The notes below the pieces were generated by a model. That model did no database searches. It saw only the letters and a program-made list of their open reading frames with translations, and was not told where the DNA came from. 42,607 nt of DNA from a virus. The stretch spans positions 1 through 42,607 of the IMG/VR virus record IMGVR_UViG_3300045912_000930; one strand, 5' to 3'. This document shows, piece by piece, positions 1-42,607 of this stretch. Both the position numbers and the translations under genes were made by a program. How positions within the stretch are numbered: the first letter of the stretch is position 1; every line of letters begins with the position of its first letter.

Positions 1-2538
1 TCAGGCATTTCTTCCCCCTAGTTCGAGCCCCAGGCACATTCCCATGCCGCCCATCAAGAAAGCGTCGGTGTCGCGGATGGTTCCGGCCAGGCTGCCATTA
101 ATCGGCTTGATTCTGAATCGCGTGGTCTTGCTGCCGTCCTTGTCGTCGGTGAACCGTTGCAAGGCCGAGTAAACCTGAGATGTGCCGGTGAGCGCGGCGT
201 AGGTCTGCTTCAGCACTCCGCCCAAATAGACTTCAACCGTGTAGTTGCCTTCGGGCGCAGCGGCCTGATTGCCGGCGTCCTGCTGGACAACGCTGGTCTG
301 GGCCGTGCGATGCCGATGCGCCCAGGAGAGCATCACATCTTCTTTCGTGGCAGCAGGCCAATACAGGTTGTTCACTCTCACGTTGCCCGGCGGATAGGGC
401 TTCTTCACGCGGCTGGCTGTCGTGATCTGCACCTGGGTCACATCTTCGATGGCTACCTGGCCACGGCTGTTAAACGGCAGGCACTTCACTTTCACAAGCT
501 GGTCAGCAGGGAAGGGTTCTTCGCGCGACAAGCCACTGCCGTCGCTGATGAACCAGACGCGCGCACCCTGGGCGTGATCGGCGGGCACGGTGTCGAAGAT
601 GCCGCGCACTACGCCGCTGATCGTGTAGGTGCCGTCGCCGTTGTCGGTGACGTTCTGCCAGCTGATCCACTCGCTATCTATCAGAGCCAGGTTGTCGCCG
701 CGCGCGCGGCCATTCGCGTCCGTGCTGGCCAAGCGTTCCAGTTCGCTGCTGCTGCCCACGATGAAGCCCACGGTGTCCAGCGCAGCGGAGTCAAAGCCAC
801 TGGCCGCGCCTGCGTTGCGCGCATAAGCGCTCTGTAGCGTGCCGCTCGGGCAGAAAAGCTCGATGGTGTTGGTCTGATAATAGGTGTTTTGCCCCTCGTC
901 GCTGAAAACATCGAAGCCCGTGCTGGTGCCATCTCCGCGGACGGCCGCAACGAGCACTCTGATCTCCTCCGCCTTCAACAGGTGATACGGCACTTCCTGG
1001 AGCAGCTGCGCGGCTGGCGGTTGGGGCTGATTCAGAGGATCTGTCCAGCTGGAGCCGCTGGGCGGCGTGTAGGCCGTGGAGGAAACGGCGAAAATGTCCT
1101 CCACGCAGTCAATCTCGATCTCGCCCTTATCGAGCGTCCCGTAGTTGATCGCCGTGACGCGCATGGCCATGCCCGAGATGCCGTAGGGCGTCCAGGTGAA
1201 CTTGAACACGCCGCCGATGCGCAGATTCCACGCCTTGCGGTTCGCCTTGAGGCGCCCTTTCATCAGCGGGTAGCTGTGCGTTTTGAGCTCGCGGATGGCC
1301 ACCTTCTGCGCGATGGTCGCGTTGCTGAAACCCAGGAAGGGGATGGTGTCGCTCGATAGCTCACCCCGGATGGCAAAATTCGCTGTCTCCTGGGCCTGAG
1401 CGATGCGTTCCTTGAACGTGCTGCGGTCAACGTACTTCACCTTCACCTCGTTCAAAGTTTCTTCCCAGCTGCCGCGCGAGAACTCCGGCGCCTCCAGAAT
1501 GTCGGACTCGGTGAGCTCCAGCAGCGTGGCGGGGTTGTAGTCGGCGCGCGCCAAAGTGAGCGTCCAGAGGCCTGTGGCGGGGTCGGTGTAGAGCACGCCG
1601 TCAATGTGGCGCAGCACGTCGCCGATCACCTGGTCCGCCGCCGCGTCGCTGTCGGCCTGCATACTCATGCCCATGCCTTCGTTCGCCAGCGTCGTTGCGG
1701 CGGCCTGGAAGCTGCTCAGATTGAAGCGGGCCGAAGGGATGCCCAGGCCGTAGATCGGGCTGGTCATCAGGTCGTAGATGATCTCGACCGGGTTCGCATC
1801 CCCACTGACGTTGGTAATGTTCGCGGCCAAGCCCAGGTTGCTCGGACAGCGCCGCACGACGAAGGCCCAATCCTTGATGTAGTTACTGGTGCCCAGATAC
1901 ATCTGCTCAGCGACGGCGTAGCACAGCCCGCGATACGCGGGGGCCGTGGTGCCCAGCCGAGCCGTCATGTAGCTGTTGGCCGTCTGGTCCTGGCCGCCGA
2001 AGTAGAAGCTGCACTTGCCTTCCAGGCCGCCCTCACGATCCTGGCCGCCGAACATGTTGGGCCAGTAGATGTCGAAGGTAACTTTGCTGCCCGCAGGCCT
2101 GGGCTCGGCCAGCGCGGGCGTGCAGGTTGGCTTGCTCTGGGATTGGCCGAAGGGCAGGTTGACGCGCACGCTGGTCGTGCCGCCGAGCGACTTCTCGCCC
2201 ACGACGATGTCCAGCAACTCGTCCACAGTTCCGTGGCACAGAGCCATTTGCAGGCCCGCGTAATACTTGTAGCCCACGGTGACTTTCTTCGCCCCAATGC
2301 CCAGGAATCCGCCTGACTTCTTCTTGATGGGCACCACTTTCAGGTCGCCGAACCACACCACGTTCGGCGCGGCCAGCTTCACCGTGCCGAACACCACAGG
2401 GATAGGCCGCCCCTCTTGCGCCGTGGGTGCCTGAAAATCGCCCAGGCTGCTGGGCTGCACGTCTTTAGGGCGCTTTTGCAGCAGCGCACTCAGCACCGTG
2501 CTGCCCACGAACAGAAAGAATGCGAACCAAAACCCCAT
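1..2538 (-). CDS. Tail-tip / host-specificity protein (GTA-type phage tail hub)
   Basis: This 845-residue protein probably forms the distal tail tip or hub that contacts the host, the place of gpJ in lambda. The first ~20 residues are hydrophobic. Residues ~45-65 carry a RPIPVVFGTVKLAAPNVVW-type segment common at the N-terminus of hub proteins, and the middle (about 350-480) resembles the Phage-tail_3 domain of gene-transfer-agent and siphovirus hub proteins. The C-terminal third looks like fibronectin-type beta domains ending in a glycine-rich tail. It is the last gene of the tail operon in this window; its stop codon is at base 1, so it is complete. ATG at 2538 has a GGAG ribosome site. The family call rests on recalled motifs and gene order. 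Confidence 0.75.
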   Translation of the reverse strand: MGFWFAFFLFVGSTVLSALLQKRPKDVQPSSLGDFQAPTAQEGRPIPVVFGTVKLAAPNVVWFGDLKVVPIKKKSGGFLGIGAKKVTVGYKYYAGLQMALCHGTVDELLDIVVGEKSLGGTTSVRVNLPFGQSQSKPTCTPALAEPRPAGSKVTFDIYWPNMFGGQDREGGLEGKCSFYFGGQDQTANSYMTARLGTTAPAYRGLCYAVAEQMYLGTSNYIKDWAFVVRRCPSNLGLAANITNVSGDANPVEIIYDLMTSPIYGLGIPSARFNLSSFQAAATTLANEGMGMSMQADSDAAADQVIGDVLRHIDGVLYTDPATGLWTLTLARADYNPATLLELTESDILEAPEFSRGSWEETLNEVKVKYVDRSTFKERIAQAQETANFAIRGELSSDTIPFLGFSNATIAQKVAIRELKTHSYPLMKGRLKANRKAWNLRIGGVFKFTWTPYGISGMAMRVTAINYGTLDKGEIEIDCVEDIFAVSSTAYTPPSGSSWTDPLNQPQPPAAQLLQEVPYHLLKAEEIRVLVAAVRGDGTSTGFDVFSDEGQNTYYQTNTIELFCPSGTLQSAYARNAGAASGFDSAALDTVGFIVGSSSELERLASTDANGRARGDNLALIDSEWISWQNVTDNGDGTYTISGVVRGIFDTVPADHAQGARVWFISDGSGLSREEPFPADQLVKVKCLPFNSRGQVAIEDVTQVQITTASRVKKPYPPGNVRVNNLYWPAATKEDVMLSWAHRHRTAQTSVVQQDAGNQAAAPEGNYTVEVYLGGVLKQTYAALTGTSQVYSALQRFTDDKDGSKTTRFRIKPINGSLAGTIRDTDAFLMGGMGMCLGLELGGRNA

Positions 2539-2541
2539 GCT

Positions 2542-3336
2542 CTACTCCAGACCGTCGAACGGATTGCGCGCGGGAATCCACTCGAAGCCGAAGAAGTGCT
2601 CCCCGTTGTTGAACTTGCTCACGCAGTCGTTGTAGTCGCGCTTGCAGCCCGCGTAGGCCGTGATCGCGTCGCCCACCGCGAGGCCCGCCATCGGATTCAG
2701 CAGCGTCAGCGTGTCGCCCACGTGCGCGATGATCATGCGGCGCTCGGTGCCCTTCTCGATGTAGCCCGCGTTGAACCAGCCATTCGGCTTCGTAGCAATG
2801 GCCGCCGCCTTGATCGTGTCTCCGCTCACGAAGCTCAGCGTGCCCACGACCTTGAAGTTGTCCTTCACCACCTGGCAGCCCGAGTCGTAGAGGATGTGAT
2901 TGCAGGGCTTCTGATACTTCGGCCCCGGCACGCGCTTCTTCAGGACTTCGGATTCCGGCACGACGCTCAATTCGCAGCCGTCGCCAAACGTGGCCATCGT
3001 CACGCGGCCCGTGAAATGCGTCACCACTTCGCTGTCCGGCTCGCCTTGGTGCCCGCGATAGATCACCAGGCTCATCGGCGTGCTGGGGATGTAGCTGATG
3101 AATTGCTTCGCGAGTTCGTGGTCCTTCGGGATGGTGACTTTGATCGTGCCGCTCTTGATCTCCTGGCCCTGCGCTGTAGGCGTGCGCACGATTGCTTCCG
3201 GCTCAAACAACTGACCGTTGTAAGTGATCTGCTGGTCAGCGCTCGTCAGCCGCCAGGTTTTCGTCTCCGTCTGAAACAGGTATAGTTCGAAGGGCTGCCC
3301 CAAGTAGTGGCTCGTCTCGCGCGAAGCGTAGCTCAT
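2542..3336 (-). CDS. Phage BR0599-family tail protein
   Basis: This 264-residue protein belongs to the tail-tip assembly set found just before the hub gene in many siphoviruses and gene transfer agents. The C-terminus has a paired cysteine segment (AGCKRDYNDC, then FGFEWIPARNPF) that I recognise as the Phage_BR0599 signature. More cysteines lie near residues 145-155 (KPCNHILYDSGC), so a structural metal or disulfide site is possible. Its ATG overlaps the stop of the upstream gene (ATGA), and its own stop lies 3 bases before the hub gene, so the genes are translationally coupled. In gene transfer agents the equivalent protein joins the hub complex; that role is inferred here. Confidence 0.75.
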   Translation of the reverse strand: MSYASRETSHYLGQPFELYLFQTETKTWRLTSADQQITYNGQLFEPEAIVRTPTAQGQEIKSGTIKVTIPKDHELAKQFISYIPSTPMSLVIYRGHQGEPDSEVVTHFTGRVTMATFGDGCELSVVPESEVLKKRVPGPKYQKPCNHILYDSGCQVVKDNFKVVGTLSFVSGDTIKAAAIATKPNGWFNAGYIEKGTERRMIIAHVGDTLTLLNPMAGLAVGDAITAYAGCKRDYNDCVSKFNNGEHFFGFEWIPARNPFDGLE

Positions 3337-3947
3337 GCGGGAACCTCCTGCGGCAACTCGACGAAGTCCAGGATGGCTTCGGCCACGTCGCGGGTGTGCC
3401 AGGTAAGCTCGGGATCGTCCACGGCCAAGCGGCAGAGCGTCAGGAAGCTGACCATCGTGCTCGCGGCGGGAACCAGCACGCCGATGCTGCTATCGAGCGT
3501 CAGCGTTTCCGTGTCGGTGCCCTCTGCTGCCGCTGTCGCTTTGCGGTAGAACTTCGTGCCATCGGCCAGCAGAAAGGCCAAGTGACGCCGCGCTGGTGTG
3601 GAGAACATGAATTTGGTGTAACCGATCTTCACCACGGACAGGTTCACGTTGCCCGCCGTCAGGTCTGTGGCCATTTGTAGATCGTGCCGCCAGGTGGGAA
3701 CCCAGAAGGGAACCAACGCGCCCTTGCGGGCGGCGGTGAAATCCCGGTACGCCTGAATCTCCGCGCGCCCTTCCATCAGCCACACGAACCCGCTGGGCCT
3801 GGCCACGGCCACGCCGCTGCGATCCGCGACACGCAGCTTTCCGGTGCGGCTGTCATGCCGGAAGATGCTTCGCGTGTAGTCCGTGCTGCGCTCGCCCGTG
3901 GCGCTGGGCTCGAGTTCCAGCACGTCGAAGCCCTGGTAGGTCGGCAT
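3333..3947 (-). CDS. Tail assembly protein, hub region
   Basis: This 204-residue protein is of unknown exact function. It is mostly beta-strand in character, has no signal peptide or membrane segment, and carries no catalytic motif I can see. Its position directly before the BR0599-family protein and hub gene suggests a distal tail or hub component. Its ATG overlaps the preceding TGA (TGATG), and its end overlaps the next start (ATGA), so it is tightly coupled in the tail operon. The WVPTW motif at about residues 82-86 and the shared layout with the C-terminal half of the upstream gene (which has a similar FGVPFWPD stretch) hint that the two are distantly related. Confidence 0.6.
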   Translation of the reverse strand: MPTYQGFDVLELEPSATGERSTDYTRSIFRHDSRTGKLRVADRSGVAVARPSGFVWLMEGRAEIQAYRDFTAARKGALVPFWVPTWRHDLQMATDLTAGNVNLSVVKIGYTKFMFSTPARRHLAFLLADGTKFYRKATAAAEGTDTETLTLDSSIGVLVPAASTMVSFLTLCRLAVDDPELTWHTRDVAEAILDFVELPQEVPA

Positions 3948-5017
3948 CAGACCACCTCACAGACAAACGTAGGCTCGATCTCTGCCACGCTGTTGTTCGG
4001 CCTGCGGACCTGCACCTGATCCGGCAGCCTGCCACTGAGCACGGGAACGACGTAGGTGCGGCCGTCGGCGGGCCAGGCATTCGTGGTCGGCGCCGTCAGC
4101 TGCACGCTCGAAGGCCCGACGTTCTGAATGCTCAAGGCTTCGTGGGTGTGCATGTCGCGCCAGAGCATCATCAGCCCGCCCGCCTCGAACTTCCTGTAGG
4201 CCGTGGCGACCTGCACCACGGTGTCGCCGATGTTCACGTCGGCCAGTAGCGGTTGCGCGTCGGGCCAGAAGGGAACTCCGAACACGCGGGCCTGCCATCC
4301 CCACAGCAACGCCTCCAGGGCCGCCGTGTCCTTGCGCTCCAGCGTCAACACGCGGAAGGTGAGCACGGTGCGGGGCTTGCTGCACAGCTGTATGCGCTGC
4401 TCTGTCTCGTTGTAGGCGGCCATGATCTCGGTCAAGTATTCAGTTCGCTCGCGAATTGGGTCAGTCCAGTCGGGGTCAGGCCCAAACACCGTGATGCGCG
4501 TGCCCGTGACCACGAGATCTGTGCCGTCAATGCCGGTGAAGACGAAGACCACGGTGTTGAGGATCTGCGCATCGCCGTCCTGGGGAACCGTGGCCTGGAA
4601 CTGCCGCGATTGCATTCCGCCGAAAACGAGCGGCACGCCAAAGGGGTTGTCAATCAGGGTGCCCCCGCCGCCCGTAATCTGAATCTGCGTCATCGTCTTT
4701 AGCGCCTCGCGGAAGGTGTTCCACACATCCACGGTGAACACGTTCGCGCTCAGCACGAAGCCCAGCTTCTTCTCGCGCGGGGTGACGATGATCTTCTCGA
4801 ACAGCTCGCTGCCGGTCATCGGCTCCAGCGTGCCTGCGTACAGCAGAGGAATTTCCTGAATGGGATCGAGCGTCTGCGGTCCGAACAGCATGGCGAGTTG
4901 CGCGCTCGCTCCCGGATAGCCAGAAATGCCAGCGGCGAACTGGCTTATGGACACCGAAGCGCCAGGATGTTGCGGCGACGCGATGCTGGGAAGTACATTG
5001 CCGTTGAAGGTCGCCAT
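3947..5017 (-). CDS. Tail protein of the tip module
   Basis: This 356-residue structural protein has an unassigned family. I chose ATG at 5017, because the extra ten codons upstream run into the previous gene and the ATG sits just after that gene's stop with an AAGG-type ribosome site. The sequence is rich in predicted beta strands, with no transmembrane segment and no enzyme motif. The C-terminal half has a FGVPFWPD stretch that parallels the WVPTW stretch of the next gene. Gene order (tape measure, two paralogous tail proteins, this gene, a small hub-type protein, BR0599, hub) places it in the tail-tip or baseplate complex. Confidence 0.6.
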   Translation of the reverse strand: MATFNGNVLPSIASPQHPGASVSISQFAAGISGYPGASAQLAMLFGPQTLDPIQEIPLLYAGTLEPMTGSELFEKIIVTPREKKLGFVLSANVFTVDVWNTFREALKTMTQIQITGGGGTLIDNPFGVPLVFGGMQSRQFQATVPQDGDAQILNTVVFVFTGIDGTDLVVTGTRITVFGPDPDWTDPIRERTEYLTEIMAAYNETEQRIQLCSKPRTVLTFRVLTLERKDTAALEALLWGWQARVFGVPFWPDAQPLLADVNIGDTVVQVATAYRKFEAGGLMMLWRDMHTHEALSIQNVGPSSVQLTAPTTNAWPADGRTYVVPVLSGRLPDQVQVRRPNNSVAEIEPTFVCEVV

Positions 5018-5022
5018 CCGGT

Positions 5023-6015
5023 CTAGTCCACCTTCTTCACCGCGCACTCGGGGAAGAGCATGTAGTTGTCCGCGCCCAGCGTCAGCACCGTGCCCGGCGC
5101 GTAGCCGTTACCCACGGCGCGCGTCCAGAACACGATGGGCATCGTGCCGAGCAGCGAATATCCGCCGGCGTCGCGCGAAACCCAGATGCGCACGGGAGCC
5201 AGGTGCGCCTGAGAGCTCAAGATCGAGACGGTGCGTTCCAGGAAGTACTCCAGGTTCGGGATGTCGCCGGGCGGGGCGGTATTTTGGCCGCGAAACTCCG
5301 TCGCGCAGTTCCGGCCCGTGTAGCCGCCGCTCGGCTGCGTAGTGCTGTCGGTACAGCCCACCCACTTGCCCGTGAAGCTGTCCACGTCGGCGCGCACGTA
5401 GCCGCTGGCCGAGCCATTGATCGGGTCCTTGTACATGAACGGCGCGCGCGCGGAAGGGCCGTTCTGCGCGCCGGGAGTCGTCGTGCTGTCGTTTGCGAAG
5501 TTGTAGCCGTGCGTCGCGCCAAACGAGTACGGGCCGCCCGTCCAGATACCTGACTTGTTCAGGGATGTTCCCCAGCCCAAGTGTGTGAACACGCCCGTGG
5601 TCTTTTCCACGACCACCACGATGTTGTCCGCCGTCGCGTCGCTGAAGAAGTGGTACGCGCTGATGGCCCCGGTGGGCAGAGGCATACTGTGGCCGGTGAT
5701 CGTGCTTGTGCCGTTGTGGACTGGCCCGCCCGCCTGCGCGTTCCAGTTCGCGGCTCCGCTGAAGCCCGTGCCCAGATAGACATGCAGGCCGGCGTCGCTG
5801 GCATTGGGAGATGGGCTGGGAGTGAACGCCCACGGATTGACCGCGCCTGTGGTGCTCTTCAAATTGACGTACACGCTGCCTTTGTGCAGGTGGGCCCGCC
5901 AGCCTGTGCCGTCGGCCTGGCTCATGTCCTGCACCCAGCCGATATTCACCAGCCACGTTACGAACTTCTGCAGCAGATCATTCGGGCTTGTCGCCGCGCC
6001 GGTCTGATAGGCCAT
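5023..6015 (-). CDS. Putative tail-tip structural protein, paralogue of upstream gene
   Basis: This 330-residue protein begins at ATG 6015, where AGGGG gives a good ribosome site 8 bases after the preceding stop; the longer reading frame upstream is not used. The N-terminus (residues ~5-25: ATSPNDLLQKFVTWL) parallels that of the neighbouring upstream gene, and both end in a short 'YMLFP/YLVVQ' strand, so the two look like diverged tandem duplicates. It is rich in Gly, Thr, Ser and aromatic residues, as in phage surface or fibre proteins. Two cysteine-containing stretches (VGCTDS, RNCATEF) are visible. I see no catalytic motif. A role as tail fibre, tip decoration or receptor-binding component is inferred from position. 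Confidence 0.55.
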   Translation of the reverse strand: MAYQTGAATSPNDLLQKFVTWLVNIGWVQDMSQADGTGWRAHLHKGSVYVNLKSTTGAVNPWAFTPSPSPNASDAGLHVYLGTGFSGAANWNAQAGGPVHNGTSTITGHSMPLPTGAISAYHFFSDATADNIVVVVEKTTGVFTHLGWGTSLNKSGIWTGGPYSFGATHGYNFANDSTTTPGAQNGPSARAPFMYKDPINGSASGYVRADVDSFTGKWVGCTDSTTQPSGGYTGRNCATEFRGQNTAPPGDIPNLEYFLERTVSILSSQAHLAPVRIWVSRDAGGYSLLGTMPIVFWTRAVGNGYAPGTVLTLGADNYMLFPECAVKKVD

Positions 6016-6023
6016 TGCCGCCC

Positions 6024-7211
6024 CTACGCGAGCTTCACTGCAAAGAAATCCGTCTTCGTTGTGCGGTTGATGTTCTGCACGACCAGATAGTCGGTGCGCC
6101 CCACGGTGACGATGTTCTCCGCGGCGTTGGCGTGCCCAGTTACCGCGTACACGCCGTCGAGTTCGCCCCAAACGTTCGGGTTGACAATGGTGATGTTCGG
6201 GTAGATGCCGCTGTTTCCTTCATCGCTGTGAAGCACGACGGGCAGCAGCGGGTACGTGCCGTCCAGATTGGGAAGCACGTTGCTGAAGGTGTAGCCGTAG
6301 GGCCAGACGTACCCGTTCAGGCCGCCGCCCGAGCGCGTGCCCGCGATGCCTTGCCAGACGCCGTCCGGCTTGCGCAGGCGCAGCTGAAACTGGTCCTGGT
6401 TCGAGTTCGAAGTCGGATGCGGGTAAGGGAAAGCGCGGTGCTCGTTGCCCGAGTAGCTCCAGCGCCAGTTCTGCGAGTTGCTGGCGGGCTCAGACGTCCA
6501 ACTCATCGAGCCGCCGACTATCAGCGGATAGGGGAATTGCGTCGGGTTCGCATAGGTGTTGAAAAGTCCCAGGTACATGGCTTCATAGACCGTGCTGGCT
6601 TTCACCACCATGACCACGCGGCGGCCATTCGCTACGAACCAGTAGGGCATCGAGCCTACGCGCAGCAGGGGCACCACAAGCCGCGTCAGCGCGCCCGGCT
6701 GGGCCGTAAAGGCAAGCCCGCTGTCAAAACCGTTGAAGCCGCCCAGCCGCCAGTTGTCGTAGTCCGCGCCGGCGTCGCTGAAGCGGAGAATACCCACGAA
6801 AATTTGCGCTTCGTTCCCGTTTCCTGGGGCCTGCCAGATGTACTCGCTGCCCGCCACGCCGCGCTTTTGAATCCACGGCGGGGTCATGGTGAACACGATG
6901 GTGTCGCCCGCTTGCCAGGCCGTGCCGCCCGCCATGATCGTGAAGTTCACGACCGTGCTGGTGAAGGCAACGCCCACGGTACCGCTGCCCAGCGCGCCGC
7001 TCACGCTGCCTGAGACACTGAAGGCCGTGCTGCTGCTGAAGATGACAGTGATCGTCTCCAGCACGCTGCTAGCCGTGCCGATCAGGTTCGTGATCCTGCC
7101 CGTGCCCGCGCCCGTGTATGCGGGTTCGAGCGCGTGGCCTTTCAGAAGAAACGAATTCAGTCGGGCCATCAGATCGGTCACGTCTGTGGCTGTGCTTGTC
7201 TCGAAACTCAC
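6024..7211 (-). CDS. Putative tail-tip structural protein, first of a tandem pair
   Basis: This 395-residue protein starts with GTG at 7211, which overlaps the tape-measure stop (GTGA). Residues ~40-110 are rich in Ser, Thr, Gly and Val and look like a beta-sandwich or adhesin-like region; the C-terminal part has many aromatic residues. It ends with DYLVVQNINRTTK then FFAVKLA, a strand pattern I associate with repeated tail proteins in siphoviruses. The next gene downstream shares the N-terminal 'DL' helix and the terminal strand, which suggests duplication. No enzyme motif is visible. Its place directly after the tape measure is that of distal tail or tip proteins. Confidence 0.55.
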   Translation of the reverse strand: MSFETSTATDVTDLMARLNSFLLKGHALEPAYTGAGTGRITNLIGTASSVLETITVIFSSSTAFSVSGSVSGALGSGTVGVAFTSTVVNFTIMAGGTAWQAGDTIVFTMTPPWIQKRGVAGSEYIWQAPGNGNEAQIFVGILRFSDAGADYDNWRLGGFNGFDSGLAFTAQPGALTRLVVPLLRVGSMPYWFVANGRRVVMVVKASTVYEAMYLGLFNTYANPTQFPYPLIVGGSMSWTSEPASNSQNWRWSYSGNEHRAFPYPHPTSNSNQDQFQLRLRKPDGVWQGIAGTRSGGGLNGYVWPYGYTFSNVLPNLDGTYPLLPVVLHSDEGNSGIYPNITIVNPNVWGELDGVYAVTGHANAAENIVTVGRTDYLVVQNINRTTKTDFFAVKLA

Positions 7212-9796
7212 TGCACACCTCTGCCCAGGGCGTTGTTAACCGCTTTGCGGTTGCTCTCCAGGGTGCGCACGATCACGCGCGAAAACATGGGACTCGCTTC
7301 CAGGCGCTTCAGCAGCAGCGCTTCGTCCAGGCCAATCGTGAGGTCTGCCCTCCCACTCCCTCCACCTGTTGCCGCCACTTCCACCAGTCCGCCCTCTGCA
7401 AATCCACGTACGCCGCGCCGACGCAACACAAGAGAGCCGTCCGCGTTCAGTTCGTTCAGGAATTCCAGCACTCCCGGCTGGCGCACTACGGCGGCGCGTA
7501 CCACGAACTCGTAGTCGCTCAGCCGTGCCGGGATGCTGTCGCTGGTGCTGCTGCCTGGCCCCCTGATCAGCCCGCCGCCAGCCGCCTTCACCAGCCCGCC
7601 CTCAGAAAAGAGGCCCAACCCGCCGAAGGCACCGAGCAACTTCTGAATCGCGAGATTCGCAAGCATTTGCGCGGCGATCTGGCGCAGGCTGTCCACGACC
7701 GAAAGCGCCAGCTGACGCATGGCATCGCCGAAACTCTCCGCGTTCTCAATGCCCTGGGTGAAGAAATTTTGCAGGTTGCTGGTAAGCGACTGCTCGACAG
7801 CTGCCTTGAACTGCGCCATCTGCTGCGCCGCGCGGTTGCTGCTCACGGCCATCTGCTCGATGGCCTGGGAGAACTCGCGGGCCTGCTGAATCTTCTCCGG
7901 GTCGCCCGTGGCTTCAGCCGCCGCGAGTAACGCCTGAGCGATCTGTTGCAGGAGCGGCAGGCGCTCACGTTCCACCGCCATGATCTGCTGCTCGCCCTGG
8001 AACTGGAACAGGATGCCCTGCTGCACCTGTAGCTCGATGTCACGGCGGTCCGTCTCCAGCTGCGCCATCGCAGCGCGGCCCTGGGCCAAGACTTCATCGA
8101 AATTGATCTGCGCCGTGCCAGCTTCGCGGAATTGCGCCACGCGGCGGGCGCGCTCCTCGTCGGCCACGCCCTGCTTGCGGAGAATTTCGTCCAGCTTCCG
8201 GGATTCCTCATCGAGCGCAGCACGGGCCGCCGCAAAGCGGTTCCCCTGAAGCTCTGTCAGCTTGACCTCAAAGGCCGCCTGTTCCTTCTGCAAATCGCGC
8301 GTGGCCTTGCGCTCTTCGGCGGCCAGGTCTGCGATCTGCTCCTGTAGCTCGATGCGCCGGATGGCGATCTGATTCTCGAGCTCCGCTACGTTCTTCTGCC
8401 GGTCAGCATCCGTCTCGCCGCGCAACAGCGGGCGGGCACGCTCGGCCTGGAGACGCTTTCCCAATACCTCGATTTCTTTCTGCGCTTCCTGCTCAATGAT
8501 CGAGCGGCGATTGGCGAAAAACTCGCGCAGTCCGATCAACCCTTCCTCGAACCGCCGCTTCTCTTCAGCCGTCCGCGCCTTGAGGTTCGCCTTCAGCAGG
8601 TTCAGTTCGTTCTCCAGCAGTTGCTCCTGCAACGCGCGCTCGGCCTTCGCGTTGCGCTCGCGGTCTTGCAGGTTGGCGCTGGTTTCCCGCTTGCGAACGC
8701 GCCGCCGCTCGGTGGATTGTTCCCGGTTCTGGCCGTCGAGCGCCTGGAAGATCCTCGTGACGCGCTCTTCGATCTTCTTGTCCAGATCGTCGGCATCCGC
8801 GACGATACCGTTCTTGAAATCTTCCCAGCCCTGCCGGATGTTCCCTTGTAGGACGTTCGCCACAAGCCTGCCGCCATGAACAACCAGGGCCGTCGTGCGG
8901 CCAACGATCTTCACCAGGCCTGCGCCGACGGCGGTCAGGAGCACGACGATGCCCTTCAGCACTTTGCCTGCGAAGTCGCCCAACTCACGGAAGGCGTTCA
9001 CACCGTCACCTGTGGCGGCTTCCACCAGCGCGTCCGCTGCATCCGCGATAGCCGGAGCCAAACCCGCCGTGAATTGCGTGGCGATGCCCTCGGCGGTGCT
9101 CTGCAAGTCCGACATGGCATCGTTCGCACGCTGCGCGGCATCGGCCAGATCGCGGTTCACCACCAAGCCCAGCTTCTCGGCCTTCTGGCGCAGCTTCTCG
9201 AAGCCGCCGTCCGCCAGATCATCAATCAGCGGAAGTAGCTCGGCCCCCTGCTTGCCGAAGAACTCCATCGCCAGGCCCGTGCGCTTCGCGCCGGGTTCCA
9301 GCTTGGCCAGCGCGTCCGCCACTTTCAGGAAACGCTCATCCTGATTCAGACCTTCCAGGGCCTTGCTGCTTCCGAACAACTGTTCGGTTGCATCGCGGGC
9401 GCTGCGCAAGCCCTGGTCGTAGTCGTCGCTGGCCTTCGTGAACTTGATCAGCGTGCTGCGCAGCTGCTCTTGGTCAACATCAGCCGTGCGCGCAGCGAAG
9501 GAAAGCGTGCTGAGGGTTTCTACCGTGAGGCCAGTTTTCTGCTCCAACTTGCCCAGCGCGTCGGCGTTCTCCAGGGCGCGCTTGGTGAGAACCGTCGCGC
9601 CAGCAGCGACGGCGGCAAAGCTCAGCGTGGGCAGTAGTCTGCCCAAGGCAGCAGCCTGCCCGGTCAGGAAATTTAGCGCGCGTCCGGCACCTTTGCCGGA
9701 CTTCTCGGCTTCCGCCTGAATCTGCTTGAAGGCGTTGACGACTTCCTGCACGCCTTCGGCGCTGAGCCTTACCCGAACATCGGGCGTTTGAGCCAT
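7208..9796 (-). CDS. Tail tape measure protein
   Basis: This 862-residue protein sets tail length and is ejected at infection. The N-terminus has a tape-measure pattern (VRVRLSAEGVQEVVNAFKQI) followed by an Ala-rich hydrophobic stretch at ~45-70. A second hydrophobic stretch (GIVVLLTAVGAGLVKIVG, about residues 270-290) could insert in the host membrane. A long charged coiled coil rich in Arg, Glu and Gln covers roughly residues 350-600. The C-terminus is Gly-rich with SEGGLVKAAGGGLIRGPG, a usual ending of tape-measure proteins. ATG at 9796 has a strong AAGGAG site lying inside the end of the gpT frame. It sits directly after the G/GT chaperone genes, as in lambda gene H. Confidence 0.9.
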   Translation of the reverse strand: MAQTPDVRVRLSAEGVQEVVNAFKQIQAEAEKSGKGAGRALNFLTGQAAALGRLLPTLSFAAVAAGATVLTKRALENADALGKLEQKTGLTVETLSTLSFAARTADVDQEQLRSTLIKFTKASDDYDQGLRSARDATEQLFGSSKALEGLNQDERFLKVADALAKLEPGAKRTGLAMEFFGKQGAELLPLIDDLADGGFEKLRQKAEKLGLVVNRDLADAAQRANDAMSDLQSTAEGIATQFTAGLAPAIADAADALVEAATGDGVNAFRELGDFAGKVLKGIVVLLTAVGAGLVKIVGRTTALVVHGGRLVANVLQGNIRQGWEDFKNGIVADADDLDKKIEERVTRIFQALDGQNREQSTERRRVRKRETSANLQDRERNAKAERALQEQLLENELNLLKANLKARTAEEKRRFEEGLIGLREFFANRRSIIEQEAQKEIEVLGKRLQAERARPLLRGETDADRQKNVAELENQIAIRRIELQEQIADLAAEERKATRDLQKEQAAFEVKLTELQGNRFAAARAALDEESRKLDEILRKQGVADEERARRVAQFREAGTAQINFDEVLAQGRAAMAQLETDRRDIELQVQQGILFQFQGEQQIMAVERERLPLLQQIAQALLAAAEATGDPEKIQQAREFSQAIEQMAVSSNRAAQQMAQFKAAVEQSLTSNLQNFFTQGIENAESFGDAMRQLALSVVDSLRQIAAQMLANLAIQKLLGAFGGLGLFSEGGLVKAAGGGLIRGPGSSTSDSIPARLSDYEFVVRAAVVRQPGVLEFLNELNADGSLVLRRRGVRGFAEGGLVEVAATGGGSGRADLTIGLDEALLLKRLEASPMFSRVIVRTLESNRKAVNNALGRGVQ

Positions 9797-9799
9797 GCA

Positions 9800-10147
9800 C
9801 TACTCCTTCAGGATCGCGGGCACTTCCGGGGGTTTCTTGCGTTTCGTCGCGCCAGTAGCAGCCAGAACCGCCCACGCCAGGTACTCCACGTGATAGTCAC
9901 GGCGCGCGTCCTCGCGCAGTGTGTTCTCGTAGGCGGCCAGTGCTTCGGCCAGCGGCCAGCGCGTGATTTCTGCGTAGCGGGCCACGTCATAGCCTGCTAG
10001 CTCGCGCACCAGCTGGCCCCATTCGCCGTAATCATTCAGTAGGGCGGCACGGGCACGAACGCGGGCGACTGCGGCTGCTCGGGCCGGGGCTGGCTTCCCG
10101 CTGTCGAAGCAGTGACGGAATCGGCGTAGGAGCGCAGCCCGGCCTCT
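9800..10147 (-). CDS. T domain of tail assembly chaperone (made by -1 frameshift, gpGT)
   Basis: This frame is reached from the gpG gene by a -1 slip at T TTT TTA (10153 to 10147). I checked that it is open without a stop from 10147 to TAG at 9800-9802, giving 115 residues fused to the first 116 of gpG, a product of about 231 residues. The conserved part is the distal half (LNDYGEWGQLVRELAGY, then PLAEALAAYENTL and the C-terminal EYLAWAVLAATGA segment), which looks like a T-type helical domain. A stand-alone 69-residue frame from GTG 10009 exists, but it has no good ribosome site and would cut off the LNDYGEW motif. In lambda the equivalent fusion recruits tail tube protein to the tape measure. 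Confidence 0.8.
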   Translation of the reverse strand, partial: RGRAALLRRFRHCFDSGKPAPARAAAVARVRARAALLNDYGEWGQLVRELAGYDVARYAEITRWPLAEALAAYENTLREDARRDYHVEYLAWAVLAATGATKRKKPPEVPAILKE

Positions 10148-10494
10148 AAAAAACCTGTAAGCAGCGAGATGATGGCGCTCTTGACGGCCGCCTTGTCCTC
10201 GTCGCTGGAGAGGCCCCGCATGAAGGCGGCCGTCTGCTCAGCGCGCTCGGGCGACCAGTGCTCGCCGGGCACGCCGTCCGGAAGCAGCATTCCGCCCAGA
10301 AGCGTGAAAGCCTTTCCGCTGCCAATCACTTCATGCAGCAGCCGCACGGCGAACTCTTCTGGCTTCTCGCCGGGCCGCAGACGCACCGCGTCCAGGCCGG
10401 CCTCACGGATGTGCTTCATCAGCCAGAAGTCGTGCTCGATGGTGCTGCGCTTCACGGCGCGCCACTTCTGCCCGCCGATTTCCAGGTGATCCAC
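10036..10494 (-). CDS. Tail assembly chaperone gpG-like
   Basis: This 152-residue protein lies between tail tube and tape measure, the position of lambda gpG. Such chaperones coat the tape measure during tail assembly and are absent from the virion. It starts with GTG at 10494, preceded by TAGGAGAG at good spacing. The N-terminal ~115 residues form the conserved helical domain; the last ~35 (Ser, Pro, Gln-rich) lie after the frameshift site and look like the usual disposable tail. At codons 114-116 (GGT TTT TTA) the mRNA holds a canonical -1 slippery heptamer that yields the longer gpGT fusion. Confidence 0.85.
   Translation of the reverse strand: MDHLEIGGQKWRAVKRSTIEHDFWLMKHIREAGLDAVRLRPGEKPEEFAVRLLHEVIGSGKAFTLLGGMLLPDGVPGEHWSPERAEQTAAFMRGLSSDEDKAAVKSAIISLLTGFLEAGLRSYADSVTASTAGSQPRPEQPQSPAFVPVPPY
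10147..10153 (-). promoter_or_regulatory. Programmed -1 ribosomal frameshift site (T TTT TTA)
   Basis: On the minus strand, codons 114-116 of the gpG-like gene read GGT TTT TTA, so the heptamer T TTT TTA lies in the exact X XXY YYZ register. It is the same heptamer as the HIV-1 gag-pol slip site. A -1 slip continues in the open T frame to 9800 with no stop, in the gene position where lambda, HK97 and most siphoviruses use -1 (or sometimes +1) frameshifting. Sequence just downstream (10146 to about 10125) is GC-rich and could slow the ribosome, but I did not resolve a specific structure. Confidence 0.85.
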
Positions 10495-10536
10495 GTGTTC
10501 TCTCCTACAGCCAGTTAGTCAGCTAATCGTGTGTCA

Positions 10537-10545
10537 TGCTAAAAT
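10537..10545 (+). promoter_or_regulatory. Extended -10 promoter for the plus-strand zinc-ribbon gene
   Basis: TGCTAAAAT matches an extended -10 element (TGn plus TAAAAT, five of six to consensus). A weak -35 (TTAGTC at 10515-10520) is 19 bases away. The predicted start of transcription falls at or next to the ATG at 10552, which fits the absence of a ribosome site. Prediction from sequence only. Confidence 0.45.
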
Positions 10546-10551
10546 CACCGC

Positions 10552-10749
10552 ATGGCAAATGTTCCGGGTCCACAACCGGATGTGAAGTTCTGCCCCTCCT
10601 GTCAGGCTGAGCTGCGCAATGTTCCTCGCAATGAGATGAAGTCAAGGGCATACAAACGCCGCGACGGTTCTGTCGCACCTGATACCCACACATACGAATG
10701 CCTTAGCTGCAAGAGGCGATTTGAAATCAATCAAGACCGAGAACCATAG
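10552..10749 (+). CDS. Small zinc-ribbon protein, plus strand
   Basis: This 65-residue protein is the only convincing plus-strand gene in the window. It has two CxxC pairs (Cys14/Cys17 and Cys50/Cys53) spaced as in a small zinc ribbon, with a basic, hydrophilic middle (SRAYKRRDGS). It sits between tail tube and tail chaperone genes and runs against the tail operon, as a moron would. No Shine-Dalgarno sequence precedes the ATG, but an extended -10 box (TGCTAAAAT) lies 7 bases upstream, so a leaderless mRNA is likely. It may bind nucleic acid or another protein; its function is unknown. Confidence 0.65.
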   Translation: MANVPGPQPDVKFCPSCQAELRNVPRNEMKSRAYKRRDGSVAPDTHTYECLSCKRRFEINQDREP

Positions 10750-10791
10750 CAATGCTCGATTAACCCGACTACCTCAGGGGACTGCCTCCAT

Positions 10792-11562
10792 TCACAGCTT
10801 GCGGGCCACGAAGAACTGCTCACCCGCAGGCTTCGCCGTGTCCTTCTGCGCCTTGCCGCGCAGCGTGAACGTGCCGAACTCCTCGGAGATGAATTGCAAC
10901 TCACCGTCAGGGTTGAGCGTGAGCTTGTGGATGTCCACTTCCCAGCGCGGGCCGGAGGCCTGGTTCGCGGCGCTGAAATACTTCAGCCTGCCTTCGACCT
11001 TGCCAACCGAGAGCCCGCGGACTTGCGTGCTCGTGACGGCCGCCGCGCTGCCATCCCAGGTGGTCACGGCTTCGGTGAACACGCCGCCCGACTTGATCTT
11101 GACCAGGCCAAGCTCGGTATTGAGCTCGTAGTCCGTGCCCAGGACGCCAGCCTGCGCACCCTGCTTCACGGCAGTGACGGTGACCTGCTTGAAGCCCAGG
11201 TAGTACCAGCGGTCGAATTTGAGCGCCGCGCCGCCGTTGATCTGGCGGCCCGTCTGCGTCGAAGACGACGCCTGAGAGAACGTGGCCGTGTCGCCCAGCA
11301 GGGCCAGAGCCAGGTTCTCCGGGTCGTACTCGCTGAGCACCATCGAGACTTCGGCTTCGCTGCCGATCACGGCCTCTTTGTAGATGCCGCGCGCGCCGTC
11401 CATTGAAGACTTCTTCTGGACCGTCTCCACGGTGGTCGTGATGGCCAGCGACTCGACGTTGCCCAGGTGACGGTACCCCGTGGGGTTGCCATTCGCGTCG
11501 AAGCGGTCAAACAGGACTTCACCCGCCCCAAGCGAAAGATTTCCTGCATCTGGTGTAGGCAT
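10792..11562 (-). CDS. Major tail tube protein (gpV-like)
   Basis: This 256-residue protein builds the tail tube. It has the features of siphovirus tube subunits: an N-terminal arm followed by beta strands with conserved turns (GEVLFDRFDANGNPTGY, then GNVESLAITTTVET), and a compact all-beta body. The C-terminal segment (GRLKYFSAANQASGPRWEVDI, kept short here) is typical of tube proteins. It lies between the tail-terminator-type gene plus a small membrane protein and the G/GT chaperones, the lambda V position. ATG at 11562 has a strong GGAGGT site. The stop is at 10792-10794, converging on the plus-strand zinc-ribbon gene. Confidence 0.8.
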   Translation of the reverse strand: MPTPDAGNLSLGAGEVLFDRFDANGNPTGYRHLGNVESLAITTTVETVQKKSSMDGARGIYKEAVIGSEAEVSMVLSEYDPENLALALLGDTATFSQASSSTQTGRQINGGAALKFDRWYYLGFKQVTVTAVKQGAQAGVLGTDYELNTELGLVKIKSGGVFTEAVTTWDGSAAAVTSTQVRGLSVGKVEGRLKYFSAANQASGPRWEVDIHKLTLNPDGELQFISEEFGTFTLRGKAQKDTAKPAGEQFFVARKL

Positions 11563-11588
11563 GTGCTCTTACCTCCGAAAGGTTCGTC

Positions 11589-12230
11589 CTACCGCAACAC
11601 CGCCGCGCCAATGGCGATGCCTAGGCCGATTTTTCCGAGCGTGCTGAAGAACCGCTTCACCTTGCTGCCGCCCTTCGCGGCCCTTTCCCAGCGTTCGGCC
11701 TTCTCTTCTGCCGCAATTGCCTTCTCCTCAGCCGCTTGAACCTGCGCGCGCAGATCGGCGGTGTCCTGCTCGCATTTGCCCAGAGCGGCCTGGTCCTGGC
11801 GGCACTGGACAAGCTCGCGCGCAAGTTCGACGGCCGTCTGCTCGGGCATGACGCTGTACTTCGGAGCGTCTGGCAGCTGCCCGGCGACTTCGGGCTTCAA
11901 CTCCTCACGCTTCACCTCGGCCACGGCGCCTTCTGCTTGACGCACGTACTTCTCGATTACCCGCACGGCCTGGGCCTGCGTCCTGATTTCGCGTCTCTCC
12001 CGCTCCCACGCCGCGCGCTCGCGCTGCCACTGTTTCTCGCGCCGCTCGATGCGCTGCTGCGCTTCTTCAATGATCTTCTGCTTGCCCGCGATCACTTCGT
12101 CCTTGGCCTTGCCGTAGGCCTCGGCCTCTGCGGTCAGCTTCACCTGCTGAACGTACAGGTAGGCGAAGGTCGCGCCCAGCAACAGGAGGACGCCCACGGC
12201 CACGGTCAGCAGCTTTTCGGTCAGCGTCAC
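11589..12230 (-). CDS. Membrane coiled-coil protein in the tail module
   Basis: This 213-residue protein starts with GTG at 12230, overlapping the upstream stop (GTGA). Residues ~5-30 form a clear transmembrane helix (VAVGVLLLLGATFAYLYV). Next comes a long, highly charged coiled coil of Glu, Lys, Arg and Gln to about residue 110, a Pro-containing linker, a second coiled coil with Cys in CRQDQAALGKCEQD, and a C-terminal glycine-rich hydrophobic helix (GKIGLGIAIGAAVL). The N-terminal half resembles i-spanins of the Rz type, but the second hydrophobic end and the place between tail terminator and tube genes are unusual. No other lysis gene is in the window. It could be a spanin, a membrane-bound exclusion factor or a tail accessory protein. 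Confidence 0.6.
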   Translation of the reverse strand: MTLTEKLLTVAVGVLLLLGATFAYLYVQQVKLTAEAEAYGKAKDEVIAGKQKIIEEAQQRIERREKQWQRERAAWERERREIRTQAQAVRVIEKYVRQAEGAVAEVKREELKPEVAGQLPDAPKYSVMPEQTAVELARELVQCRQDQAALGKCEQDTADLRAQVQAAEEKAIAAEEKAERWERAAKGGSKVKRFFSTLGKIGLGIAIGAAVLR

Positions 12231-12670
12231 GACTTGCTCTCCAGGTTGAACCGGCTGGTGCTGTAGCGCACGACGAAGTCCACGGCAGCCACGCTGTAGT
12301 CCGCGTCCGTGGCGTCGTCGGCATCCCAGTCCGTGGATTCTTCGACAATCTCCAGCCCCAGTCCGCCCAGGCTTTGATCGGCCATGACAGACTGCACGGC
12401 CCACTTGCGGAGCGCGTCGTTGTCCTGGTCGTCGCCCACGATGCGGCACTTCACCTGCACCCGCAGCCTGCGCTCGACCAGCGGACTGCGCCGGTTGTCC
12501 GTGGCGCGGATGACCTCTTCGCGGATCGGATACACGCTGATCATGGGCAGTTGCGATTTCTCGACGGACTGCCGCCGCGAGCGATTCACCGTCGCGCCTG
12601 CTGGCTTGCCCGCGCCGTCGAGCGCCGCCACGACCGCCTGAAGTATTCGTTCCGTGTAGGAGTCAGCCAC
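12227..12670 (-). CDS. Tail terminator / minor tail protein U-like
   Basis: This 147-residue protein matches the pattern of tail terminator proteins that cap the tube and join it to the head: an N-terminal helix (TERILQAVVAAL), an RSRR segment, then PMISVYP leading into alternating strands, and a C-terminal strand (AAVDFVVRYST). It follows the FII-like connector gene by three bases and precedes the membrane coiled-coil and tube genes. GTG at 12670 has a GGAAGG site. Lambda places gene Z between FII and U; here no Z gene lies between them, and a Z-like gene is found far away at 37.3-37.9 kb. Confidence 0.65.
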   Translation of the reverse strand: MADSYTERILQAVVAALDGAGKPAGATVNRSRRQSVEKSQLPMISVYPIREEVIRATDNRRSPLVERRLRVQVKCRIVGDDQDNDALRKWAVQSVMADQSLGGLGLEIVEESTDWDADDATDADYSVAAVDFVVRYSTSRFNLESKS

Positions 12671-12673
12671 GCG

Positions 12674-12970
12674 CTACACCTTCCTCAAAAGCAACTCCGT
12701 GATTGCTCCGTCGCCCTGCCGCAGCCGCCGCCAGACCGTGTAGCTCACGCCGTCCACGATGCAGGCGTCGTCGTTCTTCACGTTCGGGAAGTCGCTGGTC
12801 TTGATCGTGGCCACGGCCACGCGCATGATCTGGCCCGCGCCGCCGTCCTGCTCCAGGCCGACCTCGTCGCGCTCGTCGAACAGGCACGGCTTGGTGACGC
12901 CTGCGACAGTGATGCTGTGGCCCCAATCGGCCAGCATCGTGTCCACGTCTGCGTCACCGAAATAAGCCAC
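12674..12970 (-). CDS. Head-tail joining protein (gpFII-like)
   Basis: This 98-residue protein resembles lambda FII and the Phage_attach group: an N-terminal helix, a beta sheet with VAVATIKTSDFPNVKNDD, then the paired strands CIVDGVSYTVWRRLRQGDG and ELLLRK. FII attaches the tail to the filled head. The gene lies after the small FI-like gene and before the tail terminator, the usual order. It starts with GTG at 12970. Length (lambda FII is 117 residues) fits. The assignment uses fold pattern and gene order, not a database match. Confidence 0.65.
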   Translation of the reverse strand: MAYFGDADVDTMLADWGHSITVAGVTKPCLFDERDEVGLEQDGGAGQIMRVAVATIKTSDFPNVKNDDACIVDGVSYTVWRRLRQGDGAITELLLRKV

Positions 12971-12982
12971 GCCCCCGCCTCG

Positions 12983-13171
12983 CTACTTGCTTTGGTCTTT
13001 GTCCTTGCCTCCGGTGTCCTGTTCCTCTTCGTCTTCGACCGGAGACAAAACACCGCCCAAGTAAGGCTCGGCTTCTTCCGGACGCAGCCGGATGGTCTCG
13101 CCCGGCATCACCGTCTTGCCCTTGTGCCCTTGCAGCACCCAGTTTGCCCGGTACAGTTTCTCTCCTGCCAT
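12983..13171 (-). CDS. Small head-module protein (FI-position)
   Basis: This 62-residue protein lies between capsid protein E and the FII-like joiner. The N-terminal half (KTVMPGETIRLRPEEAEPYLGG) follows a pattern common in short phage head proteins, where 'PGE.i.L..eeA..l...G' forms a small beta fold; the C-terminal half is very acidic and then Lys/Gln-rich, so probably disordered. A strong AGGAGG precedes the ATG at 13171. Lambda FI occupies this position and helps packaging, but this protein is half its size, so equivalence is positional only. Confidence 0.6.
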   Translation of the reverse strand: MAGEKLYRANWVLQGHKGKTVMPGETIRLRPEEAEPYLGGVLSPVEDEEEQDTGGKDKDQSK

Positions 13172-13202
13172 CAGTGCTCCTCCTTCAGGTGTCGGTTGCG
13201 CC

Positions 13203-14225
13203 TCAGATAACCTGCACGGCCATCGAAGCGTTCGGGCGATAGGGCACGATGAGCGGCGCGGACTGCATCATCAGGAACCGCACCGGCGGGTCTTCAACGA
13301 ACCACGACTTGCTGAAGAACTCGCGCGCTTGGAAGCCGGCCTGCTCGTCGCGGATTGCCCCGAAGTGCCGCGTGCCGAGCAGCCCGTTTTGCGCGACCAG
13401 GATCACCCAGCCGTCCTGAATGATCGCGACCTCAGTGCCGGTCTGCGGGTCCACATACCAGCCCGTGTAAACCCACAGGCGCTTGCCTCCGATGGTGCCT
13501 TTGAACTCCAGCCCCTCGACGCTGGCGATGGGAATCTGGAAATTGGCGAGCTGGCCCAGCTGCGTGTCAATGGCGTTCTGCGCGTCCGTGCTCTCGCGGA
13601 ATTTCCGCCAAGCCCCGACCGTGAACAAAACGTCGGTCACCGTGGCGCCGCTGGCCTGCGCGACCGTGAGCGCCCAGTCTTCGAGGTTATTGAGGGGCTT
13701 CACGCCGGCGTCACCCCACTTGCTGCCAGCGCCCAGTGTGATCGTGTGACCCACGGCGCGACCGAAGTCCACGACGACTCCCGGAAAACCTTCTCCGGTA
13801 ATCGTGGCCTTGCCGCTGCGCAGCACTTCGGCGGCCATGACCTCCAGCCGCCGCGTGAGCATCCCCAGCTGGTCTTCCAGTGCAACGGCCAGGTTCGCGC
13901 GCGCGCGGTCCATATTGGAGAGATCGCCGCCGATGCGCTCACCGGCGCGCCGCTTGAGCGCCTTCGAGGGATCGAAGACGCGCTTGTCCTTGATGTAGGC
14001 GGGCGTGAAGGTGTTGGTCTTGTAGCCCAGGCTTTCAACGACCTTGCCTTCCTTGAGCGGATGGACGAACGGAGCGATGCGCCGCTTGCCGTCGGCCACG
14101 TCGAACTTGATCTCCTCCTGCTCGGAGGTGACCACGTTCGGGAAGAACAGATCGAGCAGGAACGACGGCGGGCGCAGCAGCGAATCCACGACGCCGTTCA
14201 GAAATGCTGTGGTGTAGATGTTCAC
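13203..14225 (-). CDS. Major capsid protein (gpE family)
   Basis: This 340-residue protein is the main shell subunit. Its length equals lambda gpE (341) and it has the E-family features: an N-terminal segment 'FLNGVVDSLLRPPSFLLDLFF', a PAYIKDKRVFDP loop, the spine-helix region 'ALEDQLGMLTRRLEVMAAEVL', and a C-terminal 'DPPVRFLMMQSAPLIVP' segment typical of phage capsid protein E. It follows the decoration protein gene with GTG at 14225 and an AGGAG-type site. The order D then E then connector genes agrees with lambda-like phages. (Quoted segments are in separate parts of the chain.). Confidence 0.9.
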   Translation of the reverse strand: MNIYTTAFLNGVVDSLLRPPSFLLDLFFPNVVTSEQEEIKFDVADGKRRIAPFVHPLKEGKVVESLGYKTNTFTPAYIKDKRVFDPSKALKRRAGERIGGDLSNMDRARANLAVALEDQLGMLTRRLEVMAAEVLRSGKATITGEGFPGVVVDFGRAVGHTITLGAGSKWGDAGVKPLNNLEDWALTVAQASGATVTDVLFTVGAWRKFRESTDAQNAIDTQLGQLANFQIPIASVEGLEFKGTIGGKRLWVYTGWYVDPQTGTEVAIIQDGWVILVAQNGLLGTRHFGAIRDEQAGFQAREFFSKSWFVEDPPVRFLMMQSAPLIVPYRPNASMAVQVI

Positions 14226-14237
14226 GTTCGCTCCTCC

Positions 14238-14612
14238 TTAGGCGCTCACCGGCTTGTGCAGGTAGATGTTGAGATCGCGCAGCCCCGCGCGCACGCTGTC
14301 GGCGGTGTGCCCGGTGCCGTAGGTGATCGCGTTCTCGTTAAAGTCGCCGCTGATGTAGACGATTCCGCTCTTGTCCCCGCCCGTGGCGTCCACGTCCTCG
14401 GCGAGAATCGCCACAGGGGTTTGCGAGCCGTCGGCGGCAGCGGCCAGGCTGAGCACATACTTGCCCGACGCCGTGATCTTGCCGAGCAGCGCCCCACGCA
14501 CGAGGTTCTGGCCTGACGCGATGGTCACGTCGAGCGTGCGGATGGGGAAATCGCCCGCGTGCAGACGGTCCGGCGTGTAGCTCTCCGTGCTGAATTTCGG
14601 TTGCAAGTCCAT
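14238..14612 (-). CDS. Head decoration protein (gpD family)
   Basis: This 124-residue protein is close in length to lambda gpD (110), which forms trimers on the expanded capsid and stabilises it. The family features are visible: an N-terminal arm, 'GQNLVRGALLGKITASGKY', the alanine-rich 'LSLAAAADGSQTPVAILAED', and a GDFNENAI-type C-terminal part. It lies directly between the scaffold-like gene and the major capsid gene. ATG at 14612 is preceded by an AGAGGAG site. Confidence 0.88.
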   Translation of the reverse strand: MDLQPKFSTESYTPDRLHAGDFPIRTLDVTIASGQNLVRGALLGKITASGKYVLSLAAAADGSQTPVAILAEDVDATGGDKSGIVYISGDFNENAITYGTGHTADSVRAGLRDLNIYLHKPVSA

Positions 14613-14638
14613 TGCGTTCTCCTCTCTCCTTTAGCTCG

Positions 14639-15025
14639 TTAGCGAACCAAGCCAGCCTTGCGCGCCTGCTCCACGGTTGCCGCCGCCTGTTGTTCCTTGG
14701 TGGCGTCGGTGGGAGCCGGAGCCTCGGCGTGCGGCACGGGCGCGGGCGCATCGGCCTTCAGGTCGGCCAGGGTCTTGGCGCGCTTCTCTTTTTCGGCGGC
14801 CAGCACCTTCACTGCCGCCTCCGGCCCTGTGGTCTTGCCGTCGAACTTCAACTGGGCAATCAGGGCCTCGTATCCGGGCACCGCCTGAGCCTCCACGGCC
14901 TTGATTCGTTCGCGCTCGGCGGTTGCGCCGTCAGCTTTGCCGCGCTCATAGGCCGCTTGCTCCAGCGCCTCGATCTCAGCCTTGAACTCGGCTCGAAACT
15001 TGGCGGTCAAAACATCGCTTTCCAT
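14639..15025 (-). CDS. Scaffold-like protein (Nu3 position)
   Basis: This 128-residue, highly charged, helical protein overlaps the end of the S49 protease gene by 19 bases in another frame. The middle (KFDGKTTGPEAAVKVL) matches a motif often seen at the C-terminus of longer S49 peptidase proteins in related phages, so here the protease and scaffold parts are separate genes. In lambda, Nu3 scaffold is encoded inside the 3' part of gene C; this arrangement is an analogue. Ala/Pro-rich linker follows at ~90-105. ATG at 15025 has an AAGGAG site. Confidence 0.7.
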   Translation of the reverse strand: MESDVLTAKFRAEFKAEIEALEQAAYERGKADGATAERERIKAVEAQAVPGYEALIAQLKFDGKTTGPEAAVKVLAAEKEKRAKTLADLKADAPAPVPHAEAPAPTDATKEQQAAATVEQARKAGLVR

Positions 15026-15924
15026 GCGCTTCTCCTTTCGGTCAGGTATTGCCGGGCAAACGCCCGCGCTCTTGCGTGGGTTCTTTGCTCATGCTCCTGG
15101 TTCAGCTGGCGAATCAGATCGGCTTCAGTGGAAACGCCGTCCACTAGGCCGGCCTCAATCGCCTTGCGGCCCAGGAAAATCCGTCCATCGGCCATCTTGT
15201 CGAGCACCGTCTCCACGTCCGTGCCGCGATGCCGTGCCACTTCATTCACGAACACGCTGTACACGTGATCCACCTGCTCCTGAATCGCGGCGCGCGCCTC
15301 GTCGCTCAGCGGCTTGTGCTCGCTGGCGATCCGTTTGTACTTGCCAGCCGTGATCTCGGTGGTCTTCACGCCGCGCATCTCCTCGGCCTTGCTGAGGTCG
15401 GTGTGCGTGGCCACGACGCCGATGCTACCCACCTGCGTCGTCTCGCCGGTGATCAGCACGCGGTCGGCGGCGCTGGCGATCCAGTACGCGGCGCTGGTCA
15501 TCATTCCGTTCCCCAAGGCCACGACGGGCTTCCTGCCCCGCGCTTCGAAGATCGTCCGCGCCAGCTCGAACACGCCGTCCACATTTCCGCCCGGGCTGTC
15601 CACGCTCAGCAGGATCGAATGCGCGCGGTCATCGGCGAGCGCAGCCTTCAAGTCGCGCTCCAGCAGTTGCGTGCTGACGCCGCCGCTGATGCGCGTAAAC
15701 AAGTTCATGCGCTTGGCAATTACACCTTCGATGGGCAGCACGGCGACGCCATCCACGACTTCGTAGCCCTGTTTCTGGTTATCGAGTGGCTGGCCCAGGC
15801 GTGCTTCGATGGGGCGCAGGTCAACTTCTTCGCCCCGGAGATGCGCGAAGTAGATCTCGCGGATCTCCAGCAGCTTCTCCGGCACGATGGCCCAGGGCGC
15901 GTTGAGCACGTCAAGCAGCCGCAT
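15007..15924 (-). CDS. S49 (SppA-like) prohead protease
   Basis: This 305-residue protein is a signal-peptide-peptidase-type serine protease that matures the prohead, the role of lambda gpC. Conserved parts are visible: VAVLPIEGVIA (~60-70), the SVDSPGGNVDG loop (~107-117), the nucleophile region MMTSAAYWIAS with Ser144, and the base region ITAGKYKRIAS with Lys195/Lys197. It starts at ATG 15924 (AGGAG site), overlapping the portal gene by 14 bases. The C-terminal scaffold part is encoded separately by the next gene. Length is normal for the family. Confidence 0.9.
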   Translation of the reverse strand: MRLLDVLNAPWAIVPEKLLEIREIYFAHLRGEEVDLRPIEARLGQPLDNQKQGYEVVDGVAVLPIEGVIAKRMNLFTRISGGVSTQLLERDLKAALADDRAHSILLSVDSPGGNVDGVFELARTIFEARGRKPVVALGNGMMTSAAYWIASAADRVLITGETTQVGSIGVVATHTDLSKAEEMRGVKTTEITAGKYKRIASEHKPLSDEARAAIQEQVDHVYSVFVNEVARHRGTDVETVLDKMADGRIFLGRKAIEAGLVDGVSTEADLIRQLNQEHEQRTHARARAFARQYLTERRSAWKAMF

Positions 15925-17515
15925 CTTCGCGCTCCTCTGTTTCGCGATCTGTGCTGCGTTCCGGTTGCGGTTGCTGCGGATTGCTAGGGCCGGGCATCTT
16001 CACCACGACCAGGCCGTCGCGCTCCCGCATCCGGCGCTCTTTCACCTGCTCGCGGTGCTTGTCCTTCCACACGCCGCCGGTCAGCTGCATCGTCTCTTCG
16101 GCCAGCGTGCTTACGCCGATCTCTAACCGCTTCGCTGCGGCGTCCACTTCCTTTGTCGGGTCGATTTGTGCGGGCGCGTCGCCGATCCAGTCCGCTTGCA
16201 GGTAGGCGATGCGCCGGGCCGGGTCGTCAAAAAACCCAGGCGCAGCGATACGTCCAAGCGCGACGGCTTCTTCCATCCAGGCCTCGTACACGGGTGCGCA
16301 GAACGTCTGCGCCAGAAACTCCCGGCGCAGACGGAAGAACTTCCAGGCTTCCATCAGGGCCGCGCGCGCCGCGCTGTAGCTGGCGGTGAAATGCTTGATC
16401 AGCACCTCGAACGGCAGGCCCAGCGCGACGCCGATCTGCCGCAAAACCGACTGCACAAACGGGTCGAAGGCCGTGTTCGGGCGGTTCGGGCTGACCGTGG
16501 TGATGTCTTCGCCGGGAGCCAGGTCCACGATGGTGCCCGTGCCCAGCCGGATCTCGGCGTTGCTCGATGCCGCTGCGGGGTCGCCCGCCGGAGGCGCAAA
16601 GCCGTCGCCCGTTTCCGATTTGACGAACACGGTCAGCAGCGAAGCCACGACAGCGGCCATCAGTTCCGACTCGGTGTATTTGTCCAGCTGCTTGAGCGGC
16701 TCGACCACCGGGGCCAGGTAGGGCACGCCGCGCGTCTGGCCGGGCCGCGTGCGCTCGAAGATGTGCAGCACGTTCCGGCGACCCGTCCGCTCACCGAATG
16801 CCAGCACTCGGATAAAGTCCTGCTTGATTCCCTCGGGGCTGCCGGGATGATTGCGCAGGATGTGGTAGGCCACGGGCGCGCCGTTCGCGTCCATCTCCAC
16901 GCCCGCGACGATCTTGTTGCCTGCGTTCTCCTTTTTGCCCGCAGGTGTCTCCACGCGGTCGGCTTCCACCACCTGCACGCGCAGCGCGTAGGGATTCGTG
17001 CGGCTCTCGATCATCGGCAACAGCACGAAGGCGTCGCCGCTTTCGAGCGCTGAGCGGAAGACCAGGCTCTGCAGGCCGTAGAAGTTCTGCGTCCGGGTCA
17101 CGTCGCACTCCGCGGATTCGGCCCACACGCGAAACTCGCGTTCGACCTGAGCCGTCCACTCGTCGGCCTGCTCTTCGGTCATGCCCAGGGCTTCCCAATC
17201 GGGGCGCGGTAGCAGGCTCAGCCCCGTGCCCACCACGTTCATGACCACGGTATTGACCGCGCCCGTGGCCAGCGGCGCGTTGCGCACCATGTCGCGGCTT
17301 CGCGCGCGCAACGTCTCCAGGTCGAACAGCGTGTCCTCATCGGCGCTCGCGGGCGTGACGAACCAGTCCTTCAGCGACCGCCGCGTGTAGCTCGCTCCCG
17401 TCCAGCTAGCGGCGATGGCCATGACCATCCGATCGCGCATCCGCCTTGCCGCCCACGCGGGCGCAAAGTAGCTCACCACGCGGTCAAGCCAATTGGGTTG
17501 TGCGGGTGCGTTCAT
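15911..17515 (-). CDS. Portal protein (lambda gpB family)
   Basis: This 534-residue protein (lambda gpB has 533) forms the portal ring for DNA entry and exit. I place the start at ATG 17515, which overlaps the gpW stop (ATGA); a longer frame upstream only covers gpW. Family features include an N-terminal 'MRDRMVMAIAASWTGAS' region, 'NAPLATGAVNTVVMNVVGTG', 'LESGDAFVLLP', and the 'FTASYSAARAALMEAWKFF' helix typical of lambda portals. The C-terminus is hydrophilic and acidic. Gene order W-B-C agrees with lambda. Confidence 0.92.
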   Translation of the reverse strand: MNAPAQPNWLDRVVSYFAPAWAARRMRDRMVMAIAASWTGASYTRRSLKDWFVTPASADEDTLFDLETLRARSRDMVRNAPLATGAVNTVVMNVVGTGLSLLPRPDWEALGMTEEQADEWTAQVEREFRVWAESAECDVTRTQNFYGLQSLVFRSALESGDAFVLLPMIESRTNPYALRVQVVEADRVETPAGKKENAGNKIVAGVEMDANGAPVAYHILRNHPGSPEGIKQDFIRVLAFGERTGRRNVLHIFERTRPGQTRGVPYLAPVVEPLKQLDKYTESELMAAVVASLLTVFVKSETGDGFAPPAGDPAAASSNAEIRLGTGTIVDLAPGEDITTVSPNRPNTAFDPFVQSVLRQIGVALGLPFEVLIKHFTASYSAARAALMEAWKFFRLRREFLAQTFCAPVYEAWMEEAVALGRIAAPGFFDDPARRIAYLQADWIGDAPAQIDPTKEVDAAAKRLEIGVSTLAEETMQLTGGVWKDKHREQVKERRMRERDGLVVVKMPGPSNPQQPQPERSTDRETEEREDAAA

Positions 17516-17733
17516 TCGTGCGGCACCACCGCGCCTCGCGCCCTCACGCCGCCGCGCGATAGCTGCTTCACCAACTGCTGCCAGTAGCGGAGGTTCTCGC
17601 GGATCTCCCGCGCGTCCGCGCGAGTGAAAGTGCGCCCGCCGAGCGAGTACGCCTGCCCCTTCGCTACCGCCGAGTCCGCGGACAGCCACTCATTCAGGTG
17701 CTGCTCTACTTGCGCGAGTGTCAGTCCAGCCAT
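17512..17733 (-). CDS. Head-tail connector gpW
   Basis: This 73-residue protein is of the gpW family (lambda gpW 68 residues), which adds to the portal before the FII joiner. The pattern 'LTLAQVEQHLNEWLSA', a short beta hairpin 'AYSLGGRTFTRAD', and a helix 'IRENLRYWQQLVKQL' match the two-helix, one-hairpin fold of gpW. No Shine-Dalgarno is present. A -10-like box (CATACT) lies about 10 bases upstream, so it may be translated from a leaderless or near-leaderless transcript that also drives the head operon. Confidence 0.85.
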   Translation of the reverse strand: MAGLTLAQVEQHLNEWLSADSAVAKGQAYSLGGRTFTRADAREIRENLRYWQQLVKQLSRGGVRARGAVVPHE

Positions 17734-17743
17734 GCCGCGCCGG

Positions 17744-17773
17744 AGTATGCAGACACCTCTAGGTGTGCGTCAA
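17744..17773 (-). promoter_or_regulatory. Predicted promoter upstream of gpW with palindromic spacer
   Basis: On the minus strand TTGACG (17773 to 17768) and CATACT (17749 to 17744) are separated by 18 bases. Between them lies the palindrome ACACCT-AG-AGGTGT (17766 to 17753), well placed for a repressor or activator site. The predicted start is a few bases from the gpW ATG. This would allow head and tail genes to be expressed independently of the upstream KAP gene. Confidence 0.5.
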
Positions 17774-17790
17774 TTGTCTTGGTGAACAGG
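17755..17790 (-). repeat. Repeated promoter-like element, copy 1 (downstream of KAP gene)
   Basis: Three blocks on the plus strand (ACCTCTAGGTGT, TCAATTGTCTTG at 17770-17781, GTGAACAGG at 17782-17790) are also found in the same order at 26030-26074. Identities are 11/12, 12/12 and 9/9, with different spacings between blocks. Both copies lie just past the last gene of a cargo segment and before phage genes. It overlaps the predicted gpW promoter. Confidence 0.7.
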
Positions 17791-17842
17791 ACAGGCAGCT
17801 CTGGCCAGTAGGCTGTGGTTCCTGACTATATGGGGATCGTAG

Positions 17843-20122
17843 TTATTCTTTGGGAGGTGGTTGGACCGGCTCAGAACTTCCGGGTGGAGAAGCGGTCTTC
17901 TCGCTCCGTACTGCTTTGTGCATCCTCACGAAAGTCGCTGCCGCCTTGGCGTCAGAGTCTCCTTTCCGTTCTTCGAAAAACCTGTCGTCCTCCAAAGCGG
18001 CACCGTAAACCTTTTGTAGGAAGCCGATCATCACGTCGGGGTCAACGAGGTTCGCAATACCGTCGTAGGTTTCTCTACTGATCGACCCTTGTCTAGGGAG
18101 GCCCGTATCAACGGCCCACACTGTAGGTAGGTAGCAGCCCAGGAATTTCGCGGTTTCTGCCGGATCTCTGTCGAACCGCTGAAGCAAGTAGGTCTTCAGC
18201 GACTCCTTGTTGCCGTAGATGAGCCACATGTCGAAAAGGCTAGCGGCGTACCTGGGATTGGTCAGGTGCGGTGGGGCGTTCTGCGCTTCGGTTGCAATTC
18301 GACCCGCGACTTGCTTTTTAAGTGCGTTCTCCGTCTCTTCGCTGACAATGCGCTCGGAATCGTCCTGATCTTTCGACTTACACAACCACCGGAGCATCTC
18401 AATAGCAAAAGCTGTTGGCTTTGCCCTCTCGATCACCTGGCGTGCGAGAGTCTCCCTTTGCTCGCGGGTGGGCAGACGGTGAACTAAGTGCGAAATAAGA
18501 ATGGCCGCTTGAGAAAAAGGCCCAACAAAGGGAAATAGCTGCTCAGGATTGGGAAAGATAGCCCCCAGACCAGCTAGTGCAAGTGCCAACTTCTCTGCGC
18601 TAGTTGCTTCCACTGTCTTCTCACGCTCACGAAGCTTGGCTACCAGTCTCTCCTCACGGTTGTTTGCTGCAAGTCCGCGAACTTGTTCTTCTATCTGCTC
18701 AACGGTCAATCCTGGGAGCGAAGCAACGAACTGTTGAACCGTACAGTCTGATACGTCGCGGGCGGGAACGGCGTATTGGAAAAACTTCCAAAAATAGTCC
18801 GATGATGCGATACGCTGTTCTCTGGCAAGTCGCTGATCTAGATTGTCTCCAAATCTGATGTTCCCAAGAATGCTTCTTGTTCGAGGGAACAATTCCTGAA
18901 CCAGCTCACTGGCAGCGGAGCGCTCACCCACGGATAATTCGTTGAGCGTACCTTCGATGACCTTGTGCGCTCTCGCTTTCCACTCCTCTTCCTGTAAGGC
19001 CACCTCCGGCCCCAAGAAGACTTCCGGGTCACTTCTGATCGTCGCGTAAAGGTTTGGGTAAAAAAGGCGCAGACCCTCGATGAGCAAGCAGTCCGCAATG
19101 TTCGCCTCTCCGACCAACTGCGGAACCGCAAAAGTAATTGCGTTCACATATCGACTCACCATCCGGGGCGTTGTAAGCCGGATTTCCAGGCCGTTGGTGA
19201 ATGTCTTAACAAACCATTGAACCGTATCCTGATCGAGACTCACCTTGTTAGCGTGAAGTACGGCGTCAACACCCTGAAATGTAGCCTGCCGAAGTGTAAG
19301 TTTGTCTGCTGGCGGCAGGTGAAGTGGAACCTGGATGATCTTCTCTAGAAAAGCCCGCCCAGCTTCCTTCCGCCCACCCGGAAATCTCTCGCCAAGAGCA
19401 TCAGCAACCATATCGTCATCAAATGCAAGCACGTAAGTGACGTGCTCGAAATCCGCAGCAACCTTCACAAGTTTGAAGATGGCCTGAATCTCAGTGCGAT
19501 CCAAACGGTCTATGTCGTCAATGATTACAACCCCCCGCCTCCCGCTGTCGCCTAAAATTCGTTCCAGTCGCTTGCGCAGTTCTTCCAGTTGCACCGTTGA
19601 GAGTTGCAGCCCCAGTTCTTTGGCGGCTTTCGACAAATCGAGACCCGGCAGTTTGAGTGCAGCGAGGGCAAAGCTGTACTTGGTGAGAATCTCACCGATT
19701 TCTTCCTTGCGTTGCTTTAGGGTGCGGCCCAAACCGTCTGCTAGTGTGTAGAAAAATGCGGTCAGCAATTGCCGCTGGTCGCCGAAAAGCCAGGGGTTAA
19801 AAGGGACGACTACAAATCGTGCATCGCTGCGGAGTTCTTCGCGAAGCAGGTTCAAAACCGAAGTCTTGCCTTCACCGTATCGCCCATAAATCCCTATAAC
19901 AAGGCTGCTTGGGTCGGTGCGATTCGCTATAGCATGGACAATCCGTCTTGCAAATGGCAAACGATTGAACCGATCCTCGGTTGGAGATTGAATCGGACGA
20001 TCAGGGCTGAACGAATCCAGTGCTGAACTCCGTTCATCGTGCTCCCGAGGACCAGATTGAGGAGCTTCCTCCGGTTTCGGTGTTCGTTTCCAGAAGCGAT
20101 GGGCGAGCTCACGCAACTTCAT
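17843..20122 (-). CDS. KAP-family P-loop NTPase (moron)
   Basis: This 759-residue predicted ATPase interrupts the packaging module between terminase and gpW. Walker A is GRYGEGKT (residues 80-87), Walker B is VIIDDIDRLD (199-208), and the family-typical FNPWLF follows Walker A at ~108-113. Classic KAP proteins often have membrane helices inserted between the two Walker motifs; I see none here, so it is probably soluble. The C-terminal half is helical with no recognised domain. KAP NTPases occur in defence contexts such as QatA of the Qat system; no QatB, C or D partner is present. Lower GC, its own promoter and no Shine-Dalgarno suggest a separately acquired gene. Function in phage exclusion is an inference. 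Confidence 0.8.
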   Translation of the reverse strand: MKLRELAHRFWKRTPKPEEAPQSGPREHDERSSALDSFSPDRPIQSPTEDRFNRLPFARRIVHAIANRTDPSSLVIGIYGRYGEGKTSVLNLLREELRSDARFVVVPFNPWLFGDQRQLLTAFFYTLADGLGRTLKQRKEEIGEILTKYSFALAALKLPGLDLSKAAKELGLQLSTVQLEELRKRLERILGDSGRRGVVIIDDIDRLDRTEIQAIFKLVKVAADFEHVTYVLAFDDDMVADALGERFPGGRKEAGRAFLEKIIQVPLHLPPADKLTLRQATFQGVDAVLHANKVSLDQDTVQWFVKTFTNGLEIRLTTPRMVSRYVNAITFAVPQLVGEANIADCLLIEGLRLFYPNLYATIRSDPEVFLGPEVALQEEEWKARAHKVIEGTLNELSVGERSAASELVQELFPRTRSILGNIRFGDNLDQRLAREQRIASSDYFWKFFQYAVPARDVSDCTVQQFVASLPGLTVEQIEEQVRGLAANNREERLVAKLREREKTVEATSAEKLALALAGLGAIFPNPEQLFPFVGPFSQAAILISHLVHRLPTREQRETLARQVIERAKPTAFAIEMLRWLCKSKDQDDSERIVSEETENALKKQVAGRIATEAQNAPPHLTNPRYAASLFDMWLIYGNKESLKTYLLQRFDRDPAETAKFLGCYLPTVWAVDTGLPRQGSISRETYDGIANLVDPDVMIGFLQKVYGAALEDDRFFEERKGDSDAKAAATFVRMHKAVRSEKTASPPGSSEPVQPPPKE

Positions 20123-20130
20123 GGCAGCAA

Positions 20131-20160
20131 ACTATAACCGGGACAACAATAACCCGACAA
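20131..20160 (-). promoter_or_regulatory. Predicted promoter of the KAP gene
   Basis: On the minus strand TTGTCG (20160 to 20155) and TATAGT (20136 to 20131) are 18 bases apart, four and five of six matches to the sigma-70 consensus. The expected start lies within a few bases of the ATG at 20122, and no ribosome site precedes it, so the mRNA may be leaderless. The rest of 20161-20227 shows nothing clear. Confidence 0.55.
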
Positions 20161-20227
20161 GCGCGACTCACTTCCGGCGGCCTGACCGGACGGCGCTAGG
20201 GGCCGGGTTTGGGCTCGCGAAATCAAG

Positions 20228-22159
20228 CTAGAAAACCCCCGCGCTTCGCACCCGGCGAACCTTGGCAATCAGCGCTTCCGGCGACTGGCCCTGTTGGACG
20301 GCCTGAGCCAGCTTGCCCAAGTCGCGGTAGATGGCCGGGGCGATGAAGTGTTGCAGCGCGAACAGCCCGGCGTGGCAGTACACGGTCAGGTCCAGCGCCT
20401 CGTTCCGGCTGTAGGTCTTCACGTAGAGCACTTTTTTCGTGCGCGTGCGTTTGTCGCGCACGGTGATCTTCTTCTCCCCGGTCAGCTGCTCCAGGTATTC
20501 GTCGGTCACCCAATCGGGCAGGTGCATGTAGCCCGGCCCAGGCCGCGGAATCTTCATTCGGGCAAACACACGATCTTTCGCGGCGTAGGTCGCTACGGCA
20601 AACAGGCGAATGTTGCTGCGCTTAGTCGAGCCGTCCTGCACCAGCCCCGGCTTGCTCAAGTAGTCCACGCCCTTGCAAGCGAAGACGCGGCGGCGGGTGT
20701 GCTGACGCGGTAGAACGAAGTCATAGACGCTGTCGGCGTGCGCGCCGGCGTCCACCAGCGCGATGGCCGGCGTCAGCAGCGGCCCGCAAGGATGCTGCCA
20801 AGGCTTCAACAGGAACTGGTCTAGCTGCTCCCACACGTTGACGGCCGTCTCCGGGTCAACCTCGACGCCGGGATCGCCCCAGAAAACTTCATGGGCAATC
20901 AGCCAGGATTCCTCGCCCGGCCCGAAGCCCACGATCTGCGCCTCGATGCGGTTGTGCTGCACGTCCGCCGCCGCGACCAGCACGCAAACGCCTTCGGGCA
21001 CGGGCGCGGGATACTTCTCGCGTCGCGCGGCCAGCACATGCGCGCCGAAGCTCTCGCCGCCCTCGTCCCATGTTTCGCCCAGGCGAAGGTTCACGAACGC
21101 CTTCAGCTTCTCCGGGTTGTCCTGGGCCTCGGTCCACTCCTGGGCGAGCTCGTGCCAGTTGAGCCGCCACGGGCTGTAGAGCGCGTTGATGTGGAAGCCG
21201 ATCACCTTGGTGCGCTCGGGAAACCTGGCCTTCCACTGGCCGCCGCCGAGCATCCGCTGTTTGTACTTCTCGTCTATGCCCTTGCCGCACTGAGGATTGG
21301 CGCAGAGGTAGCGCACGGTTTCCGGGATGGGGTTCCCGCTTGCGTCCTTCTCCCACACCAAACGATGCACGCCGTTCTCGTCGCGCCAGCAGAGCACCTG
21401 CATGTGCCCGCAGAACGGGCAGGGGACGAAGTAGCGCATCTGATTGCTGCGCTCGTAGTCGGCTTCGATGCGCGAGAGGCCCTTGGGCTTCCCCGGCGTG
21501 CTGCCCTTGAGGATTTTTGCGTCGTCGAACGTGTCGGTGCGCCGCGTGGCAATCTCGACCGGATCGCCTTCGCCGTCCACGTCGTCTGGGTAGCCGTCCA
21601 CTTCATCGAGCAGCAGGATGGCGATGGGGTCGGAGCGCAGGCCCGCGCCCGCGTTCGCGCCGGTGATCTTCAGGAAGCCGCCGTCAAATTCCTTGAGCAG
21701 CATGGAATTGCCGGGCCGCCGCGACGTTGCTTCGCGCACCTTGGCCTTGAGTGCGGGACAGGCAGCGATCATCGGCGCGATGCGCTTGCGGCTGTACTCC
21801 TTCGCCGTGTGGTCAGTGGGCTGCACGAGCATGATGGGCTTCGGGTCGGCGTCAATGAAGTAGCCCACGATGTTGTTCAGCACGCCGTCGCTCCAGCCCA
21901 CCTGAGTGCTTTTCATGCAGATGATCTCGCGCACCTCGGGATTGAGGATGGCGTCCATCATCTCGCGCTGGAAGGACTCAGTGACCCACTGCCCAGGGCG
22001 GGCGCTTGTGCCTTTAGGAAGGATTCGGTTTCGCTCGGCCCACTCGCTGACCTTCAGCGTCGGCGGCGGAGCCAGCAGTTGCCGCGCCAGGCGGCCCCTG
22101 GCCCCGCGAATCCGGGCCAGCGGTTCCGGTGGGGTCAGCGGTGCCATTGGCGAATTCAT
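20228..22159 (-). CDS. Terminase large subunit (GpA family)
   Basis: This 643-residue protein cuts and packages phage DNA. GpA features are present: SEWAERNRIL (~38-47), the Walker-A-like CMKSTQVGWSD (81-91), Walker B LLLDEVDGYPDD (~182-192), a zinc-binding CPFCGH...CANPQC region (about 245-295), and the C-terminal nuclease part with VAAADVQ and later DAGAHAD acidic clusters. The start at ATG 22159 gives a 146-base overlap with the small-subunit gene; the conserved SEW motif lies before the end of that gene, so a long overlap is required. Length equals lambda gpA (641). Confidence 0.92.
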   Translation of the reverse strand: MNSPMAPLTPPEPLARIRGARGRLARQLLAPPPTLKVSEWAERNRILPKGTSARPGQWVTESFQREMMDAILNPEVREIICMKSTQVGWSDGVLNNIVGYFIDADPKPIMLVQPTDHTAKEYSRKRIAPMIAACPALKAKVREATSRRPGNSMLLKEFDGGFLKITGANAGAGLRSDPIAILLLDEVDGYPDDVDGEGDPVEIATRRTDTFDDAKILKGSTPGKPKGLSRIEADYERSNQMRYFVPCPFCGHMQVLCWRDENGVHRLVWEKDASGNPIPETVRYLCANPQCGKGIDEKYKQRMLGGGQWKARFPERTKVIGFHINALYSPWRLNWHELAQEWTEAQDNPEKLKAFVNLRLGETWDEGGESFGAHVLAARREKYPAPVPEGVCVLVAAADVQHNRIEAQIVGFGPGEESWLIAHEVFWGDPGVEVDPETAVNVWEQLDQFLLKPWQHPCGPLLTPAIALVDAGAHADSVYDFVLPRQHTRRRVFACKGVDYLSKPGLVQDGSTKRSNIRLFAVATYAAKDRVFARMKIPRPGPGYMHLPDWVTDEYLEQLTGEKKITVRDKRTRTKKVLYVKTYSRNEALDLTVYCHAGLFALQHFIAPAIYRDLGKLAQAVQQGQSPEALIAKVRRVRSAGVF

Positions 22160-22607
22160 TGGCCAGAGCGGTCAGGGCCTCGCGTATCGCTTTATCGAGC
22201 CGCGTTTTTACGACCGTGCGATTCTCGCCTTCGAGATGCGGCGCGAGCCGCGCGGGCAGGGTGAGCAGCCGCTGACGCAGCACAGTGAAGATCGTGCCCA
22301 CTTCCTGCTCATAGACGGCCGCCGGGATCAGCTCGCCGCGCCGCGCCCCGAGTTCCAACTCCTCCCGGTCCGCCTGGGCCTTGACCAGCCGCTGCCGCTC
22401 CTGGCGCAGCGAAGCCCCGATGGCGTCCTGGGGAATCTCCCGGCGCTCCAGGGCCTTCTGCAGATAGCGGACGTACCACATCAGGCAGAGCCCGACGTCG
22501 TACTTCCCCTTCTCCGGGCGCGGCATTCCCTCGGCAACCAGCTGCTGCACGCGGCGCACGCCGATGTTCAGGGCGCGCGCAACCTTTGCGACTCCCACCA
22601 GCGCCAT
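22014..22607 (-). CDS. Terminase small subunit (Nu1-like)
   Basis: This 197-residue protein should bind the packaging site and recruit the large subunit. The first ~55 residues are a winged-helix DNA-binding domain of the Nu1 type (VGVAKVARALNIGVRRVQQL, then GLCLMWYVRYL). A charged coiled coil follows (LRQERQRLVKAQADREELELG), then 'VYEQEVGTIFTVLRQRLLTLPARLAPHL', a segment typical of Nu1/DUF1441 small subunits. The last ~45 residues (Gly, Pro, Ala-rich) overlap the large-subunit frame and are probably disordered. ATG 22607 has an AGGGG site. Confidence 0.85.
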   Translation of the reverse strand: MALVGVAKVARALNIGVRRVQQLVAEGMPRPEKGKYDVGLCLMWYVRYLQKALERREIPQDAIGASLRQERQRLVKAQADREELELGARRGELIPAAVYEQEVGTIFTVLRQRLLTLPARLAPHLEGENRTVVKTRLDKAIREALTALANEFANGTADPTGTAGPDSRGQGPPGAATAGSAADAEGQRVGRAKPNPS

Positions 22608-22613
22608 GCCATC

Positions 22614-23165
22614 TCACCCCTGGGGCACCCAGGATTTCCCGAAGTCCGCGCGCTCGCGGCCCACCTGCTCCGGCATCCCGGCGCGATCTTCCAGCCGCTC
22701 GACCTCTTCATCTTCCATGCCCAGCCGCTGCATGATGTCGGCTTTCTCGACGCCCTCGGTGACCATCGTGCGAACGATCTCGGCCATCGGCAGAACCGCA
22801 TGCGTGCCGCGCGCACGGTTGTGGCGAATCGTACTCATCATTCGGTGCACCGGATCGAGCGCGACTTTGACCACGGGCACCATCCCGCCGTAGAGCTCGA
22901 TCAGGCGCAGATCGCCGCTGACCAGGTAGCGGTGGAAGCCGTCCACGATGGTGTAGTCGGGCAGCACGACGATGGGCTGCGTGAAGCCGTCTTCGAGGAT
23001 GCTGACGATCAGCAACTCCAGTTCGGGCGGCGCGACCCGGTTCGGGTTGTAGTGGTTCGGCTTCAGCCGGTCGCGATGCACCCACTCGACGCGGCTCACC
23101 GGCTCGCTGGCCAGATCGCGCGGCGCGCCAGGCGGAATCTGTTCAGGCTTCGCATTCTTCGCCAT
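22614..23165 (-). CDS. ParB/Srx-fold protein, IbrB-like
   Basis: I place the start at ATG 23165 (183 residues), four bases after the stop of the PAPS-reductase-like gene. The ParB/sulfiredoxin N-terminal fold is visible: RDRLKPNHYNPNRV, LLIVSILEDGFTQPIVVLP, then VDGFHRYLVS in place of the ParB GERR-type nucleotide-binding box. The C-terminal part is helical and may hold a HTH (VEKADIMQRLGMEDEEVERL). The pairing of a PAPS-reductase-like gene with a small ParB-like gene is that of IbrA/IbrB, first reported as regulators of Ig-binding protein genes in E. coli. What the pair does in phages is not established to my knowledge. Confidence 0.8.
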   Translation of the reverse strand: MAKNAKPEQIPPGAPRDLASEPVSRVEWVHRDRLKPNHYNPNRVAPPELELLIVSILEDGFTQPIVVLPDYTIVDGFHRYLVSGDLRLIELYGGMVPVVKVALDPVHRMMSTIRHNRARGTHAVLPMAEIVRTMVTEGVEKADIMQRLGMEDEEVERLEDRAGMPEQVGRERADFGKSWVPQG

Positions 23166-23169
23166 GCGC

Positions 23170-24354
23170 TCAGTACCTCGTGCCCAGGTCAAGCTCGGTC
23201 ACGTCCGCGATCCTGACCCCAGCTTTCTTCCGCGCCTGCGTCGCGTGGCTGTTCATCGTGCGGCTGCGGCGGCCCTTCAGGTCGCCGCGATTGACGACCA
23301 TCGCCAGGAACTTCCAGCTGAGGCCGGTGAGCAGATCGGGCTGCTCTTCAGGGACGGGCCTGCTGGTCTTGCTCTTGTGCTCGCGCAGGAGCACGACAAG
23401 GTTCTTAGCGATGGACGCCTTCAGCTCCGGCGGATAGAGATCAAGCAGCCGGTACGTCCACTCGCGCCACGTCAGGCCGGGCGGCTTTTCGATCTTCCCA
23501 TAGCCGTAGAGTTCGGTGTTCGCGTAGCGGCCCGCCGTGGCCGCGCCGTGCACGCGGTTGATCATCTTGTGCCAGAGGTCGGGCCAGCACTGTGCGTAAA
23601 TCCAGAGGCCGCTCAGCGGCTCTTCGCCGTAGGGCGGGCAAACGCGCTGGTCGCTCAGCGGCATCCCGGCTTTCTGCATCAGGTCGTAGGCGCGGTTGTA
23701 GTCCCAGCCGAACCGCTTCGGCGCAACCCACACATCAAACGTCGTCCAGTCGTAGATCGGGCTGACGGGGTAGCTGTAGCCTTCGCGCGGGTTGCCGATC
23801 CAGTTGTCGCGCAGCTTCATGGCCACGCTGCGATACCGGCGCAGCGATTCATCGGCGCGTATGCCGCGAATGTCGGCCACGGTGCCGTGTTCTTTGCCGT
23901 AGACCATGTGGGCCAGTTCAGGGATGCCCATGCCCAACTGGAAGCCGGGCAATTCGGTGATCGCGCCTTCCGGCATTGGGCGCACCCAGAGGTGTTTCTC
24001 CGCCGGGTTCCAGCAGTGCCAGTAGGGTTGCTTGCGGCTGCAAGCGTTCCTGTGGCGCACGGGGATGCAGAGCCACTTCAGGCGCACATCCGGGCGCTGC
24101 GCCACGCGCGCGACGTATTCGATGGTTTCCGGGTGAATCGCTTCCTCGTCCCAGAAGTACACGTCGAGCGGCAACCGCCTAAGCTCGCGCGCGACCTGCA
24201 GGGCCAGGTTGAGGCAGACAGTGGAGTCCTTGCCGCCGCTGAAGCTGACCACGACGGTGTCGAACCGCTCGTAGCACTCGCCGATGCGGCGCAGCGCCGC
24301 TGCGTACACGTCCTCGTCCACCAGCTGCTTCTTGTAGATTCGCGTCTTGGCCAC
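23170..24354 (-). CDS. PAPS-reductase-like PP-loop protein, IbrA-like
   Basis: This protein has the PP-loop SFSGGKDST at about residues 37-45, the mark of PAPS reductase and ATP-pyrophosphatase enzymes that adenylate a substrate or move sulfur. Later segments (DVYFWDEEAIHPETIEY, DIRGIRADESLRRYR, SPIYDWTTFDVW) follow the PAPS-reductase/IbrA (DUF3440) pattern. I chose GTG 24354 (394 residues, GAGG site); the longer frame needs a TTG with no ribosome site. Several Cys are present (CSRKQPYWHC, VCPPYGE), but no certain Fe-S set. It is coupled to the ParB/Srx-fold gene downstream. DndC and SspD belong to the same superfamily, but no cysteine desulfurase or other Dnd/Ssp gene is seen. Confidence 0.82.
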   Translation of the reverse strand: MAKTRIYKKQLVDEDVYAAALRRIGECYERFDTVVVSFSGGKDSTVCLNLALQVARELRRLPLDVYFWDEEAIHPETIEYVARVAQRPDVRLKWLCIPVRHRNACSRKQPYWHCWNPAEKHLWVRPMPEGAITELPGFQLGMGIPELAHMVYGKEHGTVADIRGIRADESLRRYRSVAMKLRDNWIGNPREGYSYPVSPIYDWTTFDVWVAPKRFGWDYNRAYDLMQKAGMPLSDQRVCPPYGEEPLSGLWIYAQCWPDLWHKMINRVHGAATAGRYANTELYGYGKIEKPPGLTWREWTYRLLDLYPPELKASIAKNLVVLLREHKSKTSRPVPEEQPDLLTGLSWKFLAMVVNRGDLKGRRSRTMNSHATQARKKAGVRIADVTELDLGTRY

Positions 24355-24367
24355 GCGCGCGCCTCGG

Positions 24368-25069
24368 TTACCTCGTGCGGATTGCTTCAATCTCCGACGC
24401 GCTCACGCCGTTGACGATGGTGCGGTTGATCATCGGGTGCTTTTCGTCGGTCGGCCCGAAGTCGCTGTCTGGGTGATAGGCCAGCACGCGCATGTCTTCG
24501 CCGTAAGGCGTGCGGAAGCTGTGCAGCCCGCCTGTGTGGATGCAGAAGATCATGCCGGGCACCAGGTCAATCTCGCCCTGCGGCGTAATGCACTGGCCGC
24601 GCCCGCTTAAGATCATTCCGATCCGGTCGCTGGGATGCGTGTGCTGCGTCTGGTCAATCCCGGCGGGGAAATACAGCAAGTTGAGGCACGGGTCGCCCAG
24701 GCGCACGGGTGGAATCAGCAGGCTGTCGGTGCAACCGTCAATGTACTTCAGCCGCCCGGTGTGCTCGGCAGGCCCGCCGATGTGGAAGAAGCCCTGCCAG
24801 TTCTCGCGGGTGACGACGATGCCCCTGCCCCCGCCAATCATGCGGAAGGCGCCGGGCACGCTGAAGTACATGCCCGGATGCAGGTGGAACACGCGGCCGT
24901 CCTTCAGCAGGATCGGCTGGCCTTCGTGCACGTATCCGAAATGCGTGCCCGCGTCGTCCTCAACCACCAGCGCCTGGTCGGGCACAAAGGCGCTCAGGTA
25001 GCTGGGAAACTGCCGATCCAGGTCGGCGATCTTCCCGTGCTGCCAGCTGAAGTGGCTAAAACTTCTCAT
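24368..25069 (-). CDS. Cupin-domain protein
   Basis: This 233-residue protein carries two cupin-like halves. The second is clearer: QTQHTHPSDRIGMILSGRGQ, then 'GEIDLVPGMIFCIHTGGLHSF', a cupin motif pair in which His residues could hold a metal, although the usual Glu of motif 1 is not evident. The first half has GQPILLKDGRVFHLHPGMYF. The start at ATG 25069 (GGAGG site) overlaps the upstream ParB gene by 14 bases, and the PAPS-reductase-like gene follows 13 bases after its stop, so the four genes look co-transcribed. Substrate unknown; a small-molecule or nucleotide-modifying role with the PP-loop enzyme is possible. Confidence 0.7.
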   Translation of the reverse strand: MRSFSHFSWQHGKIADLDRQFPSYLSAFVPDQALVVEDDAGTHFGYVHEGQPILLKDGRVFHLHPGMYFSVPGAFRMIGGGRGIVVTRENWQGFFHIGGPAEHTGRLKYIDGCTDSLLIPPVRLGDPCLNLLYFPAGIDQTQHTHPSDRIGMILSGRGQCITPQGEIDLVPGMIFCIHTGGLHSFRTPYGEDMRVLAYHPDSDFGPTDEKHPMINRTIVNGVSASEIEAIRTR

Positions 25070-25730
25070 CGTGTTCCTCCAGGTAGAGTTCGCAGATGTG
25101 GAACAGCGCGTCGCCGCGCCGCTCGAATCGTTCCCGCTGCTTCGCCAGCTGAATCGCGGCGTTCACCACGTTGCGCTGCTCGAACGACAACACCTCGCTG
25201 AACGTCACCAGCAGATTCCCCTCGCCTTGGCCCGCATCGCCGGGCGTGCCGTGAACCTGGCCTGCTTCGAAAGGCTCATCGTCCTCGCCGGCGTCAGCGC
25301 CCGCGATTTTCTCCAGCGCCGATTCGTCCAGATCGTCGGCGATGCGCTTCAGGTCGTCCTCGGTGAAGCCCGCTTGCCCGATCAGCTGCACATCAAGGCC
25401 GCGCAGCTCCTCGATCTCCTGGGCCAGCAGGCCAATGTCCCAATCACTGTCACGGTTCGTGCGGTTGTCGGCCAGGCGCAGCGCCTTCACTTTGTCCGGC
25501 GCAAGGCTGCCCGCAACCACCACAGGCACCTGTTTCGCTTCCAGCAGCTTCGCCGCTTCCAGCCGCCCGTGGCCGATGATGACCACGAACTCCTTGTCCA
25601 CCACGATGGGCTGCTGCCAGCCGAATGCCGCGATGGAGTCCGCGATCTTGCGGATCGAGTCCTCGCTGCGCCTGCGCGGATTGCGCCCGTAGGGCTTCAG
25701 CTTATCGATTCCGACCCACTGCACCTTCAC
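25056..25730 (-). CDS. ParB-like N-terminal domain protein
   Basis: This protein (224 residues from GTG 25730; a GTG at 25745 would add five) has a ParB domain of the type often fused to DNA methylases in phages: IDKLKPYGRNPRR, IADSIAAFGWQQPIVVD, IIGHGRLEAAKLL, and ALRLADNRTN. The methylase part is missing; instead there is an acidic linker and a short helical C-terminus (NVVNAAIQLAKQRERF). GTG 25730 is preferred because AAGGGG lies 5-6 bases upstream and homologues usually begin just before VQW-like residues. It heads the four-gene ParB/cupin/IbrA/IbrB cluster. Confidence 0.78.
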   Translation of the reverse strand: MKVQWVGIDKLKPYGRNPRRRSEDSIRKIADSIAAFGWQQPIVVDKEFVVIIGHGRLEAAKLLEAKQVPVVVAGSLAPDKVKALRLADNRTNRDSDWDIGLLAQEIEELRGLDVQLIGQAGFTEDDLKRIADDLDESALEKIAGADAGEDDEPFEAGQVHGTPGDAGQGEGNLLVTFSEVLSFEQRNVVNAAIQLAKQRERFERRGDALFHICELYLEEHDEKF

Positions 25731-25741
25731 CGGGCACCCCT

Positions 25742-25861
25742 TCACACTGAGCCTGCCCGTCCGGCAGGCGGGCGCAGCGAACGTGATTTCGCTTTTTCCG
25801 GGGGTCTCTGCGCGCCTCTGAAACGCTGGAAACCCGCATCAGCGCTGGTCAAAGTGCCCAT
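25742..25861 (-). other. Short reading frame of uncertain coding status
   Basis: A 39-codon frame (ATG 25861 to TGA 25742-25744) ends in a GTGA overlap with the possible longer start of the ParB gene. It has no ribosome site at good spacing, is Arg/Pro/Ser-rich and contains the inverted repeat at 25751-25769. The wording of its product reminds me of a dispersed intergenic repeat seen in Acidobacteriota genomes, so I regard it as probably non-coding. Confidence 0.25.
25751..25769. repeat. Inverted repeat (hairpin) upstream of ParB-like gene
   Basis: GCCTGCC (25751-25757), loop CGTCC, GGCAGGC (25763-25769): a perfect 7-bp stem. No T-tract follows on either strand, so it is not an intrinsic terminator. 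It might be a protein-binding site or part of a REP-like repeat. Confidence 0.6.
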
Positions 25862-25890
25862 TTCGCTGCTCGCTCCAAGCGAAGCGAAAT
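25860..25890. repeat. Inverted repeat with a nearby T-tract
   Basis: ATTTCGCT (25860-25867) and AGCGAAAT (25883-25890) are perfect inverted copies with a 15-base loop. Six T residues lie at 25096+800 in plus orientation, that is 25896-25901. It could be a plus-strand terminator, but no plus-strand gene reads into it, so a REP-like repeat is more likely. Confidence 0.45.
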
Positions 25891-26029
25891 GACAATTTTT
25901 TCCGCCTTACACTGGCGTGAGGCCGCGCCCGCCGTCACCCGCGAACGTCAGGCTACCGAAAGGACCCGTTGCCCTCCGCACCCGAGCATTCGCGCCTCAC
26001 TTCCGTTTGCCCTCGGACGGAACAAGGTA

Positions 26030-26074
26030 ACCTCAAGGTGTACCTAATTCAATTGTCTTGCTGATGTGAACAGG
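26030..26074 (-). repeat. Repeated promoter-like element, copy 2 (downstream edge of the island)
   Basis: The plus strand holds ACCTCAAGGTGT (26030-26041), TCAATTGTCTTG (26049-26060) and GTGAACAGG (26066-26074), the same blocks and order as at 17755-17790. On the minus strand this gives a TTGAAT -35-like box followed by a near-palindrome (GGTA-ACCT, AGGT-g-TACC; 26026-26044). The -10 is weak (TACCTT), so an activator might be needed. It lies past the last island gene, facing the ParB/terminase genes. Confidence 0.65.
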
Positions 26075-26135
26075 TAGGGTGCGCCGACGAATGGAATGTT
26101 CAGTTTGGCGGTATTGCGGCTAGGTTCAGGGTACG

Positions 26136-26603
26136 TCAGTGAGTCTCGAAGTCGTTGTATCTCGTTCCCAGGACGACGGCGACGTATATCTCCAACATGG
26201 CTTGCCTAAGCGGATCAGTTTCTTCCACGAACCGCAAATCCATTTCACGAATCCTGGCTTTAGCCTTGCCAAAGGCATCAGCAAAGAGCGGATCGGCGAG
26301 AAGGGCACGGCGGGAGCCTTTCGATGTGTAGCTTGCCTCAGTGAGTCCGGTTGCTTCGCGGGCCAGCTTGAATGCAAAGACCGCCTGATTGTGCTGAGCG
26401 GCGGGGATGGAGTGTTGTCGTAGCCTGCTCCTCAGCTTCCTGGTTCTACCCACGTATAGGTGGTCGTCACCTTCGCTGAAGAGATAGATGGACTTTGCTG
26501 GCAGCTTCTTCGGAAGCCTACTTATCGCGACCGGAGTCATTCTCATCAGCTGCTCGAATGCAGGATGAAGGGCCTCGGCGTACCGCCTGAAGGCTTCGTG
26601 CAT
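26136..26603 (-). CDS. GIY-YIG nuclease-fold protein
   Basis: This 155-residue protein has the GIY-YIG core: SIYLFSEGDD (Ile39-Tyr40), then LYVGRTRKLRSRLRQH with Tyr50, Gly52, Arg53 and Arg60, and a downstream Glu138 (RQAMLEIY) that could be the metal ligand. The GIY part is altered (SIY), which is common. The first ~30 residues are a helical extension. It is the last gene of the island, 8 bases after the CDGSH gene, ATG 26603 with AGGGG. GIY-YIG domains occur in restriction enzymes, homing nucleases and repair proteins. Either a restriction nuclease of the island or a stand-alone DNA-processing factor is possible. Confidence 0.7.
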   Translation of the reverse strand: MHEAFRRYAEALHPAFEQLMRMTPVAISRLPKKLPAKSIYLFSEGDDHLYVGRTRKLRSRLRQHSIPAAQHNQAVFAFKLAREATGLTEASYTSKGSRRALLADPLFADAFGKAKARIREMDLRFVEETDPLRQAMLEIYVAVVLGTRYNDFETH

Positions 26604-26611
26604 GACGACCC

Positions 26612-26842
26612 CTACGAGCCTTCCACTCGGGGCGCAACGTCATCGGCCTGAAATCCCACGGTCTTATGGCTTCCATCGCAAAAAGGTTTGTTGGCACTGT
26701 GCCCGCAGCGGCACAGCGAGAACGCCGCCTTGCCCTGCAAATCAAACGCCTTGCCGTCTGCGTCCACCAATTTGATCTCCGCCCCATCCGTTGCTTCCAC
26801 GCGAAACGGCCCATTCTTCCTCACTGTAATCGTCACAGGCAT
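26612..26842 (-). CDS. CDGSH iron-sulfur domain protein
   Basis: This 76-residue protein carries the full CDGSH cluster ligand set: Cys44-x-Cys46-x8-Cys55-Asp-Gly-Ser-His59, which binds a 2Fe-2S cluster with three Cys and one His, as in mitoNEET. The N-terminal ~40 residues (ITVRKNGPFRVE) form the beta strands usual in bacterial members. No membrane anchor. ATG 26842 has a strong GGAAGGAG site, and it sits between the EVE-type nuclease and the GIY-YIG protein. Redox sensing or cluster transfer is known for the family; why one lies inside a DNA-targeting operon is unclear. Confidence 0.88.
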   Translation of the reverse strand: MPVTITVRKNGPFRVEATDGAEIKLVDADGKAFDLQGKAAFSLCRCGHSANKPFCDGSHKTVGFQADDVAPRVEGS

Positions 26843-26861
26843 CAGTTTGATCTCCTTCCCC

Positions 26862-27998
26862 TCACTGTGGGGTGGTGAGGACTTCCCAATCTTTCTTGCT
26901 TACCCGGCGAGTGGCCTGGACAAACCACGCCCAAGATTTATTCGATACCCGCCCCTTGAACGCCTCCAGACGACCACGAAGCGAGGCGCCAATCGGAATT
27001 GGCGACTGCAGGTATAGCTTCGCGTTCTCCACTTTGAAAACCCAGGGATAGGCCTCCGCATGGCGAACCCGAGGATCTTCTTTCTTCTCTGGCGCAGAAG
27101 CAACGCGAGCGTGGGCAACCACTCCTTTGCCGGTCGAATAGAAGCAAATCCAGTCACCGGGCTTAAGGTGCTTGCGCCCAGGCGTTCTTTCCCCGAACGC
27201 GTAAATTTTAGCTTTGCCAACAAGCGACTCAACCACTTGCTCAGCTGTTTGCTCCTCGTCGCTTCTGACAGGCGTCAGCCAGTACGCTATCTCACCCTCG
27301 GGAACTTCCACAGGCAAGGGAACAGCTTGCTCCGTCGCCTCCTCTACTTCGGTCTGCGCCACAAGTCCCGCCATCAGGTTAACTAGCGGGTCTATCATCG
27401 GCCCAGACGGACGAAGGATTGAGAGGATGTCTTTGTGGCTCACATCGAACTCTTGCATCATCTCAGTCAGAGAAAGCAGGGATTCTACGGAAATGACTCG
27501 CAATTGAGCTGTCCGCTTCTCGGCGATGATCGCGTTCTCCAGCTGGCGCAGTTCAGGATTTGGTCGGCCCACGACATACAACCCGAGAGCCGAATCCCAA
27601 CTCGGGATCAACTTTTCCGAAATCAGTCCATCAACGTACCCAGTCAGGCTGGATGTTTTTATCGCGTAGACCTCAGTCGTTTTGACCTCGATGACAACGT
27701 GAAGGCCGGTTGACGCTGACTTCCAGTGGCCGTCGAAGCCAAGCTGACCAGCGACGCCCTGGTATCGCCCGAAGTCCACGTCGAATCCTAGAAAATGGCC
27801 GAGATGGTTCACGAGATCCTGGAGGGCCCGACTGTATTGTTCGCCCGAATTGCGTAGGCACTGCTCTATGTAGTCTCGCACTTCGCCGACCTCTTTGACA
27901 CTTTCGGTCAGGAACCTCCTAAACCTCTGACGGGCAGTTCCTTCCCCTGGCGAATCATCCAGTTTCCCAACCAATGACAGCACTTGATCGAGGTCCAT
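26862..27998 (-). CDS. PD-(D/E)xK nuclease with C-terminal EVE/PUA-like reader
   Basis: This 378-residue protein joins two domains. Residues ~55-175 resemble a PD-(D/E)xK nuclease: Asp89 (GFDGHW) and the Glu104-Val-Lys106 pair (VVIEVKTTE) on neighbouring strands. The C-terminal ~140 residues start with AYWLTPVRSDE and include PGDWICFYSTGKGVVAHARVAS, the pattern of EVE/PUA-like domains that bind modified bases, followed by YPWVFKVENAKLYL. EVE modules fused to nucleases are typical of modification-dependent restriction enzymes, so cutting of DNA with modified cytosine is a plausible role. ATG 27998 has GGGAGG. No close name is given because I cannot check homologues. Confidence 0.72.
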   Translation of the reverse strand: MDLDQVLSLVGKLDDSPGEGTARQRFRRFLTESVKEVGEVRDYIEQCLRNSGEQYSRALQDLVNHLGHFLGFDVDFGRYQGVAGQLGFDGHWKSASTGLHVVIEVKTTEVYAIKTSSLTGYVDGLISEKLIPSWDSALGLYVVGRPNPELRQLENAIIAEKRTAQLRVISVESLLSLTEMMQEFDVSHKDILSILRPSGPMIDPLVNLMAGLVAQTEVEEATEQAVPLPVEVPEGEIAYWLTPVRSDEEQTAEQVVESLVGKAKIYAFGERTPGRKHLKPGDWICFYSTGKGVVAHARVASAPEKKEDPRVRHAEAYPWVFKVENAKLYLQSPIPIGASLRGRLEAFKGRVSNKSWAWFVQATRRVSKKDWEVLTTPQ

Positions 27999-28054
27999 TG
28001 CGTCCCTCCCAGGTCGTACACATTCTCTCGACCCTCAGGATGCCTGCGGCTGCC

Positions 28055-28436
28055 CTACGATGCATGGTGACGCTGGGCAAGGCGCTGGGCTAGAGATAGC
28101 AGTAGCCCGCGCCGCCGATCTTCCATCTTGGACAGCAGCCTTCGGAATCGTCCCAGCTCTCGCGCCTCTCTCCCAGTATCGCCCTAAGCAGCTCGCTTCG
28201 GGCGAACCTTCAAAACCGGCTTTGGCGCCTCGTTGCCCTCTTAGAACAGCTGGTACATCGGCACTTCCAGCGCCCGCGCAAACTTCTCCAGCGTCTCGAC
28301 AGCCGGGCACGGTGTGCCCATTCTCCACGCGTGAAACGTAGGCGCGCAGCAACCCCGTGCGATGCTCTACATCGCCCTGGCTCAGCTTCTTCGCTTCGCG
28401 GATCGCCCGTAGCTTGTCTCCAATCAGCATAGTCAC
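28055..28436 (-). pseudogene. XRE-family regulator, disrupted by frameshift and two stops
   Basis: The first ~43 codons (GTG 28436 or ATG 28430) encode a normal XRE helix-turn-helix (IREAKKLSQGDVEHRTGLLR, then YVSRVENGHTVP). An extra base near 28309 breaks the frame. In the shifted frame the family continues as VETLEKFARALEVPMYQLF, then meets TAA where a Tyr codon is expected, runs on as EGNEAPKPVLKVRPKRAA, meets TAG, and goes on through 'GREARELGRFRRLLSKMED' to TAG at 28055. One frameshift and two in-frame stops make a simple sequencing error unlikely. The intact form resembles regulators abundant in Acidobacteriota. It overlaps the upstream nuclease gene (GTGA) and may once have controlled the restriction genes. 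The HTH part alone could still be made. Confidence 0.8.
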
Positions 28437-29164
28437 CTGTTGCTTCGCCGCTTGAGGCGCGCACGCAGTCTTTCAACCTGCCTTTCCAAATGCTCGACTG
28501 ACCGCTTCCATTTGTTCGATCCCGCGATCTCTCGCAGTACGTCCTCACATTTCGAGCAGAGATACATTTTCTTGTTGAAGATGCCCCCTGCGGGCAGTGG
28601 CGTGAGCTGATCTCGGACCCAGTGACCATCTACAGCTACGCCCCGGACGCCAGGTTTGTAGCGGAACAAATAACAGGAACACAGGGCACAGCGGACAATT
28701 CGCAGGGACTTGTGCAAGAAAAGCTCGAACTTTTCAGCGTCGGGAGCAAATCTGCGAGACTCCGACACGGCCTTAACGGCTCTGCCATTTCTGCCGATTT
28801 GTAGTAGCCCAACCCCGAGGCGCGAAGCCTCAACCTTAGTTTTCTGATCGAACTTGCGGGGCTGCGCAAGGTAGCAACGATGGGCCAACTGAGAGTATTG
28901 GTGTGCTTGAACTAGGTTGCGCAATGAAGTTCGACTTGAACTGCGTTTCACCTCAACAGCTATTCCTTCTAAGGCGCGCGATCCTGTCTCCTTTGCGCCC
29001 CGAACCCCAAACACATCGACTATCAGCCCACCGAGGCCACGTCCCACAAACTTCCGCGCTGTACCATCCCTGTTAAAGCTTTCGACTACGCACCCCATGC
29101 GCCTGCTGAGAAATTGACGCACGGGTTCGTAGTAACTTTTCTCGGGCAGCTTTCGTCTTCCCAT
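28433..29164 (-). CDS. PD-(D/E)xK nuclease-like protein with zinc ribbon
   Basis: This 243-residue protein has a candidate nuclease core: Asp50 in LIVDVFG and Glu71-Val-Lys73 in GIAVEVKRSSSR, the D...ExK pattern of restriction enzymes. Arg and Ser after the core may contact DNA. A zinc ribbon follows with CxxC at 159/162 (CALC) and CxxC at 203/206 (CSKC), then a basic coiled-coil end (VERLRARLKRRSNR). ATG 29164 lies 59 bases after the previous gene. It could act with the neighbouring methyltransferase as a type II-like enzyme, or be guided to DNA by its zinc ribbon. I do not recognise the exact family. Confidence 0.65.
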   Translation of the reverse strand: MGRRKLPEKSYYEPVRQFLSRRMGCVVESFNRDGTARKFVGRGLGGLIVDVFGVRGAKETGSRALEGIAVEVKRSSSRTSLRNLVQAHQYSQLAHRCYLAQPRKFDQKTKVEASRLGVGLLQIGRNGRAVKAVSESRRFAPDAEKFELFLHKSLRIVRCALCSCYLFRYKPGVRGVAVDGHWVRDQLTPLPAGGIFNKKMYLCSKCEDVLREIAGSNKWKRSVEHLERQVERLRARLKRRSNR

Positions 29165-29222
29165 ATGGCTAAGCCCTACACTAACGATTGCCGGGTCGTC
29201 GCCAACGGCTTCGAGGAAGCCG

Positions 29223-29549
29223 TTATGTTAGCGTCGTGCTGCGCTGACGCGTCCAGGCCTCGTGGTCTTCTCTGTAGTCAAAGTGGTTCCGGACGTGTAG
29301 AGCGCATCGTCCGTGCCAATAGGCCTCGCTCAACACCCTTGCCTGCTCTTCTGAAAAGCCAAACTGCCTGAGGCGCAGGCGAACCTCAGAGATGTCCCAC
29401 CCTGCTCTGAAAGTGTGTGCGACCACGACGAATCTGTAAAATCTTCCCCAGTCAAGTGGGTGTAGAGCTTCCTTGTTGGCAGGAACCGCAAATCGCTTCA
29501 GGGCACGATCTACGGGGCTTCGTCGCTCCTGCTTTTTTCTCTCGCGCAT
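29223..29549 (-). CDS. Small protein of unknown function in the island
   Basis: This 108-residue protein starts at ATG 29549, 12 bases after the methyltransferase stop; a longer frame upstream would overlap the methyltransferase in another frame and is rejected. It begins with a strongly basic segment (RERKKQERRSP), then a hydrophilic helical body with EVRLRLRQFGFSEEQARVL, a pattern like a small helix-turn-helix or SAM-like fold, and ends with several Trp, His and Arg residues. No cysteine pair or catalytic motif is evident. Coupling to the methyltransferase suggests a specificity or accessory role, but that is only inference. Confidence 0.6.
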   Translation of the reverse strand: MRERKKQERRSPVDRALKRFAVPANKEALHPLDWGRFYRFVVVAHTFRAGWDISEVRLRLRQFGFSEEQARVLSEAYWHGRCALHVRNHFDYREDHEAWTRQRSTTLT

Positions 29550-29560
29550 CGTATGGAGTA

Positions 29561-30796
29561 TCAGCACTGAAAGATCACAACTGATTCCCGAGAAGGGTGA
29601 CGGCCGTAGCAACCCATCTGCTGCGCGCTGTTGCCGCGCAGCCGGATGAGCCAGGTTTCCTTCCACTTCAGGTCTACCTTCTCTCCTAGCTTGGCGAGTA
29701 TCTCATCCACGGGAACGTGGACGCCGGCGTGTCGTACGTTGCCGACCACAAATGCCATGTGGCCGCCTGGCTTCACCATTTGCTTGCAAACCTTCAGGGT
29801 CTGATGCATGTCCTCGAAATACCCGCGAATCATACGGGGCACGCGCTTGTCATGCACATCGTTGAGATCGTCCAGCACTCGTGAGACAGCCCTGGGGGGC
29901 GTCCATCCATTCGTGGGACGGACAGCCCGGGCTTCCACGTGAGAGCGCAGGTTGCGGTATCGAAGCTGCTTTAACTCGTCGTCATCGAGAAACAGGAACA
30001 GCAACTCTGTCGTGAAGATGCGCGTGTAGTCGTGGCGATTGGGATATGGCGGAGACGTGATAAGGCCGTCGAACTGCCCGTGGCCTTTGAGTGGGTAACG
30101 AGCATCGTGTTCGTAAGCGCGCCACTCGCCGCCCTTGTGGTTCCCATTTGCTGGTTGGAGGTCGGCGAGCATCTTGCGCACAGTTTGAGCAAACCGGGCT
30201 GACGTGGTTTCTGCGCTGGCCCGAACACGCCGCCAGCGGAACCAGCCGCCGTCAGGCAGTGCCCGGCTGTAATGCGGAAGGATTCGCAGCAACGCCAGCA
30301 GGAAAAACTGCTGCTCCACTCGGTCAGCTTCCTGGACGATAGCGCGCCGAATGCGTTCCAGATGCCGGTGGGTCTCCTCCTCAAGGGCCTTTTCCAGGAA
30401 ACCTAAGCGTTCAACCCGGCGGGGCAGCGCGAGTCGGTCTATCGCCCGCTGAATCTTGGCCCAGGTCAGGGACAGCTTCTCCACCCGGTAGGGAGCAACC
30501 TTGGCGTTCGCAACAAAGACGGAAAGGGGTGAAATGTCGGCCCCGATAGCCGATATTCCGCGCGCCGTTGCCGCCAACAGCGTAGTACCTGCCCCGACGA
30601 AGGGGTCATAGATGCGTGCCCCGCCATCCAACCCCCAATCGTCGAGCAGCGACTCGACCAACACATGGGAATAGCTGTGGGGGAACAGGAACCAGTTGTG
30701 TATCGGAGTCTTTCGCAGAGGTCGAGGCGTGGCGTGACGGCTCAGATCGAGCCGATCTCTGAATCCACGCGGCAGGTTACCAATGTGTGTCGCCAA
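29561..30796 (-). CDS. DNA methyltransferase (TSPPY type)
   Basis: This 411-residue protein has the two key methyltransferase motifs: motif I DPFVGAGT (64-71, binds S-adenosylmethionine) and motif IV TSPPY (247-251, catalytic). TSPPY is typical of N4-cytosine methyltransferases, though some N6-adenine enzymes share it. A helical region of ~100 residues lies between the motifs and may be the target recognition part; the C-terminus has GGHMAFVVGNVR (motif VIII-like). It starts at TTG 30796 with GGGAGG upstream, 18 bases after HerA. It probably marks self DNA for one of the nucleases in the island. Target sequence unknown. Confidence 0.82.
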   Translation of the reverse strand: MATHIGNLPRGFRDRLDLSRHATPRPLRKTPIHNWFLFPHSYSHVLVESLLDDWGLDGGARIYDPFVGAGTTLLAATARGISAIGADISPLSVFVANAKVAPYRVEKLSLTWAKIQRAIDRLALPRRVERLGFLEKALEEETHRHLERIRRAIVQEADRVEQQFFLLALLRILPHYSRALPDGGWFRWRRVRASAETTSARFAQTVRKMLADLQPANGNHKGGEWRAYEHDARYPLKGHGQFDGLITSPPYPNRHDYTRIFTTELLFLFLDDDELKQLRYRNLRSHVEARAVRPTNGWTPPRAVSRVLDDLNDVHDKRVPRMIRGYFEDMHQTLKVCKQMVKPGGHMAFVVGNVRHAGVHVPVDEILAKLGEKVDLKWKETWLIRLRGNSAQQMGCYGRHPSRESVVIFQC

Positions 30797-30814
30797 GGTT
30801 CGAGCGTTACCTCC

Positions 30815-32662
30815 CTAACGATTCTGTCTGTATGCAGGCTTCGGAAACTCGATCTTCACGGGCTGACGATAAATCGGGTGAGTGATCACCAGGTCACCCT
30901 TGTCCAGCCGCGTCAGGTGCATCTTCACATCGTCTTTCAGGAACCGATACCCAGGGGACGCCAATTCGGTGGGTGCTGTGCGACCAAACACGCGCGTGGC
31001 AGCATTGCCGATCACTCGCTGATGGACCGCACTCGCAAACTGCTGAGCCGACAGCAGGATCACGCCCAAGGAGCGCCCGCGTTCGGAAATCTCCAGGATG
31101 TCATCAAGGATCGGCGATGACTGCGACCTTTCGGAAGGCGCGTACTTGTTCAACTCATCCACGAAGATGATCACCCGCTTCGGCGGTTCATACCGGGTGT
31201 CCTGCTTGGCCTTCTTCCCCTTTTCCATCGGGCCGAGATCAAGCCCTTCTTCGCCCGCGCCCGCAAACACATTATAGATGGTCCTTACAACGTCACCGAA
31301 TACCAGCGTCTGCTCATTATCGTGTAGCTTGGCAATGTCCACCACATACGTGTGCCCGCCCGCAATCCGGCTCAGCACATCGCGGACCGTGACCCAATTT
31401 TGCGCCTTGCTATCCACGAACACGCCTGTGTTGCGATGACGGACGAATTTATTCACATACCGGAAGAATCGAAGGATGGAGCGCGGTTGAAGGGCACCAG
31501 GTGCTTCTTCCTGACCGCTTGCCCACTTGCTTAACGGGCTATTGAAGAGCAGATCGTTCCAAGTCCTTACGTTTTGCCACTCCTTGCGGTTCGTCTCGAC
31601 ACCATCGCGAACGTGGCCAATGATCGCGTCCAGCACACCGTACTCGTCCGGCACATCGGCCATCATTGCGTCCAGCTTGTCCACGCAATCGCGAAACTCG
31701 TAGGCGTAAATCTTTGTCTTGATCAAGTCGGGCTGTGGCGGGTAGCAGTTTGCTTTAGCCGGGTCGCGCCGACTGTCGCGCCCTGCGGGGAGCAAGTACG
31801 TCACGTTGCCGAAGGGCTGCGGCGTCAGGCCGAGCCGTTTCCACATATCAAGTTGGTCGGGCGGAAGGCCCCCGCGTGGCTCAAGATCAATCGCCAGGAG
31901 ATCGTTGTATTTCACGTTCACCAGCACGACGGCCACATCGCTCGACTTCACGTCACCCGAGGAACCCGAGACCTTTCGGTCCATCGTCTGGAGAATGCTC
32001 TGAATCAGGAACATCACGTAGGAAGTTTTCGTGGCTAGGCCTGAAATACCCGCGACGTTGACGTGCGCTCCCTCCGGCCCCAGGACGTACTCGGCGTCAA
32101 TGTAGGAAACAGCTTCGGTGCCATTGCTCATGCGAATTAGACCGGCCGGAACACAGATCGGCTGTCGCTTCTCCTGCTCTTTCTTCTTCATCGAGTCAAT
32201 GCCCAGGGCCGTGTGGATGCCCTCTTCATCCGCGAACCAGACCAACGCCTCGTTCTGCACGGGCATGTAGTTCTCTTTGTCGTTCGAGAGCACGGCCACG
32301 TCTGCGACGTTCGTGCCCTGGCGCGGCGTATTTGGTTCTTCTAGCAACGCGCCGAAGTCGTTGGCGATGAAGTTGGAGAGGTGCGTCGCTGCATCGGTAG
32401 TGTGGCTGATATTCGTCACCAGCCCGTAGGTGTGGCTGTCTTGCAGGTGCCTGGCCGCAACGATATCGAACGGGTTCAACTGGTAGCCCGGGCGGAGCCA
32501 GAAACAGAACGCTTCTGACGTGTTCGCCTGCCGATCTGTCGCTGTACCACGCCCGATTGCGTCTGAAACAGGGAAGCGAGGCTTCACAGCCTCAGCCGCT
32601 TCCGCAGCAACCAGAACCTCCGCTTCAACGCCTGGATTCTTTTTCGTTTTCTCATCCGCCAT
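30815..32662 (-). CDS. HerA-family DNA translocase ATPase
   Basis: This 615-residue ATPase is paired with NurA directly upstream. Residues ~60-105 resemble the HAS-barrel of HerA (DIVAARHLQDSHTYGLVT). The P-loop region (204-213) reads GISGLATKTS, one residue longer than GxxxxGK(S/T) and with Thr before the Lys. Walker B is VIIFVDELNKYAP (497-509), and the C-terminal sensor helix is SAQQFASAVHQRVIGN, then RVFGR, as in HerA. HerA forms hexamers that pump DNA to NurA for strand degradation in archaeal end resection; bacterial HerA ATPases also act in phage defence with various nucleases. ATG 32662, AAAGGGG site. Confidence 0.85.
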   Translation of the reverse strand: MADEKTKKNPGVEAEVLVAAEAAEAVKPRFPVSDAIGRGTATDRQANTSEAFCFWLRPGYQLNPFDIVAARHLQDSHTYGLVTNISHTTDAATHLSNFIANDFGALLEEPNTPRQGTNVADVAVLSNDKENYMPVQNEALVWFADEEGIHTALGIDSMKKKEQEKRQPICVPAGLIRMSNGTEAVSYIDAEYVLGPEGAHVNVAGISGLATKTSYVMFLIQSILQTMDRKVSGSSGDVKSSDVAVVLVNVKYNDLLAIDLEPRGGLPPDQLDMWKRLGLTPQPFGNVTYLLPAGRDSRRDPAKANCYPPQPDLIKTKIYAYEFRDCVDKLDAMMADVPDEYGVLDAIIGHVRDGVETNRKEWQNVRTWNDLLFNSPLSKWASGQEEAPGALQPRSILRFFRYVNKFVRHRNTGVFVDSKAQNWVTVRDVLSRIAGGHTYVVDIAKLHDNEQTLVFGDVVRTIYNVFAGAGEEGLDLGPMEKGKKAKQDTRYEPPKRVIIFVDELNKYAPSERSQSSPILDDILEISERGRSLGVILLSAQQFASAVHQRVIGNAATRVFGRTAPTELASPGYRFLKDDVKMHLTRLDKGDLVITHPIYRQPVKIEFPKPAYRQNR

Positions 32663-32678
32663 TGGACTTATTCCCCTT

Positions 32679-33824
32679 TCATTCGGCGGTTACGAGCCTG
32701 GGCCACTTAATGCCAGCCCGAAGCACTTCCTCGGAATAGAAGCCCGTCTTGATCACCTGCTCGGCAAGGAAAATCGGATACAGGTGCGCGTGCCATCTCG
32801 CGTCGCGCCCATGCGGGCTGACACTCCGCTCCGCCAGCAACGCCCGAGACAGCCGATCTATCAGATCGGAGTTCACCATTTCGTTGCGCGGGTTAGGAAT
32901 CTCCACCTTCACGACTCCCATTAGCGGATAGTCCAGCTGCTGCTGCTCGCGCATCCGCACATACCAGAAAGCCACGTGCCCGTTGTCGCGGCCAAAGACA
33001 GCCGTTCGGTGATTGACTTCCAGCCTGGCTAGCATTTCGTAAAGATTGAACCTGCTCGTCTGTCCCCGCGAGGTGATTTCGAAGTTCTGGTCCTTGCTGA
33101 AGTTCTTCACGACTCCGACAAACCCACGCTCGAAAGCTTTCTCTTTGAACTCTTTGCCCAGTCCACCGTCCACTACGATCCAAGCCCCGGTGCGGTCGTG
33201 CTCGGCAAGCAGCTCTCGCAGAATTTCTTTCTCGAGTTCGCGCATTCGCCAGTTGGCTCTGTGCGCCGCGCGGGATCGCCGCTCTTTGTGCTCGCCGTCC
33301 GCACCGCCGTCCGAAAACTGGTCCGAATCCCGCGTATTCAGTACCTTCAAGGCAAAGGGGCCGGAATCAGTTTCCAGTGCCTCCAGCTTCGACCACACGG
33401 CATCGGTCAAGATTCCCCGATCAGCGAGGATGATGATCTCCCGCCGTGCCCGGTCAATCCGGACGCGTCCATCGGCCTCCCGCCGCACAGCTGCCGCCCC
33501 AGCCTGCCCGAGAAGAACCGGCGTGCTCTGATCGTGGACTACTGCTGTTCCCAGAAAATAGGTTTTCACCGACCCATCCACAAAGTATCGAAAGACGTTC
33601 TCCTCAACGCGGCGCAGCGGTTCCAGTGAAACGTACAGGCGGTTGTTCGGCACCTCCTGGAAATCTCGGACAACCTTGTCGTCTTGTGTGCGGATGCGGT
33701 CATAGTATTCGTCAATGTCGAACCGCTGAAGGTACTCCTGTGCCTGCCCCGTAGCGGGCAAGACTTTTGCGCCCTCTGCAATGGCGCGCAGGGCCGGCTC
33801 CAGCGATGCAAAGGGATTGGGCAT
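32679..33824 (-). CDS. NurA-family nuclease
   Basis: This 381-residue protein matches NurA: the first catalytic motif FVDGS (81-85) followed by beta strands, the central IVVDGGLGKEF (216-226) leading to 'GFVGVVKNFSKD', and a C-terminal region with YPLMGVVKVEIP and DLIDRLSRALL. These are the metal-binding aspartates and the conserved Lys of the RNase H-like nuclease fold. I chose ATG 33824, one base after the methyltransferase stop, with an AAGG site, over a frame starting ten codons earlier. It is coupled to HerA 16 bases downstream. NurA degrades DNA only when HerA translocates it in the archaeal pair. Confidence 0.8.
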   Translation of the reverse strand: MPNPFASLEPALRAIAEGAKVLPATGQAQEYLQRFDIDEYYDRIRTQDDKVVRDFQEVPNNRLYVSLEPLRRVEENVFRYFVDGSVKTYFLGTAVVHDQSTPVLLGQAGAAAVRREADGRVRIDRARREIIILADRGILTDAVWSKLEALETDSGPFALKVLNTRDSDQFSDGGADGEHKERRSRAAHRANWRMRELEKEILRELLAEHDRTGAWIVVDGGLGKEFKEKAFERGFVGVVKNFSKDQNFEITSRGQTSRFNLYEMLARLEVNHRTAVFGRDNGHVAFWYVRMREQQQLDYPLMGVVKVEIPNPRNEMVNSDLIDRLSRALLAERSVSPHGRDARWHAHLYPIFLAEQVIKTGFYSEEVLRAGIKWPRLVTAE

Positions 33825-33825
33825 C

Positions 33826-36800
33826 TCAGCCTTCGTCCTCGTCGCCTTCCCCACCGCCGTCCTCTTCCGCTTCGTCCTCTTTCAACGAAAGATCCGCTTT
33901 CGTGAGTTCGCGGTAACAGTATTCAATGTCGTCCAACTCGTCCTCACTGATAGACCAGAGTCCAGCGGCCAGTTTGTTTATCTCTTCTTCCAAATTCTCC
34001 ACGGGCTCATTCTTCTCCCTCTTCTTGTGCGCGTTGAGAGATAGTTCTGAAATTCGTTTGTGGGCCTTATCTGACGCAGAAAAACGCGGGACCTTTATGT
34101 TTTCCAGGACATGCGTAGAAAGCTGCGTCTCGATCATGTAAGCCCTCGTAAAAAGCCTACAGCTCACGGAATTCAAAACGCCTGCCACATAGAAGGCTTC
34201 TCCCGGACCCTGGCACTCCACAGCGATCAAGCGGTGATCGGGAATGCAAATCTTCCCATCGCTACCGTGGGGCGGAGCTAGCACTGAGCACGTAAATTCA
34301 GCGGCGATGTATTTCCAAACGACTTTCCAGGGTGCAAGCGTGTATTCCCCAACATCAAACATCGAGTAAAAGGGCCCCGTTTCGATGACTTGTCCTTTCT
34401 GTTTCCTTGTGAAGAACCTCTTGAAGGCAGCACGATTCCTCAGATCACGCTCGAAGTGTTTTAGGTAAGCCCAGGTCTTCGGATAGCTTGCTTGCAAGGT
34501 TGCTTCCTCGATTCCTCTGCGCGCGTTCACATCCTGCACCATCAGAATGTGTGCAGAGGGATGAGCGTGCCATCGCTGAATGTCTCGGCCTCGCACGAGC
34601 GGGAAAACGAAATCTTCCTCCAGCGCGGCCGTAATCTGTTCGACCTTTCTTTTCGCTCCGTCAGTTAGGTTTTGGACAAGGACCGTTTCGTCTTTCCTCT
34701 CCTGGATTATAGTGAGCCAGTAGATGCCGTTGGCACCGCCGGTATTCACCCCTTCGTGAGCCTCATAGTCCGATTGCCCAGACATTTTGCGGAGGGCTCT
34801 CACGGCCTTTCGGCGGGCAGTAAGCCACGCAGAGGTTTCGTCCCTGCCGTCAACTGGCTCAGCAACGTAGTTAAGGCGACGTGTGATTTCCCATGCTTCA
34901 GGCAGCGTAAGATCGTAGCCCACGCGTTTGCCGCGAACCGTCTTTTGCCAGATTGTATAAGCCACCGGATATGAATTGGGCCTCCCTTTTTCGAGGATCA
35001 CCACCGAGGTTCGATTTGTGGCCGCCTCGAACGGCTGCAAGTCAACCATATCGTCCACGTGGCCCACAGCCAGAGACGCACCGCCTACAAGTTTGAACTT
35101 TCGGAACCCCTGGCCTGAACCCGTCTTGAGAACAGATTGCGTAATAACAAAGCCAAGACGCCCGCTATTCTTGAGGAGGGCATCACAGACTTCGTAGGCC
35201 ATCAGCATTGATATGTCCTTTTTCCCCTTCCCAAGGATTGTGTCCATGCCTCCGTGCGGAAACAGACCATGCCGTGTCCAGATTGGTTTCGTGTTGTCTC
35301 TATAGTCTTCTGGCAGATTGTCCCAGTTGACCCAAGGTGGATTACCAGCAACCAGATCAAATTGCCCGACGAAGAGGGGCATGAAATAGTTCTTCACGAT
35401 GGCGGCCCAAATGCCGTCCAGTCCCTTCTCGTGCAGCTTGGTCAGTTTTGTGTAGAGTCCAGCGAGAATGTCACGGGCAGCCTCGCCCTGGCCGTCCGTT
35501 CCTTTCCAGCGCTCGGCAGCTATGCCGAGCATCTTCTCAGCCCGCGCTATGAATTCCTCGGGCTTAACATCCGTCTCCACACACTCGCCGATTAGGTTTG
35601 CTAGGTCGTCAATCTGCTTTCGGGATTTCAGGGCTGAAGGAATATCTAGCGGTCCGACCGTGGTCTTGATCTCATAGCGATCCTTGCTGAAGAGAGTTTT
35701 TCCCACCTCCGGAGAAACAATCGAGTCTGCCAGATATACAGGGATGTCAATCTCCTCAGTGCGATGCTCCAGCAATTCGCGAATAGCCAGCACGAAGTTA
35801 GTGCGCGCAGCGATCACCGCCAGCGGGTTCAGGTCAATCCCTACGATGTTTCGCAGAATGGTTTTCAGCGTCTGCTGCTCGTTCATTCCTTCCTTGCGAA
35901 GGCACCGGTCTTTCAGTCGCGCGATGGCAAGAATGAGGAACGTACCGGAACCACACGCCGGGTCCAGCAAGCGTTTCATCGGGTCACCCTGATAGCCAAG
36001 CTGGTTCAACAGACGTTCTGCAAGCCAATCCGGTGTGTAGTACTCACCTAAATCGTGACGCAGCTCGCGGGGCATCAAATAGTGGTAGAGCTTCTTGAGA
36101 AGGTCACGGGCTGCCTCCGGGCTGACTTCCAGCGTGCCTGGGTCGTAGTCCTTCAGGCGATCCACCAAGAGCCGAACGGAATCGGCGACATCTTTGTTCC
36201 AGGTCTTCAGATACCAGCGGAAGAAATCGCCTTCCAGGAAGTTGCGAATCCCCAAGCGGCGGAAAAGCCCGCCACGCTCTAGTTCTTCGATCTCTTTGGC
36301 CAGAGCCTCATCATCGAGAGAGTAGAGCGACCCAAAACGGGTTCCAAACCCCGACACGAATCGCGAAAGAGCCAAATAGGCAATGAGCTTAACGAGCAGG
36401 CTGAAATACGTATGGACTGTGAAGAATAGTAATGGCGGGTCTAGCTCTTTCGCAGCAACACCCATGCCAGCAGCAAAGTGGACGAGCTCCCTCTTGTGCT
36501 TGATCTGCGTTGAGCCTACCCCGTACCCGGTCACTTCCCCGTAGAAGGTTTGCCACTGTTCGAACAGCTTCGCCACAAGTCCTTCCGGCTCGCGCTTTAG
36601 CGTGGCGCGCAAAGCGTCATAGAATCCTTTTGCAGCGCGCTCGGCCGTCAGCGTATGTGAGCCGAAGTCTGCGATCAGGTTGTCTGGCAGCAGGGCCTTG
36701 CCGGATGTGAGCGAAACCAGCAGGCGCAGGAATCTGCCCGTCGTGTGCTCGTTGACGGCGACTGGATCTTCCACCAAGAAGTGACCGTCCACGTGGCGCA

Positions 36801-37179
36801 CAAAGACGTAGTAGTGCCCGTCAAGCGCCACGCCCACTAAGCGGCTGATCCTCTGCCGCTCTTTTTCAGCAACACCTTCGATGTAGTCCTTCACCTGCTG
36901 GACCGCGTGGGCAGTGTGCCCGTGCTTGAGGGTGTCGCGGAGGGAACCAGGCGGTTCGTATTCGAGGATCAGCCGGTTGTAAGCGGCGTCCGCGCGCCCT
37001 GTGGCCAGCGTGTACTCTTCGCGGACCAGGATGGGGATGTCGAGCTCCTTGGCGAAATCCTCAATCACCCGCGAGAACTTGGTCCGAAACTCTGCTTCGT
37101 TCCTGCTAGCCCGGGCGGCCTCAGAAATAACCCGCGTGATCTCTTTGGCGCGGGCTGGAGTGACGCCAGATTTCTCCAT
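33826..37179 (-). CDS. N6-adenine DNA methyltransferase with candidate N-terminal nuclease (type IIG/PglX-like)
   Basis: This 1117-residue protein opens the island. I prefer ATG 37179 (GGGAGG site) over GTG 37209. The N-terminal ~130 residues carry GRADAAYN (61-68) and LILEYEPPG (~70-78), the D...E-x-E pattern of a PD-(D/E)xK-type nuclease where Lys is replaced by Glu, as also in BamHI. Next are helical parts, LGEYYTPDW (377-385), motif I DPACGSGTF (406-414), VGIDLNPLA, and motif IV NPPW (613-616), so it should methylate adenine N6. The C-terminal ~350 residues with PLVRGRDIQRW look like a target recognition domain; the end is very acidic. Resembles type IIG enzymes and BREX PglX in size and plan. 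Confidence 0.82.
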   Translation of the reverse strand: MEKSGVTPARAKEITRVISEAARASRNEAEFRTKFSRVIEDFAKELDIPILVREEYTLATGRADAAYNRLILEYEPPGSLRDTLKHGHTAHAVQQVKDYIEGVAEKERQRISRLVGVALDGHYYVFVRHVDGHFLVEDPVAVNEHTTGRFLRLLVSLTSGKALLPDNLIADFGSHTLTAERAAKGFYDALRATLKREPEGLVAKLFEQWQTFYGEVTGYGVGSTQIKHKRELVHFAAGMGVAAKELDPPLLFFTVHTYFSLLVKLIAYLALSRFVSGFGTRFGSLYSLDDEALAKEIEELERGGLFRRLGIRNFLEGDFFRWYLKTWNKDVADSVRLLVDRLKDYDPGTLEVSPEAARDLLKKLYHYLMPRELRHDLGEYYTPDWLAERLLNQLGYQGDPMKRLLDPACGSGTFLILAIARLKDRCLRKEGMNEQQTLKTILRNIVGIDLNPLAVIAARTNFVLAIRELLEHRTEEIDIPVYLADSIVSPEVGKTLFSKDRYEIKTTVGPLDIPSALKSRKQIDDLANLIGECVETDVKPEEFIARAEKMLGIAAERWKGTDGQGEAARDILAGLYTKLTKLHEKGLDGIWAAIVKNYFMPLFVGQFDLVAGNPPWVNWDNLPEDYRDNTKPIWTRHGLFPHGGMDTILGKGKKDISMLMAYEVCDALLKNSGRLGFVITQSVLKTGSGQGFRKFKLVGGASLAVGHVDDMVDLQPFEAATNRTSVVILEKGRPNSYPVAYTIWQKTVRGKRVGYDLTLPEAWEITRRLNYVAEPVDGRDETSAWLTARRKAVRALRKMSGQSDYEAHEGVNTGGANGIYWLTIIQERKDETVLVQNLTDGAKRKVEQITAALEEDFVFPLVRGRDIQRWHAHPSAHILMVQDVNARRGIEEATLQASYPKTWAYLKHFERDLRNRAAFKRFFTRKQKGQVIETGPFYSMFDVGEYTLAPWKVVWKYIAAEFTCSVLAPPHGSDGKICIPDHRLIAVECQGPGEAFYVAGVLNSVSCRLFTRAYMIETQLSTHVLENIKVPRFSASDKAHKRISELSLNAHKKREKNEPVENLEEEINKLAAGLWSISEDELDDIEYCYRELTKADLSLKEDEAEEDGGGEGDEDEG

Positions 37180-37217
37180 GCGGTAGGGACCTCCCAGGGC
37201 TTCGACCACCGCAACGG

Positions 37218-37223
37218 ATTATA
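37218..37223 (-). promoter_or_regulatory. Predicted -10 box of the island operon
   Basis: A perfect TATAAT lies on the minus strand at 37223 to 37218, upstream of the first island gene and downstream of the GpZ-like stop (37266). No good -35 was found at 16-18 bases. A start near 37211 would give a 32-base leader to ATG 37179 with its GGGAGG site. It suggests the island is transcribed by its own promoter. Confidence 0.45.
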
Positions 37224-37265
37224 GTAGAAGTAACAGCACTACGCATTGGTATCGAGAGAGGGACG

Positions 37266-37919
37266 CTACGATTTCTTGCGGCTGAACGCTTTCCGGAACC
37301 GCTGCTTGAACTCGCGGTTGAAGGTACGCACAGCTATTTCGGTGAAGTCGAGTAGAGCCTTCAGGCGGGGGCGGCGCTCGAAGGCGTAGATTAGCTTGGC
37401 GGCGCTGCTCTTGGCTTTGCCGCCGACGCGCTGTAGGACGCCCAGGCCTGGGATGATGAAGGTGCGATGCTCGCCTTTCCACTGCACTTTGCCGGTTTTC
37501 GTTTTGTGGCGGCGGAAGCGCAGCTTGCGGAAGGTGAATTCGTCTTGGACAGGTTGGCTAAAGCTCGGGCGCGCAGGGCCGCCAGTGAGTGGCACGGCCA
37601 CGGACTTGCCCTTGGCGGGTTCCTTTTCGCCGCCTTTCTCGAAGATGGCCAGGAGTACACGCTTTTTCGTGCGGTCAATCACCACCTCAGCAAACGGGCG
37701 CCCCTTCCGCGGACTGGCAAATGCCGCGATCTTGATAAGGCGGTACAGGAAGCCGGCCTTGCGCACGGTGAATTTCCTGTCCAGGTTCACGCGCTCGGCC
37801 GTCTGGATCTCCTTGGCCGTTTCGTTGAGAGCCTGAGCCGTGCTGAAGGCCAGCCGCTTGGCCTCACGCTGGGTGCGGGCCTTGAGCGCCTTCGTGTCCA
37901 TCTGGACTTTGATCTGCAC
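37266..37919 (-). CDS. Minor tail / neck protein (GpZ-like)
   Basis: This 217-residue basic protein has an N-terminal helix 'KALKARTQREAKRLAFSTAQ' followed by ALNETAKEIQTAERVNL, then KFTVRKAGFLYRLIKI, a layout seen in GpZ-type minor tail and neck proteins of siphoviruses. The C-terminal third is rich in Arg and Lys (RKAFSRKKS). GTG 37919 is two bases after the HD gene stop. In lambda, Z lies between FII and U; here those two genes are adjacent with no Z, and this gene sits alone beside the replication genes and the island edge. If the family call is right it is a displaced structural gene. Confidence 0.5.
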   Translation of the reverse strand: MQIKVQMDTKALKARTQREAKRLAFSTAQALNETAKEIQTAERVNLDRKFTVRKAGFLYRLIKIAAFASPRKGRPFAEVVIDRTKKRVLLAIFEKGGEKEPAKGKSVAVPLTGGPARPSFSQPVQDEFTFRKLRFRRHKTKTGKVQWKGEHRTFIIPGLGVLQRVGGKAKSSAAKLIYAFERRPRLKALLDFTEIAVRTFNREFKQRFRKAFSRKKS

Positions 37920-37921
37920 GC

Positions 37922-38467
37922 CTACCGTCCGGCCGTCAGTTCTTGGAAGCGCTGCAAGAAGGCCGCCTTCGCTTCAACTGGTGCGAGCGGCGCGATCTTC
38001 TCTGGTAGTGGCACGCCTGCGCCGTTCGACACGCTTGGTAGTTTGCCGAACAGGTCGCGCTGCTCGGTTGCGAGCAGAATCTGGTCGGCTACGCCTACGC
38101 AATCAGGCTGCGTGGCATCCAGGCTGAATCGCTGGCAGATCACGCGCATCAATCGCCGCTCGGCACGACGGTAGAGCCATCCCATGAGGCCGCTTTGCTT
38201 CAGCGGTCGCGGCCAGTCGAGCAGGTAGGCCTCGGCGGCGTCGTGCATCAGCGCCCACAGCTGATGCGGGGCCGGGACGATCTGGCTCACACGCACGCTG
38301 TGTTCCGCCACGCTGTAGAACTCACGCGTATGCCCGCTGAAGCGGCACTGGTGAGACAGCGCGTGGGCGATGTCCAGGATAGACACTTCGTCCGGTCTTG
38401 GGTCCATCGGCCAGAACGTGCGACCGGTGTAGGTCTTGAAGTGCGGCCCTCGCCGTCTAACGAACAT
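37922..38467 (-). CDS. HD-domain phosphohydrolase (YfbR-type 5'-nucleotidase)
   Basis: This 181-residue protein starts at ATG 38467 (GGAG site), overlapping the DnaC-like gene by 11 bases; a longer frame upstream lies over that gene. The HD-domain metal ligands are visible: SILDIAHALSHQCRFSGHT, EHSVRVS, then LWALMHDAAEAYLLDWPRP (His-Asp pair), and later a DQILLATE segment. This is the pattern of YfbR/YpgQ-like enzymes that dephosphorylate deoxynucleoside monophosphates. In phages such enzymes adjust nucleotide pools during replication or counter nucleotide-based signals. It belongs to the replication operon. Confidence 0.82.
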   Translation of the reverse strand: MFVRRRGPHFKTYTGRTFWPMDPRPDEVSILDIAHALSHQCRFSGHTREFYSVAEHSVRVSQIVPAPHQLWALMHDAAEAYLLDWPRPLKQSGLMGWLYRRAERRLMRVICQRFSLDATQPDCVGVADQILLATEQRDLFGKLPSVSNGAGVPLPEKIAPLAPVEAKAAFLQRFQELTAGR

Positions 38468-39191
38468 TGGCGGTTTCTCCAGAGTTGGATTTGCGCTCCC
38501 GCCTGTCGCGCCCGGTGAAGGCCAGCAGCGTAAAACTGGAAAGCCGCGATGCGATGCGTTCGTCCATCTGCTCCCTGATCTGCGCGAGCGTCCAGTTCGT
38601 CGTGACGATAGTGGGCAGCATCGCATTCAGCCGCCTGTCGAGCACCTCCAAGGTGTACCGCCGCTCGAAGTCCGTGAGGGCGCCAGCGCCCAAATCGTCC
38701 AGCACCAGCAGGCGCGCCTTCGCGTACTCAGCCAGGACACCTTCTTCGGTGAAGCCTTGGTCGTAGGTCTGGCGAATCGCTTGGAACAGATCAGCGGCGC
38801 GACGGAACATAATCGGCCTTCCAAGCTCGATGCAAGCCCTGGTGATCGCGGCGGCGAGATGCGTCTTGCCCGTACCCGCTGGCCCGCAGAGCAGCAGGCC
38901 GTCACCAGGCTTGGCGAACCACGCCGTCACGCCTTCGACGATCTGAGCAGGGAAGTCGCTCAGGCGGGCCTGCCGATACCGCTCCGGCAGCGCCTTGGCG
39001 ATCTTGCGCTCCTTCTGGCAGCCGCACGGCACCGCCGAGCGTCGCCCGTCGAACTCTGTCAGCTTCCAACCTGTGCCGCCGCACTCAGGGCACGTTGACG
39101 ACGAGATCGGGTTCGCGGTCGTAGGTTCGTGAGGGGTCGCCGCTGTGGTATGCACCGCCAGTTTTTCTGCGATCTCCTTTACGGCCTGCAT
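38457..39191 (-). CDS. DnaC/IstB-like helicase loader ATPase
   Basis: This 244-residue AAA+ protein starts at ATG 39191 with a strong GGAGGG site; the longer frame overlaps the HTH gene fully and is rejected. It begins with a linker and a zinc motif (Cys34, Cys37 in CPECGG; Cys56, Cys58 in PCGC), then Walker A GPAGTGKT (103-110), Walker B LLVLDDLGA (~170), and a sensor VTTNWTL. DnaC-type loaders put replicative helicase on the phage origin, with the preceding HTH protein as origin binder, as in lambda O and P. The start overlaps the HTH gene by 107 bases. Confidence 0.9.
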   Translation of the reverse strand: MQAVKEIAEKLAVHTTAATPHEPTTANPISSSTCPECGGTGWKLTEFDGRRSAVPCGCQKERKIAKALPERYRQARLSDFPAQIVEGVTAWFAKPGDGLLLCGPAGTGKTHLAAAITRACIELGRPIMFRRAADLFQAIRQTYDQGFTEEGVLAEYAKARLLVLDDLGAGALTDFERRYTLEVLDRRLNAMLPTIVTTNWTLAQIREQMDERIASRLSSFTLLAFTGRDRRERKSNSGETANVR

Positions 39192-39918
39192 TCGTACCCT
39201 CCGTTCCAGCTTTGTCTTGCCGCTTGGCCAGCCAAGCGTTGATGAACCGCTCGATGCCGCGCCGCGTTTTTCGCTTTTCTCTATTGGCCAGGAGCCAGCC
39301 CCGCATGTTGCGTAGCTCCTGCATGACATTCACGGCGGGGTACAGGTGCTTCCACTCCGCGACGGACTCCGGCAGAACTAGGTGCTGGGTTCCGTCGTTC
39401 AGAGGAAGCTCAATCACTGCTGCCGGGGCCGGTGGGGATACCTGCTGCGCGGAGTGATCGGTTTTTGATCGCTCCGCGCAAGAAGGTTGTTCTGATGGTT
39501 CTATTTGATGGTTCTCTGATGGTTCGGGTGACGCAGCTATGTCACCCTTTTGGTTTTCGGATGTCACCCTTTCCTGGCCTGAATGACACCGTTTTGATTC
39601 GGAAAGGGTGTCACCGATGTCACCCCTTCCCGCAAAGGGTGACAATTTGACGCCCTTTTGCGGCTGAACCTCGTACACGGCTGGGTTGCCCCTGCCGCCT
39701 TGTGCGTTTCTCAACAGGACGACCAGCCCTGCCGCCCTCAGCTTTTGGACGATGCGCTGTACCTGGCGCTCGCTAATGCCCGTTTTCCAGGCTACTCGAC
39801 CCACGCTGGGGTAGCACACTCCCTCGTCGTTCGCGTGATCTGCAAGCGCCAGCAGCACCAGCTTTTGGTTCTGAGGCAGGTTTAGTTCCCACACCGCTGA
39901 CATGACCTTGATGCTCAT
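39085..39918 (-). CDS. HTH replication protein (lambda O-like role)
   Basis: This 277-residue protein starts at ATG 39918, which overlaps the RusA stop (ATGA) and has GAGGG at good distance; a frame 22 codons longer is not preferred. Residues 1-75 are a winged-helix domain: LPQNQKLVLLALADHAND, then YPSVGRVAWKTGISERQVQR, as in HTH_36 phage replication proteins. The middle (~90-160) is rich in Ser, Glu and Gln and probably disordered. A conserved C-terminal helix region 'MRGWLLANREKRKTRRGIER' ends in INAWLAKRQ. It is followed by the DnaC-like loader, so it likely binds the origin. No iteron array was recognised inside the gene. Confidence 0.8.
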   Translation of the reverse strand: MSIKVMSAVWELNLPQNQKLVLLALADHANDEGVCYPSVGRVAWKTGISERQVQRIVQKLRAAGLVVLLRNAQGGRGNPAVYEVQPQKGVKLSPFAGRGDIGDTLSESKRCHSGQERVTSENQKGDIAASPEPSENHQIEPSEQPSCAERSKTDHSAQQVSPPAPAAVIELPLNDGTQHLVLPESVAEWKHLYPAVNVMQELRNMRGWLLANREKRKTRRGIERFINAWLAKRQDKAGTEGTNAGRKGDRRKTGGAYHSGDPSRTYDREPDLVVNVP

Positions 39919-40268
39919 GCTTTGGCCCTCACCGTGATCTCCGTGCGGGGATTCCTTCGATCTCGACGCTTGCGAAGAATCCAATCGCTGACAGCCGCGT
40001 CGCTGTGAATTACACCGGCTTCTACCAGGCCGTCCGCGATCACCTTCCAGAAGTTGTCGCCGTCGCCCCGTTGCCCGTGGCCCAGGTAGATCGCGGCCTC
40101 AAGCTCATACCGCTTGGCTCTGAGCGACTGTCCACGCGCAAACAGCGCAACGGCTTCCTTGTAGGCCCTGCCTTCAGCCGTGACGTAGTGCCGCCCCGCC
40201 CGCGTGTGCTTGACGTAGTGGTTTACGCTGGGCGGGACCAAAGGGACGATAATGGCCAAGCCGTCCAC
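39915..40268 (-). CDS. rusA: RusA-type Holliday junction resolvase
   Basis: This 117-residue protein matches RusA: PLVPPSVNHYVKH at the start, then GDGDNFWKVIADGL with the catalytic Asp cluster (Asp-Asn-x-x-Lys-x-x-x-Asp), and a C-terminal DAAVSDWILRKRRD with a further Asp. It resolves branched DNA during phage recombination and replication. GTG 40268 overlaps the last base of the preceding stop; the end overlaps the HTH gene start. Length is close to E. coli RusA (120). Confidence 0.9.
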   Translation of the reverse strand: MDGLAIIVPLVPPSVNHYVKHTRAGRHYVTAEGRAYKEAVALFARGQSLRAKRYELEAAIYLGHGQRGDGDNFWKVIADGLVEAGVIHSDAAVSDWILRKRRDRRNPRTEITVRAKA

Positions 40269-41341
40269 TAGCGGCGGGCTTTCCCCTTGCCGCGTTCGGC
40301 GTGGGCGTCCTGGTGCTCCTCCGGGGAACCCTGAGGTGTACCCGCCTGTTCCGGCGCGTCTAAGGCGGGCCGCGGCGCAGCGACGGCCGTTCCTTGCGCA
40401 GCCCTGACAGCATCGAGCACGGCGCTGGTGCGGCTGCCCGTGACCTCTTCCCGTGTCGTGCCCCGGACGGCGTCGCGCTGCTCCATGATTTCGCGCCAGT
40501 TCGTCTCGCCGTCGCGGAGCGCCTGGTACACGGCGCGTAGATTCACCAGGTCTTTGGGCGTGAGGGTGTCCAGGCTTTCCAGGCCCAGGTATTCCTTGAG
40601 GTCGGTGACGCGAACGCCTAGATCGTCGAAGGCGTCTATGATGGCTTTCTTCTCGGCGTCGGGGTCTTCAGCAGCCTTGCGGCGCACGGTCGCCAGCACC
40701 GTCTCCATGCACTCGTCCACGAGATCGCCGGGCACGATACGCAGCCCCAGCTGGCGCATGGCCTTGCTGGTGAGCGCCGCCTCTTTGTTGAGCATTTCAT
40801 CTTCGGTCGCTTCGACCAGGTACACGCGCTCGCCCCGGCTGTTGATCCGGCTGCCCAGCGGCGTCTGGCCGGGCTTCAGCTGCTTCCGTTCGACGGTTTT
40901 CTCCAGCAGGATTTCCTTGCTGTAGGTCAGGTTGGCTTCGAGATCGGTGACGGTCACGCGGATGATGCGTTTCTGCCGGTCGTCATACAGCACGACCTGC
41001 TCGGGCATGACATTGCCCATGACTTTCAGCGCGGCTTCCACAAAGCGGATGCTGGGGCCGGTGACGGTGCCTGCGCCCACGGGCTTGCTGTAGCGCGCGA
41101 CGCCGGCAAAGCTGGAGCGCTCGCATTCCTTCAGGAGCCGCTGGCGCACCACGTCCCAATCGCGCGGGTTATTCATCGCCATGATGTAGCGGGCCTGGAC
41201 AGCGGCTTTGGCCTGCTCGGCGAGAACTTGGGCGGCTGTTTCCAACTGGGCTTGCTTCTCGACGGCACCGAAACCTTCGCTCACGGTGCCGGTTGGCTGG
41301 TGTGTGGGCGCGAGTGCAGCGGTATTAGGCGGCGTGCTCAT
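40268..41341 (-). CDS. Predicted single-strand annealing / recombination protein
   Basis: This 357-residue protein lies directly after the YqaJ exonuclease gene, with a 17-base overlap, the place where phages encode an annealing partner. It has a helical N-terminus (QAKAAVQARYIMAMNNPRDW), a 'CERSSFAGVARYSKPVG' segment, SIRFVEAALKVMGNV, and later TSKAMRQLGLRIVPGDL. Annealing proteins of the Erf/RecT/Sak groups share features such as a conserved 'F.EA..k..G', but I cannot place this one with confidence. The C-terminus is Ala, Pro and Gln-rich and disordered. ATG 41341. Confidence 0.65.
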   Translation of the reverse strand: MSTPPNTAALAPTHQPTGTVSEGFGAVEKQAQLETAAQVLAEQAKAAVQARYIMAMNNPRDWDVVRQRLLKECERSSFAGVARYSKPVGAGTVTGPSIRFVEAALKVMGNVMPEQVVLYDDRQKRIIRVTVTDLEANLTYSKEILLEKTVERKQLKPGQTPLGSRINSRGERVYLVEATEDEMLNKEAALTSKAMRQLGLRIVPGDLVDECMETVLATVRRKAAEDPDAEKKAIIDAFDDLGVRVTDLKEYLGLESLDTLTPKDLVNLRAVYQALRDGETNWREIMEQRDAVRGTTREEVTGSRTSAVLDAVRAAQGTAVAAPRPALDAPEQAGTPQGSPEEHQDAHAERGKGKARR

Positions 41342-42335
41342 TGCTCTCCTCTTTTTCAGCGAAAGTGACCTTCAGGTATGCGCTTCTCGATTTCTCTGTG
41401 GTGAACCGCTCGATTTGTTCCGGCGTGGGGTTGAACGACCGGGCCAAGGCTTCCCAGTCCGTTGCGGCCTGGTGCCGGGGCCGCACCCACGTTGCTTTGC
41501 CGAATGCGCCCTTCATGCCTTTGTTGTGGCCCACCAGGTTCATCAGGTGATTGCGAGCCAATTGCTCTTCCTGCTGGTGCCTCTCGATCTGCGCTTGCAC
41601 ATCGCGCAAGCGTGCAGCCCAATGCTCGACCTCGGGTGTGGCAGTGACTACCTGTTCGGTGCCGTCGTGGAATTTCTTGGCAAGGTACTGCGCGTAGGAC
41701 TTGCTGGAATCTACCGGTGGTGGAGTTTGGGTGAGGACATGCCGCTGCCAGAAATCAACGCCGACTTTCAGCAGCGCGGACTCGAGCTCCGTGTTGCGCC
41801 GAACGGTGTAGATCTCCATGCGGTTGCCGGAGAAAAGAACGGCCACATCCCAATGACTCAGGCCGGTCAGCGCCATGTACCACGCGCACTGAAGCAGGTA
41901 GTGATGCGGGATTTCGTCGGTGCCCGGCCTGCCCCATTCCCGGCCCTGGAAGCCGGCGTTCTTGATTTCAAGGCCGCGCTCAGCGTCCAGCACGATTGCG
42001 TCGGGCGTGCCGATCAGGAAGCGATGCTCGCGGTGCTCGATGACCGTGTGCCCGCGCCAGACGTTGGCAACACCGGGGAACAGCTGGGCGATCTCCGCGC
42101 CGCGCACCAAGGTTGAGCCGGTCAGATCGGCGTATTCGTCGGCGATCACCGGCTCCAGGCGGTTGCCTAGGCGCATCGCCTGAGTCTCCGGCTGCTGAGC
42201 CAGGCCCAGTTTGGCCAGGTAAACGTCAATGGCGTTACGCCAGGGGTTCAGGCCCAGGATCGCGGAGATGTCCGTGCCGCCGATGCCGCCCTTGCGCTGG
42301 GTGAGCCACTGCTCCTTCAGGTCGGTTGAGCTCAC
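41325..42335 (-). CDS. YqaJ-family phage exonuclease
   Basis: This 336-residue protein is a lambda-exonuclease-type recombinase nuclease. YqaJ features are clear: RKGGIGGTDISAILGLNPWR near the N-terminus, LGNRLEPVIADEYA (~56-70), a GTPDAIV segment, LEIKNAGFQGREWG with the D/E...ExK active site, and IPHHYLLQCAWYMALTG. It resects double-strand ends for annealing by the partner gene downstream. GTG 42335 overlaps the stop of the HTH gene (GTGA). Confidence 0.9.
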   Translation of the reverse strand: MSSTDLKEQWLTQRKGGIGGTDISAILGLNPWRNAIDVYLAKLGLAQQPETQAMRLGNRLEPVIADEYADLTGSTLVRGAEIAQLFPGVANVWRGHTVIEHREHRFLIGTPDAIVLDAERGLEIKNAGFQGREWGRPGTDEIPHHYLLQCAWYMALTGLSHWDVAVLFSGNRMEIYTVRRNTELESALLKVGVDFWQRHVLTQTPPPVDSSKSYAQYLAKKFHDGTEQVVTATPEVEHWAARLRDVQAQIERHQQEEQLARNHLMNLVGHNKGMKGAFGKATWVRPRHQAATDWEALARSFNPTPEQIERFTTEKSRSAYLKVTFAEKEESNEHAA

Positions 42336-42607
42336 TGCGCCACCTCGACCCGGCCATAGACATCCTCGTAACTGAGCGGCCTGCCGTCGGCGGGCTCGAC
42401 CTTGCTTAGGGCGATGATGTTGCGGGCGTTGATTACCTCCGGGGCACGCTTGGAAGGGTTGGAAACCCAGGCGTGCACGGTGGTCCTGGACACCCCCAGG
42501 GCGCGGCCTAACCGGCTCACCCCGAACCGGCGGACCCAGGCCCGGAACCGGTCGGACGGGACTGCGGGTTTCAGGAACACAACGGGATGGGGCTTTAACC
42601 TGCTCAT
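42332..42607 (-). CDS. Cro/YdaS-like HTH protein
   Basis: This 91-residue protein holds a helix-turn-helix (VSRLGRALGVSRTTVHAW, then VSNPSKRAPEVINARNIIAL) of the YdaS/Cro type used by early phage regulators. The ATG lies at the very end of the window (42607), so the upstream control region is not visible and a longer start cannot be excluded. It heads the early operon and overlaps the YqaJ gene, so a role in early gene control is likely. Confidence 0.7.
   Translation of the reverse strand: MSRLKPHPVVFLKPAVPSDRFRAWVRRFGVSRLGRALGVSRTTVHAWVSNPSKRAPEVINARNIIALSKVEPADGRPLSYEDVYGRVEVAQ

Follow-up and report, generated by a model that had tools for sequence, protein, structure and literature searches.

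A conserved promoter-like element with two dyads at the downstream edge of two cargo slots in a group of related phages

Results

Gene order of the window and its relatives

The window analyzed here, the whole of a 42,607-bp IMG/VR virus record, carries nearly all of its phage genes on the minus strand. Read along that strand, the genes begin with a Cro-like HTH gene, a RecE-type exonuclease, RusA, and O-like and DnaC-like replication genes, followed by a cargo island (26136–37209, minus strand; type IIG R-M, MTases, HTH, GIY-YIG and others). Beyond the island come genes for ParB, a cupin, a PAPS/DUF3440 protein, a second ParB and terminase, then a KAP gene, and finally the gpW-like adaptor, portal, protease, major head protein, tape measure and tail genes. 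An earlier note on this DNA had described two copies of a promoter-like element, and both are present: copy 1 (17744–17793, minus strand) between the KAP gene and gpW, and copy 2 (26024–26072, minus strand) between the island and the ParB/terminase genes. The terL–gpW interval (slot 1) holds a PifA-like KAP P-loop NTPase (17843–20122, minus strand; PADLOC PifA, 1e-77), and its other edge is the stop codon of the terminase large subunit gene (20228–22159, minus strand). The island upstream of parB and copy 2 constitutes slot 2.

About 10 close relatives were found by portal, terL, parB and cupin searches combined with a pattern scan of IMG/VR; their records are fragments and supply few independent sequences. 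The terL and portal proteins of named phages share less than 60% identity with those of this group, and a terL search of genome contigs returned only two distant matches (45%, Yanghanlia caeni; 27%, Buttiauxella).

The two copies are a true repeat with a shared upstream dyad

The block TCAATTGTCTTG occurs exactly at 17770–17781 and 26049–26060 only; these two 12-mers are unique within the window, where every other match has 2–3 mismatches. The palindrome ACACCTNNAGGTGT is exact at 17753–17766 and has 2 mismatches at 26028–26041. A two-block model built from the relatives, with the window copies left out, scored 46.7 and 42.7 bits at copies 1 and 2, whereas 30 Markov shuffles of the window reached no more than 26.3. 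The repeat is thus real and not a product of chance.

Three blocks in the same order had been proposed for each copy. All are present, but the third, GTGAACAGG, is out of register by 5 nt: relative to AAGACA, CCTGTTCAC lies at −10 to −2 in copy 1 and at −15 to −7 in copy 2. What is conserved in register between the copies is instead a dyad of the form TGT-N13-ACA (dyad A), which the earlier note overlooked. It reads TGTYCT-N7-ARGACA in both copies and abuts the −35 hexamer in fixed phase. The proposal of a TTGA-type −35 with an AGGT palindrome on the minus strand of each copy also held in part; the −35 is found in both, but only copy 1 has a perfect palindrome (dyad B), and the two copies place it 4 nt apart relative to the −35.

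Copy 1 would drive the gpW/portal operon

On the minus strand, copy 1 reads TGTCCTGTTCACCAAGACAA-TTGACG-CACACCTAGAGGTGTCTG-CATACT-N10-ATG and is conserved at the same place in relatives. Dyad A (TGTCCTGTTCACCAAGACA, 17775–17793), a putative regulator site, is followed by the −35 hexamer TTGACG (17768–17773; 9/12 match, 18-nt spacer). Within the spacer lies dyad B (ACACCTAGAGGTGT, 17753–17766), a putative operator, and the −10 hexamer CATACT (17744–17749) ends 10 nt before the gpW ATG. TTGACG-18-CATACT was the sole promoter-like match in a scan of 17500–18000. The predicted operon opens with the gpW-like head-tail adaptor (DUF6148, phrog_118; 17512–17733, minus strand), and the portal gene is next (PF05136; 15911–17689, minus strand).

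The distance from the −10 to the gpW ATG is 10–12 nt in 8/8 genomes. A Shine-Dalgarno sequence is absent from gpW and present on several downstream or neighboring late genes. Given this spacing and the lack of a Shine-Dalgarno sequence, the gpW mRNA is predicted to be near-leaderless, with transcription starting 0–5 nt before the ATG. The predicted arrangement would resemble leaderless promoters such as lambda PRM, in which the start codon lies a few nucleotides from the transcription start without a Shine-Dalgarno sequence; the lambda cI message is leaderless in this way. It differs in that the leaderless start is here a prediction and belongs to a structural operon. The KAP/PifA-like gene seemingly has a promoter of its own, TTGTCG-N18-TATAGT, 8 nt before its ATG, and likewise lacks a Shine-Dalgarno sequence.

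Copy 2 precedes the ParB operon

Copy 2 precedes the ParB-cupin-PAPS/DUF3440-ParB-terminase genes, has orthologues in L018, L022, L061 and L063, and reads TGTTCACATCAGCAAGACAA-TTGAAT-TAGGTACACCTTGAGGT-TACCTT on the minus strand. Its dyad A (TGTTCACATCAGCAAGACA, 26054–26072; TGT-N13-ACA) keeps the phase to the −35 seen in copy 1. The −35 hexamer TTGAAT (26047–26052) was recognized from the sequence and alignment. Dyad B is degenerate (ACACCTTGAGGTTA, 26028–26041) and displaced 4 nt from its place in copy 1. The −10 hexamer TACCTT (26024–26029), separated from the −35 by 17 nt, is kept in L018, L022 and L061 and has diverged in L063. A consensus promoter scan found nothing at copy 2, where TTGAAT/TACCTT falls below threshold; judged by consensus, this putative promoter is a weak one. 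Both copies therefore carry sigma-70-type hexamers within the 16–18 nt spacing range, copy 1 as detected by scan and copy 2 as indicated by conservation in most relatives.

Between copy 2 and parB lies a conserved non-coding stretch of about 280 nt (25746–26023, minus strand), a candidate leader or cos/pac region. It holds blocks such as TCGCGGGTGACGGCGGGCGCGG together with repeated CGAAATG/CATTTCG, which could belong to a cos/pac site or a structured leader. A search of Rfam over 17400–26700 found no family. The ParB, cupin and PAPS/DUF3440 cassette at 23170–25745 is conserved downstream of copy 2 and resembles IbrB/IbrA (PMC4490671).

The dyads are conserved among relatives

Dyad A keeps its N13 spacing in all aligned copies, with the first T changed to C in copy 1 of L022 and copy 2 of L063. 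In L020, TGTCCT/AAGACA has become TGTACT/AATACA, a symmetric change on both arms. Dyad B is absent from L020, indicating that it is not indispensable. Pairing was kept in 86% of cells, compared with 29–48% when the partner was slid, which, with few sequences, is modest evidence for covariation. Conserved dyads that are putative operators are thus present in the element. Dyads A and B lie side by side once more in G002, at 45358–45392 (reverse-complement coordinates), where 50 shuffles yielded 0 such pairs. From this pair a stretch extends to a transglycosylase-like gene, near lysis genes; the pair has no clear −35.

The element is found before gpW in L017, L018, L019, L022, L014 and L063, in diverged form in L020, and as a relic in L021 and L023. 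Before parB, it is found in L018, L022 and L061 and has diverged in L063. Exact-pattern searches of whole records placed the element at these two loci and never matched either more than once. Distant relatives (portal identity ≤58%) showed no element before gpW, and wider pattern scans of IMG/VR returned only this phage group and unrelated matches in other phages. In L021 and L023, gpW has given way to a version with 34–37% identity that has a promoter-like sequence of its own; in L023 this sequence includes ACACCTCGAAGTGT, 1 mismatch from dyad B. The intervals L021:2743–2927 and L023:4815–4930 contain the promoter relic (in L021 also the old gpW start), followed by the replacement gpW and its new promoter-like sequence.

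Cargo lies upstream of the element and turns over

Whether cargo always lies on the same side of the element could be addressed in the relatives, and it is always upstream. Slot 1 is empty in two of them, L018 (122 nt) and L020 (64 nt), and both retain the gpW promoter, although in L020 its spacer dyad is gone. Loss of the element from cargo-free relatives, which the earlier note had named as evidence against its proposal, is thus not seen at slot 1. Seven close relatives carry unrelated cargo there: a 384-aa protein (L017), a MerT-HMA protein and a neighbor (L019), 160- and 203-aa proteins (L022), 348- and 373-aa proteins (L014), 155- and 312-aa proteins (L021), a HerA-like ATPase (L023) and a 458-aa protein (L063). 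The orientation of slot 1 cargo varies among relatives, and no slot 1 cargo is common to them. The L019 cargo gene (L019:7907–8536) encodes MerT fused to an HMA domain.

The window, G001 (L018) and G002 (L022) carry different cargo in slot 2, except for one conserved small gene (26518–26814 in the window); G001 and G002 also share a 343-aa gene. No empty slot 2 was found among the relatives, which leaves copy 1 as the only copy shown to be independent of cargo. Judged by gene content, the slots are ordinary moron/defense hotspots, with unrelated genes or none at slot 1 and variable content, without an empty example, at slot 2. Transfer of cargo between the slots via the shared element was considered and rejected, as slots 1 and 2 have no cargo proteins or DNA in common.

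The boundary of slot 1 is sharp. Pairwise identity stays at background (0.2–0.3) from −70 to −16, reaches 0.72 at −15 to −11, which is the TGT of dyad A, and is 0.84–1.00 over AAGACAATTG. This sharp rise coincides with the outer edge of dyad A, which places the boundary of the cargo at the edge of the promoter-like element. Whole-genome alignment of the window with G002 resumes at the same places, the upstream edge of the element. On the terL side of slot 1, similarity stops near the terL stop codon, and the exact point varies between pairs. No copy of the element was found at this terL edge, each slot having one copy only.

Discussion

We conclude that the element is very probably a regulated sigma-70-type promoter of the phage core, placed at two fixed loci and not part of the cargo, from which two operons would be restarted while cargo is tolerated upstream. 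At the sequence level, the retention of the element at both loci in relatives supports the earlier suggestion that a phage promoter/operator sets phage transcription going again after each cargo. One copy would start the gpW-portal morphogenesis operon and the other the ParB/cupin/PAPS-DUF3440/terminase operon. Given that each operon would restart from its own promoter, the DNA upstream of each copy would form a permissive junction between transcription units, where cargo may insert and turn over without the late genes being cut off.

The two inverted repeats suggest that this promoter is regulated. The fixed phase of dyad A to the −35 suggests an activator, which most likely binds there, next to the −35. 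The variable phase of dyad B suggests a repressor, which most likely binds in the spacer and acts by steric exclusion. MerR-type spacer operators follow a rule of 19–20 nt spacing; this class was set aside because the spacer here is 17–18 nt and the phase of the dyad is variable.

A repressor-only version of the same promoter deserves the most serious consideration, although we regard it as rather unlikely; it is compatible with the promoter reading, and its probability overlaps that of our preferred explanation. Here, both dyads would serve only to silence the late operons in the lysogen, through a repressor or the Cro-like protein, and no activator would take part. The spacer position of dyad B is typical of sites that repress sterically, G002 carries a serine recombinase that points to a temperate group, and the small Cro-like HTH (42332–42607), the sole early regulator seen, is conserved in the window and G002. 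An activator fits better with dyad A, whose phase relative to the −35 is the same in the two copies and which persists in L020, where dyad B is missing. The dyads were also not found at early promoters within the available sequence, which likewise speaks against repression alone.

With an activator added, a more specific scheme can be put forward tentatively, and we lean slightly against its being correct in full. A clade-specific late switch would combine a non-Ogr activator recognizing TGT-N13-ACA with a spacer-bound repressor and control two, perhaps three, operons. A near-leaderless gpW mRNA made only from this promoter would insulate the structural genes, and the placement of the promoters would create the cargo slots.

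The earlier note had offered a preferred recombination boundary as its second explanation. In this account, the element would provide short homology, shared by both copies and by co-infecting relatives, for cargo swapping of the RecE/YqaJ type, and promoter function might be incidental. As a description it fits, in that homology between relatives returns within ~13 nt of the element at both slots; a RecE/YqaJ-type exonuclease is also encoded by the phage, and the cargo of relatives is unrelated. Nevertheless, we consider this account improbable. The element is missing from the far side of the cargo, which ends at the terL stop, and L019 carries additional cargo without the element: a type II methyltransferase and 199-aa partner (L019:3861–5404) form a third slot between terS and terL. 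Moreover, the element is retained in cargo-free genomes, the two slots share no cargo, and the conserved −35/−10/ATG geometry is not needed by a recombination site. The duplication at both insert edges that defines a site-specific, attachment-like site is absent. Cargo edges at the terL stop and the promoter edge look like selection for intact units, and insertion tolerated between transcription units fits better than a recombination site.

That the element belongs to the cargo, as a terminator or 3′ end brought by each moron or as the end of a mobile cassette, can be rejected with near certainty: it directly follows the last cargo gene in the window, and morons often bring their own promoter and terminator, but it is found in cargo-free L018 and, diverged, in L020, is nearly identical beside unrelated upstream cargo of either orientation, and is conserved in register with the downstream phage gene and not with the cargo.

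The proposed core promoter can be compared with known systems. Activator sites in P2 lie near −55, whereas TGT-N13-ACA here abuts a good −35, with its center at about −47, and a second dyad occupies the spacer. The likeness to P2-family Ogr/Delta late promoters lies in the multiple copies in each genome, with one for every late operon, and in the upstream TGT...ACA partial dyad (PMC3931495); a consensus of TGT-N12-ACA is cited for P2 PP, PO, PV and PF (PMC3931495). Because the spacing is N13 and not N12, and Ogr/Delta (PF04606) was found in 0/5 records, all five possibly fragments, we do not class the element as a P2-type late promoter. The slots resemble the hotspots of PMC9122126 in that fixed phage loci in otherwise conserved genomes hold unrelated cargo, often defense genes; as in P2/P4, slot 2 adjoins a conserved non-coding stretch, here possibly cos (PMC9122126). 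They differ in belonging to another phage group with two main slots (terL–gpW and upstream of parB), each with a conserved promoter copy at its downstream side. Regulated phage promoters beside moron/defense hotspots are already known, and what is new is the combination within a new phage group.

Both main slots in this group end at a copy of the same putative promoter, which offers a concrete, testable reason for phage cargo gathering where it does, namely at the edge of a regulated promoter from which a core operon starts anew. If the promoter reading is true, the virus could switch on its structural genes whatever cargo lies upstream. The natural empty and filled pairs allow the insulation of late genes from cargo by the promoter to be measured, and the conserved element can be used to find more cargo slots in related phages, including those with defense and metal-resistance genes.

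Two minor observations concern the surroundings of terL. In L063 (11520–11620), a cargo promoter just after terL combines TTGACA with a different spacer dyad, ACTCTG-N6-CAGAGT. In L092 (G002, reverse-complement 51768–53424), the ORF for a serine recombinase continues into a copy of a terL 3′ segment, 75% identical, at the contig end.
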